From Microcella flavibacter (GTDB lineage Bacteria; Actinomycetota; Actinomycetes; Actinomycetales; Microbacteriaceae): 64,000 nucleotides of DNA. Where the stretch lies: the NCBI RefSeq assembly GCF_012530535.1, contig NZ_CP051299.1:186001-250000 (forward strand). The letters are read 5' to 3'. Positions 1 through 64,000 of the stretch are shown here, piece by piece. Within the stretch, counting starts at the first letter, position 1. The number at the start of each line of letters is the position of its first letter. Position numbers and translations under genes: made by a program. The notes under the pieces were generated by a model. That model ran no database searches. It was given only the letters and a program-made list of their open reading frames with translations, and was not told the DNA's origin.

Positions 1-232
1 CCGCATCGAGGGCTGGCTGGCGACGCTCTCCGAGGAGGGCGCGCTCGTCGACGGCGACCGCGAGGCCCAGGCGCGCTTCCTGTCGAGCGTCGTCAACGGC
101 CTCTCCGTCGAGCGGGCCCTGCCGATGGATGCCGCTGCCGCAGCCGCGGAGGCCACCACCCTGCGCCTCGCGGTGTCGGCGGTCGTGCGCGAGCGGCAGA
201 CTGGCCGCGACGAGAGAGGAACCCCCCGATGA
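1..232 (+). CDS. C-terminal end of a probable TetR-type regulator (partial)
   Basis: The reading frame is open from the window edge to a TGA that overlaps the ATG of the next gene (ATGA). About 76 residues are visible. They are helical and include a stretch reading FLSSVVNGLSVERAL, which resembles the last ligand-domain helices of TetR-family repressors (typically a 'dGlalqral'-like segment). The DNA-binding domain lies outside the window, so the assignment rests only on this C-terminal look. The stop/start overlap suggests translational coupling with the hydrolase-OsmC gene and possibly control of it. Confidence 0.45.
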   Translation, partial: RIEGWLATLSEEGALVDGDREAQARFLSSVVNGLSVERALPMDAAAAAAEATTLRLAVSAVVRERQTGRDERGTPR

Positions 233-1467
233 CCTTCACGACCGAGCGCGTCGAGTTCACCGGCTCGCAGGGCGACCGCCTCGCGGCCCGCCTCGAGCTG
301 CCGATCGGCACGCCCCGCGCCTACGCCCTCTTCGCCCACTGCTTCACCTGCGGCAAGGACGCCGTCGCCGCCAGCCGCATCGCCCGCGCCCTCACGACCG
401 AGGGCATCGCGGTGCTGCGGTTCGACTTCACCGGGCTCGGGCAGTCGGGCGGCGACTTCGCCAACTCGACGTTCTCGAGCAACATCGACGACCTGCTGAG
501 CGCCGCCGACTTCCTGCGCGACGAGCACCGTGCGCCGAGCATCCTCATCGGGCATTCGCTCGGCGGAGCCGCCGTGCTCGCCGCCGCCAGCCGCATCGCC
601 GAGGTGAGCGCGGTCGTCACCATCGGGGCGCCGGCCGATCCGCAGCACGTCGTGCACCTGCTCGGCGACGACGTGACAGCCATCGAGCGCGACGGCGAAG
701 CCGAGGTCGACCTCGGCGGGCGGCCGTTCCGCATCCGCCGGCAGTTCCTGCACGACCTCGAGCAGCAGCCGCAGCTCGACCGCATCGCCGCGCTCGACGC
801 CGCCCTGCTCGTCATGCACTCGCCCGTCGACGACACCGTCGCAATCGACGACGCGCGCGTCATCTTCGAGGCGGCGCGGCATCCGAAGTCGTTCGTCGCC
901 CTCGACGGCGCCGACCACCTGCTCACCGACCGCGCCGACGCCGAGTACGCGGCCGGCATCATCGGCGCGTGGGTGGGCCGGTACGCGGGCCTGCCCGCCC
1001 CCGCTGACACGGCTCGGGATGCTGCGCCCGCGCTCCCCGAAGGGCACGTCCGCGTGGCCGAAGTGGCCCCCGACGGCTTCGCGCAGACCGTCACGGCGGG
1101 GGGCCACCTGTTCGCCGCCGACGAGCCGCACCCGATCGGCACCGACTCGGGAGCGAACCCCTACGAGCTGCTGCTCGCCGGCCTCGGCGCGTGCACGTCG
1201 ATGACGATCCGCATGTACGCGAACCGCAAGAAGTGGCCGCTCGAGCACGTGAGCGTCGATCTCAGCCACTCGCGCACGCACGCCAACGACTGCGAGCGCT
1301 GCGACGAGTCGACGCAGGCCCTCGAGCACATCGACCGCACCATCACCCTGGTCGGTGAGCTCACCGACGAGCAGCGCGCGGCGATCCTCGTCATCGCGGA
1401 CAAGTGCCCGGTGCACCGCACGCTGCACGCCGGGGTGGTGGTGTCGACGCGGCTCGGCGGCTCCTAG
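229..1467 (+). CDS. Alpha/beta hydrolase-OsmC family fusion protein
   Basis: A 412-residue two-domain protein. Residues 1 to about 250 form an alpha/beta hydrolase with the nucleophile elbow GHSLGG near residue 106 and a late histidine in GADHLL. Residues from about 270 form an OsmC/Ohr-type domain with the two redox cysteines of that family visible in GLGACTSM and ADKCPVHRTL. OsmC-like proteins reduce organic hydroperoxides through a cysteine pair. The fused hydrolase may supply or release the acyl substrate, which is an inference. This fusion is a known architecture in proteobacteria and actinobacteria. The start ATG overlaps the upstream stop, and the stop overlaps by a few bases the stop of the convergent oxidoreductase gene. 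Confidence 0.9.
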   Translation: MTFTTERVEFTGSQGDRLAARLELPIGTPRAYALFAHCFTCGKDAVAASRIARALTTEGIAVLRFDFTGLGQSGGDFANSTFSSNIDDLLSAADFLRDEHRAPSILIGHSLGGAAVLAAASRIAEVSAVVTIGAPADPQHVVHLLGDDVTAIERDGEAEVDLGGRPFRIRRQFLHDLEQQPQLDRIAALDAALLVMHSPVDDTVAIDDARVIFEAARHPKSFVALDGADHLLTDRADAEYAAGIIGAWVGRYAGLPAPADTARDAAPALPEGHVRVAEVAPDGFAQTVTAGGHLFAADEPHPIGTDSGANPYELLLAGLGACTSMTIRMYANRKKWPLEHVSVDLSHSRTHANDCERCDESTQALEHIDRTITLVGELTDEQRAAILVIADKCPVHRTLHAGVVVSTRLGGS

Positions 1468-1928
1468 GCCGCATCGCTCGGGCGCGTGATGCGCAGGATG
1501 AGCCGGTCGGCGAGGGTCTCGCCGGGGGCGAGGCGGCTCTCGGCGTGGCGGCGCTCCATGGCGATGATGGCGTCGAACTCGGTGCCGTACTTGGCGCGGA
1601 ACGCATCGACGGCGTGGGGGAAGGCGCTGTCCTCTCCGGCGATCTCGGCGCGAGCATCCACTGTCGGTGCGTCGGGGGCGACGGCGCCCATGCGTCCGCA
1701 GACGGTGAGCTGCACCCGCGGATCGTTGCGCAGGCGCTTGACCTTGCCGCTCGCTGGGGGAGTGGTGACGAGCAGGGCGTCGCCGTCGCGCACCACCCAG
1801 ACCGTCGTCGGCACGCGCACGCCGCTGCGGCGGAACGTCGAGAGCAGCACGAAGTCGGCGTCGCCGAGGGCGCTCCACTGCGCGTCGGTCGGCGCGGTCG
1901 CGGCGGGGGTGGGGGCGTGCTCGGTCAC
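1464..1928 (-). CDS. PPOX-class (split-barrel) F420- or FMN-dependent oxidoreductase
   Basis: A 154-residue protein of the pyridoxamine 5'-phosphate oxidase-like split-barrel fold. The order of elements matches the PPOX F420-dependent family: an N-terminal strand FVLLSTFRRSG, then VPTTVWVVRDGDALLV, then a basic VKRLRNDPRVQL segment that normally contacts the cofactor phosphate. The GTG start at 1928 is preferred because AGGAG sits a few bases upstream; an ATG eight codons earlier is possible. These enzymes use deazaflavin F420 or FMN to reduce small molecules; the substrate cannot be read from sequence. It is convergent with the hydrolase-OsmC gene. Confidence 0.75.
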   Translation of the reverse strand: MTEHAPTPAATAPTDAQWSALGDADFVLLSTFRRSGVRVPTTVWVVRDGDALLVTTPPASGKVKRLRNDPRVQLTVCGRMGAVAPDAPTVDARAEIAGEDSAFPHAVDAFRAKYGTEFDAIIAMERRHAESRLAPGETLADRLILRITRPSDAA

Positions 1929-2004
1929 GGGGCTCCTGGGGGTCGGCGGCACGTCACCCTAGCGGCCGCGGGTGGCCGGCTCGGGGTGAGTGCGACCGGC
2001 ACGC

Positions 2005-2100
2005 TCACGCCTCGATCGTGCCCGCGATGACGGTCGTCGTCGTGCCGCCGACCCAGACCGCGCCGGCTTCGTCGACCTCGAGCGCGACGATGCCCGACCG
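2005..2100 (-). pseudogene. Vestigial 3' end of a phzF-like gene
   Basis: These 96 bp match 3767-3862, the 3' end of the intact phzF-like gene, with 8 mismatches by eye. They would encode the last roughly 31 residues of PhzF, ending in VIAGTIEA and the stop, with mostly synonymous or conservative changes. Similarity stops abruptly at 2100. The fragment is in the same orientation as the intact gene and together the two copies bracket the two-gene GTPase cassette. Confidence 0.85.
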
Positions 2101-2193
2101 CTGGCGCAGTCCCCGATCAGCGGCCGACTTGGCACGAGTTCCGGTCCGAGGCGTTTTATCGGGTTGGCGAATCGTCAAGCAACATCTGGGCCA

Positions 2194-2544
2194 TCACTGC
2201 AGAGCGTCCGGTGCCGGGCCAGCCGGCTTGTCCCATATCGCTTCGTACTGACCGCTCACAGCCGGCCAAAGCAGCGCTCGCGCATCCTGGAGGTCGCGAA
2301 TATCTGAGGTTTTAGAATCGAGGATGACAAAGTCGTGCGGAATCAACCGCCCGGCCCTATCCGTACGGCCTTCAGGATCGGGAAACCGGACAGCGATGGT
2401 GCCTCCTGACCGTCTGAAGGCCACCGGAGAGGCTTCGATCCCTGCGAACGCCGCTTCGTAGATTTCCAAGGGGTTCGTAACTCCTCCAGTGGAGATGAAT
2501 CGGAAACCCCATGTCCTTCCGCGCGTTGCCCAGATAAAGATCAC
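2194..2544 (-). CDS. Hypothetical protein encoded with the GTPase
   Basis: A 116-residue protein I do not recognise. It starts with GTG overlapping the TGA of the GTPase gene (GTGA), so the two are very probably translationally coupled. The sequence mixes short beta-like segments (MIFIWATRGRTWGFRFI, TIAVRFPDPEG, HDFVILDSK) with a C-terminal helical part. No signal peptide, membrane segment or metal motif is visible. Coupling to a P-loop GTPase suggests a partner or effector, which is inference only. Confidence 0.6.
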   Translation of the reverse strand: MIFIWATRGRTWGFRFISTGGVTNPLEIYEAAFAGIEASPVAFRRSGGTIAVRFPDPEGRTDRAGRLIPHDFVILDSKTSDIRDLQDARALLWPAVSGQYEAIWDKPAGPAPDALQ

Positions 2545-3683
2545 TTGGGGCTTTCTAGCAGCACCCGCTCTTCGACGGCGCGGTCGAGGTCAAGCCGAAA
2601 GCCGAGCAGTACGGCGGTGAGGAAGTCGTGACGCTCTAGCGCCTTTTCATAGGCTTCTTGCACCTTGGCGGTCCCGTGCTCAAGCACGGGTTCAGAGAGG
2701 AAAGACGCCAAGACGGCAACGAGCTTGAACTTCCCCGACAGGTTGAGTCCACCCAGGAACGAGACGGCAGTACCCGCGTTCTTCATCAACTCAGTGGCGA
2801 CCTTTCCGCCGGAGCGGAGCGCTTTTGCCCATCGAACGTTGCGCGAAAGGGGCAACATCGCGGCGATAGGCAGAATCAACCGCACGCCAATCTGTCGGTC
2901 GACATCAATTTTTCCGGGTTGGAATTGCGCCGAGGAAAGCAAGACGAAGTCCTCACCGAGGGAGAACGCCTCGGGCTCTTCAGCGAACGCCGCTAGCTCG
3001 TTCTGGAGCAAGTTGATCTCCTGGCCGACCTTCTCGACCAGCAGGTCTCGGAACTCCGTCACGTTCATTTCCGGCAGCAGGTCCGCCTTCGACAAGCCGA
3101 ACGTCCAAACGCGAGGGAACCGCGCAAGCCGTTGACCATCGGGTAGCAATTCACTTCGAACGCGAGAGACGTGCCGCGTGTAGTTCGCGAGCAGAGCCTT
3201 CAGGTAACGCTCTTCCTCTCCGGCGTTGACCAGCAAGTTCTGCGCGTCGACGAGAAGTATCGCCACGTCCGCGCCCACAAGCTCGCTGAAGGTGTCGGCA
3301 CGCCGCTTCAGCTCCTCCGGCGTGGAGGGGTCCTCTTCGAGCCACTCGCCTGGGTAATCGTGCCAAACAAGACGCAGTTCCTCCTTGCCGGAAGGCTTAC
3401 CCCTTTTCACTGCCGTAGGCCGCTGCCTCACCGAGAACACGTACTTCGTCGCCGAAAACCGATTCGTTGCTGGAGTGGTGGCGGTTTTCTTCATGCCGAG
3501 GAAGTTTTGGTGGAGACGGCGGCCTTGTGCGGTGTCGGTGGCGTCGATGCCGTAAAGACTCTCGTTCAAAAATTCCGGCTCTAGGGCAGCCCCGTAGAAC
3601 GATGAAAGGAGGACTGTCTTGCCGCTGCCGGATTCGCCGAACACGGCAATTTGCTGCTCTCGAGCAACCTTGGAAGGCTTCAT
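2541..3683 (-). CDS. TRAFAC/YcjX-like P-loop GTPase
   Basis: A 380-residue protein with a clear nucleotide-binding domain in its N-terminal half. The P-loop GESGSGKT lies near residue 15, a DYPGEWL segment (DxxG switch II) near residue 108, a hydrophobic strand ADVAILLVDAQ near 135, and GLSKADLL as the guanine-specificity motif in place of NKxD. DYPGEWL recalls YcjX-type and other stress or conflict-associated GTPases. The C-terminal third is helical with glycine-rich, possibly membrane-seeking segments. The start at MKPSK (3683) was chosen because similarity to a P-loop protein begins there; an ATG at 3722 is also open. The gene sits alone with its small partner between two phzF-end repeats. 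Confidence 0.7.
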   Translation of the reverse strand: MKPSKVAREQQIAVFGESGSGKTVLLSSFYGAALEPEFLNESLYGIDATDTAQGRRLHQNFLGMKKTATTPATNRFSATKYVFSVRQRPTAVKRGKPSGKEELRLVWHDYPGEWLEEDPSTPEELKRRADTFSELVGADVAILLVDAQNLLVNAGEEERYLKALLANYTRHVSRVRSELLPDGQRLARFPRVWTFGLSKADLLPEMNVTEFRDLLVEKVGQEINLLQNELAAFAEEPEAFSLGEDFVLLSSAQFQPGKIDVDRQIGVRLILPIAAMLPLSRNVRWAKALRSGGKVATELMKNAGTAVSFLGGLNLSGKFKLVAVLASFLSEPVLEHGTAKVQEAYEKALERHDFLTAVLLGFRLDLDRAVEERVLLESPK

Positions 3684-3766
3684 GACTTGACGATAAGGGA
3701 CCGTTGATCCCCTCGCGATCATCCGAGAGCGCCAGCCTGCATCGGCGCAGCCGGTAGCTGCTCTTG

Positions 3767-4630
3767 TCACGCCTCGATCGTGCCCGCGATGACGGTGGTC
3801 GTCGCCCCGCCGACCCAGACCGCGCCGGCCTCATCGACCTCAAGCGTGACGACGCCCGACCGGCCGAGCCGGGTGCCCTGCGTGGCCGTCCACAGCCCAC
3901 CGGCCGGCGCGAGCCCGTTATGCACGAGCCACTGCGCGACGGAGGCGTGCAGGCTGCCGGTGACCGGATCCTCCGCGACGTCGATGCGGGGGGCGAAGGC
4001 GCGCAGCTCGTAGGCGTGGCCGGCGCGGGCCCGCTCCGAGCCCGGCGGGTGGGTGCCGAGCACCCCGAGCATCACGTCGGGCAAGCCCGAGAAGTCGGGC
4101 GCGAGGTCGAGCACCTGCTGCGCGTCGGCCAGGCGCAGTGCCGACCATCCCGGACCGTTGTCGACCCACTGGTGCCCGATCACCTGTTCGCGGTCGATGC
4201 CGAGCGCGTTGACGAACCGCGACAGCGCGGGCTCGTCGATCGGGCCGCTGCGTCGGGTCGGCGGGGCGGCGAACGCCAGGCGCTGCCCGTCGCGGCGCAC
4301 CTCGATGAGCCCGGCCATGCACTCCTGCACCACGACCCCCTCGTCGCGCGGGCGCCCACCGTGCTCGAGCCACGCGTGCGCGGTTCCGAGCGTCGGATGC
4401 CCCGCGAACGGCAGCTCCCCGCCCGGCGTGAAGATGCGCACCCGGTAGTCGGCGTCTCCCGTCGTCGGCGGCAGCACGAAGGTGGTCTCGCTGAGGTTCG
4501 TCCACCGGGCGATGCGCTGCATGCCAACCTCGTCGAGCCCCTCGCCGTCGAGCACGACCGCTACCGGGTTGCCCCCGAACGCGGTCGCTCCGAAGACGTC
4601 GACCTGGCGGAAGGGGCGGGTGCGGGTCAT
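3767..4630 (-). CDS. PhzF family isomerase/epimerase-like protein
   Basis: A 287-residue protein with family hallmarks: an N-terminal QVDVFGATAFGGNPVAVVLDG, an ARWTNLSETTFV segment containing the catalytic-type glutamate, PFAGHPTLGTAHAW, and the late AEDPVTGSLHASVAQWL repeat of the two-fold pseudosymmetric fold. PhzF proteins are diaminopimelate-epimerase-like enzymes; PhzF itself isomerises DHHA in phenazine synthesis, but most homologues have unknown substrates and no other phenazine genes are present here. The ATG at 4630 is preceded by GGAG. The 3' end is duplicated at 2005-2100. Confidence 0.85.
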   Translation of the reverse strand: MTRTRPFRQVDVFGATAFGGNPVAVVLDGEGLDEVGMQRIARWTNLSETTFVLPPTTGDADYRVRIFTPGGELPFAGHPTLGTAHAWLEHGGRPRDEGVVVQECMAGLIEVRRDGQRLAFAAPPTRRSGPIDEPALSRFVNALGIDREQVIGHQWVDNGPGWSALRLADAQQVLDLAPDFSGLPDVMLGVLGTHPPGSERARAGHAYELRAFAPRIDVAEDPVTGSLHASVAQWLVHNGLAPAGGLWTATQGTRLGRSGVVTLEVDEAGAVWVGGATTTVIAGTIEA

Positions 4631-4796
4631 CAGCTGCTCCGTTCGAGGGGTGGATGCTCGCGCCATGCTAGATCCGCCCACCGACGCCGCACCGCTCGCC
4701 GCTACCCGCGTGCCCCTCGGCACGGCCCGCGACGAATTAGCGAGGATTCATCGCGCGTTCATGTCGTCTCGCGGCTTCGGCCGGTACGCTTCAGCC

Positions 4797-5096
4797 ATGG
4801 AATGGTGGGGGTGGGCTCTGATCGCGCTGGGCGCGCTCGCCCTCGTCGCGCTCGCGCACCGCCTCGGCTGGATCGACCTCAGCGACAAGTCGCGCCGCGG
4901 CGGCGGCGGCCCCGGAGTGCTCGGCATCGGCGACGAGGTCTTCCACCCCACCCGCCACGAGGCGCAGGTCGAGCTCGACCGCCAGACCTCGCTGCCCGCG
5001 CCCGCCCCCGTTCCGGGCGACGGCCCGCTGGGCATCGTGAATGCTCCCGCCGACGAGCACGGATACGCCGGGCGCCTCCGCATCCAGGTCGACTGA
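4797..5096 (+). CDS. Small single-pass membrane protein, function unknown
   Basis: A 99-residue protein with an N-terminal membrane helix (residues about 4-20, WWGWALIALGALALVALA) followed by a polar segment HRLGWIDLSDKSRRGGGG and a proline-rich tail. No enzymatic motif is visible. The part after the membrane helix recurs as a decayed copy at 15239-15328, which supports this being a genuine gene whose copies take part in recombination. I do not know the family. Confidence 0.65.
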   Translation: MEWWGWALIALGALALVALAHRLGWIDLSDKSRRGGGGPGVLGIGDEVFHPTRHEAQVELDRQTSLPAPAPVPGDGPLGIVNAPADEHGYAGRLRIQVD

Positions 5097-5313
5097 AGTT
5101 CTTAAAGCGTTCGATCGCGTCGCGGCCGCAAGTCGGCGTCGGCAACCCAGCCTGGGCCTGAGATGGCGTGCGAGTGCAATGGATGTCATCCTCCCCCCAA
5201 TTTTCGTGGCCGTTCATTGCGCGACCGGTCGGCGATAACGACACACACCATGCACTCCGAACGACCGGTGCCCGCGGTGGTAGAAACAAGCACGACAATC
5301 CCGAGGAGACAGC

Positions 5314-6174
5314 GTGATTCGCTTCGAAGATTTCATGCCGGTGCCTGATCCGGGACGTACAAAAGTGAAGTTAAACATTCGAGCTGGTTCCGGCGGTGCT
5401 GCCGCTTGGGACCTTCTCCTGGCGGATGACCCGGATGAGTGGCTCAACATGACCCGCCACCGCGAGTTGCATCAAAACAACAACATGGGCAGCGCAAGCT
5501 ATGTGCTTACCTTCGCTCAGTATTACCCGTACGGGCCGCAGTACTTTATTTTCGGCGGGTTCTTTCGCGTGCAGCCTGTGATACCGACCCTGATCGGTGG
5601 CTCAGGCTATGAGCTAGAGCCTCTCGCACAATATTCCGAGTACGTCAAGCGGCTCATCATTAAGCTTGACCGCCCTGTGGGTCGCGACCTCTACCTTCGC
5701 TGGTACGACAAGATCCAGGCGAGCAAACTCAACCCGAAGGTCTACGAACTCGCTCCCGACACGAAGCTCGGCACGTTCCCTGGCTACCAAAACCTCCGAG
5801 TCAAGCATGAGAGCCTTCAACGGATCATCGCGAATGACGAACCCAGTTGGAAGGACGCACTCTCGAGCGTCAAGGGCGTCTACGTCATCACAGATCTCAG
5901 CTCCGGGAGGCTCTACGTCGGTTCCGCCTCGGGAGAAGCGAACGGTCTTTGGCAGAGGTGGTCTAGCTACGCGAACCTGCGGAACCTGACAGGTGGAAAC
6001 CAGGAGCTGGAGAGGCTCCGGGCCGAGCTTGGTGATGCGCATATCGTCGAGAATTTTCAGTACTCCATCCTTGAGATCTTCGACCCGAAGACCAGCCGCG
6101 AGACAATCCTCAAACGTGAGTCCTTTTGGAAGCTTGCGCTGGACAGCCGCAATCACGGCATGAATATGAACTGA
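5314..6174 (+). CDS. GIY-YIG domain protein with an uncharacterised N-terminal domain
   Basis: A 286-residue protein. The C-terminal 110 residues match a GIY-YIG nuclease core: GVYVITDLSSGRLYVGSA, then LWQRWSSYA with the expected arginine, and a late glutamate in ILKRESFWKLAL followed by NHGMNMN. The first 170 residues are not recognised; they have charged and aromatic segments (YYPYGPQYFIFGGFFRV) and may give DNA or partner specificity. The GTG start follows GAGGAGA. Base composition is visibly less G+C-rich than the flanks, and the gene stands alone beside an ADP-ribose locus, so recent acquisition and a restriction-like role are plausible but inferred. Confidence 0.8.
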   Translation: MIRFEDFMPVPDPGRTKVKLNIRAGSGGAAAWDLLLADDPDEWLNMTRHRELHQNNNMGSASYVLTFAQYYPYGPQYFIFGGFFRVQPVIPTLIGGSGYELEPLAQYSEYVKRLIIKLDRPVGRDLYLRWYDKIQASKLNPKVYELAPDTKLGTFPGYQNLRVKHESLQRIIANDEPSWKDALSSVKGVYVITDLSSGRLYVGSASGEANGLWQRWSSYANLRNLTGGNQELERLRAELGDAHIVENFQYSILEIFDPKTSRETILKRESFWKLALDSRNHGMNMN

Positions 6175-6247
6175 GATCTCGGTTCGCGGTCGGTCGCCGT
6201 GCCCGTTCTGATTCACGCATTTTGCGCGATGATGCGAGAATCCACGC

Positions 6248-7009
6248 GTGACTGATCGCTCGCCGTCGACCGGCCGACCATTGACCGACTTCCCGCGTCC
6301 ATCGGTCGCCGTCGACACCGCGGTGTTCGCTGTCGACAGCGGCGAGTTGTGCGTAGTGCTGGTCGAGGGTGAGAAGGGTCGCCGCCGACTGCCCGGCACC
6401 TTCCTGCACGAGGGGGAGACCCTCGCCGATGCGGTGACTCGCTGCCTCCGAGACAAGGCAGGCATCAGCGGCGGCGGGCCGCGGCAGCTGCACGTGTTCG
6501 ATGCACCGCAGCGCGACGATCGCGGGTGGGTGCTGTCAGTCGCCCACGCGATGGCGCTCCGAGGTGAGGGCGTCCCCCTCGACCGGCTCGTCCCGATCGA
6601 TCGCGCCGACCCGCTCGACTTCGACCACGCGCACATCCTCGCTGTCGCGGTCGAGCGCATCCGAGCCGACTATGCGACCGTTCCCGACCCGTGGGGGCTT
6701 ATGCCAGACGAGTTCACGTTGCGAGAGCTGCTGATGCTCCACAACGCCGTCGACCCTTCGACACCTCGCCGGGACACGTTCCGCCGCATGATGGAGCCGC
6801 TCCTCGTGGAGACCGGGCGACTCCAGCTCGGAACGGTCGGCAAGCCGTCCCGGATCTTCCGCAAGCCGACAGCGGAGGAGCTCGATGCGCGTCGCGCGCG
6901 CCACGCTCAGGCAGTGCGCAGCGGCGCACGACGAACGTCCCGGTCTCGACTGGACGAGATTCCCGCCGACCGCACGATCACGAACCGCACGCAGCCGCGC
7001 GACGCCTGA
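6248..7009 (+). CDS. NrtR-like regulator: degenerate Nudix domain plus winged helix
   Basis: A 253-residue protein with an N-terminal Nudix fold (SVAVDTAVFAVDSGELCVVLVEG) and a C-terminal winged-helix segment FTLRELLMLHNAV followed by RRDTFRRMMEPLL and GKPSRIFR, the arrangement of NrtR-type repressors. The Nudix box is damaged: where REUxEExGU is expected the sequence reads RCLRDKAGI, so the metal-binding glutamates are lost. In NrtR proteins such domains bind ADP-ribose or related nucleotides as effectors. The gene converges on an ADP-ribosylglycohydrolase gene with a 6-bp gap. I infer a transcription factor that senses ADP-ribose for this locus; an unusual hydrolase is the alternative. Confidence 0.75.
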   Translation: MTDRSPSTGRPLTDFPRPSVAVDTAVFAVDSGELCVVLVEGEKGRRRLPGTFLHEGETLADAVTRCLRDKAGISGGGPRQLHVFDAPQRDDRGWVLSVAHAMALRGEGVPLDRLVPIDRADPLDFDHAHILAVAVERIRADYATVPDPWGLMPDEFTLRELLMLHNAVDPSTPRRDTFRRMMEPLLVETGRLQLGTVGKPSRIFRKPTAEELDARRARHAQAVRSGARRTSRSRLDEIPADRTITNRTQPRDA

Positions 7010-7015
7010 TCGCGC

Positions 7016-8476
7016 TCACCGCGCGGCGAGACGTCGTACCGCCTCCACGAGGAACCGCTGCGGACGCGCGGCCGGTAGCGCCGCGACTACCTCGGTGAGT
7101 GCCCGTTCGATCGGCACGCCCCGGTGCAGCGCCGCGTACAGCGCAGCGACCGAGGGCGTGCGGCTCTGCGCCTGCACGCAGTGCAGAAGCACCCGCTTGC
7201 CCTGGGCGCGGAACGCGGCGACAGCGTCGGCCGCATCCCTCAGCACGAGGTCGAGATTGACGTTCTTCGCGGGGTCGGGGTCGTCGATGAGCCAGACCTC
7301 GACGTGGTCTCCGTCGCGGCGCTGCTCGGTGCCGACGCGGCAGAGCGAGACCACGGCATCGACCTCGGCACTCCCGAGATCGTTGATCGCGCCAAGGAGC
7401 ACGCCGTCGTCGTGCGGGTGGGCGACCAGCCCGGACCGGTGGGGGAAGCCCGCGTAGTCCATGCGCCTCCCGGTGGGCCAGCCGCTGCTGTCCGGCTCGC
7501 CGCCGTTCAGGGCGAGCGTCGCGAGTTCGACGAGGTCCGCCGCCCGCAGGCCCGGCCACCCATGCAGCATCAATCGCCACTCGCTCGGAACCGCCGATGC
7601 CCCGTGCGCGGCGCCGAGCAGCCCGCCGGCGATCGCGGCGACCGTGTCGGTGTCGCGTCCGCCGCGCACGGCTCGCTCGAGGCCGTCGCGCAGGGCAGCG
7701 CCGGGCATCGACGTGGCGGGGTCCGCCTGCTGAGCACGGTGAATGCTCGACCACGCGCCCTGCAGCGCCTGAACGACCCAGCCGTTGCGGTCGAAGTCGC
7801 GCGGCTCGCGCTGCTCGGCCTCGTCGAGCAGCGCGGCCCAGCGGTCTCGCCGCTCGACGGGGAGGGTCGCGAGCCCGACGCGGGCATCCAGTTCGCCGGT
7901 GAGGACGGCGTGGCGCATCGCGAGGGTCCACAGAACGCAGGCGTCGCCCGCATCGTCGTCCCAGTGGGTGAGGGCGCTGAGGGTGCGGGCGGCCTCGGCG
8001 GCGCCCAGCTCATCGTCCAGGTACGCCAGGGCGACGGGTGCCGTGCGCATGAGCGAGCCGTTGCCGGCGCTGCGGCCCGTGCGCTCGTGCAGGGTGCGCG
8101 AGGCTTTGCGCGCGGCGGCCGCGGTGACGCCGGCGGACCGCACGGCGGTGAGCACCTGGCGCGTCTGGATGCCGACATCCGCGGCGGTCTGCGCCCACTC
8201 GGTCCAGGCCGCGACGATCTCGTCGAGCACTGCTTCGTCGCGCAGATCGGCTCCGCGTGCGGCGGCGCGGGCGATCGGCACGGCCATGGATGTGTCGTCG
8301 GTCCATTCGCCGGGAGCCCAGCCGAAGCCGCCCCCGCCGATCATGCCGACCTCGGCGTCGTCGGGCAGGGGAGGCCCGAACTCGTAGTGAGCGCCGAGGG
8401 CGTCGCCAGCGGCGAGGCCGAGCAGTACGCCGACCGCGCGGTCGGTCTGGGCGGTAGTGGGGGTGTGGTGGGTCAT
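7016..8476 (-). CDS. ADP-ribosylglycohydrolase fused to a dual-specificity-phosphatase-like domain
   Basis: A 486-residue fusion. Residues 1 to about 310 are an ADP-ribosylglycohydrolase (ARG/DraG family): GLAAGDALGAHYEFG, the metal-binding EWTDDTSMA near residue 57, GNGSLMRTAP, and the second metal motif GGRDTDTVAAIAGGLLGA. Residues from about 340 read as a cysteine phosphatase with the CX5R loop in LLHCVQAQSRTPSVAALYA and an upstream aspartate-rich DDPDPAKN segment. The first half removes ADP-ribose from proteins or nucleic acids; the second could remove a phosphate from the product. AGGAG precedes the ATG. It lies 33 bp downstream of the ARPP-1-like gene in the same direction and is probably cotranscribed. 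Confidence 0.92.
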   Translation of the reverse strand: MTHHTPTTAQTDRAVGVLLGLAAGDALGAHYEFGPPLPDDAEVGMIGGGGFGWAPGEWTDDTSMAVPIARAAARGADLRDEAVLDEIVAAWTEWAQTAADVGIQTRQVLTAVRSAGVTAAAARKASRTLHERTGRSAGNGSLMRTAPVALAYLDDELGAAEAARTLSALTHWDDDAGDACVLWTLAMRHAVLTGELDARVGLATLPVERRDRWAALLDEAEQREPRDFDRNGWVVQALQGAWSSIHRAQQADPATSMPGAALRDGLERAVRGGRDTDTVAAIAGGLLGAAHGASAVPSEWRLMLHGWPGLRAADLVELATLALNGGEPDSSGWPTGRRMDYAGFPHRSGLVAHPHDDGVLLGAINDLGSAEVDAVVSLCRVGTEQRRDGDHVEVWLIDDPDPAKNVNLDLVLRDAADAVAAFRAQGKRVLLHCVQAQSRTPSVAALYAALHRGVPIERALTEVVAALPAARPQRFLVEAVRRLAAR

Positions 8477-8509
8477 CAGAACTCCTGAGGCTTGAGGTTG
8501 GAGAGCGGG

Positions 8510-9400
8510 TCAGACCGCGGCGAGCACGGGGTGAGCGCGGTCGAGCGCGGTGAGGTGAACGAGGCCGAGCGACGGGGTGCCCGCCGTCCGGGCGCCGAGC
8601 CCGACCACGTCGAGCCGCTCGTCGGTGCGCGCGAGTTCGAACCACGAGGCGCCGTCGTCGCCACCGTGCAGGCGGCGGCCCTGCAGTCGGCGGGCGAAGG
8701 CGCGAGCCCGCTCGGCCTGGGTGGGTACGGGGTCGCCGAGGTGAGCATCCACCTCGGCGGCGGCGACGATGCCCTCCCAGCGCGAGCGCAATCCCGAGCC
8801 CGAGCAGAACAGCTCGAGGCCGATGACGCGGCCGCCGACGCCGATGATGACGCCGCGCTGACCCTCGATAAGACGGGGCGGGCGGATGCTCCGCCGATCG
8901 AGCTGCTGCGTGAACGAGCGGGTCTCGCTCGCGCCGAGGCGATCCTCGACCGCGCGAATGCGGCGCCACACGCCGCCCTGCCGATCTTCGGTGGCGCCCT
9001 GGCGCGCACGCTCGTCGCCGAAGCGGACGACGAGCGAACCACGGCGCCCCCTCGCGCCGTGCTCGCGCCCGCCGCCCCAGCGGCCCTCCTCGACGCAGAC
9101 CGCTTCGACCTCGCGGGTCTCGCCGGGGTGCAGCACGAGGCTCCGGCCGAGCATGCGGTTCTGCCAGCCGCCCTCGAGCAGGTCGCCCTCGAGCGCGACG
9201 AGGGGCCGCGCGGCGGTGCTGTGCGCTCGCAGCCCCGCGACGCGCGGGCCGCCGGCGTCATCTAATTCCGTGACGGTCAGGGCGGAGGGCGCCCAGTCGA
9301 GCGAGCCGATGCGAGGAGCGTCGACCCACACGGGGAAGAGCGTCAGGCCGGCCTGGTGCGTGCCGTGCCCGACGTGGAGGGTGGGGATGGTGGCGTTCAT
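8510..9400 (-). CDS. ARPP-1-like domain protein
   Basis: A 296-residue protein. Features such as LFPVWVDAPRIG near the start, ALEGDLLEGGWQNRMLGRSLVL, an early cysteine segment EVEAVCVEEGRW and a C-terminal GASWFELARTDERLD agree with the ARPP-1 domain (ARG-and-Rhodanese-Phosphatase-superfamily-associated protein), a family named for linkage to ADP-ribosylglycohydrolases. The neighbour downstream here is exactly an ARG-phosphatase fusion. No catalytic residues can be assigned; the biochemical role is unknown. The ATG follows GAGGAG. The gene is divergent from the SIR2-type gene across 200 bp. Confidence 0.75.
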   Translation of the reverse strand: MNATIPTLHVGHGTHQAGLTLFPVWVDAPRIGSLDWAPSALTVTELDDAGGPRVAGLRAHSTAARPLVALEGDLLEGGWQNRMLGRSLVLHPGETREVEAVCVEEGRWGGGREHGARGRRGSLVVRFGDERARQGATEDRQGGVWRRIRAVEDRLGASETRSFTQQLDRRSIRPPRLIEGQRGVIIGVGGRVIGLELFCSGSGLRSRWEGIVAAAEVDAHLGDPVPTQAERARAFARRLQGRRLHGGDDGASWFELARTDERLDVVGLGARTAGTPSLGLVHLTALDRAHPVLAAV

Positions 9401-9600
9401 GGCGGCTCCTCGCGGTCGGTGTGACGAGCGGCGGTCGTTCCGCTGCCCGGTCGATCAGTAAGCGCGATTCCGCTCAATTGACCATGACTGCAGATTAGAG
9501 CGAACCTGCGACATTCCACCCGACGGCGTGCGCGGCGTGCGATGAGTACAGTCCTCAGAGGCCGCGGATACGGCCCGCATGACTCTCATCTGGAGGCGCA
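9401..9600. promoter_or_regulatory. Divergent intergenic region between the ARPP-1 and SIR2 genes
   Basis: These 200 bp separate two divergent transcription units of the ADP-ribose locus and must hold both promoters. The middle part (about 9465-9515) is less G+C-rich than the rest. A Shine-Dalgarno GGAGG sits just before the GTG at 9601 and GAGGAG before the ATG at 9400. I see no perfect long palindrome that could be named as an operator, but this is the natural target for the nearby NrtR-like protein. Confidence 0.4.
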
Positions 9601-11184
9601 GTGCCTGCTTCGATCCCTCACGTGTTCGTGGTCCACGGTGACCTGACCGAGCTCGCCTGCGACGCGATCATGATTCCGACGGATGCCCGGCTGAGCCTGC
9701 GCGAGCACTGGCACGGAGTCGTCCCCGAGCACGGGGAGCTGCGCGACGATCCGTCACTCGAGCGGTTCCGAGCCCAGGGTGAGCTCGCCCACGTTCTCGA
9801 GGCGGGCACGAGCGACCCGCACGCTCCGCTTCGTGTACTTACGGCTGTACCGCTCAGCGGGTTCGTCAATGCGGACGCGCTGCGGCCGCGCGTGCTCGCG
9901 TTCATCGAGCGGGCGGCGCGGCGCATCCCGTCACACCGAGAGAGCCGGGTGGGAACGGGTCAGGCTCGCGAACTGCCTCTCGTCGCGATGCCGCTGTTCG
10001 GCGTGGGTGGCGGGGGCGGGGGCATGCGGCGCACCCGTGTGCTCGACGTCATTCTGGCAGCTGCTCGCGACGGCGCTCGCGAGCACGGCGTCGATGTCGC
10101 CTTGGTGCTGCGCACCGAGCCGGATGCCGCTCTCGCGCAGCAACGCCGGCACGAGGTGCCCGACGAGAGCTGGCGGGCGATCGACGACCGGTTGCTCGTG
10201 CTCGCTCGTGACCTGGCAGACAAGGCCCGTGCCGGCCGGCTAGTGCCCTTCATCGGCGCTGGGGTGAGCGTGTCCGCCGGCGCCCCGACCTGGGGCCAGC
10301 TCCTCGAGCAGCTCTGCGATCGCCTCGACCTCCCGCCCCACCTGAGGGCCGCCGTGCTCGACGGCGGCCTCAGCCCGCTCGATCAGGCTTCATACTTGCG
10401 GTCGGCGTTCGAGCAAGAGGGTCTCGACTTCCGCACTACCGTGGCCGAGATCGTGGAGCGCCAGCGCTACGGGCTCGCTCCGGCTCTGCTGGCCGCCGCT
10501 GCTGGTGAGCAGGCCATCACGCTGAACTACGACACCCTCTTCGAGCGCGCGAGCACGAACGCCGGCCGCCCGCGCCGGGTGATCTCGGGCACCGACGCGC
10601 TGAGCGAGCGAACGCCGGAGGACTCGGGTGTCGCCACAGCCGACTCTGACCGCTGGTTGTTGAAGCTTCACGGCACCGCATCTGATCCCGGGTCGATCGT
10701 GCTCACTCGCGAGGACTATCTCGGGTTCGCCGCAGAGCGGTCCGCCCTCAGCGCGATCGTGAAGGCGACGCTCATCACCCGGCACCTGCTCTTCGTCGGG
10801 TTCGGCCTCGCCGATGATCACTTCCACGAGATCATGCACGACGTGCGCCGCGCGGTCGGCTCCTCGCCCGGTATGGCCACCGCACTCAGTCTCTTTGAGA
10901 ACCCTCTCGCCGACGGGCTGTGGGCGGGTACGTTGCGCTTCGAGCCGATGGAGCACGGCGCCTTCTCGCAGGACGCGTTGCCCCGGGCGGCGCGCAATCT
11001 CGAGCTGCTGCTCGATGCGGTGGCAGCGCATGCTGCCGATTCACGGAGCTACCTGATGAGTTCGGAGCACGAGGACGGGCTGTCCGAGTCTGAACTGCGC
11101 ACTCGCGAGCTTCTTCAGGAGCTGGGCCGGATCGCACCCGAGGCGCTTCCTGACTGGTGTCGCCCGCGGCGCGAGGATTCGTAG
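9601..11184 (+). CDS. SIR2-family protein with N-terminal macro-like domain
   Basis: A 527-residue protein. Residues about 8-190 start with VVHGDLTELACDAIMIPTDA, a pattern close to the macro-domain opening (GDIT followed by DAIVNAAN), then a glycine-rich loop GVGGGGGGM and a basic-acidic helix. From about residue 205 a defence-type SIR2 domain follows: LVPFIGAGVSVSAGAPTW (NAD-binding loop), ITLNYDTLFERA, LLKLHGTASDPGS and LLFVGFGLADDHF. Many stand-alone SIR2 proteins of this type hydrolyse NAD+ during phage infection. The macro-like part could bind ADP-ribose, the product. GTG start with GGAGG upstream. No membrane segments. Confidence 0.85.
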   Translation: MPASIPHVFVVHGDLTELACDAIMIPTDARLSLREHWHGVVPEHGELRDDPSLERFRAQGELAHVLEAGTSDPHAPLRVLTAVPLSGFVNADALRPRVLAFIERAARRIPSHRESRVGTGQARELPLVAMPLFGVGGGGGGMRRTRVLDVILAAARDGAREHGVDVALVLRTEPDAALAQQRRHEVPDESWRAIDDRLLVLARDLADKARAGRLVPFIGAGVSVSAGAPTWGQLLEQLCDRLDLPPHLRAAVLDGGLSPLDQASYLRSAFEQEGLDFRTTVAEIVERQRYGLAPALLAAAAGEQAITLNYDTLFERASTNAGRPRRVISGTDALSERTPEDSGVATADSDRWLLKLHGTASDPGSIVLTREDYLGFAAERSALSAIVKATLITRHLLFVGFGLADDHFHEIMHDVRRAVGSSPGMATALSLFENPLADGLWAGTLRFEPMEHGAFSQDALPRAARNLELLLDAVAAHAADSRSYLMSSEHEDGLSESELRTRELLQELGRIAPEALPDWCRPRREDS

Positions 11185-11193
11185 GCTGATCGC

Positions 11194-11919
11194 TCAGCGA
11201 AGATTCGCCGCAGCCCAATCGGCCATCCTGCGGTTTCGAGCGTGGAGAAACGCGGTGGCCTCGTCCCGGTACGCGCGATAGGCATCCACGGTCTGCGGCA
11301 GTGCGGATGTCACGCCGAAGTCGTCGAACGGCGTGAACAGCCGCACCGTCTCTCCGCGCTCGTCGACGAGGTCTTGCAGGAGGAAGTGCTCGACGTAGCC
11401 GTGGAAGTCTTCGAAGAGCTCGAAGAAGTCGCGGTAGTTGTCCAGCGTCTTCGAGAGGGGGCTCTGCTCGCCCGCATAGTGCCGGCGGATCGCTTCCAGC
11501 GTCAGGTCCATTCTGTCTGCGATGCGGAGGTCCATCCCGCGCGCGCCATTGATGGTGAGCGAGCCCGGCCTGCGTTCGCCTGGGAAGACCATCGCGCCGG
11601 CCATGGAGTGGTTGAGCACCTGGAACTCGTCCAGTTCATCGGGACTCAGTTGTTCCGTGATCGGCTTCATGCGCAACCAGCTGCGGAATGTGGGAACCAC
11701 GGTGTCGCTCGACAGGAAGAACCGCCCGCGATCCGATTCGTGGAACAGGTAGCAGTTCTTCCGCGTGGTGACCAGGTCGAACGGGTCTCCGTTGGGCAGC
11801 GGCTTGCTCCACAGAAGCTGATGCTGACGGCGAAGCCGCTTGCTCGTGGAGTCGGGGTCACCCTTTCCTGCGTCGTCGCGGGAATCGAAGTAGGGGTCGA
11901 ACTCGGAGTCGTCACTCAT
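11194..11919 (-). CDS. Conserved hypothetical protein (DUF6994-like, from memory)
   Basis: A 241-residue protein beginning FDPYFDSRDDAGKGDPDS and containing RLRRQHQLLWSKPLPNG and GRFFLSSDTVVPTF. I recall this block order from an uncharacterised family (DUF6994), but cannot confirm it here. No nucleotide-binding or metal motif stands out. The stop lies 9 bp from the stop of the convergent SIR2 gene. The ATG at 11919 was preferred; a GTG three codons upstream is open too. It is the most distal of three minus-strand genes that start with a NERD-helicase. Confidence 0.65.
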   Translation of the reverse strand: MSDDSEFDPYFDSRDDAGKGDPDSTSKRLRRQHQLLWSKPLPNGDPFDLVTTRKNCYLFHESDRGRFFLSSDTVVPTFRSWLRMKPITEQLSPDELDEFQVLNHSMAGAMVFPGERRPGSLTINGARGMDLRIADRMDLTLEAIRRHYAGEQSPLSKTLDNYRDFFELFEDFHGYVEHFLLQDLVDERGETVRLFTPFDDFGVTSALPQTVDAYRAYRDEATAFLHARNRRMADWAAANLR

Positions 11920-11980
11920 GATTCGCACCGTACGTCATGAGTCCGATATGGCGTCGTCGTAGACATTTGGTCGGCCGGAG

Positions 11981-13123
11981 TCAGACGCATCGGAGGCGGA
12001 CCTCTTCGATGATCGCGAGTTCGCGCTTATTCGCCGGGCCATCGATAGTTGCAGCGCGGTCGGCGGCGTCGATCAGGTCGGTCTTGTCGCCGTCGATGGC
12101 ATCCAACAAGTTCCAGACGTCTTGCGCCTCGATGTCGATCAAGTCAGCAAGACCCTGATCGGTGATCGCGTGATGGTCGTGCGCGAACGTCACCAGGTTG
12201 CGCATGAGCAGAGCCTCATCGTCGGATCTCTTCCCGTCGGCGAGGATCACCAGCCAGGTGACCCAGAGCATGGCCTGCGGATTGTTGGAACTTCGCGACA
12301 TCTTCTGCGCGATTTCGATGACACGCGCTTCATTTCGGAACACACTCCGCGCGTGCTGTCCGGCGATGATCGTCGTGTAGAAGTTGAGTGCGATCGCCAG
12401 AGGAACGCCGACGGCCGGGATGCCGATCTTGATGACGTTCCGTTGGAGCAAGAATTTTCCGACGACGGGGAGAGATCGTGCGGCCGTGATGACCCCTCGT
12501 GAGTAATAGCGCTTGACGACGGCGCGGACGACTGCCGGGGCGGCCCTGAGCAGCCCTTCGGCGGCCACCTCTCCACTCTTGATCGAGAAGGCCACCCGAA
12601 TCAGCTTCCACATGTCTTCGGGGTCATCGGGGTTGAGGTGAACCCGATAGAGGACCGCGATGTCATGCGCCAGTCGCAACTGCAACCGGGTGAGGAACGC
12701 CAGGTCGACCGCGATGGTGGTCGCGGCGGCGGTAAGCGTGACCGGTGCGGCCAGGCCTGCCGTCCCGAACGTGGCGGCCACGGCACCGGTGTAGGCGCCG
12801 GCCGTGAGGCCACCTTCGAGCGCTGCGAATCGAGAAGCCATTTTGATGCGCTGGTCGACGATCGCGTCTGCTGGAACACCCTTGTACTTGTCCTGGAAGT
12901 ACTGCCAGTCGACCTCTCGCGTGTACGTGCCGAGAGCGTTCGCGACGAGCTTGGGGAACCAATCACCGGATCTGATCTCGCGTGCACCCAACCCCGAGAT
13001 GAACTCCTTCATCTCCTCGCGGTCGCGCTTGACCGCTTCTTTCTCCTCATCGGTGAGGGCTCCGAGCGCCTCATCGACAGTAGGGATATTTTCGGGAGTG
13101 ACGGCCTCTTCGGGCTTGGACAT
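11981..13123 (-). CDS. EcsC-like protein with C-terminal TerB-like domain
   Basis: A 380-residue protein. The centre (residues about 95-190) is rich in alanine and glycine and has a hydrophobic helix followed by DLAFLTRLQLRLAHDIAVLY, which resembles the EcsC core. The last 100 residues (MLWVTWLVILADGKRSDDE onward) are all-helical with the acidic loop typical of TerB or DjlA-type domains. Residues 1-70 are charged and probably a coiled coil (EEKEAVKRDREEMKEFI). EcsC and TerB domains are both associated with membrane stress and phage or tellurite response systems; the exact role is unknown. The gene is codirectional with the upstream NERD-helicase across 100 bp. Confidence 0.65.
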   Translation of the reverse strand: MSKPEEAVTPENIPTVDEALGALTDEEKEAVKRDREEMKEFISGLGAREIRSGDWFPKLVANALGTYTREVDWQYFQDKYKGVPADAIVDQRIKMASRFAALEGGLTAGAYTGAVAATFGTAGLAAPVTLTAAATTIAVDLAFLTRLQLRLAHDIAVLYRVHLNPDDPEDMWKLIRVAFSIKSGEVAAEGLLRAAPAVVRAVVKRYYSRGVITAARSLPVVGKFLLQRNVIKIGIPAVGVPLAIALNFYTTIIAGQHARSVFRNEARVIEIAQKMSRSSNNPQAMLWVTWLVILADGKRSDDEALLMRNLVTFAHDHHAITDQGLADLIDIEAQDVWNLLDAIDGDKTDLIDAADRAATIDGPANKRELAIIEEVRLRCV

Positions 13124-13223
13124 GAGGGGCTCCTCGGGTCGTTCGGGCGGCTTGCTTCGGGTGTCGGACGAGCTGATCCACTGACTTCATGAACCCCACT
13201 CGTCACTCTAGGAGTCGGCGCCG

Positions 13224-15086
13224 TCATTCCCCGCGTGTCGGCCGCGCCATGCGCGCCATCGCCGCTGCGGCCGCCGACGAGGACCCCGCTCCGACTGTCC
13301 GGACCCCGGCCCGCGGAGGAACGACCGCCGCGATCGCCGCATCGCGCTCGCCTCGCCACGGCGCTCCCTCCGACCGCAGCACGGTGCAGCGGTACTGCGC
13401 CCGCGTCATGCCCACGTAGAGCAGGTCGTTCCAGCTGAGGTCGTGCTCGTCGGCCCAGGCCGCGGCGGCCGGGCTGACATCGGTCAGGATGACGGCCGCG
13501 GTGTCCAAGCCCTTGTGCTTGAAGATGGACCGCCACGTGATCGCGCGTTCGCCGGTGAGCAGGTCACGCAGCAGGCGCTCTTCCTTGTTGGCCGGCTCGC
13601 GGGCGAGGAATCGACCGACGAGGGACGACTGCTCACCGAAGGGGCTGAGTACGACGATCTCCTCGGGGTCGTGCTCGTCGCGCAGCGCCTTGATCGCCGT
13701 CAGCAGTGCAGGCAGTTCGCGGCCTTCGGACACATTGACGACCTCGAGTGCGCCGGGAGTAGATGAGCTCATACGGTCGCCCGAATGGTCGTTCTGGCGC
13801 CCCAACTGCCCTCGGACCGCACGCAGAAGCCGCGGAGCGACACGGCAATTGCGCCGCACCCTTACGTGGACGATCCCGGCGCCGAGTTCGCGCGCGGCCG
13901 GCAGCGGCTCGGCCCGCTCTCCGGTCGCGCGCATGATCTGCTGGCCGGCATCGCCCGCGAGCACGAAGCTCGATCGCTCCGGATCGCCGCCAAGGCACAG
14001 GGCCCGCAGCACGTCCATGATCAGCGGCACGCCCGCGACATCCTGGAACTCGTCGACGCAGATCGTGTCGAAGCCTCCCCGTTCCGGATGCTCCCGCAGG
14101 GCCGCGAGCGTCAGTTCGGGTAGCTCGTGCCGGTACCAGTGGTCGGTGGCGCCGTCGGGGTTTGCCTCCAGCTCGCAGACGCGAAGCATGACTGCGTTGA
14201 GGTCGGCGACCTCGATGTCGAAGGTGCTCTCGCCGACGAGGTCACGCAACGACTGGGCCATGAGCAGGTTCCAACACGTCAGCAACGTGCGCCGCCCGGC
14301 CCGGGCTGCGCGACGGGCGGCGACGGCCACGAGCCAGCTCTTGCCGCAGCCGGCGGGCCCGTCGAAGTAGAGATGGCGATTCGTCTCGAGCAGCTCGAGT
14401 ACCAGCTCCTGGTCCTCCAGCAGCACGCGTTCGTCGATGAGGCGTGCGCGCCGACGGTCGGAGGCTGAGGCTGTGGCCGTGAAGCTCGAGAGCAGGGCAT
14501 CCGCGACCGCGGTCGCGTGCGCGGCGGTGAGCGAGGCGGGCTCGACGTCGATGTTTTCGCTCTCTCCGAACCAGGCGCAGTGCTCGGCGAGCACCTTCTC
14601 GACGAGAGCGCCCGGGTCGCTGAGCTCATCGCTCCACCCGAGCTCCCACTCGAAGAAGGTGAAGTCGTGCGGGGTGCCGTTGTCGAACTGCCAGCGCCCG
14701 AGGTTCGTGAACCACACCAGTCGGGCGATCGGCTCGTCCCCGCGCAGCAGCTCGCGCTGCTTCAGGAAGTGCCGGATGCTGCGCCGTGCGCCGTCGAGCT
14801 GTGCGAACGGATTCTTCGTCGGTGCCGGGTTCTTCGCGAGGAACCACTCGCCGTCGCGATACTCCACGTGCTCGGCTGTCTTGGCTTCGATGAGCAGGAT
14901 GCCCCGCTCGGGCGCGACGACGATCACGTCGATCTCGCCGCTGAGGCCGGCCACGTGCTGCCCGACGGCGAGCCCGGTGATGACGACCCAGTCGTCTCGA
15001 CCGCTCATGCCCTCGAATGCGGTAAAGAGGCGCTGCTCGCTCCGATTTGCGTCGGTGCGTTGACGGGTCGGATGCATGCGAGGCAT
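13224..15086 (-). CDS. NERD nuclease-related domain fused to a superfamily 1 helicase
   Basis: A 620-residue protein. Residues about 12-130 form a NERD domain with the PD-(D/E)XK-like core GEIDVIVVAPERGILLIEAKT, including the D and the E-x-K pair. From about residue 235 an SF1 ATPase follows: Walker A DGPAGCGKSW, Walker B DTICVDEFQDV, FVLAGDAGQQI, and near the C-terminus the helicase motif VGMTRAQYRCTVL. The last 50 residues are alanine and arginine-rich. NERD-helicase fusions recur in defence islands and plasmids and probably process foreign DNA. It heads a minus-strand cluster with the EcsC/TerB-like gene. Confidence 0.88.
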   Translation of the reverse strand: MPRMHPTRQRTDANRSEQRLFTAFEGMSGRDDWVVITGLAVGQHVAGLSGEIDVIVVAPERGILLIEAKTAEHVEYRDGEWFLAKNPAPTKNPFAQLDGARRSIRHFLKQRELLRGDEPIARLVWFTNLGRWQFDNGTPHDFTFFEWELGWSDELSDPGALVEKVLAEHCAWFGESENIDVEPASLTAAHATAVADALLSSFTATASASDRRRARLIDERVLLEDQELVLELLETNRHLYFDGPAGCGKSWLVAVAARRAARAGRRTLLTCWNLLMAQSLRDLVGESTFDIEVADLNAVMLRVCELEANPDGATDHWYRHELPELTLAALREHPERGGFDTICVDEFQDVAGVPLIMDVLRALCLGGDPERSSFVLAGDAGQQIMRATGERAEPLPAARELGAGIVHVRVRRNCRVAPRLLRAVRGQLGRQNDHSGDRMSSSTPGALEVVNVSEGRELPALLTAIKALRDEHDPEEIVVLSPFGEQSSLVGRFLAREPANKEERLLRDLLTGERAITWRSIFKHKGLDTAAVILTDVSPAAAAWADEHDLSWNDLLYVGMTRAQYRCTVLRSEGAPWRGERDAAIAAVVPPRAGVRTVGAGSSSAAAAAMARMARPTRGE

Positions 15087-15552
15087 CTGTTCAAGCTATC
15101 CGCGTGGCGTGCAGATCGGAACGACGCTCAATTGGATGATGCCCCCAGTTCGAGGGTGTCCGCGGCACCGCGTCTAGCAACTGTTCGACCCGGCGCTATC
15201 TATCTCGATCGAATCGGGGCATGCGGTCGGCAGAAGCTGCGCACCGCGTCGGCTGGATCAACCTCAGCGACAAGTCGCGCCGCGGGGGCCGCGGCCCCGG
15301 AGTGCTCGGCATTGGCGACAAGGTGGTCACATCGCAGCGGTCGAGGCGGTGCCAGGCGGCCGGCAGCTCAATTCGAAGATGTCTGCGCGCGTCTTCGATG
15401 CATCGACCGTATCTGTTGCAGTGCCTTCCCTGATCGATCCGATCGCCTCGCTCGTAGTGAAGGTTAATCAGCCTCAGTGATCTCGCGCGTGGCTCTCGAT
15501 GTGGTCATGCTTTATGCTCGCGCCACTCGTAATGTGTGCGAGGCGTGTGGCT
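15087..15552. other. Intergenic stretch with a decayed gene copy
   Basis: Apart from the gene fragment at 15239-15328, I see no credible coding sequence between the start of the NERD-helicase gene and the left end of the insertion sequence. The part after about 15440 is comparatively A+T-rich. It is the promoter side of the NERD-helicase gene and the target region of the IS. Confidence 0.5.
15239..15328 (+). pseudogene. Fragment of the small membrane protein gene found at 4797
   Basis: This 90-bp segment corresponds to 4854-4943 and encodes HRVGWINLSDKSRRGG followed by GPGVLGIGDKVV, against HRLGWIDLSDKSRRGG and GPGVLGIGDEVF in the intact gene. Start codon and membrane helix are missing and similarity ends abruptly on both sides. 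The orientation is the same as the intact gene, so the pair forms direct repeats about 10.4 kb apart. Confidence 0.85.
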
Positions 15553-16967
15553 AGTAGTGCCCCATAAGGTGGTGTAGCCCGGTGGCTGGCTCGTCGTCTT
15601 GGACGTGGGCGCGGTCACCGTGGTGTTCCTTCGAGGAAATTCTCACATCCCACTCGAAAGGCATCACACACGATGACCGCTCCACATATTGTCGACCCTG
15701 CTGGCGTTCTTGGCGAGGCTCTCGCCGAGGCGTCCCCGGATTTGATGCGCAGCCTGCTGCAGACCATGATCAACGCACTGCTGTCCGCGGACGCGGACGC
15801 CGTCGTCGGCGCCGAATGGGGCAAACCCAGCCCCGATCGGCTCACGCAGCGCAACGGCTATCGGCGCCGCGAGCTGGACACTCGCGTCGGGACGGTCGAC
15901 GTCGCGATCCCGAAGTTGAGGTCAGGAACCTACTTCCCCGAGTGGCTCATGGAGCGCCGCAAGCGCGCTGAGACTGCGCTGATCACCGTCGTCGCGGACT
16001 GCTACCTCGCCGGGGTCTCCACCCGGCGGATGGACAAGCTGGTGAAGACCCTCGGCATCCACTCGCTGTCCAAGTCGCAGGTCTCGCGCATGGCCGCCGA
16101 TCTCGACGAGCACGTCGAGCAGTTCCGCCACCGCCCTCTTGGTGATGCCGGACCGTTCACCTTCGTTGCCGCTGACGCGCTGACCATGAAAGTGCGTGAA
16201 GGCGGCAGGGTGATCAACGCCGTGGTGCTGATCGCGACCGGCGTCAACGCCGACGGACGCCGCGAAGTCCTCGGCCTGCGGGTCGCCACCTCCGAAACAG
16301 GGGCGGCCTGGAACTCGTTCTTCGCCGATCTCGTCGCACGCGGCCTGGGCGGGGTTCGTCTGGTCACCTCCGACGCCCACCAAGGCCTCGTGGAGGCGAT
16401 CGCCGCGAACCTGCCCGGCGCGAGCTGGCAACGATGCAGGACGCACTACGCCGCGAACCTGATGTCCGTGTGCCCGAAGAGCATGTGGCCGGCGGTGAAG
16501 GCGATGCTGCACTCCGTCTACGACCAGCCCGACGCAGCCTCCGTCCACGCCCAGTTCGACCGACTCCTGGACTACGTCGACGGCAAGCTGCCCGACGCGC
16601 ACGAGCACCTCGACGCCGCGAGAGCGGACATCCTCGCGTTCACGCAGTTCCCCGAGGGGCTCTGGCAGCAGATCTGGTCCAACAACCCCAACGAGCGCCT
16701 GAACCGAGAGATCCGCCGCCGCACCGACAGTGTCGGCATCTTCCCCAATCGCGACGCGATCGTCCGCCTCGTCGGCGCGGTCCTGGCCGAGCAGACCGAC
16801 GAATGGGCCGAAGGACGCCGCTACCTCGGCCTCGACATCCTCGCCAAGTCCCGTCTGAGCCTCGTGCCCGACACCGGAAACGAGGTGACTACCGACACCG
16901 TCCTCGAACTCAGCGCTTAACCCATCACTTCGAAGGACCGCGCTACACCACTACCTGGGACTTGACC
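15553..16967 (+). mobile_element. Complete IS256-family insertion sequence (1415 bp)
   Basis: The ends carry imperfect inverted repeats of about 31 bp (15553-15583 and 16937-16967, 21 of 31 positions matching by eye), with the shared core TGGTGTAGC. One 415-codon transposase gene fills the interior. The element is bracketed by an exact 8-bp direct repeat GTGTGGCT at 15545-15552 and 16968-16975, which is the target duplication length expected for IS256. Intact transposase, matching ends and an undamaged target duplication indicate a recent insertion. Confidence 0.92.
15673..16920 (+). CDS. IS256-family transposase
   Basis: A 415-residue mutator-type DDE transposase. Visible family features are the N-terminal LLQTMINALLSADADAVVG, the block RLTQRNGYRRRELDTRVG, then FTFVAADALTMKVREGG carrying the first aspartate, VRLVTSDAHQGLVEAI with the second aspartate, WQRCRTHYAANLM, and late QIWSNNPNERLNREIRRRT containing the catalytic-type glutamate. 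Length is normal for the family and there is no frameshift, so it is probably active. It moves only the surrounding IS. Confidence 0.97.
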   Translation: MTAPHIVDPAGVLGEALAEASPDLMRSLLQTMINALLSADADAVVGAEWGKPSPDRLTQRNGYRRRELDTRVGTVDVAIPKLRSGTYFPEWLMERRKRAETALITVVADCYLAGVSTRRMDKLVKTLGIHSLSKSQVSRMAADLDEHVEQFRHRPLGDAGPFTFVAADALTMKVREGGRVINAVVLIATGVNADGRREVLGLRVATSETGAAWNSFFADLVARGLGGVRLVTSDAHQGLVEAIAANLPGASWQRCRTHYAANLMSVCPKSMWPAVKAMLHSVYDQPDAASVHAQFDRLLDYVDGKLPDAHEHLDAARADILAFTQFPEGLWQQIWSNNPNERLNREIRRRTDSVGIFPNRDAIVRLVGAVLAEQTDEWAEGRRYLGLDILAKSRLSLVPDTGNEVTTDTVLELSA

Positions 16968-17170
16968 GTGTGGCTTGCTTTCGGCACATATCGCTGTCCC
17001 CAGAGGGAGGTGGGGGCCGCCGCCGAAGAGTCCCGCAAAAGAGGGCTCCTTTCGTGAGGCGACCTATCCGCAGGCGCCCCATCCGCCCGAGGGCATCCGG
17101 ATGTTCGTTCCACTGGCGCGCCGGGCCGTGTCGGCCTCGGACCAAGCCGGCAGCTCGGTACGATCGATGG

Positions 17171-18244
17171 ATGCGCAATGGTGAGATCTCGGTCCTGGAT
17201 CTCTTCGCCGGCGCCGGCGGCCTCACGGCCGGATTCCACTCCGCGTCGACGCGGTACCGGTCGATCGCAGCCGTCGAATGGGACGCCGCGGCGGCCGCCT
17301 CGTACGAGGCGACCTTCGGTGAGGGGATCATGCACAACGTCCCGATCCAGGAATGGTTGAAGAACGGCGACGTGCCCGACTCTGTGGATGTGATCGTCGG
17401 AGGGCCGCCGTGCCAGGGCTTCTCCACGCTCGGCAAGCGGGTCGTCGAGGATGAGCGCAACTCGTTGTGGGAGCAGTACGAGGAGACGATCCTCCGCACC
17501 GACCCTAAGTACTTCGTCGTCGAGAACGTCGCGGCCTTCTCGAAGTCGCCGCAATTCGAGCAGTTCCTCGCGTCCACCGAGCCCGGCGGGAGGCTCGAGG
17601 GGTACCAGTTCGAGCACTGGATCCTCAACGCGGCGGATTACGGGGCCCCTCAGGCGCGCAAGCGGGCCGTGATGATCGGCCGCCGGAGCTCGCTGCCTCT
17701 GGTGGGCGCCCCGCCCGCGACCCACATCGGACGCCACGCGACGGTGGCGGACGCGTTCGCCGGCGTTCCGACGGACCCGCGACCGGTCAGCGCGTTGTCC
17801 GGTCGAACCACCACGTATGCGGGCAAGGAGTTCGCCGGTTCTTTCATCCCGAGCGAGTTGCACATCGCTCGTGACTACGCCAAGGTCTCGATGGATCGCT
17901 TTCAGAAGATTCCGAAGGGCGGCAACCGCTTCGACCTTCCGGATGACCTGCTCGCGCCGTGCTGGCGCGGGCACCGTTCCGGCTCGGCGGACGTGATGGG
18001 CCGCATGCACTGGGACCGACCATCGGTGACCATCCGCACGGAGTTCTTCAAGCCGGAGAAGGGGCGCTACCTGCACCCCGAGGCGAACAGGGCGATCACC
18101 CACTACGAGGCGGCTCGCCTGCAGGGCTTCAGTGAGGATCACCGCTTCGTGGGCTCCCGGACGGCGATCGCCCGGCAGATCGGCAACGCCGTGCCGGTGC
18201 AGCTCGCGGCTGCGATCGCCCGGCATCTCGAACCGCTGCTCTGA
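17171..18244 (+). CDS. drmMII: C5 cytosine DNA methyltransferase (DrmMII-like)
   Basis: A 357-residue single-chain C5 methyltransferase with motifs in normal order: DLFAGAGGLTAGF (motif I), GGPPCQGFSTLG with the catalytic cysteine (motif IV), FVVENVAAF (motif VI), QARKRAVMIG (motif VIII) and RQIGNAVPV (motif X). The target-recognition region lies between about residues 210 and 300. ATG at 17171 just precedes motif I. The gene is convergent with drmB, 9 bp apart, and lies opposite the vsr gene on the far side of the locus. In class 2 DISARM a C5 methyltransferase marks host DNA; the same role is inferred here. A solitary modification enzyme is the alternative. Confidence 0.85.
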   Translation: MRNGEISVLDLFAGAGGLTAGFHSASTRYRSIAAVEWDAAAAASYEATFGEGIMHNVPIQEWLKNGDVPDSVDVIVGGPPCQGFSTLGKRVVEDERNSLWEQYEETILRTDPKYFVVENVAAFSKSPQFEQFLASTEPGGRLEGYQFEHWILNAADYGAPQARKRAVMIGRRSSLPLVGAPPATHIGRHATVADAFAGVPTDPRPVSALSGRTTTYAGKEFAGSFIPSELHIARDYAKVSMDRFQKIPKGGNRFDLPDDLLAPCWRGHRSGSADVMGRMHWDRPSVTIRTEFFKPEKGRYLHPEANRAITHYEAARLQGFSEDHRFVGSRTAIARQIGNAVPVQLAAAIARHLEPLL

Positions 18245-18253
18245 CCTCGGCGC

Positions 18254-20038
18254 TCACCCCCCGGTCGACTGCTCGAGCATGGTCGAGAGGAGAGTCTGGA
18301 AGTAGCCGGGCGCGCCTTCTCCGCCCACCAGGGTGAGGCGGTCGAGCAGGAGATTGCTCGACTCGCACGAGGTCTCGGGCGACAGCACGCACGCGTGGCA
18401 CGCTGCCAGGTTGAGCCCGTCGATGCTCTGCGGCTCGCTCTCGCTGCAGACCGGGTCGTTTGCGCACCACGCGGCCTGCTCCACCGCGCGCACGACCGCG
18501 TTCGCCAGATGCGCGGTCTCCCCCTGCCGGACCAGGCCGCCGAGCGTCCCCTCCACGTCGGAGGACGTGGTGTAGATGAACACCCCGTAGTCGCCCTCGC
18601 CCTCGCAGTAGATGCGCTCGCGGAGCGACGGGGCTGAGTATCCGCTGCGGAACGCCAGCTCGGCCATCAGAACGTGCGCGAGGGTGTGAAGCAGGACGTA
18701 CTCCGGCGACGCCTCATGCAGTCGGCCGCCGAGCACGGATGCAGCCTGAGCTTCGACGACCGGGGCGAACCTCGCCGTGACGGCGGGAGATGACGCCCAC
18801 GCATCCACTGCGGCCCCGCCGAGCTTCAGGAAGATCCCCTCGCCCCAACCCTCGACAGCGGGTAACCACTTGGATTCGAGGTCGCTCGCGGGCACGGACG
18901 GCACCAGCTCGGCATCGGGCCGGTATCGCGAGAAGCCGTAGGACGCGCGAACTTCGCGCACCCGGTCGACGAGCACGACCGAGTCGACGAGAGAGCGCAG
19001 TCCCGACGCGACCGGCCCTCCGTCGTCGGGGAGGGGTGCCCGGCGGGTCTCGAAGTCGACCGTCGGGGCGGCATCCCTCGACGCCGCGAGGAAGGCCTCG
19101 AACTCCTCTGCGAGCAGCGATCCGCGGGTCGCCCGAAGCGGCGGCGCGTCCCCGCGCGCCTCCGCGACGACCTCGCGCACCGTCGCTGCAGGGCACTTCA
19201 GTGCTGCGGACATCTGCGAAACGAGCTGCACCTCGAGGTCTGTATCGGGTCGGGCGAGCAGAGCGCCGAAGAACGGATGACGTCGCACTGCGTCCTCGAT
19301 CTCGAGCGCCCTCCCCTCCACCTCGGGTATGTCGATGGCGCTGACCGTCTCCCCGAAGTGGAGGCTGGTCGCGCCCCGCTGCTGGACATCGATCGGCTTG
19401 CCGCAGCCGGGGGAGCCGGACTCCCACGGCTGCGCGCCCCAGCAGGTCTGACCCTCCCGGAGGAGGATGTCGCGACGGAGCTCGCCGAGACTGCGCGAAG
19501 TGCCGCACGCCTCGCACACGACCTCGAGCGCACTCAGGCCCTCCGCGCGACCCCTGGAGGAGCGGAACCGGAGTCGATCCGTGGACGAGCACTCGCCAGG
19601 GGCGCTCGCGTGCACCCACTTGACCCAGGGCACGTCTCCGACATGACTGCGCTCGGTGCAGACGACGACGAACCTGATCGGGACGAGACGGCCCTCGCAC
19701 TCCTCGCAGAGCGGGCGCGTCCCCTTCTCGCGGCTTCTCCGCCACCGCGTCATCGCCTGGCACTCCTGGCAGACCAGCCAGGACGGGAAGCGGACGAACT
19801 CCAGGCCGCCGCTCCGTCCGCGACCGTCCTCCTTGTGAGGAGGAGCGCCCCAGAGCCGGTCCACCCGGAGTTTCGACGCGAGACGGTCGCAGGGGATCTC
19901 CTGCCGCTGCGCGACGGGGGGCCAGTGGTCCCCGGTGACCGCCATGAACGATTCGCCGACGATGTCAACGATGGCCCCCGGGCCGAACGGCGAGACCGTC
20001 TCCGAGAGCCTGATCGACCGCTGCTTGACGTCGTTCAT
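18254..20038 (-). CDS. drmB: DrmB-like DUF1998 protein of a DISARM-type system
   Basis: A 594-residue protein. It begins SIRLSETVSPFGPGAIVDI, which is the DrmB N-terminal signature, then has two four-cysteine zinc-type clusters (CQEC with CEEC near residues 85-110; CEAC around 180). The C-terminal DUF1998 part has C-N-DPVC, LAACHACVLSPETSCE and NLLLDRL, the usual cysteine series. The ATG at 20038 overlaps the TGA of drmA (ATGA), so the two are coupled. DrmB works with the helicase DrmA in binding and restricting incoming DNA. It is third in a minus-strand operon headed by the GHKL-helicase gene. Confidence 0.9.
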   Translation of the reverse strand: MNDVKQRSIRLSETVSPFGPGAIVDIVGESFMAVTGDHWPPVAQRQEIPCDRLASKLRVDRLWGAPPHKEDGRGRSGGLEFVRFPSWLVCQECQAMTRWRRSREKGTRPLCEECEGRLVPIRFVVVCTERSHVGDVPWVKWVHASAPGECSSTDRLRFRSSRGRAEGLSALEVVCEACGTSRSLGELRRDILLREGQTCWGAQPWESGSPGCGKPIDVQQRGATSLHFGETVSAIDIPEVEGRALEIEDAVRRHPFFGALLARPDTDLEVQLVSQMSAALKCPAATVREVVAEARGDAPPLRATRGSLLAEEFEAFLAASRDAAPTVDFETRRAPLPDDGGPVASGLRSLVDSVVLVDRVREVRASYGFSRYRPDAELVPSVPASDLESKWLPAVEGWGEGIFLKLGGAAVDAWASSPAVTARFAPVVEAQAASVLGGRLHEASPEYVLLHTLAHVLMAELAFRSGYSAPSLRERIYCEGEGDYGVFIYTTSSDVEGTLGGLVRQGETAHLANAVVRAVEQAAWCANDPVCSESEPQSIDGLNLAACHACVLSPETSCESSNLLLDRLTLVGGEGAPGYFQTLLSTMLEQSTGG

Positions 20039-23000
20039 CGTCTCTCCCCATCCGCTCGGATCCGAACCACCTGATCGACGGAGCGCATCGAGTTCATGAC
20101 GGGCCACCCCGCCCCCGATTCCGTGAACTGCCGGAGGAGCCTCTCGGACGCCTCCGCGGATCGGTACTTCAGGCCCGCTCCAGTCTCGCGCGCCTCGGAG
20201 GCGCGCCGATCCCACTCGTCCACCGCAGCGCGGAGCTCCTCGGCGACCCGAGCGCTCTCCGGAGGATCGGCTTCGGCGACATGCGCGAGGATCGCGTCGA
20301 CGACGCGCTGCGTCGATACGGAGTCCTTCCGGAACATCCGTGCGTCGTCGTTCCCGCTCAAGCCGGCCGCATGACGCATCAGGATCACCAGGATCGCGCG
20401 GAGCGCGCGACGGCGCGCTTGCAGAGCCCACGGCGAGACCGACGAGGGTTCGACGAAGCGGTAGATGGACGTGTGATGCGGGATGAAGGACTCGAAGATC
20501 GAACGGTCCCTCGGTTTGCTCGAGCGGAGCATGGTCACCACCAGTCCCGGCACGGCCCCGCGTCCCACGCGACTCGTCGCCTGAATGTACTCGGAGGTCG
20601 ACTTGGGCTGGCCGTTCACCAGCATGAGCCCGAGCCGCGCGACGTCGATGCCAACGGACAGGATGTTCGTGGTCGCGAGCGCGTCGAGTGCCTCCCCGTC
20701 GTCGTCAGGGCCGACGCCGAGCTGGTCTAATACACGGAGAAGCTCGTCTGCATCGACGTTGCCGTTCAGCTCTTCGACGCCGTCCCGCGCGGGGACTCGG
20801 GTCGGCGCGCCGGTCGAGTCGCGCATCCTGTCGAGATTGGTGCGGACGTCGTCCCGAAGGATCGTCACTGTTCGGCCCAGCTCCCTGAGGCTGTTGTGGT
20901 ATACGACCAGTGTCCAGTAAGCGTCCAGGGTCGCGCCCTGCATGTCCAGACCGACGGGTGCCTGCAGGAGATCGGCGGCCATCTGCCCCAGGGCCCATGC
21001 CGGGGTGTGAGCCTGCGGCATCACTCCGACGTAGAGCCGCCCAGGGGTGTCGGGATCCGGTTCGGCGAAGTAGTTGTCATCCGCGTCGATCCCGCTCGGC
21101 GGGAAGAGAGCCACATCGGATGCCATGAGCTCCGAGATCTGGCTCGACGCCGCTCTCGTCGTCGCGGTGGAGGCCACGACCTTGGCCGGGCTGCCCGTCC
21201 AGGAGAGCAGCGCCCGCACTGCGGCCTCGTAGACGCCGACGATGGTGCCGAGCGGGCCCGAGATGAGGTGCAGCTCGTCCTGGATGATGAGTGAGGGCGG
21301 GCGGCAAGCGGAGCTGCCGAGGCCGAACAGCTCGGCGCCCTTCGGAATCCATGCCAGTCGGGCGAGCTTATCCACGGTGGCGACGAGCATCGTCGGCGGC
21401 TCCTCGTAGATCGCCTCGTCGACGACCTGCACGGGGAGGGATGCGTGGAACTCGCATTCGGCGCGGGGGCAGAAGAACTCGAAGCGAGCACTGTCGGCTC
21501 TGATGCCGTACCTGCCCTCGTCCGCGGTGCGGCGCACCGGCAGGATGCTCTCGTCGCACCAGGGGCAGGCGCGCACCTGGAAGCGATTCCGTGGACGCGC
21601 CTCCTTCAGCGTGCTGCGGCGCTGCACCTTCGCTTCCGCGAACGTTCCCGGTGTCGTCGAGTTGCCGAGCCACAGCCCGATGGAGAACGGAGGTGCGCCG
21701 CGGAGCGCGGGTTCGGCGCGCCGGAGCAGCTCCAGAGCGCAGATCAGGATCGCTGCGCGCTGGAACTGCTGCGCCGTCAGCAGCCGCATCGTGTAACGGG
21801 TAATGACCGCTGTGCCGCCGCCTGCATGGCCGTGGACCAGCCGGCGTCGGATCATCTCGATGGCGGCCAGTCCCAGATAGGCCTCGGTCTTGCCGCCACC
21901 CGTGGGGAACCAGATCAGGTCCACCAGCTCGCGATCGCGGTGCGAACCATCCACCGTCGACGCGAGGCTCAGAAGGATGAACCCGAGCTGGAACGGCCGC
22001 CACCGCGGCTCCTCCGCACTGTCCGACCGCGAACGCAGCATCTGAGCGCGCATTGCCCTGTTAGCGAGCCGGAACGACGTCAAGGTCGCAGCGTCTCGTC
22101 CCAGGAGCTCGACGCCCTCCTCCATTCTGACGATCGCGCGCTCGATCTCCGAGCCGATCGCGTCCGCAGCGATGCGGTGCCGCTCAGCGACGCTCTCGGC
22201 CTTCCGGTCGACCTCCTCCGACCACGCACGATAGTCCTGGATGAAGGAGCGCAGCCCGCTCTGGAGCGCTTCGATGTCAATCTCCGCGTCGCCGAGGACG
22301 TCGAGCCGCAGGAAGTCCCCGTCCCCTCGACGCGCCCGGATTGCAGGGATCTCCGCCGCCGGCATCACGGCGGTGCGTATCGCGGTCGGATGGTCTGCTG
22401 CGCCCCAGTCGACGGAGACACCGTGCCCGACGCCGAAGGAGTGCTTGTCCCGATACCGCAGCTCGAGCTCGAGCTCCTCATCCGAAGTGGTGAAGGGCCT
22501 GCTCGACGGGTATGGGAGGAGGGTTCCGTCGTTCAGCTCTACCTCGAATCCGGCCTGGAACAGGCAGAGCTCCGGTCGGGCCTTCGCCTCGCCGCGGCCG
22601 ACGGTCGCTGCAGAGGAAAGCGCGACGGTGGTCAGGGAGCCGCGGTCGAAGCGACGTGTCCGCCAGGTCACGCGCGCACGCCCACCGAAGATGGCCGCGG
22701 TCCCGCTCCTTCGCGCGTCGATGACGACCGCCTCGTCGATCGGGCGCCGTGCCCAACTGCGGGGAGTAGACGCCGTGGGATCGTCCGACATCTCCGACTC
22801 GCTCGTCGTCGCCCGGCCGACGGTGTCGGAACCGAACTCGACCGCTGCAGGCGCCGGCGCGCCACCCCGCTGCTCGTAGACGCCGGCGAACGCTCGGATC
22901 TCGAGGTGGTCGGAGTCGTGGAGGAACGACATGCCCATCGAGGAGGGCGCCCAGCCGAACGAGCCGACGAGGTTCTTCCCGGGGTCCTCCTCGGTGTCGT

Positions 23001-23268
23001 CCTCGACGGGCATCTCGGAATCCTCGAAGATGTCCGCATCGTCTCCTTCGAAGTCCGCCTCGTCAGCCGACAGCGGCTCGTCGAGGAGTCCCCCGATCAG
23101 GGGGGAGCCATCCGCTGCCTCGCTCTCGATCGGGAAGAGGACACCCACGAGGTACGTGAAGACCGGGTTCTGCTCGATCACCTCATCCGGCTCGCCGAGG
23201 GGCCCGATCCACTCCGCACGCAGGCGCTCGACCAGCCGGTGGCGATCGTCCTTCTCGTCGATGCTCAT
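20035..23268 (-). CDS. drmA: DrmA-like helicase of a DISARM-type system
   Basis: A 1077-residue protein. The N-terminal 400 residues are acidic and beta-rich (GSFGWAPSSMGMSFLHDSD). The helicase core has Walker A IWFPTGGGKTEAYLGLAAIE near residue 455, a DEAH-like IIQDELHLISGPLG near 665, VVASTATTRAA, and C-terminal motifs ILSVGIDVARLGLM and EYIQATSRVGRG near 895. These are the landmarks of DrmA. The protein unwinds or translocates on DNA together with DrmB. Both ends overlap neighbouring genes by ATGA, showing tight coupling in the operon. No PLD nuclease (DrmC) gene accompanies it. Confidence 0.92.
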   Translation of the reverse strand: MSIDEKDDRHRLVERLRAEWIGPLGEPDEVIEQNPVFTYLVGVLFPIESEAADGSPLIGGLLDEPLSADEADFEGDDADIFEDSEMPVEDDTEEDPGKNLVGSFGWAPSSMGMSFLHDSDHLEIRAFAGVYEQRGGAPAPAAVEFGSDTVGRATTSESEMSDDPTASTPRSWARRPIDEAVVIDARRSGTAAIFGGRARVTWRTRRFDRGSLTTVALSSAATVGRGEAKARPELCLFQAGFEVELNDGTLLPYPSSRPFTTSDEELELELRYRDKHSFGVGHGVSVDWGAADHPTAIRTAVMPAAEIPAIRARRGDGDFLRLDVLGDAEIDIEALQSGLRSFIQDYRAWSEEVDRKAESVAERHRIAADAIGSEIERAIVRMEEGVELLGRDAATLTSFRLANRAMRAQMLRSRSDSAEEPRWRPFQLGFILLSLASTVDGSHRDRELVDLIWFPTGGGKTEAYLGLAAIEMIRRRLVHGHAGGGTAVITRYTMRLLTAQQFQRAAILICALELLRRAEPALRGAPPFSIGLWLGNSTTPGTFAEAKVQRRSTLKEARPRNRFQVRACPWCDESILPVRRTADEGRYGIRADSARFEFFCPRAECEFHASLPVQVVDEAIYEEPPTMLVATVDKLARLAWIPKGAELFGLGSSACRPPSLIIQDELHLISGPLGTIVGVYEAAVRALLSWTGSPAKVVASTATTRAASSQISELMASDVALFPPSGIDADDNYFAEPDPDTPGRLYVGVMPQAHTPAWALGQMAADLLQAPVGLDMQGATLDAYWTLVVYHNSLRELGRTVTILRDDVRTNLDRMRDSTGAPTRVPARDGVEELNGNVDADELLRVLDQLGVGPDDDGEALDALATTNILSVGIDVARLGLMLVNGQPKSTSEYIQATSRVGRGAVPGLVVTMLRSSKPRDRSIFESFIPHHTSIYRFVEPSSVSPWALQARRRALRAILVILMRHAAGLSGNDDARMFRKDSVSTQRVVDAILAHVAEADPPESARVAEELRAAVDEWDRRASEARETGAGLKYRSAEASERLLRQFTESGAGWPVMNSMRSVDQVVRIRADGERR

Positions 23269-26200
23269 CCCGCGCTCCAGAGATGATCGAACTCGGTGAA
23301 CGCGAGACGATCACCGAACTGCTCGAACGTGTCCTCGACGTTCACGATCAGACACCTCTCCTTGCCGCCGTTCCTCGGCCCGCGTAGTCCGCGGCCGATC
23401 ATCTGGTGGTAGCGGTTCGGGCTGAAGGTCGGACGCGCGATGTAGAGCGCGCGGGTCTTCGGGGCGTCGAAGCCCTGCGTCAGCAATTCGCAATTGACGA
23501 GGATCCGTGTCTCACCCGCCTTGAACTTCTCGATCACCCGGCGGCGCTCAGGCATCCGCATGCTGCCGTCGACCGCTGCTGCGTCCTCCCGTCCCTCGAG
23601 TCGGAGCAGCGCGGCCACGGTGTGGGCGGAGACCACTGACGGGGCGAAGACGAGGATCGGCCACTCGGGGTCCTGCTTGAGGATGTCGTCCACGAGCATC
23701 TGAGTCCTGTCGAGATCCTGCCCGATACGGTCGAGCATCGACTTCGTGACCTCCTTCAGGCGGAAGAACTCCTTGTCAGCTGTGGCGTCGAGCGGGACGT
23801 TCATGCCGGTGAGCACTCGATGGTCGACCTCCGCCAGCACCTCACGACGACGCAGCTCCGCGATCGGCTCATCGCCGAGACTGGGGGCGTCGATGCGCCG
23901 GGCTCCGAAGCGATTGGCGAAGAGCCGGTTCGTCTCGTCGTTCCGGCCGCGGTACGCGGTCGCGGTCAGCCCGATGAGGGGGCGGTCCGTCCGGGACGCG
24001 GTCAGCCCGAGCCATCGGAGGATCTCGGTGTAGCTGCGGGAACCTGCGGTGTGGGCCTCGTCGATCACGACGATCCCCGGCTCCGACAGCCATCTGTACA
24101 TGTCCGCCTGCGGGCTGTTGATGCGGGTCAACAGCTGATCGTCCGTGGCGACGACGATGTGGACGTCCTGGACCGATTCGTCCAGCTCCCGACCGCCGAA
24201 GAACCGCGATATTTCCATGACGCGCCGATCCCCGACTGCGCGCCAGACCTCCATCCAGGACGCGATCGCCTGCTCGCAGAGCTCCTCGGACTGGGCGATC
24301 CAGAGGATCGGGCCCCTGAGCTCGTCGCTCACCAGGAGCCGCACGATCGACTCCACGGCGACGCGTGTCTTGCCGGCCCCGGTCGGGAGGTTGAGAAGAG
24401 CGCGCGCCGCCTGGCCGTCGGTGCTCCGCTCCAGGGCGATCTCGCGCACGCCCTTCGCGATCTCCTCCTGGAAGTCGTGCAGCGGCGCGAGCTCCACCTT
24501 TCCCAGAACGTGCTCCACCGGGAGGGGGTTGCGGGCCTTCGCCCCGGCGAACGCCGTCGCGAAGCCGAGGGAGGCGACCAGGCGTTGAGCCTCGGGCGAG
24601 CCCGCCCATTGCTGCGGGACCTGGATCCCCTTCCCTGCCATCGTCTCCTTGAGCATGAGGAGCGCGTCGTAACCCCTCACAGTCAGGTAGAGCTCCGCGA
24701 CCTCGCGATCGTTCTGAGCGCCCTTCCGCTGCCGCACTGATGCGAGAAGCCCATCGGGAAGCAGGCCACCGAGCTGCTCTGCATCGGCGAGCAGGAGGAT
24801 CTTCTCCACGTCGGACCCTGCGGCGCGCACTCTTCCGACAAGTTCGTTCACGCGGAGCTGCTGGCCGAGGTCGATCACCCGATGGATCTCCTCGTCCGAC
24901 AGTCGGAGCTGGAGAAGCTGGGAGACCTGCGACAGCACGCCGATCTCGTCGAGCGATTCGTCGATCGTCAGGAGATCTCCCTGCTCGATGCCCAGCAGCT
25001 CCTTCTCGCGCATGCCGTTGGGGCCCTGGATCTTCCTGACGATACGCGGGCTGGATCGCACCTTGTACCGGGAAAGGTCCGCATCGCCCGCGAGGCGAGG
25101 GAGGGCGGGGAAGACATCGAGCAGCGGTACCTCCTCGGCTCCCTCGATGATCTCCAGTGCTCGTCGGAGGACCTCTTCGCTCGTCCTGAGCCCCCACTGG
25201 TCGGCGAGCCGGGCAGCGGCGGATTTGCTGCACGGGAGGTAGGACGTGCCATCGGCGCGCAGCTCGAGCGCGTCATCCGCGCTGAGCGCGAGCACGACGG
25301 AGGATCGCTCCACGATACGGATCTGCCCGTCGGGCGATACCGCGGGCAGCTTCGCACTCCGCGTGAACTTCCTTCTATCTGCAGCCTGGAGGAGCGTCTC
25401 GGTCAACCGCTCCATGCCGTCGGCCTCGAGCATGTAGTCGCTCCGCCGGAACGCGAACTCGATCGCCGAATCCGGGGCTGACGCCAGGTCTTTCGGAAGA
25501 GAGAGGGCGAGAGCGAGGTCGCGATCAGCCATCACCGGGAGGAACGCGCCGTAGGCGGACAAGCTCGGGCCGAGGGCGACCGCGAAGGGCAACGAGCCCA
25601 GCGTGGTCTGAGCCCGGCCGTACTCGGTCAGCGCCCACAGCGCCGGGGACACCACGTCCGTGGCGCCCTTCGCGCCCGTCGACACGGTGAACCCGATGCT
25701 GAGCTTCTGGGTGTCCAGGTTGCGGATGATCTCGGCGGACCACGCCGTGAGCGCCTGGTGATCATCCTTCAGGTCGTGGAGGAGGCTCAACGGGCCCGTT
25801 CCGACGGCAGTCGGCCAATGGATCTCGAGCAGACGCGCATTCTGGGCTGCGAGACGAGCTTCCAGGTGGCTGGTCACATGCGACCGCCACCGGGCGTACA
25901 CGAGGTCGTCGCTCAGGTCGGCACGCGAATCCGCACCGGTGAGGCATCCCGCGGCTGCGAGGAGATCTCCGCGACCGCGGTGAATTGCTGGATCCGCGTG
26001 CAGGGCGTCATTCTCGGCCGCGATCCGCTGATCCGCGAAAATCGATGACGCGGTCCGCCAGGTCCCGGTTCTGTCGCGCACCTTGATGGTCCTGCCTGCG
26101 TCGACCGCCTCTCGCATCGCCCGGATGCCCGACGCGGGTGAAGCCGAGGTGATGGCACTCCAGTAGCGCTCCCACTCGGCCTCGCCCCAGGACGATCTGA

Positions 26201-27950
26201 TGCCTGCGGTGAGCGCGGTGGCGGTCTGGTCGATCGAGACTCCCTGGAAGCCGAGCCCTCGGAGGACGGCTCTGATCTCGGGCACGCTGCTGAGGGCCCG
26301 ATCCACGATGGGAAGTCCTTCCGGTACGACACTTCCGGGCTCTGCGAGGAGCACGCGCGAGCTCTCGGCCGCTCGTGCCCAGCCGCCGCCCTCGAGGGGA
26401 ATCACCGGGGAGGAGAAGATCTCCGGGAGGGAGCCCGCCCGACGAGGGACGCCGGCGAGGATGTCGAGTGCTGCGAGAATCGCCTTCTGATCGCGGACCA
26501 TTGCGAGCTCGCGCAGCCACGCCGTAGCCGTCGTCTCCGAGCGGCCGCGGCCGGCGTCGTCCGTCGCGCGGAGCAGTGCCCGCAGTCTCGTCCTGCGGGT
26601 CGGCGTCTGGTAGCAGCGCCAGTGCGGGACGTCGGAGCGAGGAACTGACGCCTGCCAGTCGCGCACTCCTTCCGGTTGCACCTGATCATCGTCGGTGTCG
26701 AGCGCGCCGTGGAAGTGCTCCGCGACCCGGAGAGCGCCGTTCGCATCGGGGATGAAGGCACGTCTGGATGCGAGTTCGGGGATGCGACGGGAGAGGAACG
26801 AGTCCGCTTCGCTCCGGGTCTCTCGTCCGCGGGCGGGGAAGAGGTCGAAGTGAGCGGCCGGATCCTCAGGTGTGGATGCGCGCCCTGCTACCTCGAGGAA
26901 CAGCTCCGCGGATGCTTCCAGCAGCTCCCGATTGAGGGCGCTCATGCCCGGGACCAGCGCGGTCCGGTCCTCGATGAGGTGCCATGGAGCATTGAAAGCA
27001 CCGCGGGCGGTCGTGAAGTCGCCGAGGGGGAACCACGCCCACAGGCGGCCCAGCTCGGCCGTTTTGCCGTCCAGTGGCGCCGCGTAGGAGACGAGCATCT
27101 CGTCACGCGCGATCGTAGAGGGGAGTTCGGCGAGGGCTTGAGTCGAAGGTCGCACCATGCGTGACGCGTAAGCGTAGCGCCGCACCTCGTCCCCATTGGT
27201 GATCGTGACGTCGTCGGCATCCCGCTGCCGGAGGTACGTCCGCGGCTCGCGCTGGCCCTCCGCGCCCGCGAGGACGACGCCGAGCTCGTTCACCCAATCC
27301 AAGAACAACAGGTAGTTCGGAGGCAGATTCACCAGCTCTTCGCGCACTCGAGCGCCACCCCGGGCGAGAGGCAGCTTCACGATCGTGGATGCCCATGTCA
27401 TCAGGTCGGCGAGGTCCGGGTCCGACGCCGCCTCCGCGCGCGCATCGATCACTGCGGGTACCCGCATGACGGGGAAGCGATCGCCCTCGATGCCCGCGTC
27501 GATGAAGATCGACTGAGACCCGGGCGCATTGAACTGGAATGCGACCGTCCGGCTGAAGACTTGCGGATTGTCCGTCAGCGCCAGCACGGACTTGAAGCCG
27601 AGCCCGAATCGACCGATCTCATCGCCGCGCTTCGAGGCGATGAAGGCGTAGCAGAGCGCGGTCACGCCCCGTTCGTCGAACGCCGCACCCTCGTTGGCGC
27701 AGTAGAGATTGCCGCCCGCTATGCGGAACTCGACCCGCCCGGCTGATCCTCCGGTCAGAAGGGCATCGGCGGCGTTCTGAAGCAGCTCGGGAATCTGCCG
27801 CTTCCCGTATCCGCCCGAGGCGAGATCCTCCTCATGACCTAGGTGCTCCTGAAGCAGGAGCGGATCATTCACGTAGTTGGAGATGGCGATTCGCTGGCGC
27901 TCGCCTACGAAGGCGACGAGAGCTGCGTCGGGTTCCGGCCAGACCGACAC
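23265..27950 (-). CDS. Giant sacsin-type GHKL ATPase / SF2 helicase fusion
   Basis: A 1561-residue protein. The first 200 residues are a GHKL/HSP90-like ATPase of sacsin type: IPELLQNAADALL (N box), NEGAAFDERGV and EIGRFGLGFKSVLAL (G boxes). About 900 residues of unassigned, mostly helical sequence follow. The last 400 residues are an SF2 helicase with LLNLPTGAGKTRVAVES near 1185, IVVIDEAHTAGSRSY near 1293, LIGLTATAYRG, LTQGFDAPKTRALY and YHQMIGRGLRGPRN near 1515. It starts with GTG and its TGA overlaps the ATG of drmA. In position it occupies the place of the large DrmD or DrmE protein of described DISARM classes, but the architecture differs. Probably the sensor or motor of the system. Confidence 0.85.
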   Translation of the reverse strand: MSVWPEPDAALVAFVGERQRIAISNYVNDPLLLQEHLGHEEDLASGGYGKRQIPELLQNAADALLTGGSAGRVEFRIAGGNLYCANEGAAFDERGVTALCYAFIASKRGDEIGRFGLGFKSVLALTDNPQVFSRTVAFQFNAPGSQSIFIDAGIEGDRFPVMRVPAVIDARAEAASDPDLADLMTWASTIVKLPLARGGARVREELVNLPPNYLLFLDWVNELGVVLAGAEGQREPRTYLRQRDADDVTITNGDEVRRYAYASRMVRPSTQALAELPSTIARDEMLVSYAAPLDGKTAELGRLWAWFPLGDFTTARGAFNAPWHLIEDRTALVPGMSALNRELLEASAELFLEVAGRASTPEDPAAHFDLFPARGRETRSEADSFLSRRIPELASRRAFIPDANGALRVAEHFHGALDTDDDQVQPEGVRDWQASVPRSDVPHWRCYQTPTRRTRLRALLRATDDAGRGRSETTATAWLRELAMVRDQKAILAALDILAGVPRRAGSLPEIFSSPVIPLEGGGWARAAESSRVLLAEPGSVVPEGLPIVDRALSSVPEIRAVLRGLGFQGVSIDQTATALTAGIRSSWGEAEWERYWSAITSASPASGIRAMREAVDAGRTIKVRDRTGTWRTASSIFADQRIAAENDALHADPAIHRGRGDLLAAAGCLTGADSRADLSDDLVYARWRSHVTSHLEARLAAQNARLLEIHWPTAVGTGPLSLLHDLKDDHQALTAWSAEIIRNLDTQKLSIGFTVSTGAKGATDVVSPALWALTEYGRAQTTLGSLPFAVALGPSLSAYGAFLPVMADRDLALALSLPKDLASAPDSAIEFAFRRSDYMLEADGMERLTETLLQAADRRKFTRSAKLPAVSPDGQIRIVERSSVVLALSADDALELRADGTSYLPCSKSAAARLADQWGLRTSEEVLRRALEIIEGAEEVPLLDVFPALPRLAGDADLSRYKVRSSPRIVRKIQGPNGMREKELLGIEQGDLLTIDESLDEIGVLSQVSQLLQLRLSDEEIHRVIDLGQQLRVNELVGRVRAAGSDVEKILLLADAEQLGGLLPDGLLASVRQRKGAQNDREVAELYLTVRGYDALLMLKETMAGKGIQVPQQWAGSPEAQRLVASLGFATAFAGAKARNPLPVEHVLGKVELAPLHDFQEEIAKGVREIALERSTDGQAARALLNLPTGAGKTRVAVESIVRLLVSDELRGPILWIAQSEELCEQAIASWMEVWRAVGDRRVMEISRFFGGRELDESVQDVHIVVATDDQLLTRINSPQADMYRWLSEPGIVVIDEAHTAGSRSYTEILRWLGLTASRTDRPLIGLTATAYRGRNDETNRLFANRFGARRIDAPSLGDEPIAELRRREVLAEVDHRVLTGMNVPLDATADKEFFRLKEVTKSMLDRIGQDLDRTQMLVDDILKQDPEWPILVFAPSVVSAHTVAALLRLEGREDAAAVDGSMRMPERRRVIEKFKAGETRILVNCELLTQGFDAPKTRALYIARPTFSPNRYHQMIGRGLRGPRNGGKERCLIVNVEDTFEQFGDRLAFTEFDHLWSAG

Positions 27951-28066
27951 GGGGTGACTCCTTGTCCGCCCTCATCCGTGAGGGACTCTCCGACCCTACC
28001 GAGCGGCACCGACATCCCGATGTCACGCGTTCGGGGTACGCGGACGGCGCGCGTTGAGGATCGTGC
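27951..28066. promoter_or_regulatory. Divergent promoter region of the DISARM-like operon and vsr
   Basis: This 116-bp gap separates the divergent starts of the GHKL-helicase operon and the vsr gene and must drive both. No clear operator palindrome is visible. Confidence 0.35.
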
Positions 28067-28612
28067 ATGATCGGGGCCATGTCCCCCGAGCCGCGATCGT
28101 CGGACACGTCATGGGCCGTGAATCCCGGCGTCCGCCGCTCCATGCTGTCCAATCGTCGGAGGGACACCGCCCCCGAGTTGGCTGTGCGCCGCATGCTCCA
28201 CGCGAGTGGCTTGAGGTACCGCGTCGACTTCGCGCCGACTGCGAACAAGCGCCGACGCGCCGATATCGTCTTCACACGGCGGCGTCTCGCGATCTACATC
28301 GACGGCTGCTTCTGGCATTCATGTCCACTGCACCGGACCAGTCCGAGAGCGAACTCCGACTATTGGGAGCCGAAACTTCGGCGCAACGTGGAGAGGGACC
28401 GGGAGACGACCGCCGCGCTCGCGGCCGCGGGCTGGTCGGTGTTCAGATTCTGGGAGCACGAGCCTCCCGAACTGGTCGTCGCCACCGTGATCGCGGCCCT
28501 CCGGGATCAGGTGCCGGAGCACAGTGCTGGTGTCGACGCCCTCTCGATCGCGGCGATTCGGATCACCGCTCGGTCAGATCCGCATACTCCGGGTGCCGCC
28601 GCATCCACATGA
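28067..28612 (+). CDS. vsr: Very short patch repair (Vsr-type) endonuclease
   Basis: A 181-residue protein with the Vsr core: RSMLSNRRRDTAPELAVRR, LRYRVDFAP, RRADIVFTRRRLAIYIDGCFW with the metal aspartate, HSCPLH, and LAAAGWSVFRFWEHE. Vsr nicks next to T:G mismatches that arise when 5-methylcytosine deaminates, so it fits with the C5 methyltransferase at the other end of the locus. An ATG four codons downstream (28079) is an alternative start. The 40-residue C-terminal extension runs over the 3' end of the opposite-strand acetyltransferase gene. It may serve repair of modified sites or act as a nuclease in the defence system. Confidence 0.9.
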   Translation: MIGAMSPEPRSSDTSWAVNPGVRRSMLSNRRRDTAPELAVRRMLHASGLRYRVDFAPTANKRRRADIVFTRRRLAIYIDGCFWHSCPLHRTSPRANSDYWEPKLRRNVERDRETTAALAAAGWSVFRFWEHEPPELVVATVIAALRDQVPEHSAGVDALSIAAIRITARSDPHTPGAAAST

Positions 28613-28847
28613 CGGCGAAGGGGCAGCGCGGCTGCACGCGGTCGGTGCTCTCTGACCTCAGGTGATCGAGCACAGCCTGCACGACCTCCCCGCCGACGCC
28701 CTTGTTGCGCAGGAACGGCGGCACCTCCACGTGGATGAGCTGCACCACGCCGTCGCGGCGGTCGTAGGCGATGAAGCCGCGCAGCTCCTCGCCGTCGTGC
28801 ACCGTGTAGCGCTCGGAATCGGGCTCGTGGGTCACCGTCAGCGTCAT
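28563..28847 (-). CDS. YjdJ-type GNAT-fold N-acetyltransferase
   Basis: A 94-residue protein with the short GNAT core: LRGFIAYDRRDGVVQLIHVEV, then the acetyl-CoA loop LRNKGVGGEVVQAVLDHL and a C-terminal RVQPRCPFAVMWMRRHPEY. The length and the CPF..WMRRHPEY ending are typical of the small YjdJ/GCN5-related family. Substrate unknown. Its 3' end overlaps the 3' end of vsr by 50 bp in the opposite direction. It is probably resident chromosome rather than part of the defence operon. Confidence 0.8.
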   Translation of the reverse strand: MTLTVTHEPDSERYTVHDGEELRGFIAYDRRDGVVQLIHVEVPPFLRNKGVGGEVVQAVLDHLRSESTDRVQPRCPFAVMWMRRHPEYADLTER

Positions 28848-28905
28848 GACCGTGACCCTACCGAGCGACCCCGAGCGGGCATCCAGCTCGCAAGCAGAAC
28901 CGGGT

Positions 28906-29250
28906 TCAGGCGGTCAGTGCATCCACGTTCTCGGGCGACAGCGCGTAGTGGATCGCGAGCATGCTCGCGCCGATGACGGCCGCGTCGGCTCCGGTGCTCG
29001 ACTCGACGATCGCCAGGTGCGTCGCGGCGAGCGGGGTCGAGCGCGTGTATACGACCTCGCGCACGCCCGCGAGCAGGTGCTCGCCGGCCTGCGCCATCGC
29101 GCCGCCGATGACGATCACCGAGGGGTTCATGAGGCTGACGCACGCGGCGAGCACCTCGCCGATGTCGCGGCCGGCCTGGCGCACCGCCTGGATCGCGTCG
29201 CGGTCGCCGCGCTTGGCCTATGTCACCCGCGATGCCCTGGGCTCCACACT
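28906..29250 (-). pseudogene. Truncated ROK-family gene, copy 1
   Basis: 28906-29214 encodes the last 100 or so residues of a ROK-family sugar kinase/regulator (SLMNPSVIVIGGAMAQAGEH and the end DALTA) and matches 30788-31096 with a single mismatch seen by eye. Beyond 29214 about 148 bp present in copy 2 (roughly 31097-31244) are missing, after which weaker similarity resumes to about 29250. There is no N-terminal half and no zinc-binding cysteine motif, so it cannot be functional. Confidence 0.88.
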
Positions 29251-29323
29251 GCGTCACCGTGGCTTTCGTGCCGGGACCCTCGAGCGCTGACCAATGCTCG
29301 CCGGCCAGTTGTGGCTTGATGAA

Positions 29324-29356
29324 CCGACCCTCGCATCATGTTCCTGCGAGGGTCGG
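29324..29356. other. Perfect 12-bp stem hairpin at the HNH truncation point
   Basis: CCGACCCTCGCA at 29324-29335 and its exact complement at 29345-29356 surround a 9-nt loop. The right arm is coding sequence of the truncated HNH gene (residues RGSE), and the left arm lies just outside where homology is lost. It looks like a rearrangement scar rather than a terminator, since no T-run follows. Confidence 0.7.
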
Positions 29357-29682
29357 AGACGTCGGAGGACGTGCAGATCGACCACGTCGTGTCGTTATCC
29401 AACGCGTGGCAGACCGGGGCCCAGCAGCTCGATCAGCAGTCTCGGATCCGACTCGCGAACGACCCGCTCAACCTCCTCGCCGTAGACGGGCCGTCGAACA
29501 TGCAGAAGAGCGACGCCGACGCGGCGACCTGGCTTCCGCCGAACCGCGAGTACTGGTGCCCCCTCGTCGCACGGCAGGTCAGCGTGAAGGCCAAGTACGG
29601 TCTCTGGGTGACGCCGCCCGAACGAGACGCGATCGCACGCATCCTCGATTCCTGTCCTGGTCAGTCCGCGCTGCGAGGCTGA
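29338..29682 (+). pseudogene. C-terminal fragment of a GmrSD_C/DUF1524-like HNH nuclease
   Basis: The 114 codons cover the HNH half of secreted actinobacterial HNH proteins: DVQIDHVVSLSNAWQTGAQ with the DHVV histidine, RLANDPLNLLAVDGPSNMQK, DAATWLPPN and VKAKYGLWVT. Intact relatives have a signal peptide and about 100 further residues in front, which are missing. The apparent start codon lies in the loop of a hairpin. A product could in principle still be made, but without the N-terminal part it is probably dead. Confidence 0.8.
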
Positions 29683-29788
29683 CGCCGCTATCCGGCGAGG
29701 GGATGCCGATCCAGGAGTCGCGCTAATGAAGCAGCCGCCCCCGAAGGAGGGCTACCTCGGCGACACCGGCTGCTAATAAATTTCACAT
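29683..29788 (+). promoter_or_regulatory. Leader region of the DUF4190-type gene
   Basis: It contains a 16-codon open frame (29726-29776, MKQPPPKEGYLGDTGC) preceded by AGGAG, and a 7-bp stem (GCAGCCG at 29731-29737, CGGCTGC at 29767-29773) that folds almost exactly over this frame. It ends in an A+T-rich AATAAATTTCACAT just before the ATG. It could be a leader peptide/attenuator or chance. Confidence 0.3.
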
Positions 29789-30709
29789 ATGACTGACTCA
29801 TCCACCCCTATGCCCCCGAGCGGCTCACCCGCCGCTCCGTCGGCGGGCGCGACCTACGCGCCCGCTCCCACCGACCCCAACTTCGGTGCACCCGCCAAGC
29901 GTCCCGGCGGCAACGGCCTCGCCATCACGTCGCTCATCTTGGGCATCGTTGCCATCCTGGGATTCGCCGTCCCCGTTCTCAACGTCTTCTCGGCACTGCT
30001 CGCCGTGGTCGGCCTCGTGCTCGGCGTGATCGCGTTCATCCGCAAGGCCGGGTCGCGCGGGCTCTCGCTCAGCGGCACGATCGTCTCCGGCCTCGCGCTT
30101 CTGCTCTCGGTCATCTTCATCGTGATCTACGCCGTCGGCCTCAGCGCCGCCATCGATGAGGTCTCCAGCGACGACCCGGCCGTGGTCGAGACGCCGGTCG
30201 CCGAGAGCGAGGCCGAGCCGGCCGCGCCGGCGGATGAGGAGGCTGAGGAGCCCGCGGCGTCCGACGTCGGCACTCGCGAGAACCCCGCGCCCATCGGCAC
30301 GACGATCGAGGTGAGCTCGTTCGATGAGGTCATCTACGAGGTCACGCTCGGTCAGCCTGTCCTCAACGCCAACGACGCCGTCGCGGGCGCCAACCAGTTC
30401 AACGAGCCGGCAGAGGCGGGCTTCCAGTACGCGCTCGTGCCGGTGAACGTCACCTACGTGGGCTCGGAGACCGGAACGCCCTGGATCGACCTCGCGGTCG
30501 AGTACGTGTCCGCGGCGGGTTCGACCCACACGCAGGCCGACTCGCCGTCAGTTGCCCCGGAGCCGACGATGATGAGCATCAACGAGATGTACAACGGCTC
30601 CACCGCGACCGGCAACATCGTCATCATGATCCCCACCGAGGGTGCTGCCGGCGGCGCGTGGACGGTGAGCGCCCTCTTCGGCGACCCGTTCTTCTTCGCC
30701 GCCGAATAG
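29789..30709 (+). CDS. DUF4190-type membrane protein with extracytoplasmic domain
   Basis: A 306-residue protein. A proline-rich cytoplasmic start (about 45 residues) leads to two membrane helices (GLAITSLILGIVAILGFAVP near 46-66 and the VVGLVLGVIAFI to VSGLALLLSVIFIVIYAV region near 75-118), the pattern of DUF4190. A charged acidic/alanine linker follows, then a beta-rich outer domain of about 140 residues similar to DUF4352-type Ig-like domains (EVSSFDEVIYEVTL). Function unknown; such proteins are usual in Microbacteriaceae. It is followed by a strong hairpin terminator and lies between the two ROK repeats. Confidence 0.75.
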   Translation: MTDSSTPMPPSGSPAAPSAGATYAPAPTDPNFGAPAKRPGGNGLAITSLILGIVAILGFAVPVLNVFSALLAVVGLVLGVIAFIRKAGSRGLSLSGTIVSGLALLLSVIFIVIYAVGLSAAIDEVSSDDPAVVETPVAESEAEPAAPADEEAEEPAASDVGTRENPAPIGTTIEVSSFDEVIYEVTLGQPVLNANDAVAGANQFNEPAEAGFQYALVPVNVTYVGSETGTPWIDLAVEYVSAAGSTHTQADSPSVAPEPTMMSINEMYNGSTATGNIVIMIPTEGAAGGAWTVSALFGDPFFFAAE

Positions 30710-30721
30710 GCGACCACTGAC

Positions 30722-30759
30722 CGTCGGCCCGGATGATGCACGCGTCATCCGGGCCGACG
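30722..30759 (+). terminator. Strong hairpin downstream of the DUF4190-type gene
   Basis: A perfect 15-bp stem (30722-30736 with 30745-30759) closes an 8-nt loop 13 bp after the stop codon. There is no T-run, which is common for hairpin terminators in very G+C-rich actinobacteria. It can also act on the opposite strand. Confidence 0.75.
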
Positions 30760-30787
30760 CATGTCCGCAGACCTCACGATCAAGCGG

Positions 30788-31322
30788 TCAGGCGGTCAGC
30801 GCATCCACGTTCTCGGGCGACAGCGCGTAGTGGATCGCGAGCATGCTCGCGCCGATGACGGCCGCGTCGGCTCCGGTGCTCGACTCGACGATCGCCAGGT
30901 GCGTCGCGGCGAGCGGGGTCGAGCGCGTGTATACGACCTCGCGCACGCCCGCGAGCAGGTGCTCGCCGGCCTGCGCCATCGCGCCGCCGATGACGATCAC
31001 CGAGGGGTTCATGAGGCTGACGCACGCGGCGAGCACCTCGCCGATGTCGCGGCCGGCCTGGCGCACCGCCTGGATCGCGTCGCGGTCGCCGCGCTTCACC
31101 CGCTCGACGACCTGGGCGCCCGACTCGAGCGGGCGGTCGCCGTCGTGCAGGGTGCCGGCGATGGCGGGGCCCGAGGCCAGAGCCTCGAGGCAGCCCTCGT
31201 TGCCGCAGTGGCACGGAACGCCCGCGCCGCGCGCGAGCCGCACGTGGCCGATGTCGCCGGCGATGCCCTGGGCTCCGCGCTGCAGCACCCCGCCCGTCGA
31301 TCGAGCCCCGATAGGGTCGCCG
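30788..31322 (-). pseudogene. N-terminally truncated ROK-family gene, copy 2
   Basis: The frame encodes the C-terminal 170 residues of a ROK protein: GGVLQRGAQGIAGDIGHVRL, the zinc cluster CHCGNEGCLEA, then SLMNPSVIVIGGAMAQAGEH. The N-terminal ATP-binding or HTH half is absent because the coding sequence runs into the start of the gene at 31324. Its nominal GTG start (31288) would give a non-functional product. The final 309 bp are repeated at 28906-29214. Confidence 0.85.
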
Positions 31323-31323
31323 C

Positions 31324-33219
31324 ATGGTGACGATCGCGAGAACCGACGCTGAGCTCGACGCCCTCGTCGCCCGCCTCACCGACCCGAACCGCGAACGGCC
31401 CCTGGTGGTCGCCACCACGACGTTCGCGACCGGTGAGCCGTTCCTCGACCTCGACCGCCTCGCATCCGACGTCGGCGACGTCGCCGATCTCGCGCTCATC
31501 TCCTCCGGCCAGCTCACCTACCGCTTCGCCGCGGCGCTCCCGCCGGGCTGCGAGACCTACAACGGCGCCGTGCGCTCCTTCCCCGGCGGCGCCGACTGGA
31601 TGCGCCGCCCCGAGCGGGCGCGCCGACGCTTCTCCTTCTTCGACCACGATCGCGACCGGATGCACGACTCGGTCGTCGACGACGTCCTCGGCATGGCGCA
31701 CCGGGCCGGCCTCACCCGCGCCTCGACGAGCGGCGCCCGAGCTGTGACCGGCACCGTTCAAGGGCTCGTGGCCGACGGTTCCCGCGCCATCGTGCAGCTC
31801 GACGACGGCGGCCTCGCCACGATCACCGCCGAGCTCGCCTTCCCGCCGGCGCCGCTCGACTGGGTCATCCGACCCGGCATGACCGTGCACGGGATGCTCG
31901 ATCCCGAGTCACGCCGCCTCGCACTCGACCCGGCCATCGCCGGCGCGGGCGACCTGTGGTCGCAGTTCCCCGAGGGCGGCGTCACCCTCGCCCTCGTGCA
32001 CGAGGTGGATCGGCAGCGAGCCACCCTCCTCGTGCATCCCGCGCACCCCGTGACCGTCACCCGCGCCGAGCTGTCGGCGAACCCGCGCGACCGCGTCGAC
32101 CTGCTGCTCGCCGAGGGCGACGTGATCGAGGTGCGGGTCGTGCGCGGCGCGCGCGGCGAACCGGCGCTGCGCACCATCGACCTCGACGACGACGAGACCG
32201 TGTTGCCGGCCGTGGCGCTGACCCCGGGCGGGATGCCCTGGCTCGAGCCGGGCCGCCCCCTGCCCGCCACCGAGGCCGACGTGAGGGCGGCCGACATCGA
32301 CACCATGCTCGGATCCCGAGCCCGCGGCGCTGCTGCCGCGGCCGGCCCCGTCCCGGTGCCTGAGGCGCCGACGACGCGCATCGAGGCGGCACCGCCACCG
32401 GCACCGGCACCGGCACCGCCACCGGCTCCCGCGCAGGCCCGACCCGTTCCCGGGGCCGGCCCTCGACGCGTCGTGCCGCTCCAGTCGGGCGAGGCGACCT
32501 CGACCGCCCCGCACCCTGAACTCCCTGCTCGCGGTGCGTTGCAGAGCGCCCTCGCCACGGTCGACGCGCTCAAGGCTCAGCTGCGGGCTGAGAGGGCGCA
32601 TCGCGCGGACGCCGAGGCGAGCGAGCTGGGCCGGGAGGTCGCGCAGCTCAAGGACCTGATCGGGGAGCTCGCTCGCGACGCCCGACGCGCCTCCGATGAG
32701 GCCGCCGTGCTGAGAGAGCGGCTCGGCAGTGCCCAGAGCGCGCTCCGCCAGGCCCGACGCACGGGCGGGGAGTCGGCGGTCGTGCGACCGCGCGATCGCC
32801 GTGATCGCTTCACCACGGCGGAGGACTGGGTGCGCCACGAGCTCTACCTGCTGTGGATCGAGCGCCTCGATGCGACGACGCGCGCCGAGCATCCCCTGCC
32901 CGACGAGATCGCGATCGGCGACCGCTTCTGCGAATCGCTGGAACCGCTCGACGACGGTCAGCTCGCCAAGGCGCTGCGCTGCGCGATGGAGGCGGTGACG
33001 CACTTCATCGGGCGCCTGCCCGCGCGCGAGGTGCACCCGTTGCGCTCGGGTGACGGCGGGGATGACGCGCCCGTCGTGCGATCGGCTGACGGGGCGCGGT
33101 GCCTGCGCGCGTACATCGAGCAGAGCACGCCGCAGGCGCGGCGGCTGCACTACTGGTCGATCCCGGGCGGGGGCATCGAGCTCGAACGCGTCGTGCCGCA
33201 CGACGACGTCGAGCCCTGA
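31324..33219 (+). CDS. Large protein of unknown function with coiled-coil segment
   Basis: A 631-residue protein. Residues 1-110 contain PLVVATTTFATGEPFLDLDRLASDVGDVADL and PPGCETYNGAVRSFPGG split by a short loop; I recall a similar opening in uncharacterised Streptomyces proteins. Residues 130-280 include two beta-rich stretches resembling small OB/S1-like barrels (GTVQGLVADGSRAIVQL; GVTLALVHEVDRQRATLLV). A proline/alanine linker (about 345-385) leads to a long coiled coil (410-480) and a C-terminal alpha/beta part with FTTAEDWVRHELYLLWIERL. No catalytic motif can be named. The ATG lies next to the truncated ROK gene. Confidence 0.6.
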   Translation: MVTIARTDAELDALVARLTDPNRERPLVVATTTFATGEPFLDLDRLASDVGDVADLALISSGQLTYRFAAALPPGCETYNGAVRSFPGGADWMRRPERARRRFSFFDHDRDRMHDSVVDDVLGMAHRAGLTRASTSGARAVTGTVQGLVADGSRAIVQLDDGGLATITAELAFPPAPLDWVIRPGMTVHGMLDPESRRLALDPAIAGAGDLWSQFPEGGVTLALVHEVDRQRATLLVHPAHPVTVTRAELSANPRDRVDLLLAEGDVIEVRVVRGARGEPALRTIDLDDDETVLPAVALTPGGMPWLEPGRPLPATEADVRAADIDTMLGSRARGAAAAAGPVPVPEAPTTRIEAAPPPAPAPAPPPAPAQARPVPGAGPRRVVPLQSGEATSTAPHPELPARGALQSALATVDALKAQLRAERAHRADAEASELGREVAQLKDLIGELARDARRASDEAAVLRERLGSAQSALRQARRTGGESAVVRPRDRRDRFTTAEDWVRHELYLLWIERLDATTRAEHPLPDEIAIGDRFCESLEPLDDGQLAKALRCAMEAVTHFIGRLPAREVHPLRSGDGGDDAPVVRSADGARCLRAYIEQSTPQARRLHYWSIPGGGIELERVVPHDDVEP

Positions 33220-33226
33220 CGCAGGC

Positions 33227-33559
33227 TCACCCGAAGAAGATCGGATCACCCGAGTCGGCGAGGTACTCGAGCAGATGCTGCACGCGCGTCGTCGGGCGGG
33301 TGTACTCGTAGAGGTGGAACCGGCCGTTGCGGTCGCACCAGTAGATCGACCACTGCGCCGTCGTCCCGGTGTAGCGCAGGCGGGCGATCGGCGAGCGCGT
33401 CTCCGCCCCGATGCCGTTCCACGGCGGGCGCACCTCGACGATGTCGACGTGGCGCGGCGTCGCATCCGCCTCGAGCCGCACCTCCTTCCGCATCTCCTCG
33501 GGCCACTGCTCGCGGCACCACTGTCGGATCCGGTCGAGGTCGCTCGGGGGAATCGCCAT
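33227..33559 (-). CDS. DUF3024 domain protein
   Basis: A 110-residue protein with the DUF3024 pattern: IRQWCREQWPEEMRKEVRLE near the start, VDIVEVRPPW, then ARLRYTGTTAQWSIYWCDRN, RFHLYEY and a final LLEYLADSGDPIFFG. It is convergent with the 31324 gene, 7 bp apart. These small proteins are widespread in actinobacteria; function unknown. Confidence 0.85.
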   Translation of the reverse strand: MAIPPSDLDRIRQWCREQWPEEMRKEVRLEADATPRHVDIVEVRPPWNGIGAETRSPIARLRYTGTTAQWSIYWCDRNGRFHLYEYTRPTTRVQHLLEYLADSGDPIFFG

Positions 33560-33698
33560 ACTCGATGGTCCCGCGGGCGGCACTTCGCGTGCAAGGGGGA
33601 TGCTCGAGGGGGCTTGCGGGTATTTTCCCACAAAGCGTAGTGTGGGGTAATCCCCGCATCGCCTGATGGGGGGGAAGGGCCCACTATCGAGGAGCGAC

Positions 33699-33935
33699 AT
33701 GCCGGAACTGCGTGCCCGCAAGCCGAGCGATCTTGCCGCCGTGATCCGGGCTGCCCGCGAGGACGCCGGTCTGAGTCAGGCCGAACTCGCTGAGCGCCTT
33801 GCCTTCTCGCGCGATTACATGGTCGATCTCGAGGCGGGCAGAGCGGGCCTTCAGTTGACTCGGCTGTTCCGGGTTCTGCACGAGCTCGGGGTCACGGTCA
33901 CCCTCGAGTACGAGGCCGATGATGCCGGCTCTTGA
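33699..33935 (+). CDS. hipB: HipB-like XRE-family antitoxin/repressor
   Basis: A 78-residue helix-turn-helix protein: LAAVIRAAREDAGLSQAELAERLAFSRDYMVDLE covers the XRE fold, followed by a short strand-forming tail VTVTLEYEAD, which in HipB closes the dimer. AGGAG precedes the ATG at 33699. Its stop overlaps the start of the next gene, and two kinase-type genes follow, so it is the antitoxin and operon autorepressor. The A+T-richer stretch at 33610-33660 upstream is the probable promoter/operator. Confidence 0.85.
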   Translation: MPELRARKPSDLAAVIRAAREDAGLSQAELAERLAFSRDYMVDLEAGRAGLQLTRLFRVLHELGVTVTLEYEADDAGS

Positions 33936-34164
33936 GCTCTTCCTGCACGACCGATTCGTCGGCACGGTCGAGCCGGCGCCGCGCGACCGGACCCGGGTGG
34001 TGCTCGCCGTCGATCCGGGCTACGAAGGCGAGGGCATCCTGCTCAGCGAAGCGTTCGCCGTGCTCGCCGGACGCCGCGCACCGACCGAGGCGGTGTCGAA
34101 CTTCCTCGGGGGCTACGTGCCCGAAGGCAACCATCGCGCCGCCCACCATCGAACCCCTCGATGA
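33919..34164 (+). CDS. hipS: HipS-like / HipA N-terminal subdomain protein
   Basis: An 81-residue protein corresponding to the first subdomain of HipA kinases: LELFLHDRFVGTVEPA, VVLAVDPGYEGEGILLSEAFAVLAG in two parts, and SNFLGGYVPEGNHR, the latter matching the 'F..gLLPEG' motif that ends this subdomain. It overlaps hipB by 17 bp and stops 4 bp before the ATG of the kinase gene. In HipBST modules this subdomain is a separate protein, HipS, which inhibits the kinase HipT. The alternative reading is a hipA gene broken by a frameshift or deletion near 34145. Confidence 0.6.
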   Translation: MMPALELFLHDRFVGTVEPAPRDRTRVVLAVDPGYEGEGILLSEAFAVLAGRRAPTEAVSNFLGGYVPEGNHRAAHHRTPR

Positions 34165-34168
34165 CCGG

Positions 34169-35074
34169 ATGCTGGACCAGCGTCTGCGCCAGGCGATCGA
34201 CGACAGCGACCAGGGCATTCCTGACGACAGCCGTTCGACGCTTCCCGGATACCAGCCGAAGCTGCTCGTCTCGAGAGCCGGCGACGGGTGGGCGTTGCCG
34301 CACGGCAGAGCTCACTCGACCTGGATCCTCAAGCCGCAGGTGCCCGCGCGGCCGACCCGCATCATCGACGAGCACTACGCCCATCTGCTCGGGCGGCACC
34401 TCGGCATGCTGGACTACGCGAGCGAGCTGCGAACGGCCGGCCGCACTCGCTATCTCGCCATCGAACGGTTCGATCGCGAGGTCGTCGACGGAGAAGTCCG
34501 ACTGCATCACCAGGAGGATCTCGCTCAAGCGCTGTCGCTCGACTGGCGCAGGAGCGACGTCAAGTTCCAGGACCCGCGGCGTCCCCGCGACCCGAAGCGC
34601 GCAACCGCTCGACGCATCGGCGAAGTGCTCGGCACCATCCCCGCCGCCGACACCCCGGTCGAGGCGTGGCTCGCGAGACTGACGTTCCAGGTCGCCATCG
34701 GCGACAACGACGCGCACGCGAAGAACGTCGCGCTGCTCCATCTGCCGACCGGTACGCGACTCGCGCCGCTCTACGACGCGGTACCGAAACTGTTCCAGGA
34801 AGGCCTGATCTCGCACGATCTGGCACTCGCCATCGACGGGCAGTTCGACCACCGTCGCATCTCGGTCGAGCGACTCGTGAGAGAGGCGGTGTCCTGGGGC
34901 GTCATCTCACCCTCACGCGCCGAGGCCGTGGTCGAGACGATCATCGGTGCGGTCGCCCGAGCAGTGGATGAGGTGAGCGCACCCCGCGGACTCTCCGACG
35001 GTCTCGTCGACGCGCTGCGGTGGAACACGCGGCGGCTGCAGAGCGGCAGCGAGATCAGCGAGCCGAAGCGCTGA
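34169..35074 (+). CDS. hipT: HipT-like / HipA kinase core protein
   Basis: A 301-residue HipA-type serine kinase core lacking the N-terminal subdomain. Visible are the glycine-rich loop region STLPGYQPKLLVSRA (GYQPK as recalled for HipT), the ATP lysine in STWILKPQVP, YLAIERFDRE, QEDLAQAL, the catalytic loop AIGDNDAHAKNVALLH and the metal site LAPLYDAVPK. All key kinase residues are present, so the core is probably active. HipA/HipT kinases phosphorylate aminoacyl-tRNA synthetases (GltX, TrpS) and cause growth arrest. The first coding part could also arise by frameshifting from the upstream frame, as both frames stay open across the junction. Confidence 0.75.
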   Translation: MLDQRLRQAIDDSDQGIPDDSRSTLPGYQPKLLVSRAGDGWALPHGRAHSTWILKPQVPARPTRIIDEHYAHLLGRHLGMLDYASELRTAGRTRYLAIERFDREVVDGEVRLHHQEDLAQALSLDWRRSDVKFQDPRRPRDPKRATARRIGEVLGTIPAADTPVEAWLARLTFQVAIGDNDAHAKNVALLHLPTGTRLAPLYDAVPKLFQEGLISHDLALAIDGQFDHRRISVERLVREAVSWGVISPSRAEAVVETIIGAVARAVDEVSAPRGLSDGLVDALRWNTRRLQSGSEISEPKR

Positions 35075-35207
35075 GGCGGTCCGTTCGGCCCCGCGGGCCC
35101 GGCGTTCGGGCGCTTGAGCGCACATTCGATGGGCAGAACATCCCGCCTCTGAGCCGCCGATCGAGCAAGCTGGCTGGCTGGCCGGCCCGCCGGAGCGCGC
35201 GCCGGCG

Positions 35208-36236
35208 CTACGCGCTCGCCCGCACCACCACGTCGGTCGGCATGAGCACGCGCGACGAGCTCGGCCCGCGCCCGGCGAGCAGGTCGAGCATCATGCGCGC
35301 CATCGCCTCGCCCATGAGCTCGGAGGGCTGCCGCACCGTCGTCAGCGGCACCTCGCCGGTGAGGGCGGCCGGGCTGTCGTCGAAGCCCATGACCGCGACG
35401 TCCTCCGGAACCCGGAAGCCCCGTTCGCGCAGCACGTTCACCGCGCCGAGCGCCATGAGGTCGCTCGCGACGAAGATCGCATCGAAGTTCTCACCCGAGG
35501 CGAGCAGCTCGCGGGCCGCGCGGGCGCCGCCGACCATCGTGAAGTCGCCGTCGGCGCGCGGGCCCTCGGGCAGCGAGGCCGCGGCGAGGGCATCCCGCCA
35601 GCCGGCCAGGCGGTCGAGACCGGCGGGCATGTCGACGGGGCCGTGCACCGTCGCCACCCGGGTGCGACCGTGCTCGAGCAGGTACCGCGTGCCCTCGGCG
35701 GCGGCGAGGCGGTTGTCGACGTCGACGTAGTACGTGCCGGGCGTCTGGTCGGGGTCGATCGGACGACCGCCGAAGACCACGGGCAGGCTCGCGCCGAGGG
35801 TCGCCAGGTCGTGGTCGCCCGAGTGGTGCGAGACGACGATCGCGCCGTCGACGTTGCCGCCCAGCAGGTAGTCGACCGACTTGCGCGAGCCCGAGGGCCC
35901 CGCCAGGTGCAGGTTGAGCACGTAGTCGCTGTCGTCGAGCACGCGGCTGATGCCCTGCACGACGGCGGCGAAGTACGGGTCGCCGAAGAAGCGGGTCGTG
36001 TCCTCCGGCGCGACGAGCGCGATCGCCATCGAGCGGCGGTTCGCCAGCGAGCGCGCGGCGCGGTTCGGGCGGTAGCCGAGGCGGTCGATCGCCTCCTGCA
36101 CCGTCGCGATGACGTCGGCGCTCACCTTCGGCGAGCCGTTCACCACGCGCGACACCGTCGAGCGCGAGACGCCGGCCTCGGCCGCCACCATCTCCAGCGT
36201 GGGCGTGATGCGCGCCGGGGCGGTGTCGATGCTCAT
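35208..36236 (-). CDS. LacI-family repressor, CebR-like position
   Basis: A 342-residue regulator. The N-terminal HTH and hinge read TLEMVAAEAGVSRSTVSRVV and YRPNRAARSLANRR; the periplasmic-binding-like core includes VDGAIVVSHHSG and a C-terminal DVAVMGFDDSPAA. It is the last gene of the sugar operon on the minus strand, 39 bp after the beta-glucosidase gene. Two perfect operators at 41285-41322 fit the LacI family and resemble the CebR site (TGGGAGCGCTCCCA), so repression relieved by cellobiose or a related glucoside is the likely mode. The ligand itself is not visible. Confidence 0.92.
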   Translation of the reverse strand: MSIDTAPARITPTLEMVAAEAGVSRSTVSRVVNGSPKVSADVIATVQEAIDRLGYRPNRAARSLANRRSMAIALVAPEDTTRFFGDPYFAAVVQGISRVLDDSDYVLNLHLAGPSGSRKSVDYLLGGNVDGAIVVSHHSGDHDLATLGASLPVVFGGRPIDPDQTPGTYYVDVDNRLAAAEGTRYLLEHGRTRVATVHGPVDMPAGLDRLAGWRDALAAASLPEGPRADGDFTMVGGARAARELLASGENFDAIFVASDLMALGAVNVLRERGFRVPEDVAVMGFDDSPAALTGEVPLTTVRQPSELMGEAMARMMLDLLAGRGPSSSRVLMPTDVVVRASA

Positions 36237-36275
36237 GCTGCGCAGTCTAAACCGGGCGTTCCGGGCGAGCCGTGC

Positions 36276-37826
36276 TCAGACGACGGCGTCGGCAGCGGCA
36301 TCCGGCCCCGCCGCGCCATCGCCCGCCGAGCCCGCGTCCGCGCCCGACGCCGAGCTCGCACCCGCGCCCGCACCCGTCGCCGGCAGCGACCGCTCGCCGA
36401 TGATGCGCCGGTACCGCAGCCCGCTCGTCTTCACCGTGCGCTGCTGCGTCGCGTAGTCGACCCGCACGAGCCCGAAGCGCTTGTCGTAGCCCCAGGCCCA
36501 CTCGTAGTTGTCCATGAGCGACCAGTAGAAGTAGCCGAGCACGGGCACGCCCGAGTCGATCGCGTCGAGCACGGCCGCGAGGTGCGCCTCGAGGAAGTCC
36601 GCGCGCTCGACGTCGTCGACCGAGCCGTCGGCCTCGACGACGTCGTCGTAGGCGGCGCCGTTCTCCGTCACCGCGAGCGCGACGCCCGCGGGCTCGGCGT
36701 ACTCGGCGTGCACGCGCTGCAGCAGGCGGGTCAGCCCCTCGGGCTGCACCTCCCAGTCCATGGCGGTGACCGGCAGCCCGCGCGGGTGCCAGTGCACGCC
36801 CTCATCGGCGGGGAACGGCGAGCGCTTCGGGCGCTCCGAGGGCGCGGCGGGCGCGAGGGCGGCCCCGGTGAAGGGATGCCCGCTCACCGCGTCCCCGTGG
36901 TAGTAGTTCACGCCCAACGCGTCGATGGGCGCCGAGATGGCCTCGAGGTCACCCTGCTGCACCGGCAGCGCGAGCCCGAGGGCGGCGAGATCCTCGACCA
37001 CGTCGGCGGGGTAGGAGCCCCGGAAGATCGGGTCGAGGAACAGCCGGTTGTGCTGCCCGTCGATGCGCCGCGCGGCGTCGAGGTCGAGCGGGTCGTGCGG
37101 GTCGACGGGGTCGGGCACGGTCAGGTTGAGCGTGATGCCGAGCTGCAGCGAAGCATCCCGTCGGCGCAGCTCCTGCGTCGCGAGCCCGTGACCCAGCAGC
37201 AGGTGGTGCGCTGCGTCGAGCGAGGCCTGCGGGTCTTGGATTCCGGGCGCGTGCTCGCCGCTGAGGTAGCCGAGGAACGCCGAGCACCAGGGCTCGTTGA
37301 GCGTCGTCCAGGCCTGGATGCGGTCGCCGAGCACGTCGTGCACGTGGCCCGCGTACTCGACGAAGCGGTGCGCGGTGTCGCGGTTGCGCCATCCGCCGCC
37401 CTCCTCGAGCGCCTGCGGCAGGTCCCAGTGGTACAGGGTCAGCCAGGGTTGGATGCCCGCCTCGAGCAGCTCGTCGACCAGGCGCGAGTAGAACGCGAGG
37501 CCCTGCGCGTTGACCGCGCCGCCGTCGGGCTGCACGCGCGACCACGACGTCGAGAAGCGGTACGTCTGCACGCCGAGCTCGCGCATGAGGCCGACGTCGC
37601 TCGAGGAGCGGCGGTAGTGGTCGCAGGCCGGCTCGCCGTCATCGCCGTTGACGACGGCGCCGGGCACGCGGGCGAAGGCGTCCCAGATGGAGTCGGTGCG
37701 GCCCTCCTCGTGGGTCGAGCCCTCGATCTGGAAGGCGGCGGTCGCGACCCCGAACCGGAAGTCGGCGGGGAACGCGCGGGCGGCGGCCCGGGGGGCCACG
37801 ATCGGGGCGGGGGTGAGGAGGGTCAT
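36276..37826 (-). CDS. GH1 family beta-glucosidase
   Basis: A 516-residue glycoside hydrolase family 1 enzyme. It contains FRFGVATAAFQIEGS at the start, TLNEPWCSAFLGY with the acid/base glutamate, VTENGAAYDDVV with the nucleophile glutamate, and the end block GYFYWSLMDNYEWAWGYDKRFGLVRVDY. It lacks a signal peptide, so it acts in the cytoplasm on imported oligosaccharides. The ATG at 37826 overlaps the stop of the upstream permease gene. The last 40 residues are an alanine-rich tail outside the fold. The place in the operon matches bglC of Streptomyces. Confidence 0.95.
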   Translation of the reverse strand: MTLLTPAPIVAPRAAARAFPADFRFGVATAAFQIEGSTHEEGRTDSIWDAFARVPGAVVNGDDGEPACDHYRRSSSDVGLMRELGVQTYRFSTSWSRVQPDGGAVNAQGLAFYSRLVDELLEAGIQPWLTLYHWDLPQALEEGGGWRNRDTAHRFVEYAGHVHDVLGDRIQAWTTLNEPWCSAFLGYLSGEHAPGIQDPQASLDAAHHLLLGHGLATQELRRRDASLQLGITLNLTVPDPVDPHDPLDLDAARRIDGQHNRLFLDPIFRGSYPADVVEDLAALGLALPVQQGDLEAISAPIDALGVNYYHGDAVSGHPFTGAALAPAAPSERPKRSPFPADEGVHWHPRGLPVTAMDWEVQPEGLTRLLQRVHAEYAEPAGVALAVTENGAAYDDVVEADGSVDDVERADFLEAHLAAVLDAIDSGVPVLGYFYWSLMDNYEWAWGYDKRFGLVRVDYATQQRTVKTSGLRYRRIIGERSLPATGAGAGASSASGADAGSAGDGAAGPDAAADAVV

Positions 37827-38761
37827 CCCTTCACAGCTCCTTGCATGATGCCGCTGACCAGTTGGCGGCCGGCGACGGCGAACAGGATGAGCAGCGGGAT
37901 GGTCGAGAGCAGCACGCCCGCCATCACCACCGAGTAGTCGACGAAGTAGTTGCTCTGCAGCAGCGAGAGCGCGACGGGCAGCGTCGGATCCTGCCGGTCG
38001 AGCACGATGAACGGCCAGAAGAAGTTCGTCCAGGTGGCGATGAAGACGAACAGGGCGAGCATCGCGGCGGCGGGGCGCGCGGCGGGCAGCGCGATCGACC
38101 AGAAGGTGCGGATCATGCTGGCGCCGTCGACGCGGGCCGCCTCGATGAGCTCGTAGGGCAGCGCCTGGCTGAGGTACTGCGTCATCCAGAACACGCCGAA
38201 CGCGCTGACGACCGCCGGCAGGATGACCGCGCTGAGGGTGCCCGCGAGCTGCAGCTGGCTCATCGCGATGAAGAGGGGCACGACGCCGAGCTGGGTCGGA
38301 ACCGCCATCGTCGCGATGACGAAGATCAGCAGCCCGTTCCGCCCCCGGAACCGCAGCTTCGCGAAGGCGAAGCCCGCGAGGGTGGAGAACAGCACGACGG
38401 CGGCGGCGACGACGGTCGAGACGATGATCGAGTTGCCGATCGCGCGCCAGAAGTTGACGCTGCCGTCGGTGAGCACGGCGGCGGCGTTGTCGATGAAGTT
38501 GCCGCCCGGCCACCACACGATGTCCTGCCGCGTGATCGTCGAGGCGTCGCCCGATCCGATCAGGAACGACCAGTAGAGGGGGAACACCGAGCCGAGGATG
38601 ACCGCGGTGAGGAACCCGTAGGCGAGGAACCCGGGTCGCTGCCCGTTCTGCAGGCGACGACGGCGCTTCGGGCGGCGGGCCGCGGCGCGCTCGGCGGGGG
38701 AGGACCCGTGCGGAGCATCCGCCTCGACGACGGCCACGGGGGGAAGGACGGGGGCGCTCAT
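37823..38761 (-). CDS. Sugar ABC transporter permease, MalG/CebG type
   Basis: A 312-residue inner-membrane protein with about six helices. The EAA loop that contacts the ATPase is visible in YELIEAARVDGASMIRTFWSIALP, split as EAARVDGAS. The N-terminus is basic (RRPKRRRRLQNG). It overlaps both neighbours by ATGA, showing strict coupling. No ATPase gene (MsiK type) is in the operon; in actinobacteria a shared ATPase encoded elsewhere usually serves such transporters. Confidence 0.93.
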   Translation of the reverse strand: MSAPVLPPVAVVEADAPHGSSPAERAAARRPKRRRRLQNGQRPGFLAYGFLTAVILGSVFPLYWSFLIGSGDASTITRQDIVWWPGGNFIDNAAAVLTDGSVNFWRAIGNSIIVSTVVAAAVVLFSTLAGFAFAKLRFRGRNGLLIFVIATMAVPTQLGVVPLFIAMSQLQLAGTLSAVILPAVVSAFGVFWMTQYLSQALPYELIEAARVDGASMIRTFWSIALPAARPAAAMLALFVFIATWTNFFWPFIVLDRQDPTLPVALSLLQSNYFVDYSVVMAGVLLSTIPLLILFAVAGRQLVSGIMQGAVKG

Positions 38762-39843
38762 GCGTCGACCTCCTGGTCGCGGCGCGTGCGGGCGGCGCGG
38801 CGAGCGGCCCGGTTCAGCACCTTCTGCGGGTTGTCGCCGCTGGCGATGCGGCGGGTGATGGCGAGGTTCAGCAGGCCGACGAGCACGATGATGATGAACA
38901 GCAGCCAGGCCACCGCGGCGGCGCGGCCGAAGTTCAGCTGGCCCCAGCCGAGGTTGTAGAGGTAGATCGTGATGGTCATCCACTGACCGGATGCTCCGCC
39001 CTGGCCCGCGCTGTCGTACAGGCGCGGCTCGTCGAAGATCTGCAGCCCGCCGATCGTCGAGGTGACGATCACGAAGATCAGGGTCGGGCGCAGTTGCGGG
39101 ATGGTGATGGAGAAGAACTGGCGCACGATGCCGGCGCCGTCGATCATCGAGGCCTCGTAGTAGTCGCGCGGGATGGCCTGCATCGCGGCGAGGAGGATGA
39201 GGGCGGTGTAGCCCGTCCAGCGGAAGTTCACCATCGTCGCGATCGCGATGTGGCTGGCGAACACGTCGCTGTGCCAGCCGATCGGGTCGATGCCGATGTT
39301 GCCGAGCAGGTTGTTGATGAGCCCGTACTGGTCGCCGAACATGTTGCTGAAGATCAGGGCGACCGCGACGGGGGCGACGATGTACGGCAGCAGCACGCCC
39401 ATGCGCCAGAAGGTCTTGCCGCGCAGGTTGCGGTCGAGCACGGCGGCGATGAGCAGCGCCGTGGCGACCTGCGGCACCGACGAGATGAGGAAGATCGAGA
39501 AGGTGTTGCGCAGGGCGATCCAGAACTGCTCCTGCTGCAGCACGAAGGCGAAGTTGTCGGCGCCGACGAAGTCGCCCTGGCCGCCGATGAGGTTCCACTC
39601 GTGCACGCTGACCCACGCCGTGTAGAGCAGCGGGAACAGCCCGACGATCGCGAACAGGATGAAGAACGGCGAGATGTAGAGGTACGGCGAGTACTTGACG
39701 TCCCAGCGGGAGAGCTTCTGCGAGAAGGCGATGCGGCGCACCTGCCGGTCGGTCTTGCCCGTCGTGTCGGAGGGGGCGCGCCCCGACGGCGGGGCCGTGG
39801 GCGGCGTGCCGGTGGCGCGCGGCCGGTCGGCGGTGGCGGTCAT
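38758..39843 (-). CDS. Sugar ABC transporter permease, MalF/CebF type
   Basis: A 361-residue membrane protein with a charged N-terminal extension (TDRQVRRIAFSQKLSRWDVK) and six predicted helices. The EAA-type loop reads IPRDYYEASMIDGAGIVRQF. It partners the next permease to form the pore. The 125-bp gap to the binding-protein gene upstream is the only sizeable gap in the operon and has an inverted-repeat-like G+C-rich stretch (about 39886-39935). Confidence 0.92.
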   Translation of the reverse strand: MTATADRPRATGTPPTAPPSGRAPSDTTGKTDRQVRRIAFSQKLSRWDVKYSPYLYISPFFILFAIVGLFPLLYTAWVSVHEWNLIGGQGDFVGADNFAFVLQQEQFWIALRNTFSIFLISSVPQVATALLIAAVLDRNLRGKTFWRMGVLLPYIVAPVAVALIFSNMFGDQYGLINNLLGNIGIDPIGWHSDVFASHIAIATMVNFRWTGYTALILLAAMQAIPRDYYEASMIDGAGIVRQFFSITIPQLRPTLIFVIVTSTIGGLQIFDEPRLYDSAGQGGASGQWMTITIYLYNLGWGQLNFGRAAAVAWLLFIIIVLVGLLNLAITRRIASGDNPQKVLNRAARRAARTRRDQEVDA

Positions 39844-39968
39844 GGATGCTCCCGGGAGGTGTCGTCAGCGGCGGTGCTGCACGGGGTCGAACGAGGGGGT
39901 GCCGGGGGCGTGCGGCGCGGTGGTGCGCCGCACGCCCCCGGGTTCAGCTGGAGTCGGAGAGGCTCGGC

Positions 39969-41255
39969 CTAGCCGAGCGCCTCGACCTCGGCCACGAACT
40001 GCTCCCACGAGCTCTCGATCGTGTGGGTGTCGTCGACGTCGACGCGGGTGAGCGCCTTCTGCAGCGCGTCATTGATGGGGAAGTACTTCACGCTCTTGAA
40101 GGGCGCGACGCCGATGGCCTCGGACCGGTTGACGAGGATCTCGCCGACGGGGGCGTCGTTGAAGTACGCGTTCGTGGCCGAGAGCAGGGCATCCTGCTCG
40201 TAGGTCTCGACCTGGCTGGGGAAGGTGCCGGCCGCGTCGAAGGCGGTGAGCTGCTGCTCGGGGGCGGTCAGCCATGCGGCGAGCTTCGTCGCCTCCTCGA
40301 CGTTGGCGCCCTGCGCGGGAACGGTCAGGTACGAGCCGCCCCAGTTGCCGCCGCCGCCGGGGAACACGTCGGCGATGTCCCAGTCGGTGACCTCGGGGGC
40401 GTTGCCCTCGATGACGCCGAGCATCCAGCCGGGGCAGAGCATCGTGGCGAAGTCGCCGTTCGCCATGCCGGCGAAGAAGTCGTCGCTCCACTGCGCGAGG
40501 TGGGCCGACTGCGTCTCGCTGGCCTCGAGCACCTGCTCGTAGATCGCCTTGACCTCGGGGTTCTCGGTGGCGATGACGGTGCCGTCCTCCTCCTCGTAGG
40601 CGAACTCGACCTGGTTGATCATGCCCTGGTAGGTGGCGCCGGCCGAGTCGAACCAGGCGCCGCCGGTGGCCTCGACGAACTGGTCGCCGACCTCGAAGTA
40701 GCGGTCCCAGTCGCCCTCGAGCAGCTCGGCGACCTCGGCGCGGTCGGTGGGCAGGCCGGCCTCGGCGAAGAGGTCGGCGCGGTAGCAGACGGCCTCGGGG
40801 CCGATGTCGGTGCCGTAGGCGACGAGGCGGCCCTCGGCGTCGGTCGCGGCCTCGGACTTCCAGTCGACCCAGCGGTCGGCGACCTCGGGGTCGCTGAGGT
40901 CGGCGAGCAGGTCGGAGTACTGCATCATCTCGGCGAACCAGTCGACCTCGACGCCCTCGATGTCGGCGAGGCCGGAGCCGGCGCCGAGCTTGGTGAAGAA
41001 GTTGTCGCGGGCGTCGTTCGACGTGGCGGCCCGGTTGTGCACGATCGTCACACCCGGGTTGTCCTCCTCGTACTGGGCGAGCAGCTCGTCGGTGTAGCCG
41101 AAGTCGTTGAAGGTGGCGACCGTGAGCGTGATGTCGCCATCGGCTCCGGTCTGCTCGTCACCGGCACCGCTGCTGGCGCAGCCGGTGATGACGAGGGCGA
41201 GGGCTGCTGCTCCGGCGAGAGCGCCGGTCGCGGTGGTTCGACGTGAGAACGTCAC
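39969..41255 (-). CDS. Sugar ABC transporter substrate-binding lipoprotein, CebE-like
   Basis: A 428-residue lipoprotein. A basic start with MTFSRRTTATGALAG and a lipobox LVITGC place it on the outer membrane face; the mature part has DITLTVATFNDFGYTDELL and the aromatic-rich sugar-binding segments of cluster-1 binding proteins (FPGGGGNWGGSYLTVPAQG in pieces). The GTG at 41255 was chosen because AAGGAG lies 5 bp upstream; the GTG at 41261 would be too close. It is the first gene after the two LacI operators and should be the most strongly expressed of the operon. Confidence 0.92.
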   Translation of the reverse strand: MTFSRRTTATGALAGAAALALVITGCASSGAGDEQTGADGDITLTVATFNDFGYTDELLAQYEEDNPGVTIVHNRAATSNDARDNFFTKLGAGSGLADIEGVEVDWFAEMMQYSDLLADLSDPEVADRWVDWKSEAATDAEGRLVAYGTDIGPEAVCYRADLFAEAGLPTDRAEVAELLEGDWDRYFEVGDQFVEATGGAWFDSAGATYQGMINQVEFAYEEEDGTVIATENPEVKAIYEQVLEASETQSAHLAQWSDDFFAGMANGDFATMLCPGWMLGVIEGNAPEVTDWDIADVFPGGGGNWGGSYLTVPAQGANVEEATKLAAWLTAPEQQLTAFDAAGTFPSQVETYEQDALLSATNAYFNDAPVGEILVNRSEAIGVAPFKSVKYFPINDALQKALTRVDVDDTHTIESSWEQFVAEVEALG

Positions 41256-41284
41256 GATCACTCCTTTGTGCGTGGGGGTGGGGG

Positions 41285-41322
41285 TGAGAGCGCTCTCACA
41301 GCGTGACGTGAGAGCGCTCTCA
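41285..41322. promoter_or_regulatory. Two tandem LacI-type operators (TGAGAGCGCTCTCA)
   Basis: Perfect 14-bp palindromes sit at 41285-41298 and 41309-41322, 24 bp centre to centre and 30 to 67 bp upstream of the binding-protein start. They have the central CG and symmetric arms of LacI-family sites and differ from the CebR consensus only at the third base of each arm. The cognate repressor is probably the LacI-type protein at 35208-36236. Confidence 0.88.
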
Positions 41323-41453
41323 CTTCGGCGCTCACTGTAGGCAGTGGTTTGTGGGACTGTCAACGAAATTTCCACATCGCTCTGAAATGGCTGGTCAGCA
41401 GCGTTATGCATACGCATGGATGCCCGGCGCGGGTCGCGCGGTAGCCTCGGGTC

Positions 41454-42284
41454 ATGCCGTTGCCGCGCCGAGTCCCGAGGTCGAGGGGCCTTCGTCGGCG
41501 GGGGGCGGGGGCGGCTCCGGCGCTCGCGGTCGCGGGCGTGCTGCTCGCGGGGCTCGCGGCCTGCGCGCCCGCGGTCGAGCCGGCGCCGCCGGCCGTGTCG
41601 GAGCTGCCCGCGCCGGTCATCCCGAGCCCGTCATCGACGCCCTCGCCGACGCCGACCCCCTCGCCCTCGCCGAGCTTCGACCGCTCGGCGCTCTCGATCG
41701 ACGATCCGGCCTCGCTCTGGGTGGTGTCGAACAAGCGGCGGCCGCTGCAACCGACCGACTTCGTTCCACCGGATCTCGTGCCGGTGCCCGTGGCGTACAC
41801 GAACGCGCCCTCGCTGCGGCGGGAGGCCGCGGATGCCGCCGTCGCGGTCGTGCAGGCCGCGCGCGACGAGGCGGGGCTGGAGCTGCTGTCGCTGAGCGCG
41901 TACCGCAGTTACGGGGTGCAGGTCTCGGTGTACAACGGCGTCGTCGCGCAGCAGGGGCAGCAGGCCGCGGACCTCGTCAGTGCCCGCCCCGGCCACAGCG
42001 AGCACCAGACCGGGCTCGCGATCGACTTCGGCTCGCAGCCCCAGGTGTGCTCGCTGCAGCCCTGCTTCGGCGAGACGCCTCACGGGCAGTGGTTGGCGTC
42101 GAACGCTCATCGCTTCGGGTTCGTGCTGCGGTACCCGGACGGGGCGACGCCGGTGACGGGGTTCTCGTACGAGCCGTGGCACTTCCGGTACGTGGGTCTC
42201 GAACTCGCGGCCGAGATGCGCGCGACCGGGGTCGCGACGCTCGAGGAGTTCTTCGGGCTGCCTGCCGCGCCCGACTACGGGTAG
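41454..42284 (+). CDS. VanY-type D-alanyl-D-alanine carboxypeptidase lipoprotein
   Basis: A 276-residue M15 peptidase. A twin-arginine-rich start leads to a lipobox LAGLAAC near residue 37 and a serine/proline linker to about residue 75. The zinc peptidase motifs are LSAYRSYGVQ, GHSEHQTGLAIDF (first His and Asp ligands) and EPWHFRYVG (third ligand). It trims the terminal D-Ala from peptidoglycan stem peptides at the cell surface. It is divergent from the sugar operon across 198 bp that contain the operators. Confidence 0.92.
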   Translation: MPLPRRVPRSRGLRRRGAGAAPALAVAGVLLAGLAACAPAVEPAPPAVSELPAPVIPSPSSTPSPTPTPSPSPSFDRSALSIDDPASLWVVSNKRRPLQPTDFVPPDLVPVPVAYTNAPSLRREAADAAVAVVQAARDEAGLELLSLSAYRSYGVQVSVYNGVVAQQGQQAADLVSARPGHSEHQTGLAIDFGSQPQVCSLQPCFGETPHGQWLASNAHRFGFVLRYPDGATPVTGFSYEPWHFRYVGLELAAEMRATGVATLEEFFGLPAAPDYG

Positions 42285-42497
42285 GGGGTTGCCCGCCCGC
42301 CCGCCGGCCGGCTCGCCCGCCCGGCCGGCCGCACTGCCCAAGGATTCTCTCGGAGCGTCTGTAAGCGGAAGCTTCCACAACCCTGCAGGGATGCGGAAGC
42401 TTCCGCTTCCGCAATATTCGAAGCGGAGCCCCGGAGACGTCGCCGTCGACGCGGTCACGCGGCTCGCGTCGCTCGGGGCGCGGCGATCCGCCGGGGT

Positions 42498-42553
42498 TAT
42501 GTGCGATGAAGGGTCCACAACCCCTGACGGTTGTGGAGCCTTGGGCGCACATA
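42498..42553. other. Two-step intergenic hairpin
   Basis: The outer stem is TATGTGCG (42498-42505) with CGCACATA (42546-42553); the inner stem is TCCACAACC (42514-42522) with GGTTGTGGA (42529-42537) around a 6-nt loop. Internal loops of 8 nt on each side separate the stems. There is no T-run, so this is more like a cruciform, a repeat element or a small structured RNA than a classical terminator. Confidence 0.6.
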
Positions 42554-42699
42554 GCGTCAACGACGAATCTCTCGCCTCATCGCGGGGCGGGTTCGGATCT
42601 GACCGGCCGCGGAGGCTACGGGAGAGCGGGCGCGAGCGGGGGGAGCGGCGCGGGAGTGGCACAGCACTCCGGCTCTCCGGCGTGGGCGGGCGCGGATCT

Positions 42700-42747
42700 G
42701 GGCGGGTGCGCATGTGGGCGGGTGCGCGTGCGGTCGGGTGCGCATGC
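42700..42747. repeat. Three imperfect 16-bp tandem repeats
   Basis: Units at 42700-42715, 42716-42731 and 42732-42747 follow the pattern GGGCGGGTGCGCATGT with one or two changes each. They are continuous, without spacers, and are not CRISPR-like. Confidence 0.6.
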
Positions 42748-42872
42748 GGGCGGTGGCGGAGGCGGGCGAGCAAGGAGGCTGAGACGCGCGGATAAAGGCG
42801 CAGACAGTCGTGCGGTCGGGAGCCCGGGGAGCGGACAGACGTGCGGCCCGGGCCCGGGGTGGGGGAGGACCC

Positions 42873-44058
42873 TTACCCGCGCACCGCATCGCGGATGGCG
42901 AGCACGATCTGCTCGAGCACCGGCGCGGGGGTCGCGAGGATCATGCGCACGTGGCCGACGCCGGCCGCTCCGCACGCGCGCCCGTCGGTGAGGGCGACGC
43001 CGGCCCGCTCGCGCAGCGCGAGCGCGGGATCGTCGCCGAGCTCGAGCGCGCTCACGTCGAGCCAGGCGATGTACGTGCCCTCGGGCATCCGGAATCGCAC
43101 CTCGGGCAGGTGCTCCTCGAGCAGCGCGGCCAGCAGGCGGCGGTTGCGGTCGAGGTACGACAGCTGCGCCTCCAGCCACGGAGCGCCCCACCGGTACGCC
43201 GCCGTGTTCGCGATGACGCCGAGGGTGCTCGCCCCGTGGCTCGCGAGAGGGCCGATCGTCTGCCACACCGCCTCATCGGCGTCGGAGTGCGTGATGAACT
43301 GCGCCGCCTTCAGCCCCGGCAGGTTGAACGCCTTCGAGGCGCTCGTGGCCGTGACGCTGTGACCGGCGGATGCCGCGCTCACGCTCGCATACGGAACATG
43401 CCGATGCGGCGCGAACACGAGCGGCGCATGCACCTCGTCGGCGAAGACCCGCGCATCGTGCCGCGCGACGACCTCGGAGAGCGCCGCCAGCTCCTCGCGC
43501 TCGAACACGCGCCCGCCCGGATTCAGCGGATTGCACAGCACCACGAGCCCGGCGCCCTCGACGAGCGCCGCCTCGATGCCCGCGAGGTCGAGCGTCTCGC
43601 GCCCGTCCGGCAGCAGCGCGTTCGGCACCTCGACGACCGCGCGTCCGTGCCGCACCGGCACCTGCAGGAACGGCATGTATGCCGGCGTCGGCACGACCAC
43701 CGCCGAGCCCGCTCGGGAGTAGTGCTCGATCGCGACATCGAGTCCGGTGATGACGTCGGCAATCGGGTGGATGCTCTCCGCCGGCACCTCCCAGCCGTAG
43801 CGATCCCGCATCCAGTCGGCGGTCGCCCGGCTCATCTCGGCGCTCACCGCCGGAGGCAGGTACCCCGTCACCCCCGCCCGCATGGCGGCGACGACGGCCT
43901 CCGTCACCTCGGCGGGCGTGCCGAGATCGGACTCCGCGACCCACGCGCCGAGCGGCACGGGGAAGTAGCTCCACTTCATGCCGCCCGCGGTATGTAGCTC
44001 CTCAGCGGTGAGCGCATCCCACGACGCGTGGAGCGCGACGACGTCGATCGGCGCGGGC

Positions 44059-44069
<11 letters not shown>
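42873..44069 (-). CDS. PatB/MalY-type PLP aminotransferase (cystathionine beta-lyase-like)
   Basis: A class I/II aminotransferase-fold protein of about 398 residues. It includes LGAWVAESDLGTP and GVTGYLPPA near the start, VVVPTPAYMPF, LVVLCNPLNPGGRVFE, VFADEVHAPLVF with the PLP aspartate, and TATSASKAFNLPGLKAAQ with the Schiff-base lysine. These are features of the MalY/PatB subgroup, which cleaves C-S bonds. Start uncertain: similarity begins before the ATG at 43979, so a TTG at 44069 overlapping the phosphoglucomutase stop was taken. Coupling to pgm is probably only positional. Confidence 0.88.
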
Positions 44070-45678
<1,609 letters not shown>

Positions 45679-45764
45679 GGGTTCATCCAACCACCGCGGC
45701 ACGGCCAGCGGGAAGGCGGTTCCGGGGCGGCTCGCAGGCGGGCTGCGCACCTAGACTTCCGAGC

Positions 45765-46715
45765 ATGAGCGCAGCCCCCGACGCGACCCCGGTCTACAGC
45801 TACCTGGGCCCCGTCGGCACCTTCACCTGGGAGGCTCTGCGGCAGGTGCCCGAGGCCGAGGGCGCCGCCTGGCGCAGCGTCAGCAACGTGGGCGAGGCGC
45901 TCGACGACGTCATGTCGGGGCGCAGCGTCGCCGCGATGATCGCGATCGAGAACTCGGTCGAGGGCGGCGTGAGCGCGACGCAGGATGCTCTGGCCACGAT
46001 CCCCGGACTGCGCATCATCGGCGAGTACCTGGTGCCCGTGAGCTTCGTGCTCGTCGGTCGGCCGGGAACGGCGCTCGCCGACGTGCGGGTCATCGCCGCG
46101 CATCCCGTCGCCTACGCCCAGTGCCGCCGCTTCCTCGAATCGCAGCTGCCCAGTCACGGCCACGTGCCCGCCGCCTCGAACGTCGCGGCGGCGACGAGCC
46201 TGCTCGCCTCCGAGCTCGCCGAGGCCGCGATCGCGCCGCCCGGCATCACCGACCACCACCCGCTCCAGCTGCTCGCCGAGGGCATCGGCGACAACCCGAA
46301 CGCGGTGACGCGCTTCGTGCTCGTGAGCCGCACCCTCGGGCTGCCCGCCCGCACCGGCGCCGACAAGACGAGCATCATCGTCGAGCTGCCCGACGACGCC
46401 CCCGGCCGCCTGCTCGAGATGCTCGAGCAGTTCGCCACCCGCGGCGTCAACATGAGCCTGCTCGAGTCGCGGCCCATCGGCGACGCCCTCGGCCGCTACC
46501 GCTTCGTCATCGACCTCGACGGGCACGTGCACGACGAGCGCGTCGCCGACGCCCTGCTCGGCCTCAAGCGGTTCAGCCCCGCCGTGATGTTCCTCGGCTC
46601 GTACCCGCGCGCCGACCGTCAGCAGATCGAGGTCGTCTCGCAGTACGGCGACGAGGTCTTCACGGACGCGCGCGACTGGCTGCGCGGCATCCTCTCGGGC
46701 GAGCCCGAGGCGTAG
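45765..46715 (+). CDS. pheA: Prephenate dehydratase
   Basis: A 316-residue monofunctional enzyme that makes phenylpyruvate in phenylalanine synthesis. The catalytic domain shows YLGPVGTFTWEAL, AMIAIENSVEGGV, HPVAYAQCRRFL and the NAVTRFVLV motif with the essential TRF. The ACT regulatory domain follows from about residue 203 with IIVELPDDAPGRLLEML and the Phe-binding LLESRPIG. It is divergent from pgm with an 86-bp gap. Confidence 0.96.
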   Translation: MSAAPDATPVYSYLGPVGTFTWEALRQVPEAEGAAWRSVSNVGEALDDVMSGRSVAAMIAIENSVEGGVSATQDALATIPGLRIIGEYLVPVSFVLVGRPGTALADVRVIAAHPVAYAQCRRFLESQLPSHGHVPAASNVAAATSLLASELAEAAIAPPGITDHHPLQLLAEGIGDNPNAVTRFVLVSRTLGLPARTGADKTSIIVELPDDAPGRLLEMLEQFATRGVNMSLLESRPIGDALGRYRFVIDLDGHVHDERVADALLGLKRFSPAVMFLGSYPRADRQQIEVVSQYGDEVFTDARDWLRGILSGEPEA

Positions 46716-46773
46716 CGGCGCGGCGCCGCCCGCCGCCCCGGCCGGCGGCATCGCGTCGGCGAGCTCGTGTCGC

Positions 46774-46862
46774 GTGCACAAATGCAGGACGCGGCGCCCT
46801 CACTCCGGCGTGTCGCCGCATGACCGCAGGCGACGCGCCGAGCCCGTCCTGCATTTGTGCAC
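46774..46862. repeat. 17-bp inverted repeat with 55-bp spacer
   Basis: GTGCACAAATGCAGGAC at 46774-46790 is perfectly complementary to 46846-46862. The pair frames 55 bp of G+C-rich sequence in the gap between pheA and the convergent quinone reductase. A related 16-mer GTGCACGAATGCAGGA occurs alone at 52506-52521, so this looks like a member of an intergenic repeat family and can form a long hairpin. Confidence 0.75.
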
Positions 46863-46903
46863 GCCGAAGCCCCGGGTGGCTCAGACCCGGGCGTCGGGCC
46901 GCC

Positions 46904-47926
46904 TCAGCGCAGGTCGTCCGCGACGCAGATGAGCACCTTGCCGGTGACCCCGGCCTCGACCGCATCGTGCGCGGCCGCCGCGTCGTCGAGCGCGAACCAC
47001 GTCAGCGGCAGCCCGGCCTCGGCGCCGACGGGCAGCGCGCCCGCCTCGAGCGCGGCGGTGATATCCGCCGCGGCGCGGGCGAGGGCATCCCGCTCGACGG
47101 TGTAGAGCAGCAGCCCCTGCCAGCGGGCGTTCTTGGCGAAGCTCGCCACGATCGGAGCGGTGAAGTCGTCGCCGTTGTTGTTCGCGTAGTACGCGATGCT
47201 GCCGTGGTTGGCGAGCACCTCGACGTCGAGGGCGGCGTTCTGCGCCGGCGCGACCTCGACGACGTGGTCGACGCCGCTCGGGGCGAGGGCGAGCACCTCA
47301 GCCGCGAGCTCGGCATCCGGGTACTGCAGCACGTGATGCGCGCCGGCGGCGCGGGCGAGCTCGGCCTTGTCGTCGCTGCTGACCGTGGCGATCACGGTCG
47401 CTCCCGCCCAGACGGCGAGCTGGATCGCGGCGTGCCCGACGGCCCCCGCGCCGCCCTGCACGAGGACGACGCGGCCGTCGAGGGCGGCGGGCGCGAGGCG
47501 GGCCGGGCCGAACTCGTGCACGGTGAGGGCGCGGTGGGCGGTCATCGCGGGAACGCCGAGGCTCGCGGCGACGTCGAACCCGACGCCCTCGGGCAGCCGC
47601 ACGACGCGGCTCGCCGGCAGAACGGTGAACTCCTGCGCCGTGCCCGTCGGGCGCTCGTGGGCGGCGAGGAAGATCCACACCCGGTCGCCGACCCGCAGGC
47701 CGTCGACGTCCGCGCCGACGGCGTCGATCACGCCGGAGCCGTCCTGGTTCGGCACGGCCTCGTCGACCTCGAGCGGCTTGCCCGCGCGGGCCTTCCAGTC
47801 GGTCGGGTTGACGCCCGAGACGGCGACCCGCACCCGCACCTCGCCGGGGCCGGGTGCGACGACATCGCGGTCGACGAGCTCGAGGACGGAGGAGGGGCCG
47901 GGCTGGGAGAAGACGATGGCACGCAT
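46904..47926 (-). CDS. NADPH:quinone oxidoreductase (MDR superfamily)
   Basis: A 340-residue medium-chain reductase. The N-terminal domain has VRVRVAVSGVNPTDWKARAG and NQDGSGVIDAVGADVDGL; the nucleotide-binding Rossmann motif is VVLVQGGAGAVGHAAIQLA. The zinc ligands of alcohol dehydrogenases are absent, as expected for the quinone reductase branch. It reduces quinones or conjugated carbonyls with NADPH in the cytoplasm. Confidence 0.88.
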   Translation of the reverse strand: MRAIVFSQPGPSSVLELVDRDVVAPGPGEVRVRVAVSGVNPTDWKARAGKPLEVDEAVPNQDGSGVIDAVGADVDGLRVGDRVWIFLAAHERPTGTAQEFTVLPASRVVRLPEGVGFDVAASLGVPAMTAHRALTVHEFGPARLAPAALDGRVVLVQGGAGAVGHAAIQLAVWAGATVIATVSSDDKAELARAAGAHHVLQYPDAELAAEVLALAPSGVDHVVEVAPAQNAALDVEVLANHGSIAYYANNNGDDFTAPIVASFAKNARWQGLLLYTVERDALARAAADITAALEAGALPVGAEAGLPLTWFALDDAAAAHDAVEAGVTGKVLICVADDLR

Positions 47927-48218
47927 GCTCCGTGCAAGGGCGATCCGGCCGTCGCTATTCCCCGCGCGCGGCCACCGAGGCAGAGGCGGCCCCCGGTCGA
48001 CGCGCCCGCGGCGGCCGTTCGGGATGCCCGGCGCGGGCCCGTGCGGATGGTCGCGCTCCCACGCCCCGACCGTCCGTGAACATCCCGAAACTCTCTAGAA
48101 ACATTCGATCACGATCGCGTAACGCTATGTTGCGAGTCCCAACATATACGTTGCTCCTCGCAGGACGATCTGCCTACCTTTGCGGCAATCCCCCGTACCC
48201 CCTGCGCAAAGGAGCGCC
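47927..48218. promoter_or_regulatory. Upstream region of the xylanase gene
   Basis: The 150 bp before the gene are less G+C-rich. A 7-bp dyad TATGTTG (48126-48132) with CAACATA (48140-48146), separated by 7 bp, lies about 75-95 bp before the start and could be an operator. AAAGGAG precedes the ATG at 48219. No palindrome like the sugar-operon operators is present here. Confidence 0.45.
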
Positions 48219-51200
48219 ATGCCTCGGCATAGATTCACGAAAACTTTCGTAGCGGCGACTGCCGCGTTAGCGCTCGTCGTCGCCCCGGCGACCGCTGCGT
48301 CTGCGGCGGACGTCGTCGTCCTGAACGCCGATTTCAGCGCCGGGCTCCTGCCCGCCGAGCTGCAGCAGAGCGGCGGCCCCGCCTTCAGCGCCATCGACAT
48401 CGAGGGCGATCGGGCCCTGCTCGTCGGCGACCGGCGCAACGACTACGACGGCGTGCAGACGGCGCCCGGCGTGCTCGCCGCCGGCACCACGTACCGCTTC
48501 ACGATGGATGCCCGCCTCGCGCCCGAGACGGCCGGCACCGCCAACCTGCGCCTCATCGTGAACTTCAACGGCGAGAGCGGCACCTACGCCTACGCCGACG
48601 CCGCCGACATCACCGCCGCGGGGTGGACGACGCTCGAGGGCGAGTACAGCATCCCGGCCGGCGCGACCGCGCCGAAGGTCTACACGGGCACGAGCGCGCT
48701 CTCGGGCAGCACCGAACCGTTCGGCTACGTCATCGACGACCTCGTCATCACCGCGCTCGACGTCCCCGAGGAGGGCCCCATCACGCCGAGCCCCGGCATC
48801 GCCCCGGGCGGGTTCCCGAACCCGACCACCACCGAGCTCGCCACCGCGCAGGGCACGGGCGACGTCGCCGCGCTCACGTTCGACGACGGCCCGGCCGAGG
48901 ACACCGCCGACCTGCTCGACTTCCTCGCCGAGGAGGGCATCTCCGCCGTCTTCTGCGTCATCGGCTCGCAGATCGAGGCGCCGGGCGGCGCCGAGCTGCT
49001 GCGCCGCATCGTCGCCGAGGGCCACGTGCTGTGCAACCACTCCACCGGCTTCGCCGACATGGGCGGCTACTCCGTCGAGCAGGCCCAGGCCGACCTCGAG
49101 GAGAACCTCACGATCATCCGCGACGTCCTCGGCGACGACGACGCCGCGGTGCCGTTCTTCCGCGCGCCGAACGGCAGCTGGGGCGAGACCCGCGAGGTCG
49201 CCGTCGCGCTCGGCATGCAGCCGCTCGCGGTGACGAACACCATCCAGGACTGGGACGGCAACGACCAGCGCGTCGAGACGCTCGAGGCGAACATCCGCGC
49301 CGCCCTGCAGCCCGGCCGCATCCTGCTCGCCCACGACGGCCCGGCCAACCGCGCCAACACCGTCACCGCGATCCGGAACGTCGTGACCGAGCGCATCGGC
49401 GAGGGCTGGAGCTTCACGCTGCCCACCGGCACGCCCGCCGCCGTCGACCCCGGCACCCCGGGGGCCACGGTCATCAGCACGAGCTTCGAGGACGGCCTCG
49501 ACGGCTGGCAGCTGCGCCAGGCGAGCGACGGCGACCCCACGGTGGGCACGACCACCGACTACGCCCGCACGGGCGCGCAGTCGGCGGTCGTCGCGAACCG
49601 CGGCAGCCAGGGCGACGGCATCGGGTTCCCGGTGATCGGCACCCTGCTGCCCGGCGTCACCTACGACCTCTCCGCCTGGGTGCGCTTCGCGCCCGGGCAG
49701 CAGCCGGATGACGTCTGGCTGACCCTGCAGGCCGACTCGGTCTTCCAGACGGTCGCCCAGGCCGACGGCTTCACCAACAGCGGATGGACCGAGCTGACGG
49801 CGTCGGTCACGATGCCGACCAGCGAGCTCACGACGGGTCTGCTCTACTTCGAGACCCGCTACGACGGCGGCGCCATCGCCAACACGAGCACGTTCTACGT
49901 CGATGACATCACCGTCACGCAGGCCGAGCCGCTCGTGGTGCAGGATCTCACGCCGATCAAGGACACCGTGGAGTTCCCCATCGGCGTCGCGATCGACTCG
50001 CGCGAGACCGCCGGAGCCCAGTCGCAGCTCGTGCAGCGCCACTTCGAGCAGCTGACGAGCGAGAACTTCATGAAGCCCGAGTCGTTCTACAACGCCGACG
50101 GCGAGTTCTCGCCGAGCCCCGAGGGCGACCTGCTCATGGAGTACGCGGTCGACAACGGCAACCGCGTCTGGGGCCACACCCTCGTGTGGCACGCGCAGAC
50201 GCCGGCGTTCTTCTTCCAGGACGAGTCGGGCGCACCGCTGACGGACTCGGAGGGTGACCAGGCCATCCTCGCCGAGCGCATGCGCACGCACATCTTCGCC
50301 GTGGCCGAGCACTACGCGACCACGTTCGGCGAGTACGGCGACGGCAACCCGATCGTGGCGTTCGACGTGGTCAACGAGGTCGTGGGCGACGGCGGGCAGT
50401 TCGACGACGGCCTGCGCCGCAGCGAGTGGTACCGCATCCTGGGCGAGAACTTCATCGACCTGGCGTTCCAGTACGCCGATGAGGCCTTCAACCAGGAGTA
50501 CGCCGCCGCCGGCGCCGACCGCCCGGTCGCGCTGTTCATCAACGACTACAACACCGAGCAGCAGGGCAAGCAGGATCGGATGCGCGCGCTCCTGGAGCGC
50601 CTGCTCGATCGCGGCGTGCCGGTCGACGGACTGGGTCACCAGTTCCACGTCAGCCTGTCGTTCCCGGTCGCCGAGCTCGGCGCCACGATCGACCGGTTCT
50701 CCGACCTGCCGATCACGCAGGCCGTCACCGAGCTCGACGTCACCACGGGCACGCCCGAGACCGAGGCGCTGTTCATCGACCAGGGGTACTACTACCGCGA
50801 CGCGTTCCGCGACTTCCGCGAGCGCGCCGACGAGCTGTTCTCCGTGACGATCTGGGGTCTGACCGACAACCGCAGCTGGCGCGCCGCCAACGGCGGACCG
50901 CTGCTGTTCGACGAGCGCCTGCAGGCGAAGCCGTCGTACTTTGGGCTGATCGACGGCGAGCTCGAGGCCCCGCAGCGCGCGGCCAACGTGTTCCAGGGCG
51001 AGGTCGGCATCGGCGAGGTCGACTCGCCCGAGTGGGAGCGTCTGCCGCTCGAGATCGTGGAGGGGGGGACCGCGTTCCAGCTGCGCTGGAGCGGGAGCAT
51101 CCTCACCGCCTACGTCACCGTGGACGACGCGACCGATCAGGCGGCCGACGCCGTGACCTTCGAGTACGAGGGGCGCACCGTGACGGTCGAGCGCGGCGAC

Positions 51201-52427
51201 GAGGGCACGGTCGAGCGGGACGGTGGATACGACCTGGTCGTGCCGCTGACCCTGCCGGCCGCCGCGAACGAGGGCGACCTGCTCGCGTTCGACCTGCGCG
51301 TCACCGACGGCACGACCACGGCCGGCTGGAACAGCGAGGGCGTTCTCGGAACGCTCACGCTGCTCGGGGCGCTCTCGTTCACCGAGACCGTCGCCGCCGA
51401 GGGCGACGTCGTCATCGACGGCGGCATCGACGAGGCCTGGGCCGCGGCGAACAGCTTCACCACCGCCAAGCAGGTCGAGGGCGCGTCGGGCGCGCAGGCC
51501 GAGGTGCGCACCCTGTGGCGCGACTCGACGCTGTACCTGCTCGCCGAGGTCGCCGACCCGATCGTCGACGTCACCGGATCCGACCCGTGGATCCAGGACT
51601 CGGTCGAGATGTACATCGACGCCGGCAACGTGAAGAACGGCCCCTACCGCTACGACGACATGCAGGTGCGCATCAGCGCCGAGAACGTCGTGTCGTTCGG
51701 CACCGGGGACGAGGGCTTCCAGCGCGGTCGCGTCGAGTCGGCGACGACCCTGGTCGACGGCGGCTACATCGTCGAGGCGGCGATCAGCCTGATCGACTCG
51801 TCCGGCGAGGGCACGTTCCACGGCCTCGACGTGCAGGTCAATGACGCCGCCAACGGCGCGCGCAGCTCGATCACCAACTGGGCCGACCCCTCGGGAGCCG
51901 GATTCCAGTCGACCGCCCGCTGGGGCGTCACGCAGCTGGTCGGCTCGGGCGAGGTCGTGCCCGACGGTCCGGTCGTCTCGATCGGCGCCGGCTCGGTGGC
52001 GGCGGGCGGCGCGGTGCGCGTCGAGCTCACCGGCTTCGAGCCCGGGGCCGAGGTGTCGCTCTCGCTCGACGCGGCGGGTACCCAGCCGGCCGAGCTGACG
52101 GTCGCGGCGGTGCTGCAGGTCGTCACGGTGGACGGCGACGGCAATGCCGTGGTCACGCTCACGGTGCCGCGCGGCACCGCACCCGGCGACTACGTGCTGA
52201 GCGCGGTCGTCGACGGGGTGGTCGTGGCGGATGCTCCGCTCACGGTCACCGCGGCGGTCACGGGCGCCGACGGCGGAACCGGCGGTGACGGCACGGGTGC
52301 CGGTGCCGGCGGGCTGCCCGTCACCGGTGCCGACGCGGCCGGGATCATCGCGCTCGCGATGCTCCTGCTCCTCCTCGGCGTCGCGGCCACCGTGGTCGCC
52401 CGTCGCCGCGAGGCGCGCCTGCAGTAG
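48219..52427 (+). CDS. Cell-wall-anchored polysaccharide deacetylase / GH10 xylanase
   Basis: A 1402-residue modular enzyme. Order: signal peptide (about 1-30); CBM22/CBM4_9-like module (31-190); NodB/CE4 deacetylase (about 215-400) with LTFDDGPAED, RAPNGSW and ILLAHDG; second CBM4_9-like module (415-565); GH10 xylanase (575-912) with acid/base glutamate in FDVVNEVVG near 719 and nucleophile in VTELDVTTG near 838; CBM9-like module (1060-1245); a beta domain; and an LPVTG sorting signal at about 1366 followed by a hydrophobic helix and RRR. It should cut xylan and remove acetyl groups at the cell surface. In the second CE4 motif HSTGF the usual second histidine is missing, so the deacetylase activity is less certain. 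Confidence 0.92.
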   Translation: MPRHRFTKTFVAATAALALVVAPATAASAADVVVLNADFSAGLLPAELQQSGGPAFSAIDIEGDRALLVGDRRNDYDGVQTAPGVLAAGTTYRFTMDARLAPETAGTANLRLIVNFNGESGTYAYADAADITAAGWTTLEGEYSIPAGATAPKVYTGTSALSGSTEPFGYVIDDLVITALDVPEEGPITPSPGIAPGGFPNPTTTELATAQGTGDVAALTFDDGPAEDTADLLDFLAEEGISAVFCVIGSQIEAPGGAELLRRIVAEGHVLCNHSTGFADMGGYSVEQAQADLEENLTIIRDVLGDDDAAVPFFRAPNGSWGETREVAVALGMQPLAVTNTIQDWDGNDQRVETLEANIRAALQPGRILLAHDGPANRANTVTAIRNVVTERIGEGWSFTLPTGTPAAVDPGTPGATVISTSFEDGLDGWQLRQASDGDPTVGTTTDYARTGAQSAVVANRGSQGDGIGFPVIGTLLPGVTYDLSAWVRFAPGQQPDDVWLTLQADSVFQTVAQADGFTNSGWTELTASVTMPTSELTTGLLYFETRYDGGAIANTSTFYVDDITVTQAEPLVVQDLTPIKDTVEFPIGVAIDSRETAGAQSQLVQRHFEQLTSENFMKPESFYNADGEFSPSPEGDLLMEYAVDNGNRVWGHTLVWHAQTPAFFFQDESGAPLTDSEGDQAILAERMRTHIFAVAEHYATTFGEYGDGNPIVAFDVVNEVVGDGGQFDDGLRRSEWYRILGENFIDLAFQYADEAFNQEYAAAGADRPVALFINDYNTEQQGKQDRMRALLERLLDRGVPVDGLGHQFHVSLSFPVAELGATIDRFSDLPITQAVTELDVTTGTPETEALFIDQGYYYRDAFRDFRERADELFSVTIWGLTDNRSWRAANGGPLLFDERLQAKPSYFGLIDGELEAPQRAANVFQGEVGIGEVDSPEWERLPLEIVEGGTAFQLRWSGSILTAYVTVDDATDQAADAVTFEYEGRTVTVERGDEGTVERDGGYDLVVPLTLPAAANEGDLLAFDLRVTDGTTTAGWNSEGVLGTLTLLGALSFTETVAAEGDVVIDGGIDEAWAAANSFTTAKQVEGASGAQAEVRTLWRDSTLYLLAEVADPIVDVTGSDPWIQDSVEMYIDAGNVKNGPYRYDDMQVRISAENVVSFGTGDEGFQRGRVESATTLVDGGYIVEAAISLIDSSGEGTFHGLDVQVNDAANGARSSITNWADPSGAGFQSTARWGVTQLVGSGEVVPDGPVVSIGAGSVAAGGAVRVELTGFEPGAEVSLSLDAAGTQPAELTVAAVLQVVTVDGDGNAVVTLTVPRGTAPGDYVLSAVVDGVVVADAPLTVTAAVTGADGGTGGDGTGAGAGGLPVTGADAAGIIALAMLLLLLGVAATVVARRREARLQ

Positions 52428-52448
52428 TCCTGCGGCACAGCACGCAGG

Positions 52449-52480
52449 AGGGCCCCGGTGTCATGAGCGCCGGGGCCCTT
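52449..52480 (+). terminator. Rho-independent-type terminator after the xylanase gene
   Basis: AGGGCCCCGG (52449-52458) pairs with CCGGGGCCCT (52470-52479) around an 11-nt loop, followed by a short T pair. It lies 22 bp after the stop codon of the xylanase gene. Confidence 0.8.
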
Positions 52481-52505
52481 CGGCGTGCGGATGCGCGGCG
52501 CGGGC

Positions 52506-52521
52506 GTGCACGAATGCAGGA
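52506..52521. repeat. Solo copy of the GTGCAC(A/G)AATGCAGGA intergenic motif
   Basis: GTGCACGAATGCAGGA differs from the arms of the inverted repeat at 46774-46862 at one position. No complementary arm was seen nearby. It sits in the gap between the convergent xylanase and lipid-kinase genes. Confidence 0.5.
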
Positions 52522-52559
52522 GTCGAGCATCCCGAACCGGCGGCGGCTCGGCGCGGCGG

Positions 52560-53588
52560 CTACTCCGGCGCGGGCGCCGAGCTGATGCCGGCGCGCTCGG
52601 GCGAGACGTCGCGCGGCACGCGCACGATGAGCGAGGCGGGCTCGACCCGCACGCTGAGGGTCGTCACGAGACCCATCTCCTCGCCGTCGATCTCGAACTC
52701 CTCGGGCTTCTCGAAGCGCAGGTCGGCGCGGCGGCCCTGGAAGTAGCGCAGCACGCGCACGCGCTTGTCGGCGGCCATGAGGCGGCGGCCGGCGCGCGAC
52801 TTGCGCAGCACGCCGTTCTCCCACACCACGGCGGTGCCGACGCGGATCCAGCCGGCGAGGTTGCGGGGGCGCATGGCGGCGATGTCGAGCAGGCCGTCGT
52901 CGATCTTCGCCTCGGGCATGATCAGCACGTTGCCGGGCAGGGCGCCGCAGTTGCCGATGAGGAGGGTGTGCACGCTCGTCGACCGGGTGGGGGAGCCGTC
53001 GAGGGAGTAGGAGAGCTTGACCGCGTCGACGTCGCGCGCGATGCGGGCGATGGCCTCGACGTAGGCGAGCCAGCCGACCTTCTTCTTCAGCTCGGGGTTG
53101 GTGGCGGCGATCATCTTCGCGTCGAGGCCGATTCCGACCATGACGACGAAGGTGTGCTGCTCGGTCGAGCCGTCGGGCCGGCGCAGCAGCGCGGTGCCCA
53201 TGTCGATGGCGCGGTCCTCGCCGGTGACGGCGAGCTGCACGGCCTCGGGCAGGCGGTTGAGCGTGATGCCGAGGTTGCGGGCGAGCAGGTTGCCGGTGCC
53301 CGCGGGCAGCAGCACGAGCGGCACGCCCGAGTTCATCATCCCCTCGGCGACCGCGCGCACGGTGCCGTCGCCGCCGGCGGCGAGAACGGCGGATGCGCCG
53401 CTCGCGATCGCCTCCTTCGCCATGCCCTGCCCCGGGTCGTCGACGCTCGTCTCGAGCCAGAGGGTGGCGTTCCAGCCGGCCTCCTCCTCGGCGAGCCGGA
53501 CCTCCGAGCGCAGCTCGTCGATGTCCACCTTGATGGGGTTGAAGATGACGGCGACGTGCGCGCCGGCGGAGGCCTGATCGGGAGACAT
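52560..53588 (-). CDS. Diacylglycerol/lipid kinase family protein
   Basis: A 342-residue protein with the DAGK catalytic domain: VAVIFNPIKVD, then VLAAGGDGTVRAVAEGM with the GGDGT ATP-binding motif and VLLPAGTGNLLARNLG. The C-terminal domain has FVVMVGIGLDAKMI and FEIDGEEMG. Such proteins phosphorylate diacylglycerol or related lipids, such as in phosphatidylinositol mannoside or recycling pathways, at the membrane. The acceptor here is not evident. Confidence 0.92.
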   Translation of the reverse strand: MSPDQASAGAHVAVIFNPIKVDIDELRSEVRLAEEEAGWNATLWLETSVDDPGQGMAKEAIASGASAVLAAGGDGTVRAVAEGMMNSGVPLVLLPAGTGNLLARNLGITLNRLPEAVQLAVTGEDRAIDMGTALLRRPDGSTEQHTFVVMVGIGLDAKMIAATNPELKKKVGWLAYVEAIARIARDVDAVKLSYSLDGSPTRSTSVHTLLIGNCGALPGNVLIMPEAKIDDGLLDIAAMRPRNLAGWIRVGTAVVWENGVLRKSRAGRRLMAADKRVRVLRYFQGRRADLRFEKPEEFEIDGEEMGLVTTLSVRVEPASLIVRVPRDVSPERAGISSAPAPE

Positions 53589-53697
53589 GGCGTCAGGCTA
53601 GGGCATGCGGCACGGCGGGCGCCCGGGCGGGCGGACGAGCATCCAGCACGGGTCGTTCCCCGGCGGTCGGGCGCGGGCCGCGTGCCAGACTAGAGGC

Positions 53698-54963
53698 GTG
53701 ATCGACCCCCAGCTGCTGCGTGAGAATCCCGAGCTCGTCAAAGCCTCCCAGCGCGCCCGCCGCGCCTCCGTCGAGCGGGTCGACGAGGCCGTCGCCGCCG
53801 ACGCCGCGCGCCGCGAGTCCATCACCGCCTACGAGACCCTGCGGGCCGAGCAGAACGCGCACGGCAAGACCGTCGCGAAGGCCCCGAAGGAGGAGAAGGC
53901 CGCGCTGGTCGCCCAGGCGCAGGAGCTCTCGGCCCGCGTGAAGCAGGCGCAGCAGGCCGCGGCCGAGGCCGAGGAGGCCTTCGCGAGCATCGCGGGGGGC
54001 ATTCCGAACGTCGTGCTCGACGGTGTTCCCGAGGGTGGCGAGGACGACTTCGTCACGCTGCGCGAGGTCGGCTCGACGCCCGTCTTCGACTTCGAGCCCC
54101 GCGACCACCTCGAGCTCGGCGAGGTGCTCGACGCGATCGACATGCCCCGCGGCGTGAAGGTCTCGGGCTCGCGCTTCTACTTCCTCAAGGGGCTAGGGGC
54201 GCGACTCGAGCTGGCGATGATGACCATGGCTCTCGACCGCGCGCTCGAGGCCGGCTTCACCCCGCTCATCACGCCCACGCTCGTGAAGCCCGAGGTCATG
54301 CGCGGCACCGGGTTCCTCGGCGAGCACGCCGACGAGGTCTACCACCTGCCCGCCGACGACCTCTACCTCACCGGCACGAGCGAGGTCGCCCTCGCCGGAT
54401 ACCACGCCGACGAGATCCTCGACGTGAGCGAGGGCCCGCTGCGCTACGCCGGCTGGAGCACCTGCTACCGCCGCGAGGCCGGCAGCTACGGCCGCGACAC
54501 CCGCGGCATCATCCGCGTGCACCAGTTCCAGAAGCTCGAGATGTTCAGCTACATCGACCCTGCCGACGCCGAGGCCGAGCACGAGCGCCTGCTCGCCCTG
54601 CAGGAGGCCATGCTGCAGAGCCTCGGCCTCGCCTACCGCGTCATCGACACCGCCGCCGGCGACCTCGGCACGAGCGCCGCCCGCAAGTTCGACATCGAGG
54701 CCTGGGTGCCCACGCAGGGCGCCTACCGCGAGCTCACGAGCACGAGCAACTGCACCACCTACCAGGCCCGCCGGCTCGACATCCGGCACCGGGGCGAGAG
54801 CGGGAAGACGGCGCCCGTCGCGACGCTCAACGGCACGCTCGCGACGACCCGCTGGATCGTCGCCATCCTCGAGACCCACCAGCGCGCCGACGGCTCGGTG
54901 GTGGTGCCGGATGCCCTGCGCCCGTACCTCGGCGGCCTCGAGATCATGGAGCCCAAGCGATGA
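53698..54963 (+). CDS. serS: Seryl-tRNA synthetase
   Basis: A 421-residue class II synthetase. The N-terminal coiled-coil arm (about 25-100, [17 protein letters not shown] at its end) grips the long variable arm of tRNA-Ser. The catalytic core has [52 protein letters not shown] and the final [20 protein letters not shown] start at 53698. It overlaps the next gene by ATGA. Two tRNA-Ser genes lie 0.9 and 2.5 kb downstream. Confidence 0.97.
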
Positions 54964-55787
54964 GCACGACGTCCACCGACCAGGGCGAGCGCTGGCTCGT
55001 CGCCCTCGACATCGACGGCACCGTGCTGCACGAGGACGGCTCGCTGCCCGACGCGGCGCTCGCCGAGATCACCCGACTGCGGCAGGCCGGGCACGAGGTC
55101 ATGCTCGCCACCGGGCGCTCGGTCGCCATGACCCTGCCGGTGCTCGAGCGGCTCGGCATCGCTCCCGAGTACGTGGTCTGCTCGAACGGCGCCATCACGC
55201 TGCGTCGCGACGAGAGCGCCCCGACGGGGTACCGGCGCGAGCACGTCGAGACCTTCGACCCCTCGGGAGTGCTGGAGAGCATCCGCCCGCATCTCAGCCA
55301 GGCGAACTACGCCGTCGAGGACGAGACCGGCATGTACCGCTACACCGGCTGGTTCCCCGACGGCGCGCTCGGCGCCGTGAGCGAGGAGGTGCCGTTCGAG
55401 CGCCTCGCCCACGAGCCCGCCACCCGCGTCGTCGTCATCAGCCCCGGTCACGCGATGGAGGAGTTCCTCGCCGCCGTCGAGCTCATGGGCCTGCACCAGG
55501 TCAGCTACAACGTCGGCTGGACGGCCTGGCTCGACATCGCGCCCGACGGCGTGAACAAGTCCACGGCCCTCGAGCGGGTTCGGGATGCCCTCGCCATCGA
55601 TCCCCGTCGCGTGCTCGCCGTCGGCGACGGCCGCAACGACATCGAGATGCTCACCTGGGCGGTCGCCGGCGGTGGGCGCGGCGTGGCCATGGGGCAGGCG
55701 CCGGAGGAGGTCGTCGCGGTGGCCTCCGAGACGACGGCGCGCGATACCGAGGACGGGCTGGCGAAGGCGCTCTCCGCACTGCAGTAG
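54960..55787 (+). CDS. HAD-superfamily Cof-type phosphatase
   Basis: A 275-residue HAD hydrolase of the Cof/YbiV type. Motif I is [11 protein letters not shown], motif II MLATGRS, the lysine motif is in [11 protein letters not shown] and motif IV is [16 protein letters not shown]2-type cap domain lies between motif II and the lysine. It removes phosphate from small sugars or nucleotides; the exact substrate is unknown. Its ATG overlaps the serS stop, so it is cotranslated with serS. Confidence 0.9.
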
Positions 55788-55890
55788 GGTTCGCGGCGGC
55801 GCGCGGCCCGGGCGGGGCATCCCGAACGGGGGTGCCGCCGCCAGGCCCCGCATAGCATCCCTCGGGTACTATCGGGTTCGTTGATGCCGA

Positions 55891-55975
55891 GGAGGGCTGT
55901 CCGAGCGGCCGATGGAGCTGGTCTTGAAAACCAGTGGGCAGAGATGTCTCGTGGGTTCGAATCCCACGCCCTCCG
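55891..55975 (+). tRNA. tRNA-Ser (UGA anticodon)
   Basis: The 85-nt sequence folds as a class II tRNA. The acceptor stem GGAGGGC pairs with GCCCTCC at 55968-55974, with G as discriminator; the anticodon stem CTGGT/ACCAG holds loop CTTGAAA with TGA; the T arm reads GTGGGTTCGAATCCCAC. The long variable arm fits serine. No CCA is encoded. Confidence 0.95.
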
Positions 55976-56067
55976 CGCTGTGAGGATGCGCCCGCCGGGC
56001 GCGTCGACGCGAATACCGACCCGCACCGCCCTCCCGAGGGCCGTGCCGCAGCACCCGGGGGGATCGA

Positions 56068-57363
56068 ATGGCCGAACGCACGCGTGATCGCACTCTGCGA
56101 TCCCTGCCGATGGCGCGCGTGCGCCACGGCCGCCAGCGCCGCTCGGCCTGGTGGTCGACGGCCCTCAAGGTGGTCGGTGCGACCATGGCCGTCGTGCTCG
56201 TGAGCGGAGCATCCGTCGCCGCCATCGCCCTCAACAACCTCACCTCGAACATCGACGTCGTCGAACTGACCGACGCCGACGGCAACGTCCGCGAGATCCC
56301 GCAGGTCGGCGAGTGGGAGGGCGGCTTCAACGTGCTCATCGTCGGCGTCGACAACGCCGAGGGGCAGACGGTCGGCGAGGGGCGCGACACCACGCTCAAC
56401 GACGTCAACATGCTCGTGCACGTCACAGAGGACCAGCAGTCGGCGGTCGCCGTGTCCATCCCGCGCGACCTCGTCATCCGGCATCCCGGGTGCCCGCAGG
56501 AGGACGGCTCGATGAGCTCGCCCATGAGCGCGCAGCCGCTCAACGTGGCCTACGGGCAGGGCGGGCTCAACTGCGTCGTGCTCACGGTCGAGGAGCTCAC
56601 CGGGCTCGACATCCCGTACGCCGCGCAAATCTCCTTCGACGGCGTCGCCATGATGTCCACCGCCGTCGGCGGCGTCGACATCTGCATCACCGAGCCGATC
56701 ATCGATCGGCAGGCCGATCTCGTGCTGGAGACCGCGGGCACCCACACCGTCGAGGGGTACCAGGCGCTCGCCTTCCTGCGCACGCGCTACGGCGTCGGCG
56801 ACGGCAGCGACCTGAGCCGCATCTCCTCGCAGCAGGTCTACCTCTCCTCGCTCATGCGAAAGGTGCAGAACGAGGGCGTGCTCACCGACCCGACCGCGCT
56901 CTACGGCATCGCCACCGTCGCCACGCAGGCGATGAAACTGTCGCCCAGTCTCTCCAGCGTCGACACGATGGTGTCGATGGCGCTCGCCCTGCGGACCATC
57001 CCGACCGAGAACATCACCTTCGTGCAGTACCCGGCGACGACCGGCCTCGGCGGCGTGTACACGAACAAGGCGGCCCCGTTGGAGGACCTCGCCGACCAGC
57101 TGTTCGAGCGGATCCAGAACGGCGAGTCCTTCGTGCTCGCCGACGACGCCACCGGCAACGGCTCGACGCTCGACCCGAACGCGCCCGTCGCGCCGCCGAC
57201 CGAGGCCCCGGTCGAGACGCCCGCGGCGACGGATCCCGCCGCGCCCGTCGACCCCAGCGCGAGCCCCGCCCCGGGCGACCCCTCGGTCGCGCCCGAGGAC
57301 GCCGTGCTCGAGGGCGTGCTCGGCCAGACGGCGGACCAGTACACGTGCTCGGTGGCGAACTGA
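56068..57363 (+). CDS. LCP (LytR-CpsA-Psr) family cell-wall ligase
   Basis: A 431-residue membrane-anchored protein. A basic cytoplasmic start is followed by one helix (about residues 33-52, VVGATMAVVLVSGASVAAIA). The extracellular LCP domain has NVLIVGVDNAEGQ, GRDTTLNDVNMLVHV, AVAVSIPRDLVI, LNVAYGQGGLNCVV and LAFLRTRYGVGDGSDLSRI, with the conserved arginines and aspartates that hold polyprenyl phosphate. LCP proteins attach glycopolymers to peptidoglycan. A proline/alanine-rich tail follows. Confidence 0.93.
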   Translation: MAERTRDRTLRSLPMARVRHGRQRRSAWWSTALKVVGATMAVVLVSGASVAAIALNNLTSNIDVVELTDADGNVREIPQVGEWEGGFNVLIVGVDNAEGQTVGEGRDTTLNDVNMLVHVTEDQQSAVAVSIPRDLVIRHPGCPQEDGSMSSPMSAQPLNVAYGQGGLNCVVLTVEELTGLDIPYAAQISFDGVAMMSTAVGGVDICITEPIIDRQADLVLETAGTHTVEGYQALAFLRTRYGVGDGSDLSRISSQQVYLSSLMRKVQNEGVLTDPTALYGIATVATQAMKLSPSLSSVDTMVSMALALRTIPTENITFVQYPATTGLGGVYTNKAAPLEDLADQLFERIQNGESFVLADDATGNGSTLDPNAPVAPPTEAPVETPAATDPAAPVDPSASPAPGDPSVAPEDAVLEGVLGQTADQYTCSVAN

Positions 57364-57463
57364 CCGCGTCCGGGCGGGGCTGAGCGGAGCATCCCGCCGC
57401 CCTCGCCGGAACGCGCGCGCCGTGCCCGTCGCGCAGCGGCTATAGTGGTGGAGGCTCACGCCA

Positions 57464-57553
57464 GGAGACGTCGCATAGTCCGGCCGAGTGCACCACCCTG
57501 CTAAGGTGGAGTCCCCGTTCAGGGGACCAGGGGTTCAAATCCCCTCGTCTCCG
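57464..57553 (+). tRNA. tRNA-Ser (GCU anticodon)
   Basis: A 90-nt class II tRNA. The acceptor stem GGAGACG pairs with CGTCTCC at 57546-57552 with discriminator G; anticodon stem CCACC/GGTGG encloses CTGCTAA with GCT; a long variable arm GTCCCCGTTCAGGGGAC and the T arm AGGGGTTCAAATCCCCT are clear. Confidence 0.95.
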
Positions 57554-57564
57554 CTGTACCGATG

Positions 57565-57591
57565 ATCGCGCCGCCGCTGCTGCGGCGCGAT
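57565..57591 (+). terminator. Hairpin after tRNA-Ser(GCU)
   Basis: ATCGCGCCGC (57565-57574) pairs perfectly with GCGGCGCGAT (57582-57591) around a 7-nt loop, 11 bp after the tRNA end. There is no T-run. About 225 bp without a gene follow before the next start; I see nothing else in them. Confidence 0.6.
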
Positions 57592-57818
57592 GTCGCTGGT
57601 GGTCACCCTTCTGAGTCGGGTCACCGCAGCGGCCGCTTCTCCGATGTGACGTCGCTCGTCGTCACCGCCGTGATGGCCCTCTGCTGTGCGGTTCTGCAGG
57701 GCATCGCCGCTGAGCGTTCGCCGACTCACTCGGTCATGTTCGTGCGGGGCATCGCGAGCATCCGCCATGATCGGCGGGGAGGCGGAGCGCCGCCGTCGCG
57801 TCGACCATCAGGAGCAGC

Positions 57819-58967
57819 ATGCCGATCCGGTTCGCGTCGTCGCCGCGCTCGAGCGTCGGCATCGAGTGGGAGCTCATGCTCGTCGACGACCGCGGCGATC
57901 TCGTGGGGGAGGCGCCGGGCATCCTCGAGGCGCTGAAGGACCGCCCCGGCATCACCGGCGAGCTGCTGACCAACACGGTCGAGATCGTCAGCGACCCGCA
58001 CGCCCGCGTCGCCGACGCCGTGCGCGACGTGCGCGACCGCATCGCCGAGGTGCGCGCCGAGTGCGCCACGCGCGGCATCGGCCTGCTCTCGGCCGGCAGC
58101 CACCCGAGCGCGCTGTGGCACGAGCAGCGCATCGCCGAGGCGACCCGCTACGACAAGCTCATCCGCCGCACCCAGTGGTGGGGCCGCAACATGATGATCT
58201 GGGGCATGCACGTGCACGTCGGCGTCGAGCGCCGCGCGAAGGTCATGCCGCTGCTCGCCGAGCTCGGCGCGACCCTGCCGCACCTGCAGGCGCTCACCGC
58301 CTCGAGCCCGTACTGGGCGGGGGAGGAGACGGGGTACGCCTCGAACCGCGCGCTCGTCTTCCAGCAGCTGCCGACCGCGGGGCTGCCCTGGGCGCTCGAC
58401 GACTGGCCCGCGTTCGAGGGCTACGTCGACGATCTGGTGCGCACCGGCGTCGTCGACGACGAGACCGAGGTGCGATGGGATGCCCGGCCGGCGCCGCGCT
58501 GGGGGACCCTCGAGGTGCGCGCCTGCGACGCCCCCTCGAGCCTGCACGAACTTGCCGCGGTCGCCGCGCTCGCGCAGTGCCTGGTGGAGCGCGGCTCGCG
58601 CCGCCTCGACGCCGGCCGCGCCCCCGCGCCGCTCGCGCCCTGGTTCCACCGCGAGAACAAGTGGCGGGTCGCCCGCTACGGCCTCGACGCGGTCACCGTC
58701 GTCGACGCCGGCGGCCGTGAGCAGCCCGTGCGCGAGCACCTCGCCGAGCTGCTCGTCGACCTCTCCCCGATCGCCGACGAGCTCGGCTGCGCGGAGGAGC
58801 TCGGCGGGGTCGAGCAGATCCTCGCGCTCGGCGGCGGGGCAGACCGCCAGCGGGCGGTCGCCCAAGCGCACGACGGCGACCTCGCCGCGGTCGTGCGGCA
58901 CCTGCGGGCCGAGTTCGACGCCGAGCGGCCACTCCCCGCTGCGGACCACGGACGCCGCGAGGCCTAG
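57819..58967 (+). CDS. YbdK-type carboxylate-amine ligase (glutamate-cysteine ligase-like)
   Basis: A 382-residue GCS2-family protein. Features are SVGIEWELMLVD with the glutamate pair, NTVEIVSDPH, LLSAGSHPSALW, and WGMHVHVGVERRAK. The family has weak gamma-glutamyl-cysteine ligase activity in E. coli and uncertain roles in actinobacteria, which mostly use mycothiol. AGGAG precedes the ATG. Its end overlaps the end of the opposite-strand histidine kinase gene by 4 bp. Confidence 0.92.
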   Translation: MPIRFASSPRSSVGIEWELMLVDDRGDLVGEAPGILEALKDRPGITGELLTNTVEIVSDPHARVADAVRDVRDRIAEVRAECATRGIGLLSAGSHPSALWHEQRIAEATRYDKLIRRTQWWGRNMMIWGMHVHVGVERRAKVMPLLAELGATLPHLQALTASSPYWAGEETGYASNRALVFQQLPTAGLPWALDDWPAFEGYVDDLVRTGVVDDETEVRWDARPAPRWGTLEVRACDAPSSLHELAAVAALAQCLVERGSRRLDAGRAPAPLAPWFHRENKWRVARYGLDAVTVVDAGGREQPVREHLAELLVDLSPIADELGCAEELGGVEQILALGGGADRQRAVAQAHDGDLAAVVRHLRAEFDAERPLPAADHGRREA

Positions 58968-60640
58968 CGGGGCAGGCGCACCGTGATGGTGGTGCCCGAT
59001 CCGACCTCGCTGTCGACGTCGATCGAGCCCGCGTGGGCGTCGACGATGGCCTTCACGATGGGCAGACCGAGCCCGACGCCGCGGATGGCGGAGGCGCGGG
59101 CATCCGCCGCTCGGAAGAACTGCTCGAACAACCGCGCCTGATCCGGGGCGGAGATGCCGATGCCGGTGTCGCGCACGGTGAGGATGAGGTGCAGCTCGTC
59201 GGCCGACGCCGAGACGCGCACCCGCCCGCCCTCGGGCGTGTAACGCACGGCGTTGGTGATGAGGTTCTCGGCGACCTGGGCCATGCGCAGCGCATCGAAG
59301 CGGCCGACCGCGTCGTGCCCCGTCACGGTGAGGCGCACGCCCTTCGCGGCGGCCTCCGAGCGCAGGGCGTCGGCCGACTCGCGCACGACGGCGGCGAGGT
59401 CGCCGGAGTGCCGCGCGATCGCGATGGGCGCATTGCGCGATCCGGCCGCGGTGAGCAGGTCGCGCACGAGCATGTGCTGACGCTGCACGTTGCGGTCCAT
59501 GACCTCGAGCCATTCGACGATGTCGGGGTCGAGCCCGGCGAGCTCGTCGCGGCGCTCGAGCACCAGTTCGAGGAACCCCGACATCGTCGTCAGCGGCGTG
59601 CGCAGCTCGTGCGAGACGGTGCCGATGAAGGCGTCCTTCGCCTCGAGCGCCTGCATGAAGTCGCTCACGTCCTTGACGACCACGACGTTCGCCAGGTGCT
59701 CGCCATCGGCCGTGTGAACGGGGCTCGCCGAGACCGACAGCGCCGCTTGACGGCCGCCGGGGGCTCCCACCCACACCAGTCGATCCGTGACCTGCTGCCC
59801 GCGCATCACCCGATCCAGCGACGAGTCGCCGTCGTCGATGGGGGTCACGCGATCGGTCGAGAACGCCTGGATGCCGTGGAACGACTCCCACGGGTCGGCG
59901 CCCTCGGCCGTCAGCTCGGGGCTCTCGCGCAGCACTCTGTTCATCAGCACGCGATCGCCGTCGGGCGCGGTGACGATGACGCCGACGTCGAGCGCGTCGA
60001 GCACCGTGTCGAGCAGTCGGCGGGTGCGCTCCGTCTCGCGGGCGGCCGCGGCCCGCCGGCGCTGCTCGGAGCTCAGCTCGACCTGCCGGCCGGCGAGGAT
60101 GGACGACATCATGTACGCCACCACCATCGCGAGCAGCATGACGACGGGGAAGACGGCGATGAGCATGGTCGCGCGATCGGCGGCCGACTGGTCGAGCCCG
60201 CCCGATGCGACGGCGACGATGTCGGGCACGATGACGGCCACGACGAAGGGGGCGAGGGCCACGATCGCCCAGCGCGATTTGACGATGCCGACCCAGACGG
60301 CGGGGAGCGCCAGGATCATCACGAGCGGGTTGGTGACGCCGCCCGTGCCCTCGAGGCGGATCACGAAGATCGCGAGGAAGTCGAGGACGGGCATGAGGAG
60401 CATCCACGGCCGGTAGTACGGGTTGCGGAACCGCTTCATGAGCGGCAGAGCCGTCGCGATCGTCACCATGGCGATCCCGATGAGGTACGGAGGGCCCGCG
60501 ACGACCTCGAATTCCAGCATGAGGAGCAGCAGCGTCGCGAGGCCGAAGATGATGAAGAAGCCCGTCTGCAGCAGCCGCGCCGTGTACCGCGGGCTGACGA
60601 GCGGTCGTTCGTCGAGCGTCGAATCGTTGGTGCTGGCCAC
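58964..60640 (-). CDS. Orphan sensor histidine kinase with PAS-like domain
   Basis: A 558-residue membrane sensor. About six helices occupy residues 25-190 (MASE-like sensory region), then a PAS-like domain begins LDTVLDALDVGVIVTAPDG (about 205). HisKA has AFIGTVSHELRTPL with the phospho-accepting histidine; HATPase has NLITNAVRYTPEGG, DTGIGISAPDQARLFEQFF and GVGLGLPIVKAIVDAH. No response regulator is adjacent, so the partner is encoded elsewhere. The ATG start is 131 bp upstream of tRNA-Arg on the opposite strand. Confidence 0.92.
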   Translation of the reverse strand: MASTNDSTLDERPLVSPRYTARLLQTGFFIIFGLATLLLLMLEFEVVAGPPYLIGIAMVTIATALPLMKRFRNPYYRPWMLLMPVLDFLAIFVIRLEGTGGVTNPLVMILALPAVWVGIVKSRWAIVALAPFVVAVIVPDIVAVASGGLDQSAADRATMLIAVFPVVMLLAMVVAYMMSSILAGRQVELSSEQRRRAAAARETERTRRLLDTVLDALDVGVIVTAPDGDRVLMNRVLRESPELTAEGADPWESFHGIQAFSTDRVTPIDDGDSSLDRVMRGQQVTDRLVWVGAPGGRQAALSVSASPVHTADGEHLANVVVVKDVSDFMQALEAKDAFIGTVSHELRTPLTTMSGFLELVLERRDELAGLDPDIVEWLEVMDRNVQRQHMLVRDLLTAAGSRNAPIAIARHSGDLAAVVRESADALRSEAAAKGVRLTVTGHDAVGRFDALRMAQVAENLITNAVRYTPEGGRVRVSASADELHLILTVRDTGIGISAPDQARLFEQFFRAADARASAIRGVGLGLPIVKAIVDAHAGSIDVDSEVGSGTTITVRLPR

Positions 60641-60771
60641 CCGTTCCCCCTTGTGCGTGCATGCTCAGACTAGGGATGCCCGGGCCCGCGCCGCGCGCGC
60701 CGCTCGGGCCGCCCTCGATTCGACCCCGCCCCGCGTCGCTGATATGCTCGCTCAGTCGTGAAAGCGGCAGT

Positions 60772-60844
60772 GCGCCCGTAGCTCAATGGATAGAGCATCT
60801 GACTACGGATCAGAAGGTTAGGGGTTCGAGTCCCTTCGGGCGCG
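60772..60844 (+). tRNA. tRNA-Arg (ACG anticodon)
   Basis: A 73-nt class I tRNA. Acceptor GCGCCCG pairs with CGGGCGC (60837-60843), discriminator G at 60844; anticodon stem TCTGA/TCAGA holds loop CTACGGA with ACG; T arm AGGGGTTCGAGTCCCTT. The A34 is expected to become inosine. Confidence 0.95.
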
Positions 60845-60850
60845 CAGGAT

Positions 60851-60886
60851 GCCCCGGACGCTGTGATCAGCGTGCCGGGGCTTTTT
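60851..60886 (+). terminator. Rho-independent terminator after tRNA-Arg
   Basis: GCCCCGGACGCTG (60851-60863) pairs with CAGCGTGCCGGGGC (60868-60881) around a 4-nt loop with one bulged base, directly followed by five T. This is a classical intrinsic terminator. Confidence 0.92.
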
Positions 60887-60983
60887 CGTGCGCGGATGGC
60901 CGGCCGCACCCGCACCTGAGCATCCCCCCGCCCACCCCCTCGATCGGCGACCCGCACCCGCGCGCCCCGCGTACCGTGGGGAG

Positions 60984-63539
60984 ATGACCGACATCGACCC
61001 CGGCGGATTCGTGCGCGTGCGCGGCGCCCGCGAGAACAACCTGCAGAGCATCGACGTCGATATCCCGCGCAACGCGCTCGTCGCCTTCACGGGGGTCTCG
61101 GGGTCGGGCAAGTCGTCGCTCGCCTTCGGCACCGTCTACGCCGAGGCGCAGCGGCGCTACTTCGAGTCGGTCGCCCCGTACGCGCGGCGGCTGCTGCAGC
61201 AGGTCGGCGCCCCGCACGTCACCGAGATCACCGGTCTGCCGCCGGCCGTCGCGCTGCAGCAGCGCCGCGGCGCGCCCAGCTCGCGCTCGACGGTGGGCAC
61301 CATCACGACGTTGTCGAACCTGCTGCGGATGCTCTACTCGCGCGCCGGCACCTACCGACCCGGGGCGGCGCGGCTCGAGGCCGAATCCTTCTCGCCGAAC
61401 ACGGCGGCCGGGGCGTGCCCGCGCTGCGCCGGGCTCGGGAGCGTGCACGACGTCACGGTCGACCTGATGGTTCCCGACCCCGAGCTGAGCATCCGGGAGG
61501 GGGCGATCGCGGCGTGGCCGGGCGCGTGGCAGGGGGCGAACCAGCGCAGCATCGTCATGGGGCTCGGCATCGACATCGACGCGCCGTTCCGCACGCTCAG
61601 TGCGAAAGACCGCGAGTGGCTGCTGTTCACCGAGGAGCAGCCGAAGGTGTACATCGAGCCGCAGGAGGACCGGGTCGACCACGGTTACTACGGCAAGTTC
61701 TGGAGCGCGCGCCAGCACATCATGCACGTGCTGAAGGATTCGCAGAGCGCGAGGATGCGCGAGAAGGCGCTGCGCTTCACCGAGACCATGGCCTGCCCCG
61801 ACTGCGGGGGCAGCGGGCTCAAGCCCGAGGCGCTCGAGGTGACCGTCGCGGGCCGCACGATCGCCGCCGTCAACGCCCTGCCGCTCAGCGAGGTCGCGCG
61901 GGTGCTGCGGCCGATCGCCGAGCAGGCCGACGCGGCGATCGCCGTCTCGGGCGCCGGCTCGGGCGAGGCGACCGAGGTGGCGGTGCGCATCGCGGCCGAC
62001 CTGCTCGCGCGCATCGAGGTGCTGCTCGACCTCGGGCTCGGCTACCTGAGCCTCGGCCGCTCGTCGACGACGCTCTCGCCGGGCGAGGCGCAGCGTCTGC
62101 GCATCGCGACGCAGCTGCGCTCGGGCCTGTTCGGGGTCGTCTACGTGCTCGACGAGCCCTCCGCCGGCCTGCACCCCGCCGACGCCGAGCCGCTGCTCGA
62201 CGTGCTCGAGCGCCTCAAGGATTCGGGCAACTCGCTCTTCGTCGTCGAGCACGACATGGACGTCGTGCGCCGCGCCGACTGGATCGTCGACATCGGCCCC
62301 GCCGCGGGCGAGGGCGGCGGGCAGGTCGTCTACAGCGGCCCGGTCGCCGGCCTCGAGGCGGTGGAGCGATCGGTGACGGGCGCGCACCTGTTCGGGCGCA
62401 TCGCGCCGGTCGAGCGCGAGCCCCGCGAGCCCCGCGGCGGTCTGCGGCTCACCGGCGTGGAGCGCCACAACCTGCGCGGCGTCGACGTCGAGTTCCCGCT
62501 CGGCGTGCTCACGGCGGTCACCGGCGTCTCCGGGTCGGGCAAGTCGACGCTCGTCACCCAGGTGCTCGCCGAGGTCGTGCGCCGCTGGCTGGCGCGCGAG
62601 GACGAGCCCGCGCCGAGCGGCACGAGCGCCGGCACGAGCAGCGGCAGAGGCGCAGCCCCCGCAACCGACGACGACCCCGAGGCCGAGGCGCACCTCGACG
62701 TGCAGGTCGGCGACGTCGCCGGACTCGAGGCCTTCCAGCGCCTCGTCCGCGTCGACCAGCGCCCGATCGGCCGCACCCCCCGCTCGACGCTCGCCACGTA
62801 CACGGGCATGTTCGACGTCGTGCGGGCGCTCTTCGCCGCGACCGACGAGGCGAAGCAGCGCGGCTGGGGCGCCGGCCGCTTCTCGTTCAACGTCGCCGAG
62901 GGCCGCTGCCCCACCTGCCAGGGCGACGGCTTCGTCGAGGTCGAGCTGCTGTTCCTGCCCGGCACGTACGGCGCCTGCCCCACCTGCCACGGCGCGCGCT
63001 ACAACCCCGAGACGCTCGAGATCACCTGGAACGGCGCGACGATCGCCGACGTGCTGGCGATGTCGGTGGATGACGCTGCCGGCTTCTTCGCGACGAGCAC
63101 CGGCGCCTCCCGCAGCCTCGCCGCCCTGCAGGACGTCGGGCTCGGATACCTGCGCCTCGGCCAGCCCGCGACGGAGCTCAGCGGCGGCGAGGCGCAGCGC
63201 ATCAAGATCGCGACCGAGCTGCAGCGCGCTCGCCGCGGCCACACGCTGTACCTGCTCGACGAGCCGACCGCGGGGCTGCATCCGGCCGACGTGGCGCTGC
63301 TCATGAACCAGCTGCACGCCCTCGTCGATGCGGGCAGCACGGTGGTCGTCGTCGAGCACGACCTCGACGCGATCGCCTCGGCCGACTGGGTGATCGACCT
63401 CGGCCCGGGCGGCGGCGACCGCGGCGGCACCGTCGTCGCGACGGGGCGCCCGACCGCCATCGCGGCCGACGGCGCGAGCGTCACCGGCCCGTACCTCGCC
63501 CGGCGGCTGCGGGCGCGCGAGGAGTCGGCCGCGCGCTGA
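60984..63539 (+). CDS. UvrA-like excinuclease ATPase (class II/UvrA2 type)
   Basis: An 851-residue ABC protein with two nucleotide-binding units. Walker A motifs are [12 protein letters not shown] and [11 protein letters not shown]; signatures are [12 protein letters not shown] and [12 protein letters not shown], with [13 protein letters not shown] and [13 protein letters not shown]. Zinc modules show [16 protein letters not shown] and CPTCQGDG with CPTCHG. It is about 100 residues shorter than canonical UvrA and is a paralogue rather than the housekeeping protein. Such proteins are linked to DNA-damage or intercalating-drug tolerance. The ATG at 60984 follows GGGGAG. Confidence 0.88.
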
Positions 63540-63593
63540 GATCCCGGCGCGATCGCCCGCCCGATCCCGGCGCCGCGTCCGTACGCTGAGCAC

Positions 63594-64000
63594 GTGGATG
63601 CTCTCGATGTCGTCAAGGTCGTGGCAGGTCTCCTGCTGCTCATCGGCGGAGGCGAGGCCCTCGTGCGCGGCGCCTCGACGCTCGCCGCCAAGGTCGGGAT
63701 CTCGCCGCTGATCATCGGACTGGTGGTGGTCTCCGCCGCCACCTCCGCGCCGGAGCTCGCCGTCACGGTCGGCGCGGTGCTCGACGGCGAGCCGGGGCTC
63801 GCGGTCGGCAACGTCGTCGGCAGCAACATCATCAACATCCTGCTGATCCTCGGCGTCTCGGCCATCATCAGCCCGCTCGTCATCAAACGGCAGCTCGTGC
63901 GCTTCGACATCCCCGTGATGGTGGGCATCTCGATCCTGCTCGTGGTCGTGAGCCTCGACGGCCGCCTCGACCTGCTCGACGGCGTTCTGCTGCTCGGCGG
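63594..64000 (+). CDS. Ca2+/Na+ antiporter, YrbG type (partial)
   Basis: The first 135 residues of a sodium/calcium exchanger family protein; the 3' part is beyond the window. Helix 1 reads VVAGLLLLIGGGEALVRGAS; the first alpha-repeat signature is visible in LVVVSAATSAPELAVTVGAV and VGNVVGSNIINILLILGVSA. GTG start at 63594. It exchanges cations across the membrane to keep Ca2+ low. Confidence 0.9.
   Translation, partial: MDALDVVKVVAGLLLLIGGGEALVRGASTLAAKVGISPLIIGLVVVSAATSAPELAVTVGAVLDGEPGLAVGNVVGSNIINILLILGVSAIISPLVIKRQLVRFDIPVMVGISILLVVVSLDGRLDLLDGVLLLG

What the first reader, a model, noticed from the sequence alone, without database searches (positions are those of the whole stretch)
17171..28612. 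DISARM variant without DrmC, with a GHKL-SF2 giant and a Vsr nuclease
DrmA and DrmB are clear and coupled by ATGA overlaps, and a C5 methyltransferase of DrmMII type is convergent. Described DISARM classes carry DrmC (PLD nuclease) plus DrmD or DrmE. Here no PLD gene is seen. The operon is headed instead by a 1561-residue protein joining a sacsin-type GHKL ATPase to an SF2 helicase, and a Vsr endonuclease is divergent. Methylation by C5 MTase and T:G repair by Vsr fit together, and Vsr may also stand in for the missing nuclease. This may be a separate class of DISARM.
Basis: partly seen in the sequence, partly recalled or inferred. Interest (0 to 1): 0.78.

Follow-up and report, generated by a model that had tools for sequence, protein, structure and literature searches.

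The report
DISARM-like defence headed by GHKL-helicase
An actinobacterium carries a probable anti-phage gene set in which the two core proteins of the DISARM system follow a giant fusion of a sacsin-like ATPase and a DNA helicase; dozens of other bacteria carry the same arrangement, so it looks like an unnamed branch of the DISARM family.

Summary
In detail: DrmA (1077 aa), DrmB (594 aa), a 1561-aa sacsin/GHKL-SF2 fusion, a C5 methyltransferase and Vsr are present, with ATGA overlaps. No drmC is found in the window, and no PLD gene lies near it in the genome. The arrangement recurs: of 80 GHKL-SF2 loci, 75 have at least 8 kb downstream, and 71 of those carry DrmA and DrmB on the same strand. 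A DrmC profile hits none of the 80 loci or the window. In 69 of those 71 loci an SF1 (UvrD or NERD-UvrD) helicase gene sits between GHKL-SF2 and DrmA; the window's small clade lacks it. And GHKL-SF2 goes with two DrmA clades (one clade rejected, p 6.5e-56). Two parts of the interpretation fail. Vsr as stand-in nuclease: Vsr is in 34 of 66 loci, always with a C5 methyltransferase, usually beside it. 'DrmMII type': the best profile is Druantia DruM2. Missing drmC alone is not new (PMC9142583). Verdict: a recurrent, apparently unnamed DISARM-like variant with exchangeable modification modules; function inferred, not shown. New variant of a known kind.

The parts
23265..27950 (-). Head gene, 1561 aa: N-terminal sacsin/Tiamat-like GHKL region (about 1-460), middle region without a listed family match, C-terminal SF2 (ResIII/RadD-like) helicase (about 1159-1540)
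   Evidence: motifs; 7 full-length homologues, 80 loci kept
20035..23268 (-). drmA, 1077 aa, short-type YprA-family SF2 helicase
   Evidence: PADLOC DrmA 2.9e-196; NCBIfam DISARM_DrmAS 837 bits, below its 950 cut-off; 7s9v 4.7e-146
18254..20038 (-). drmB, 594 aa, DUF1998/MZB protein, start ATG in an ATGA overlap with drmA
   Evidence: NCBIfam DrmB_fam 411.8 bits against 240; MZB 1.1e-7; junction
17171..18244 (+). C5-cytosine DNA methyltransferase, 357 aa, convergent with drmB
   Evidence: PF00145 1.1e-57; DruM2 1.3e-93, DrmMII 8.1e-45
28067..28612 (+). Vsr-type mismatch endonuclease, 181 aa, divergent from the head gene
   Evidence: TIGR00632 126.9 bits; solved Vsr 1cw0 3e-14
13224..15086 (-). 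NERD-SF1 helicase gene nearby; judged NOT part of the unit
   Evidence: NERD 1.8e-9; 71-79% identical genes in three same-genus genomes, two of them without a GHKL-SF2 match and the third with it on another contig

Best explanation
A DISARM-like DNA-restricting defence system. Proposed working: (1) the C5 methyltransferase marks host DNA; (2) Vsr repairs T:G mismatches left by deamination of 5-methylcytosines, a service to the mark and not the attack; (3) DrmA-DrmB loads on unmarked DNA with a single-stranded 5' overhang and translocates, as proposed for Serratia DrmAB; (4) the GHKL-SF2 protein is a second DNA motor whose sacsin/Tiamat-like head acts as a clamp or switch and controls engagement of the target; (5) in most relatives an SF1 helicase, in one clade with a NERD nuclease domain, processes or degrades the DNA; the window's clade has lost that gene and must block phage DNA without cutting it or borrow a nuclease. 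Shown here: gene content, motifs, conserved linkage, no DrmC found. Inferred: all steps of the mechanism. Not shown: anti-phage activity.
For: Conserved order GHKL-SF2, (SF1), DrmA, DrmB in 71 of 75 evaluable loci. DrmA and DrmB are family members. A C5 MTase is near in 56 of 66 loci with both flanks at least 8 kb, and Vsr in 34 of 66. Vsr lies in the locus in 29 of 48 loci tested, against 0.2 expected if the 53 Vsr genes of the same 48 genomes lay at random. L103 carries GHKL-SF2, UvrD, DrmA, DrmB, NERD-SF1, Vsr and MTase in one co-directional run. L026 and L028 carry a divergent DrmD-like gene and a type IIG/DrmMI-like gene and no C5 MTase in the held stretch. GHKL-SF2 and DrmA trees agree on the window's clade and on clade A. 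DrmAB biochemistry: PMC9142583 (passages).
Against: No activity data. 10 of the 66 loci have no C5 MTase in the held stretch. The GHKL G1-box is not canonical, so ATPase activity is uncertain. The 80 loci are the best of 248 relatives found by the scan, which favours close relatives, and many are Streptomyces, so the counts are not independent. PMC10270631 (passages) describes DISARM subtypes as all sharing drmABC, which this lacks.
Confidence: 0.62

Rival explanations
1. Two neighbours, not one system: DrmAB with GHKL-SF2 is a stand-alone defence cassette, and the MTase and Vsr belong to ordinary restriction-modification modules that share the island.
For: The MTase/Vsr modules differ between lineages: NaeI-type R-M gene (L030, PF09126; same cluster in L029, L039, L042, L046), two MTases with PDC-M33-like genes in many Streptomyces loci, DrmD-like and type IIG genes in L026/L028. 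10 of 66 loci have no C5 MTase.
Against: Vsr in 29 of 48 loci against 0.2 expected and MTase in 56 of 66; the single co-directional run in L103; MTase and Vsr bracket the cassette in the window and in L044.
Confidence: 0.25
2. Vsr is the effector nuclease that replaces DrmC.
For: In ARMADA the YprA helicase carries a fused, predicted active Vsr-type nuclease (PMC12458937, passages). Vsr lies beside the head gene in the window, L044 and G233.
Against: Not in 32 of 66 loci; never without an MTase in those 66; in 31 of 40 Vsr loci within 500 bp of the MTase; not seen at the locus in the four closest relatives.
Confidence: 0.08
3. The GHKL-SF2 protein alone is the defence effector (Tiamat-like), with DrmAB as accessory.
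For: TmtA profile 5.6e-38 on the N-terminal third; GHKL-SF2 copies without their own DrmAB in L046 and L086, and no DrmA seen in L073, L092 and L097.
Against: L046 and L086 lie on contigs that hold a complete set (L075, L087); L073 and L092 have only 4.5 and 2.5 kb downstream; DrmAB linkage is otherwise nearly complete.
Confidence: 0.15

Closest known systems
DISARM class 1 (drmD, drmMI, drmA, drmB, drmC)
   Same: DrmA and DrmB homologues, methyltransferase at the locus
   Different: No DrmC found; DrmD-like genes in only 5 of 81 loci and DrmMI-like in 2 of 81, neither in the window; short DrmA; GHKL-SF2 head gene; usually an SF1 helicase
DISARM class 2 (drmMII, drmE, drmA, drmB, drmC; gene list recalled)
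   Same: C5 MTase with DrmA and DrmB
   Different: Head gene is GHKL-SF2; no DrmC found; MTase closer to DruM2 than DrmMII; DrmE could not be settled here
DISARM-like operons without GHKL-SF2 (DrmA, DrmB, small UvrD-like ATPase, in some a NERD-SF1 helicase upstream)
   Same: DrmA branches beside clade A; no DrmC found; C5 MTase and Vsr nearby in some
   Different: No GHKL-SF2 gene in the fetched stretch
ARMADA (PMC12458937)
   Same: YprA-family helicase, common in Actinomycetota, Vsr-type nuclease theme
   Different: ARMADA has BrxHII-like and PglX-like partners and a YprA protein with fused Vsr; here DrmA and DrmB are separate genes and Vsr is separate
MORC/paraMORC R-M neighbourhoods (PMC2292703)
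   Same: GHKL ATPase, SF2 helicase, cytosine methylase and Vsr in one neighbourhood
   Different: Separate genes in the passages seen; 'sacsin' does not occur in that text
Tiamat (PADLOC TmtA; name of the system recalled)
   Same: N-terminal GHKL region
   Different: Best stretches of the TmtA matches stay in the N-terminal third of the protein; association of Tiamat with DrmAB not tested

Membership tests
DISARM (any class) | DrmA helicase and DrmB DUF1998 protein as adjacent separate genes | tested here: met
DISARM (any class) | DrmC phospholipase-D nuclease | tested here: not met
   No PLDc_2 near the locus in the own genome; a DrmC profile built from six drmC-bearing loci hits 7 reading frames in those six loci and 0 in window + 80 loci; tblastn with three DrmC proteins 0 of 81. 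PMC9142583 states it is dispensable and often missing
DISARM (any class) | DNA methyltransferase at the locus | tested here: met
   C5 MTase 17171-18244; 56 of 66 relatives
DISARM class 1 | DrmD SNF2-like helicase and DrmMI | tested here: not met
   Not in the window; DrmD-like in 5 of 81 and DrmMI-like in 2 of 81 loci at E 1e-10
DISARM class 2 | DrmE | tested here: inconclusive
   No DrmE among the listed PADLOC hits of 10 window proteins (25 of 31 families listed for the head protein), but the 801-aa L115 gene that I had taken for DrmE matched no PADLOC model at 1e-5, so there is no working control
DISARM class 2 | DrmMII-type C5 methyltransferase | tested here: inconclusive
   DrmMII 8.1e-45, but DruM2 1.3e-93 is better
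NCBIfam DISARM_DrmAS equivalog | score over curated cut-off 950 | tested here: not met
   837 bits
ARMADA | YprA helicase with BrxHII-like and PglX-like partners | tested here: not met
   DrmA and DrmB are separate genes; no BrxHII- or PglX-like gene among 10 window proteins scanned, apart from a weak BrxHI/BrxHII match (2.1e-4) of the head helicase; the MTase is C5
DISARM (any class) | protection against phage | not testable with these tools
   needs plating assays

The most novel reading that the evidence does not exclude
A third class of DISARM, defined by a fused sacsin/Tiamat-like GHKL-SF2 motor (with an SF1 helicase in most members) in place of DrmD or DrmE and DrmC. The motor has been paired at least twice with distinct DrmAB backbones and works with whatever methylation module is at hand (C5 MTase with Vsr, NaeI-type R-M, paired MTases, DrmD-like plus type IIG MTase), which would make it a general licensing unit of DrmAB.
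Probability: 0.45. Interest if true: 0.72.

Novelty: new variant of a known kind. Interest (0 to 1): 0.6.

Why it matters
How DrmAB tells foreign from self DNA, and which subunit kills, is open in DISARM (PMC9142583 calls for study of the less conserved components). A widespread family that lacks DrmC, adds a GHKL-headed motor and swaps methylation modules separates the invariant core from exchangeable parts. It also ties sacsin/Hsp90-like ATPases, as in Tiamat-type proteins, to a DNA-translocating restriction machine that can be tested gene by gene in a laboratory actinobacterium.

Tried and rejected
NERD-SF1 helicase at 13224-15086 as a displaced system gene: attractive because distant homologues lie next to DrmA or DrmB in 4 of 10 other phylum genomes with a match (G108, G074, G176, G233). 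Rejected because its 71-79% identical relatives are in G004 and G006, which have no GHKL-SF2 match, and in G001 on another contig.

A single clade of GHKL-SF2-linked DrmA: rejected by the AU test, p 6.5e-56, on 48 of 96 DrmA rows chosen by me, with L153 (genome G334, whose GHKL-SF2 lies elsewhere on the contig) counted in the group. The tool warned of long branches in the set. In the GHKL-SF2 tree (FastTree, 38 of 79 rows) clade A is one group, but the UvrD-type proteins are not (5 changes).

PLDc_2 search of the relatives' whole genomes (78 of the 80 loci plus three control records): not used for a count, because contig numbers could not be matched to loci and the lists were capped; the three drmC-bearing control records did match. 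A local DrmC profile was used instead. The motif scan in that call gave one HKD-like hit, a 138-aa frame at the edge of L084, which the DrmC profile does not hit.

L115 was first taken as class 2; its 801-aa gene did not match PADLOC, so the label was dropped (it stands as 'class2like' in the output). Phages: 623 records match the head protein, none over 80% of it; the 10 listed match the helicase part. Plasmids: 16 records, none over 80%.
Full report
WHAT IS THERE. The window is bases 186001-250000 of the single contig of a 2.62 Mb genome. Its genus mate G001 has a contig of the length (35118) of Microcella pacifica NZ_VIKT02000022.1, so the host is probably Microcella, Microbacteriaceae (inference). 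On the minus strand run a 1561-aa head gene (23265-27950), drmA (20035-23268) and drmB (18254-20038), joined by ATGA overlaps. A C5 methyltransferase (17171-18244, +) ends 9 bases before the end of drmB; Vsr (28067-28612, +) diverges from the head gene. Family evidence is and motif patterns. DrmA is of the short type and stays under NCBIfam's equivalog cut-off (837 against 950 bits): kin to DISARM DrmA but not a close copy.

THE HEAD PROTEIN. Residues 45-463 match the Tiamat profile TmtA (5.6e-38), and about residues 50-130 match solved sacsin and, weakly, Hsp90. The C-terminal 400 residues are an SF2 helicase with PTGAGKT, DEAH, LTAT and QMIGRGLR. E55, Q58, N59, D62 and most of the GRFGLGFKS box are invariant among 8 sequences; E55, Q58, N59, D62, G113, G116, G118 and K120 stay invariant among 51. 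The G1-box reads ANEG, not the canonical DxGxG (canonical form recalled), so ATP hydrolysis by the head is not certain. No family listed or 43 has its best stretch in residues about 480-1150 (25 of 31 families listed).

IT RECURS. Full-length homologues were found in 4 of 59 relatives besides the own genome. In the phylum sample 8 of 396 genomes match: the own genome, three full-length (G233, G238, G334) and four that match over the helicase end only (G184, G319, G172, G234). Of the 80, 75 have at least 8 kb downstream: 71 carry DrmA and 71 DrmB on the same strand. The four others are L046 and L086 (on contigs that also hold a full set), L093 (DrmAB and SF1 on the opposite strand) and L097 (none in 10 kb). 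The five left out for short downstream sequence are L027, L067, L073, L092 and L096; L027, L067 and L096 do show DrmA. In the phylum sample G233 and G238 have DrmAB next door; in G334 the gene lies near a contig end, with a DrmAB about 29 kb away. The loci are not independent: many are Streptomyces.

THE MISSED GENE. In 69 of the 71 loci with DrmA an SF1 helicase gene lies between GHKL-SF2 and DrmA. Over all 80 loci it is of UvrD type in 50 and NERD-UvrD type in 22. The exceptions are L026 and L028; with L027 and the window they form one group in both trees. L026 has a PD-(D/E)XK protein and a UvrD helicase right after DrmB, AddAB-like by my reading, which may be a replacement.

NO DRMC. The own genome's PLDc_2 genes lie at 2.21 and 2.34 Mb, the locus at 0.20-0.21 Mb. 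A DrmC profile from six drmC-bearing loci hits those loci and nothing in the window or the 80 loci; tblastn agrees. Absence of DrmC is not in itself new: PMC9142583 (passages read) says it is dispensable and often missing, and the GHKL-less DISARM-like operons fetched here lack it too. Against this, PMC10270631 (passages) treats drmABC as common to the DISARM subtypes.

TWO PAIRINGS. DrmA proteins beside GHKL-SF2 fall in two clades, A (NERD type and the window's clade; beside GHKL-less operons, some with a NERD-SF1 gene) and B (UvrD type, grouping with class 1 and others under a midpoint root). Holding them as one clade is rejected. GHKL-SF2 itself keeps clade A together, while the UvrD-type proteins are not one group in that quick tree. 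Either GHKL-SF2 joined DrmAB twice, or it was old and lost in several lineages.

WHAT IS KNOWN. Bell et al. 2025 (PMC12458937; outline with abstract, sections 5 and 26, and passages read) divides YprA-family defence systems and states that the DISARM-like clade holds many uncharacterised DISARM-like classes; 'GHKL' and 'sacsin' do not occur in its main text. The CoCoNuT paper (PMC11090510, passages) notes a DISARM-like system beside McrBC. Iyer et al. 2008 (PMC2292703, passages) describes GHKL (MORC/paraMORC) genes with SF2 helicases, cytosine methylases and Vsr in R-M neighbourhoods, the nearest earlier idea. The listings of searches of the held open-access library, and the passages I read, showed no description of GHKL-SF2 with DrmAB; subscription papers, including Ofir et al. 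2018 (not held), and supplements were not seen.

VERDICT. A real, recurrent DISARM-like variant. It meets the DrmAB and methyltransferase criteria of DISARM, fails DrmC and class 1, and class 2 could not be settled. It works, most likely, like DISARM: methylation as self mark and DrmAB as the foreign-DNA motor, with GHKL-SF2 as an added motor. No function has been shown.

Noticed in passing
window 15569-16951: Mutator-type transposase gene (15673-16920) flanked by 15-nt inverted repeats (93% complementary), an IS256-like element by my reading, between the NERD-SF1 helicase gene and the methyltransferase.
   Followed up: partly
A sigma factor heading a DrmAB operon is unexplained.
   Followed up: no
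L103 4277-18838 (Acidobacteria MAG): GHKL-SF2, UvrD, DrmA, DrmB, NERD-SF1, Vsr and C5 MTase in one co-directional run, the most complete form seen and a good test construct.
   Followed up: partly
[not shown]
   Followed up: no
L054, L060, L066, L098 and other loci, about 1-5 kb upstream of GHKL-SF2: A conserved divergent trio: HTH protein with a PDC-M33A match (cluster 6, 38 loci), a 331-aa protein without a match (cluster 8, 33 loci) and a DUF6339 protein with a PDC-M33C match (cluster 9, 30 loci).
   Followed up: partly
window 33932-35074 and 31324-33219: HipA_C protein gene (6e-33) and a 631-aa protein with a weak HEC-07 match (1.5e-7) on the right flank, consistent with a defence island.
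   Followed up: no
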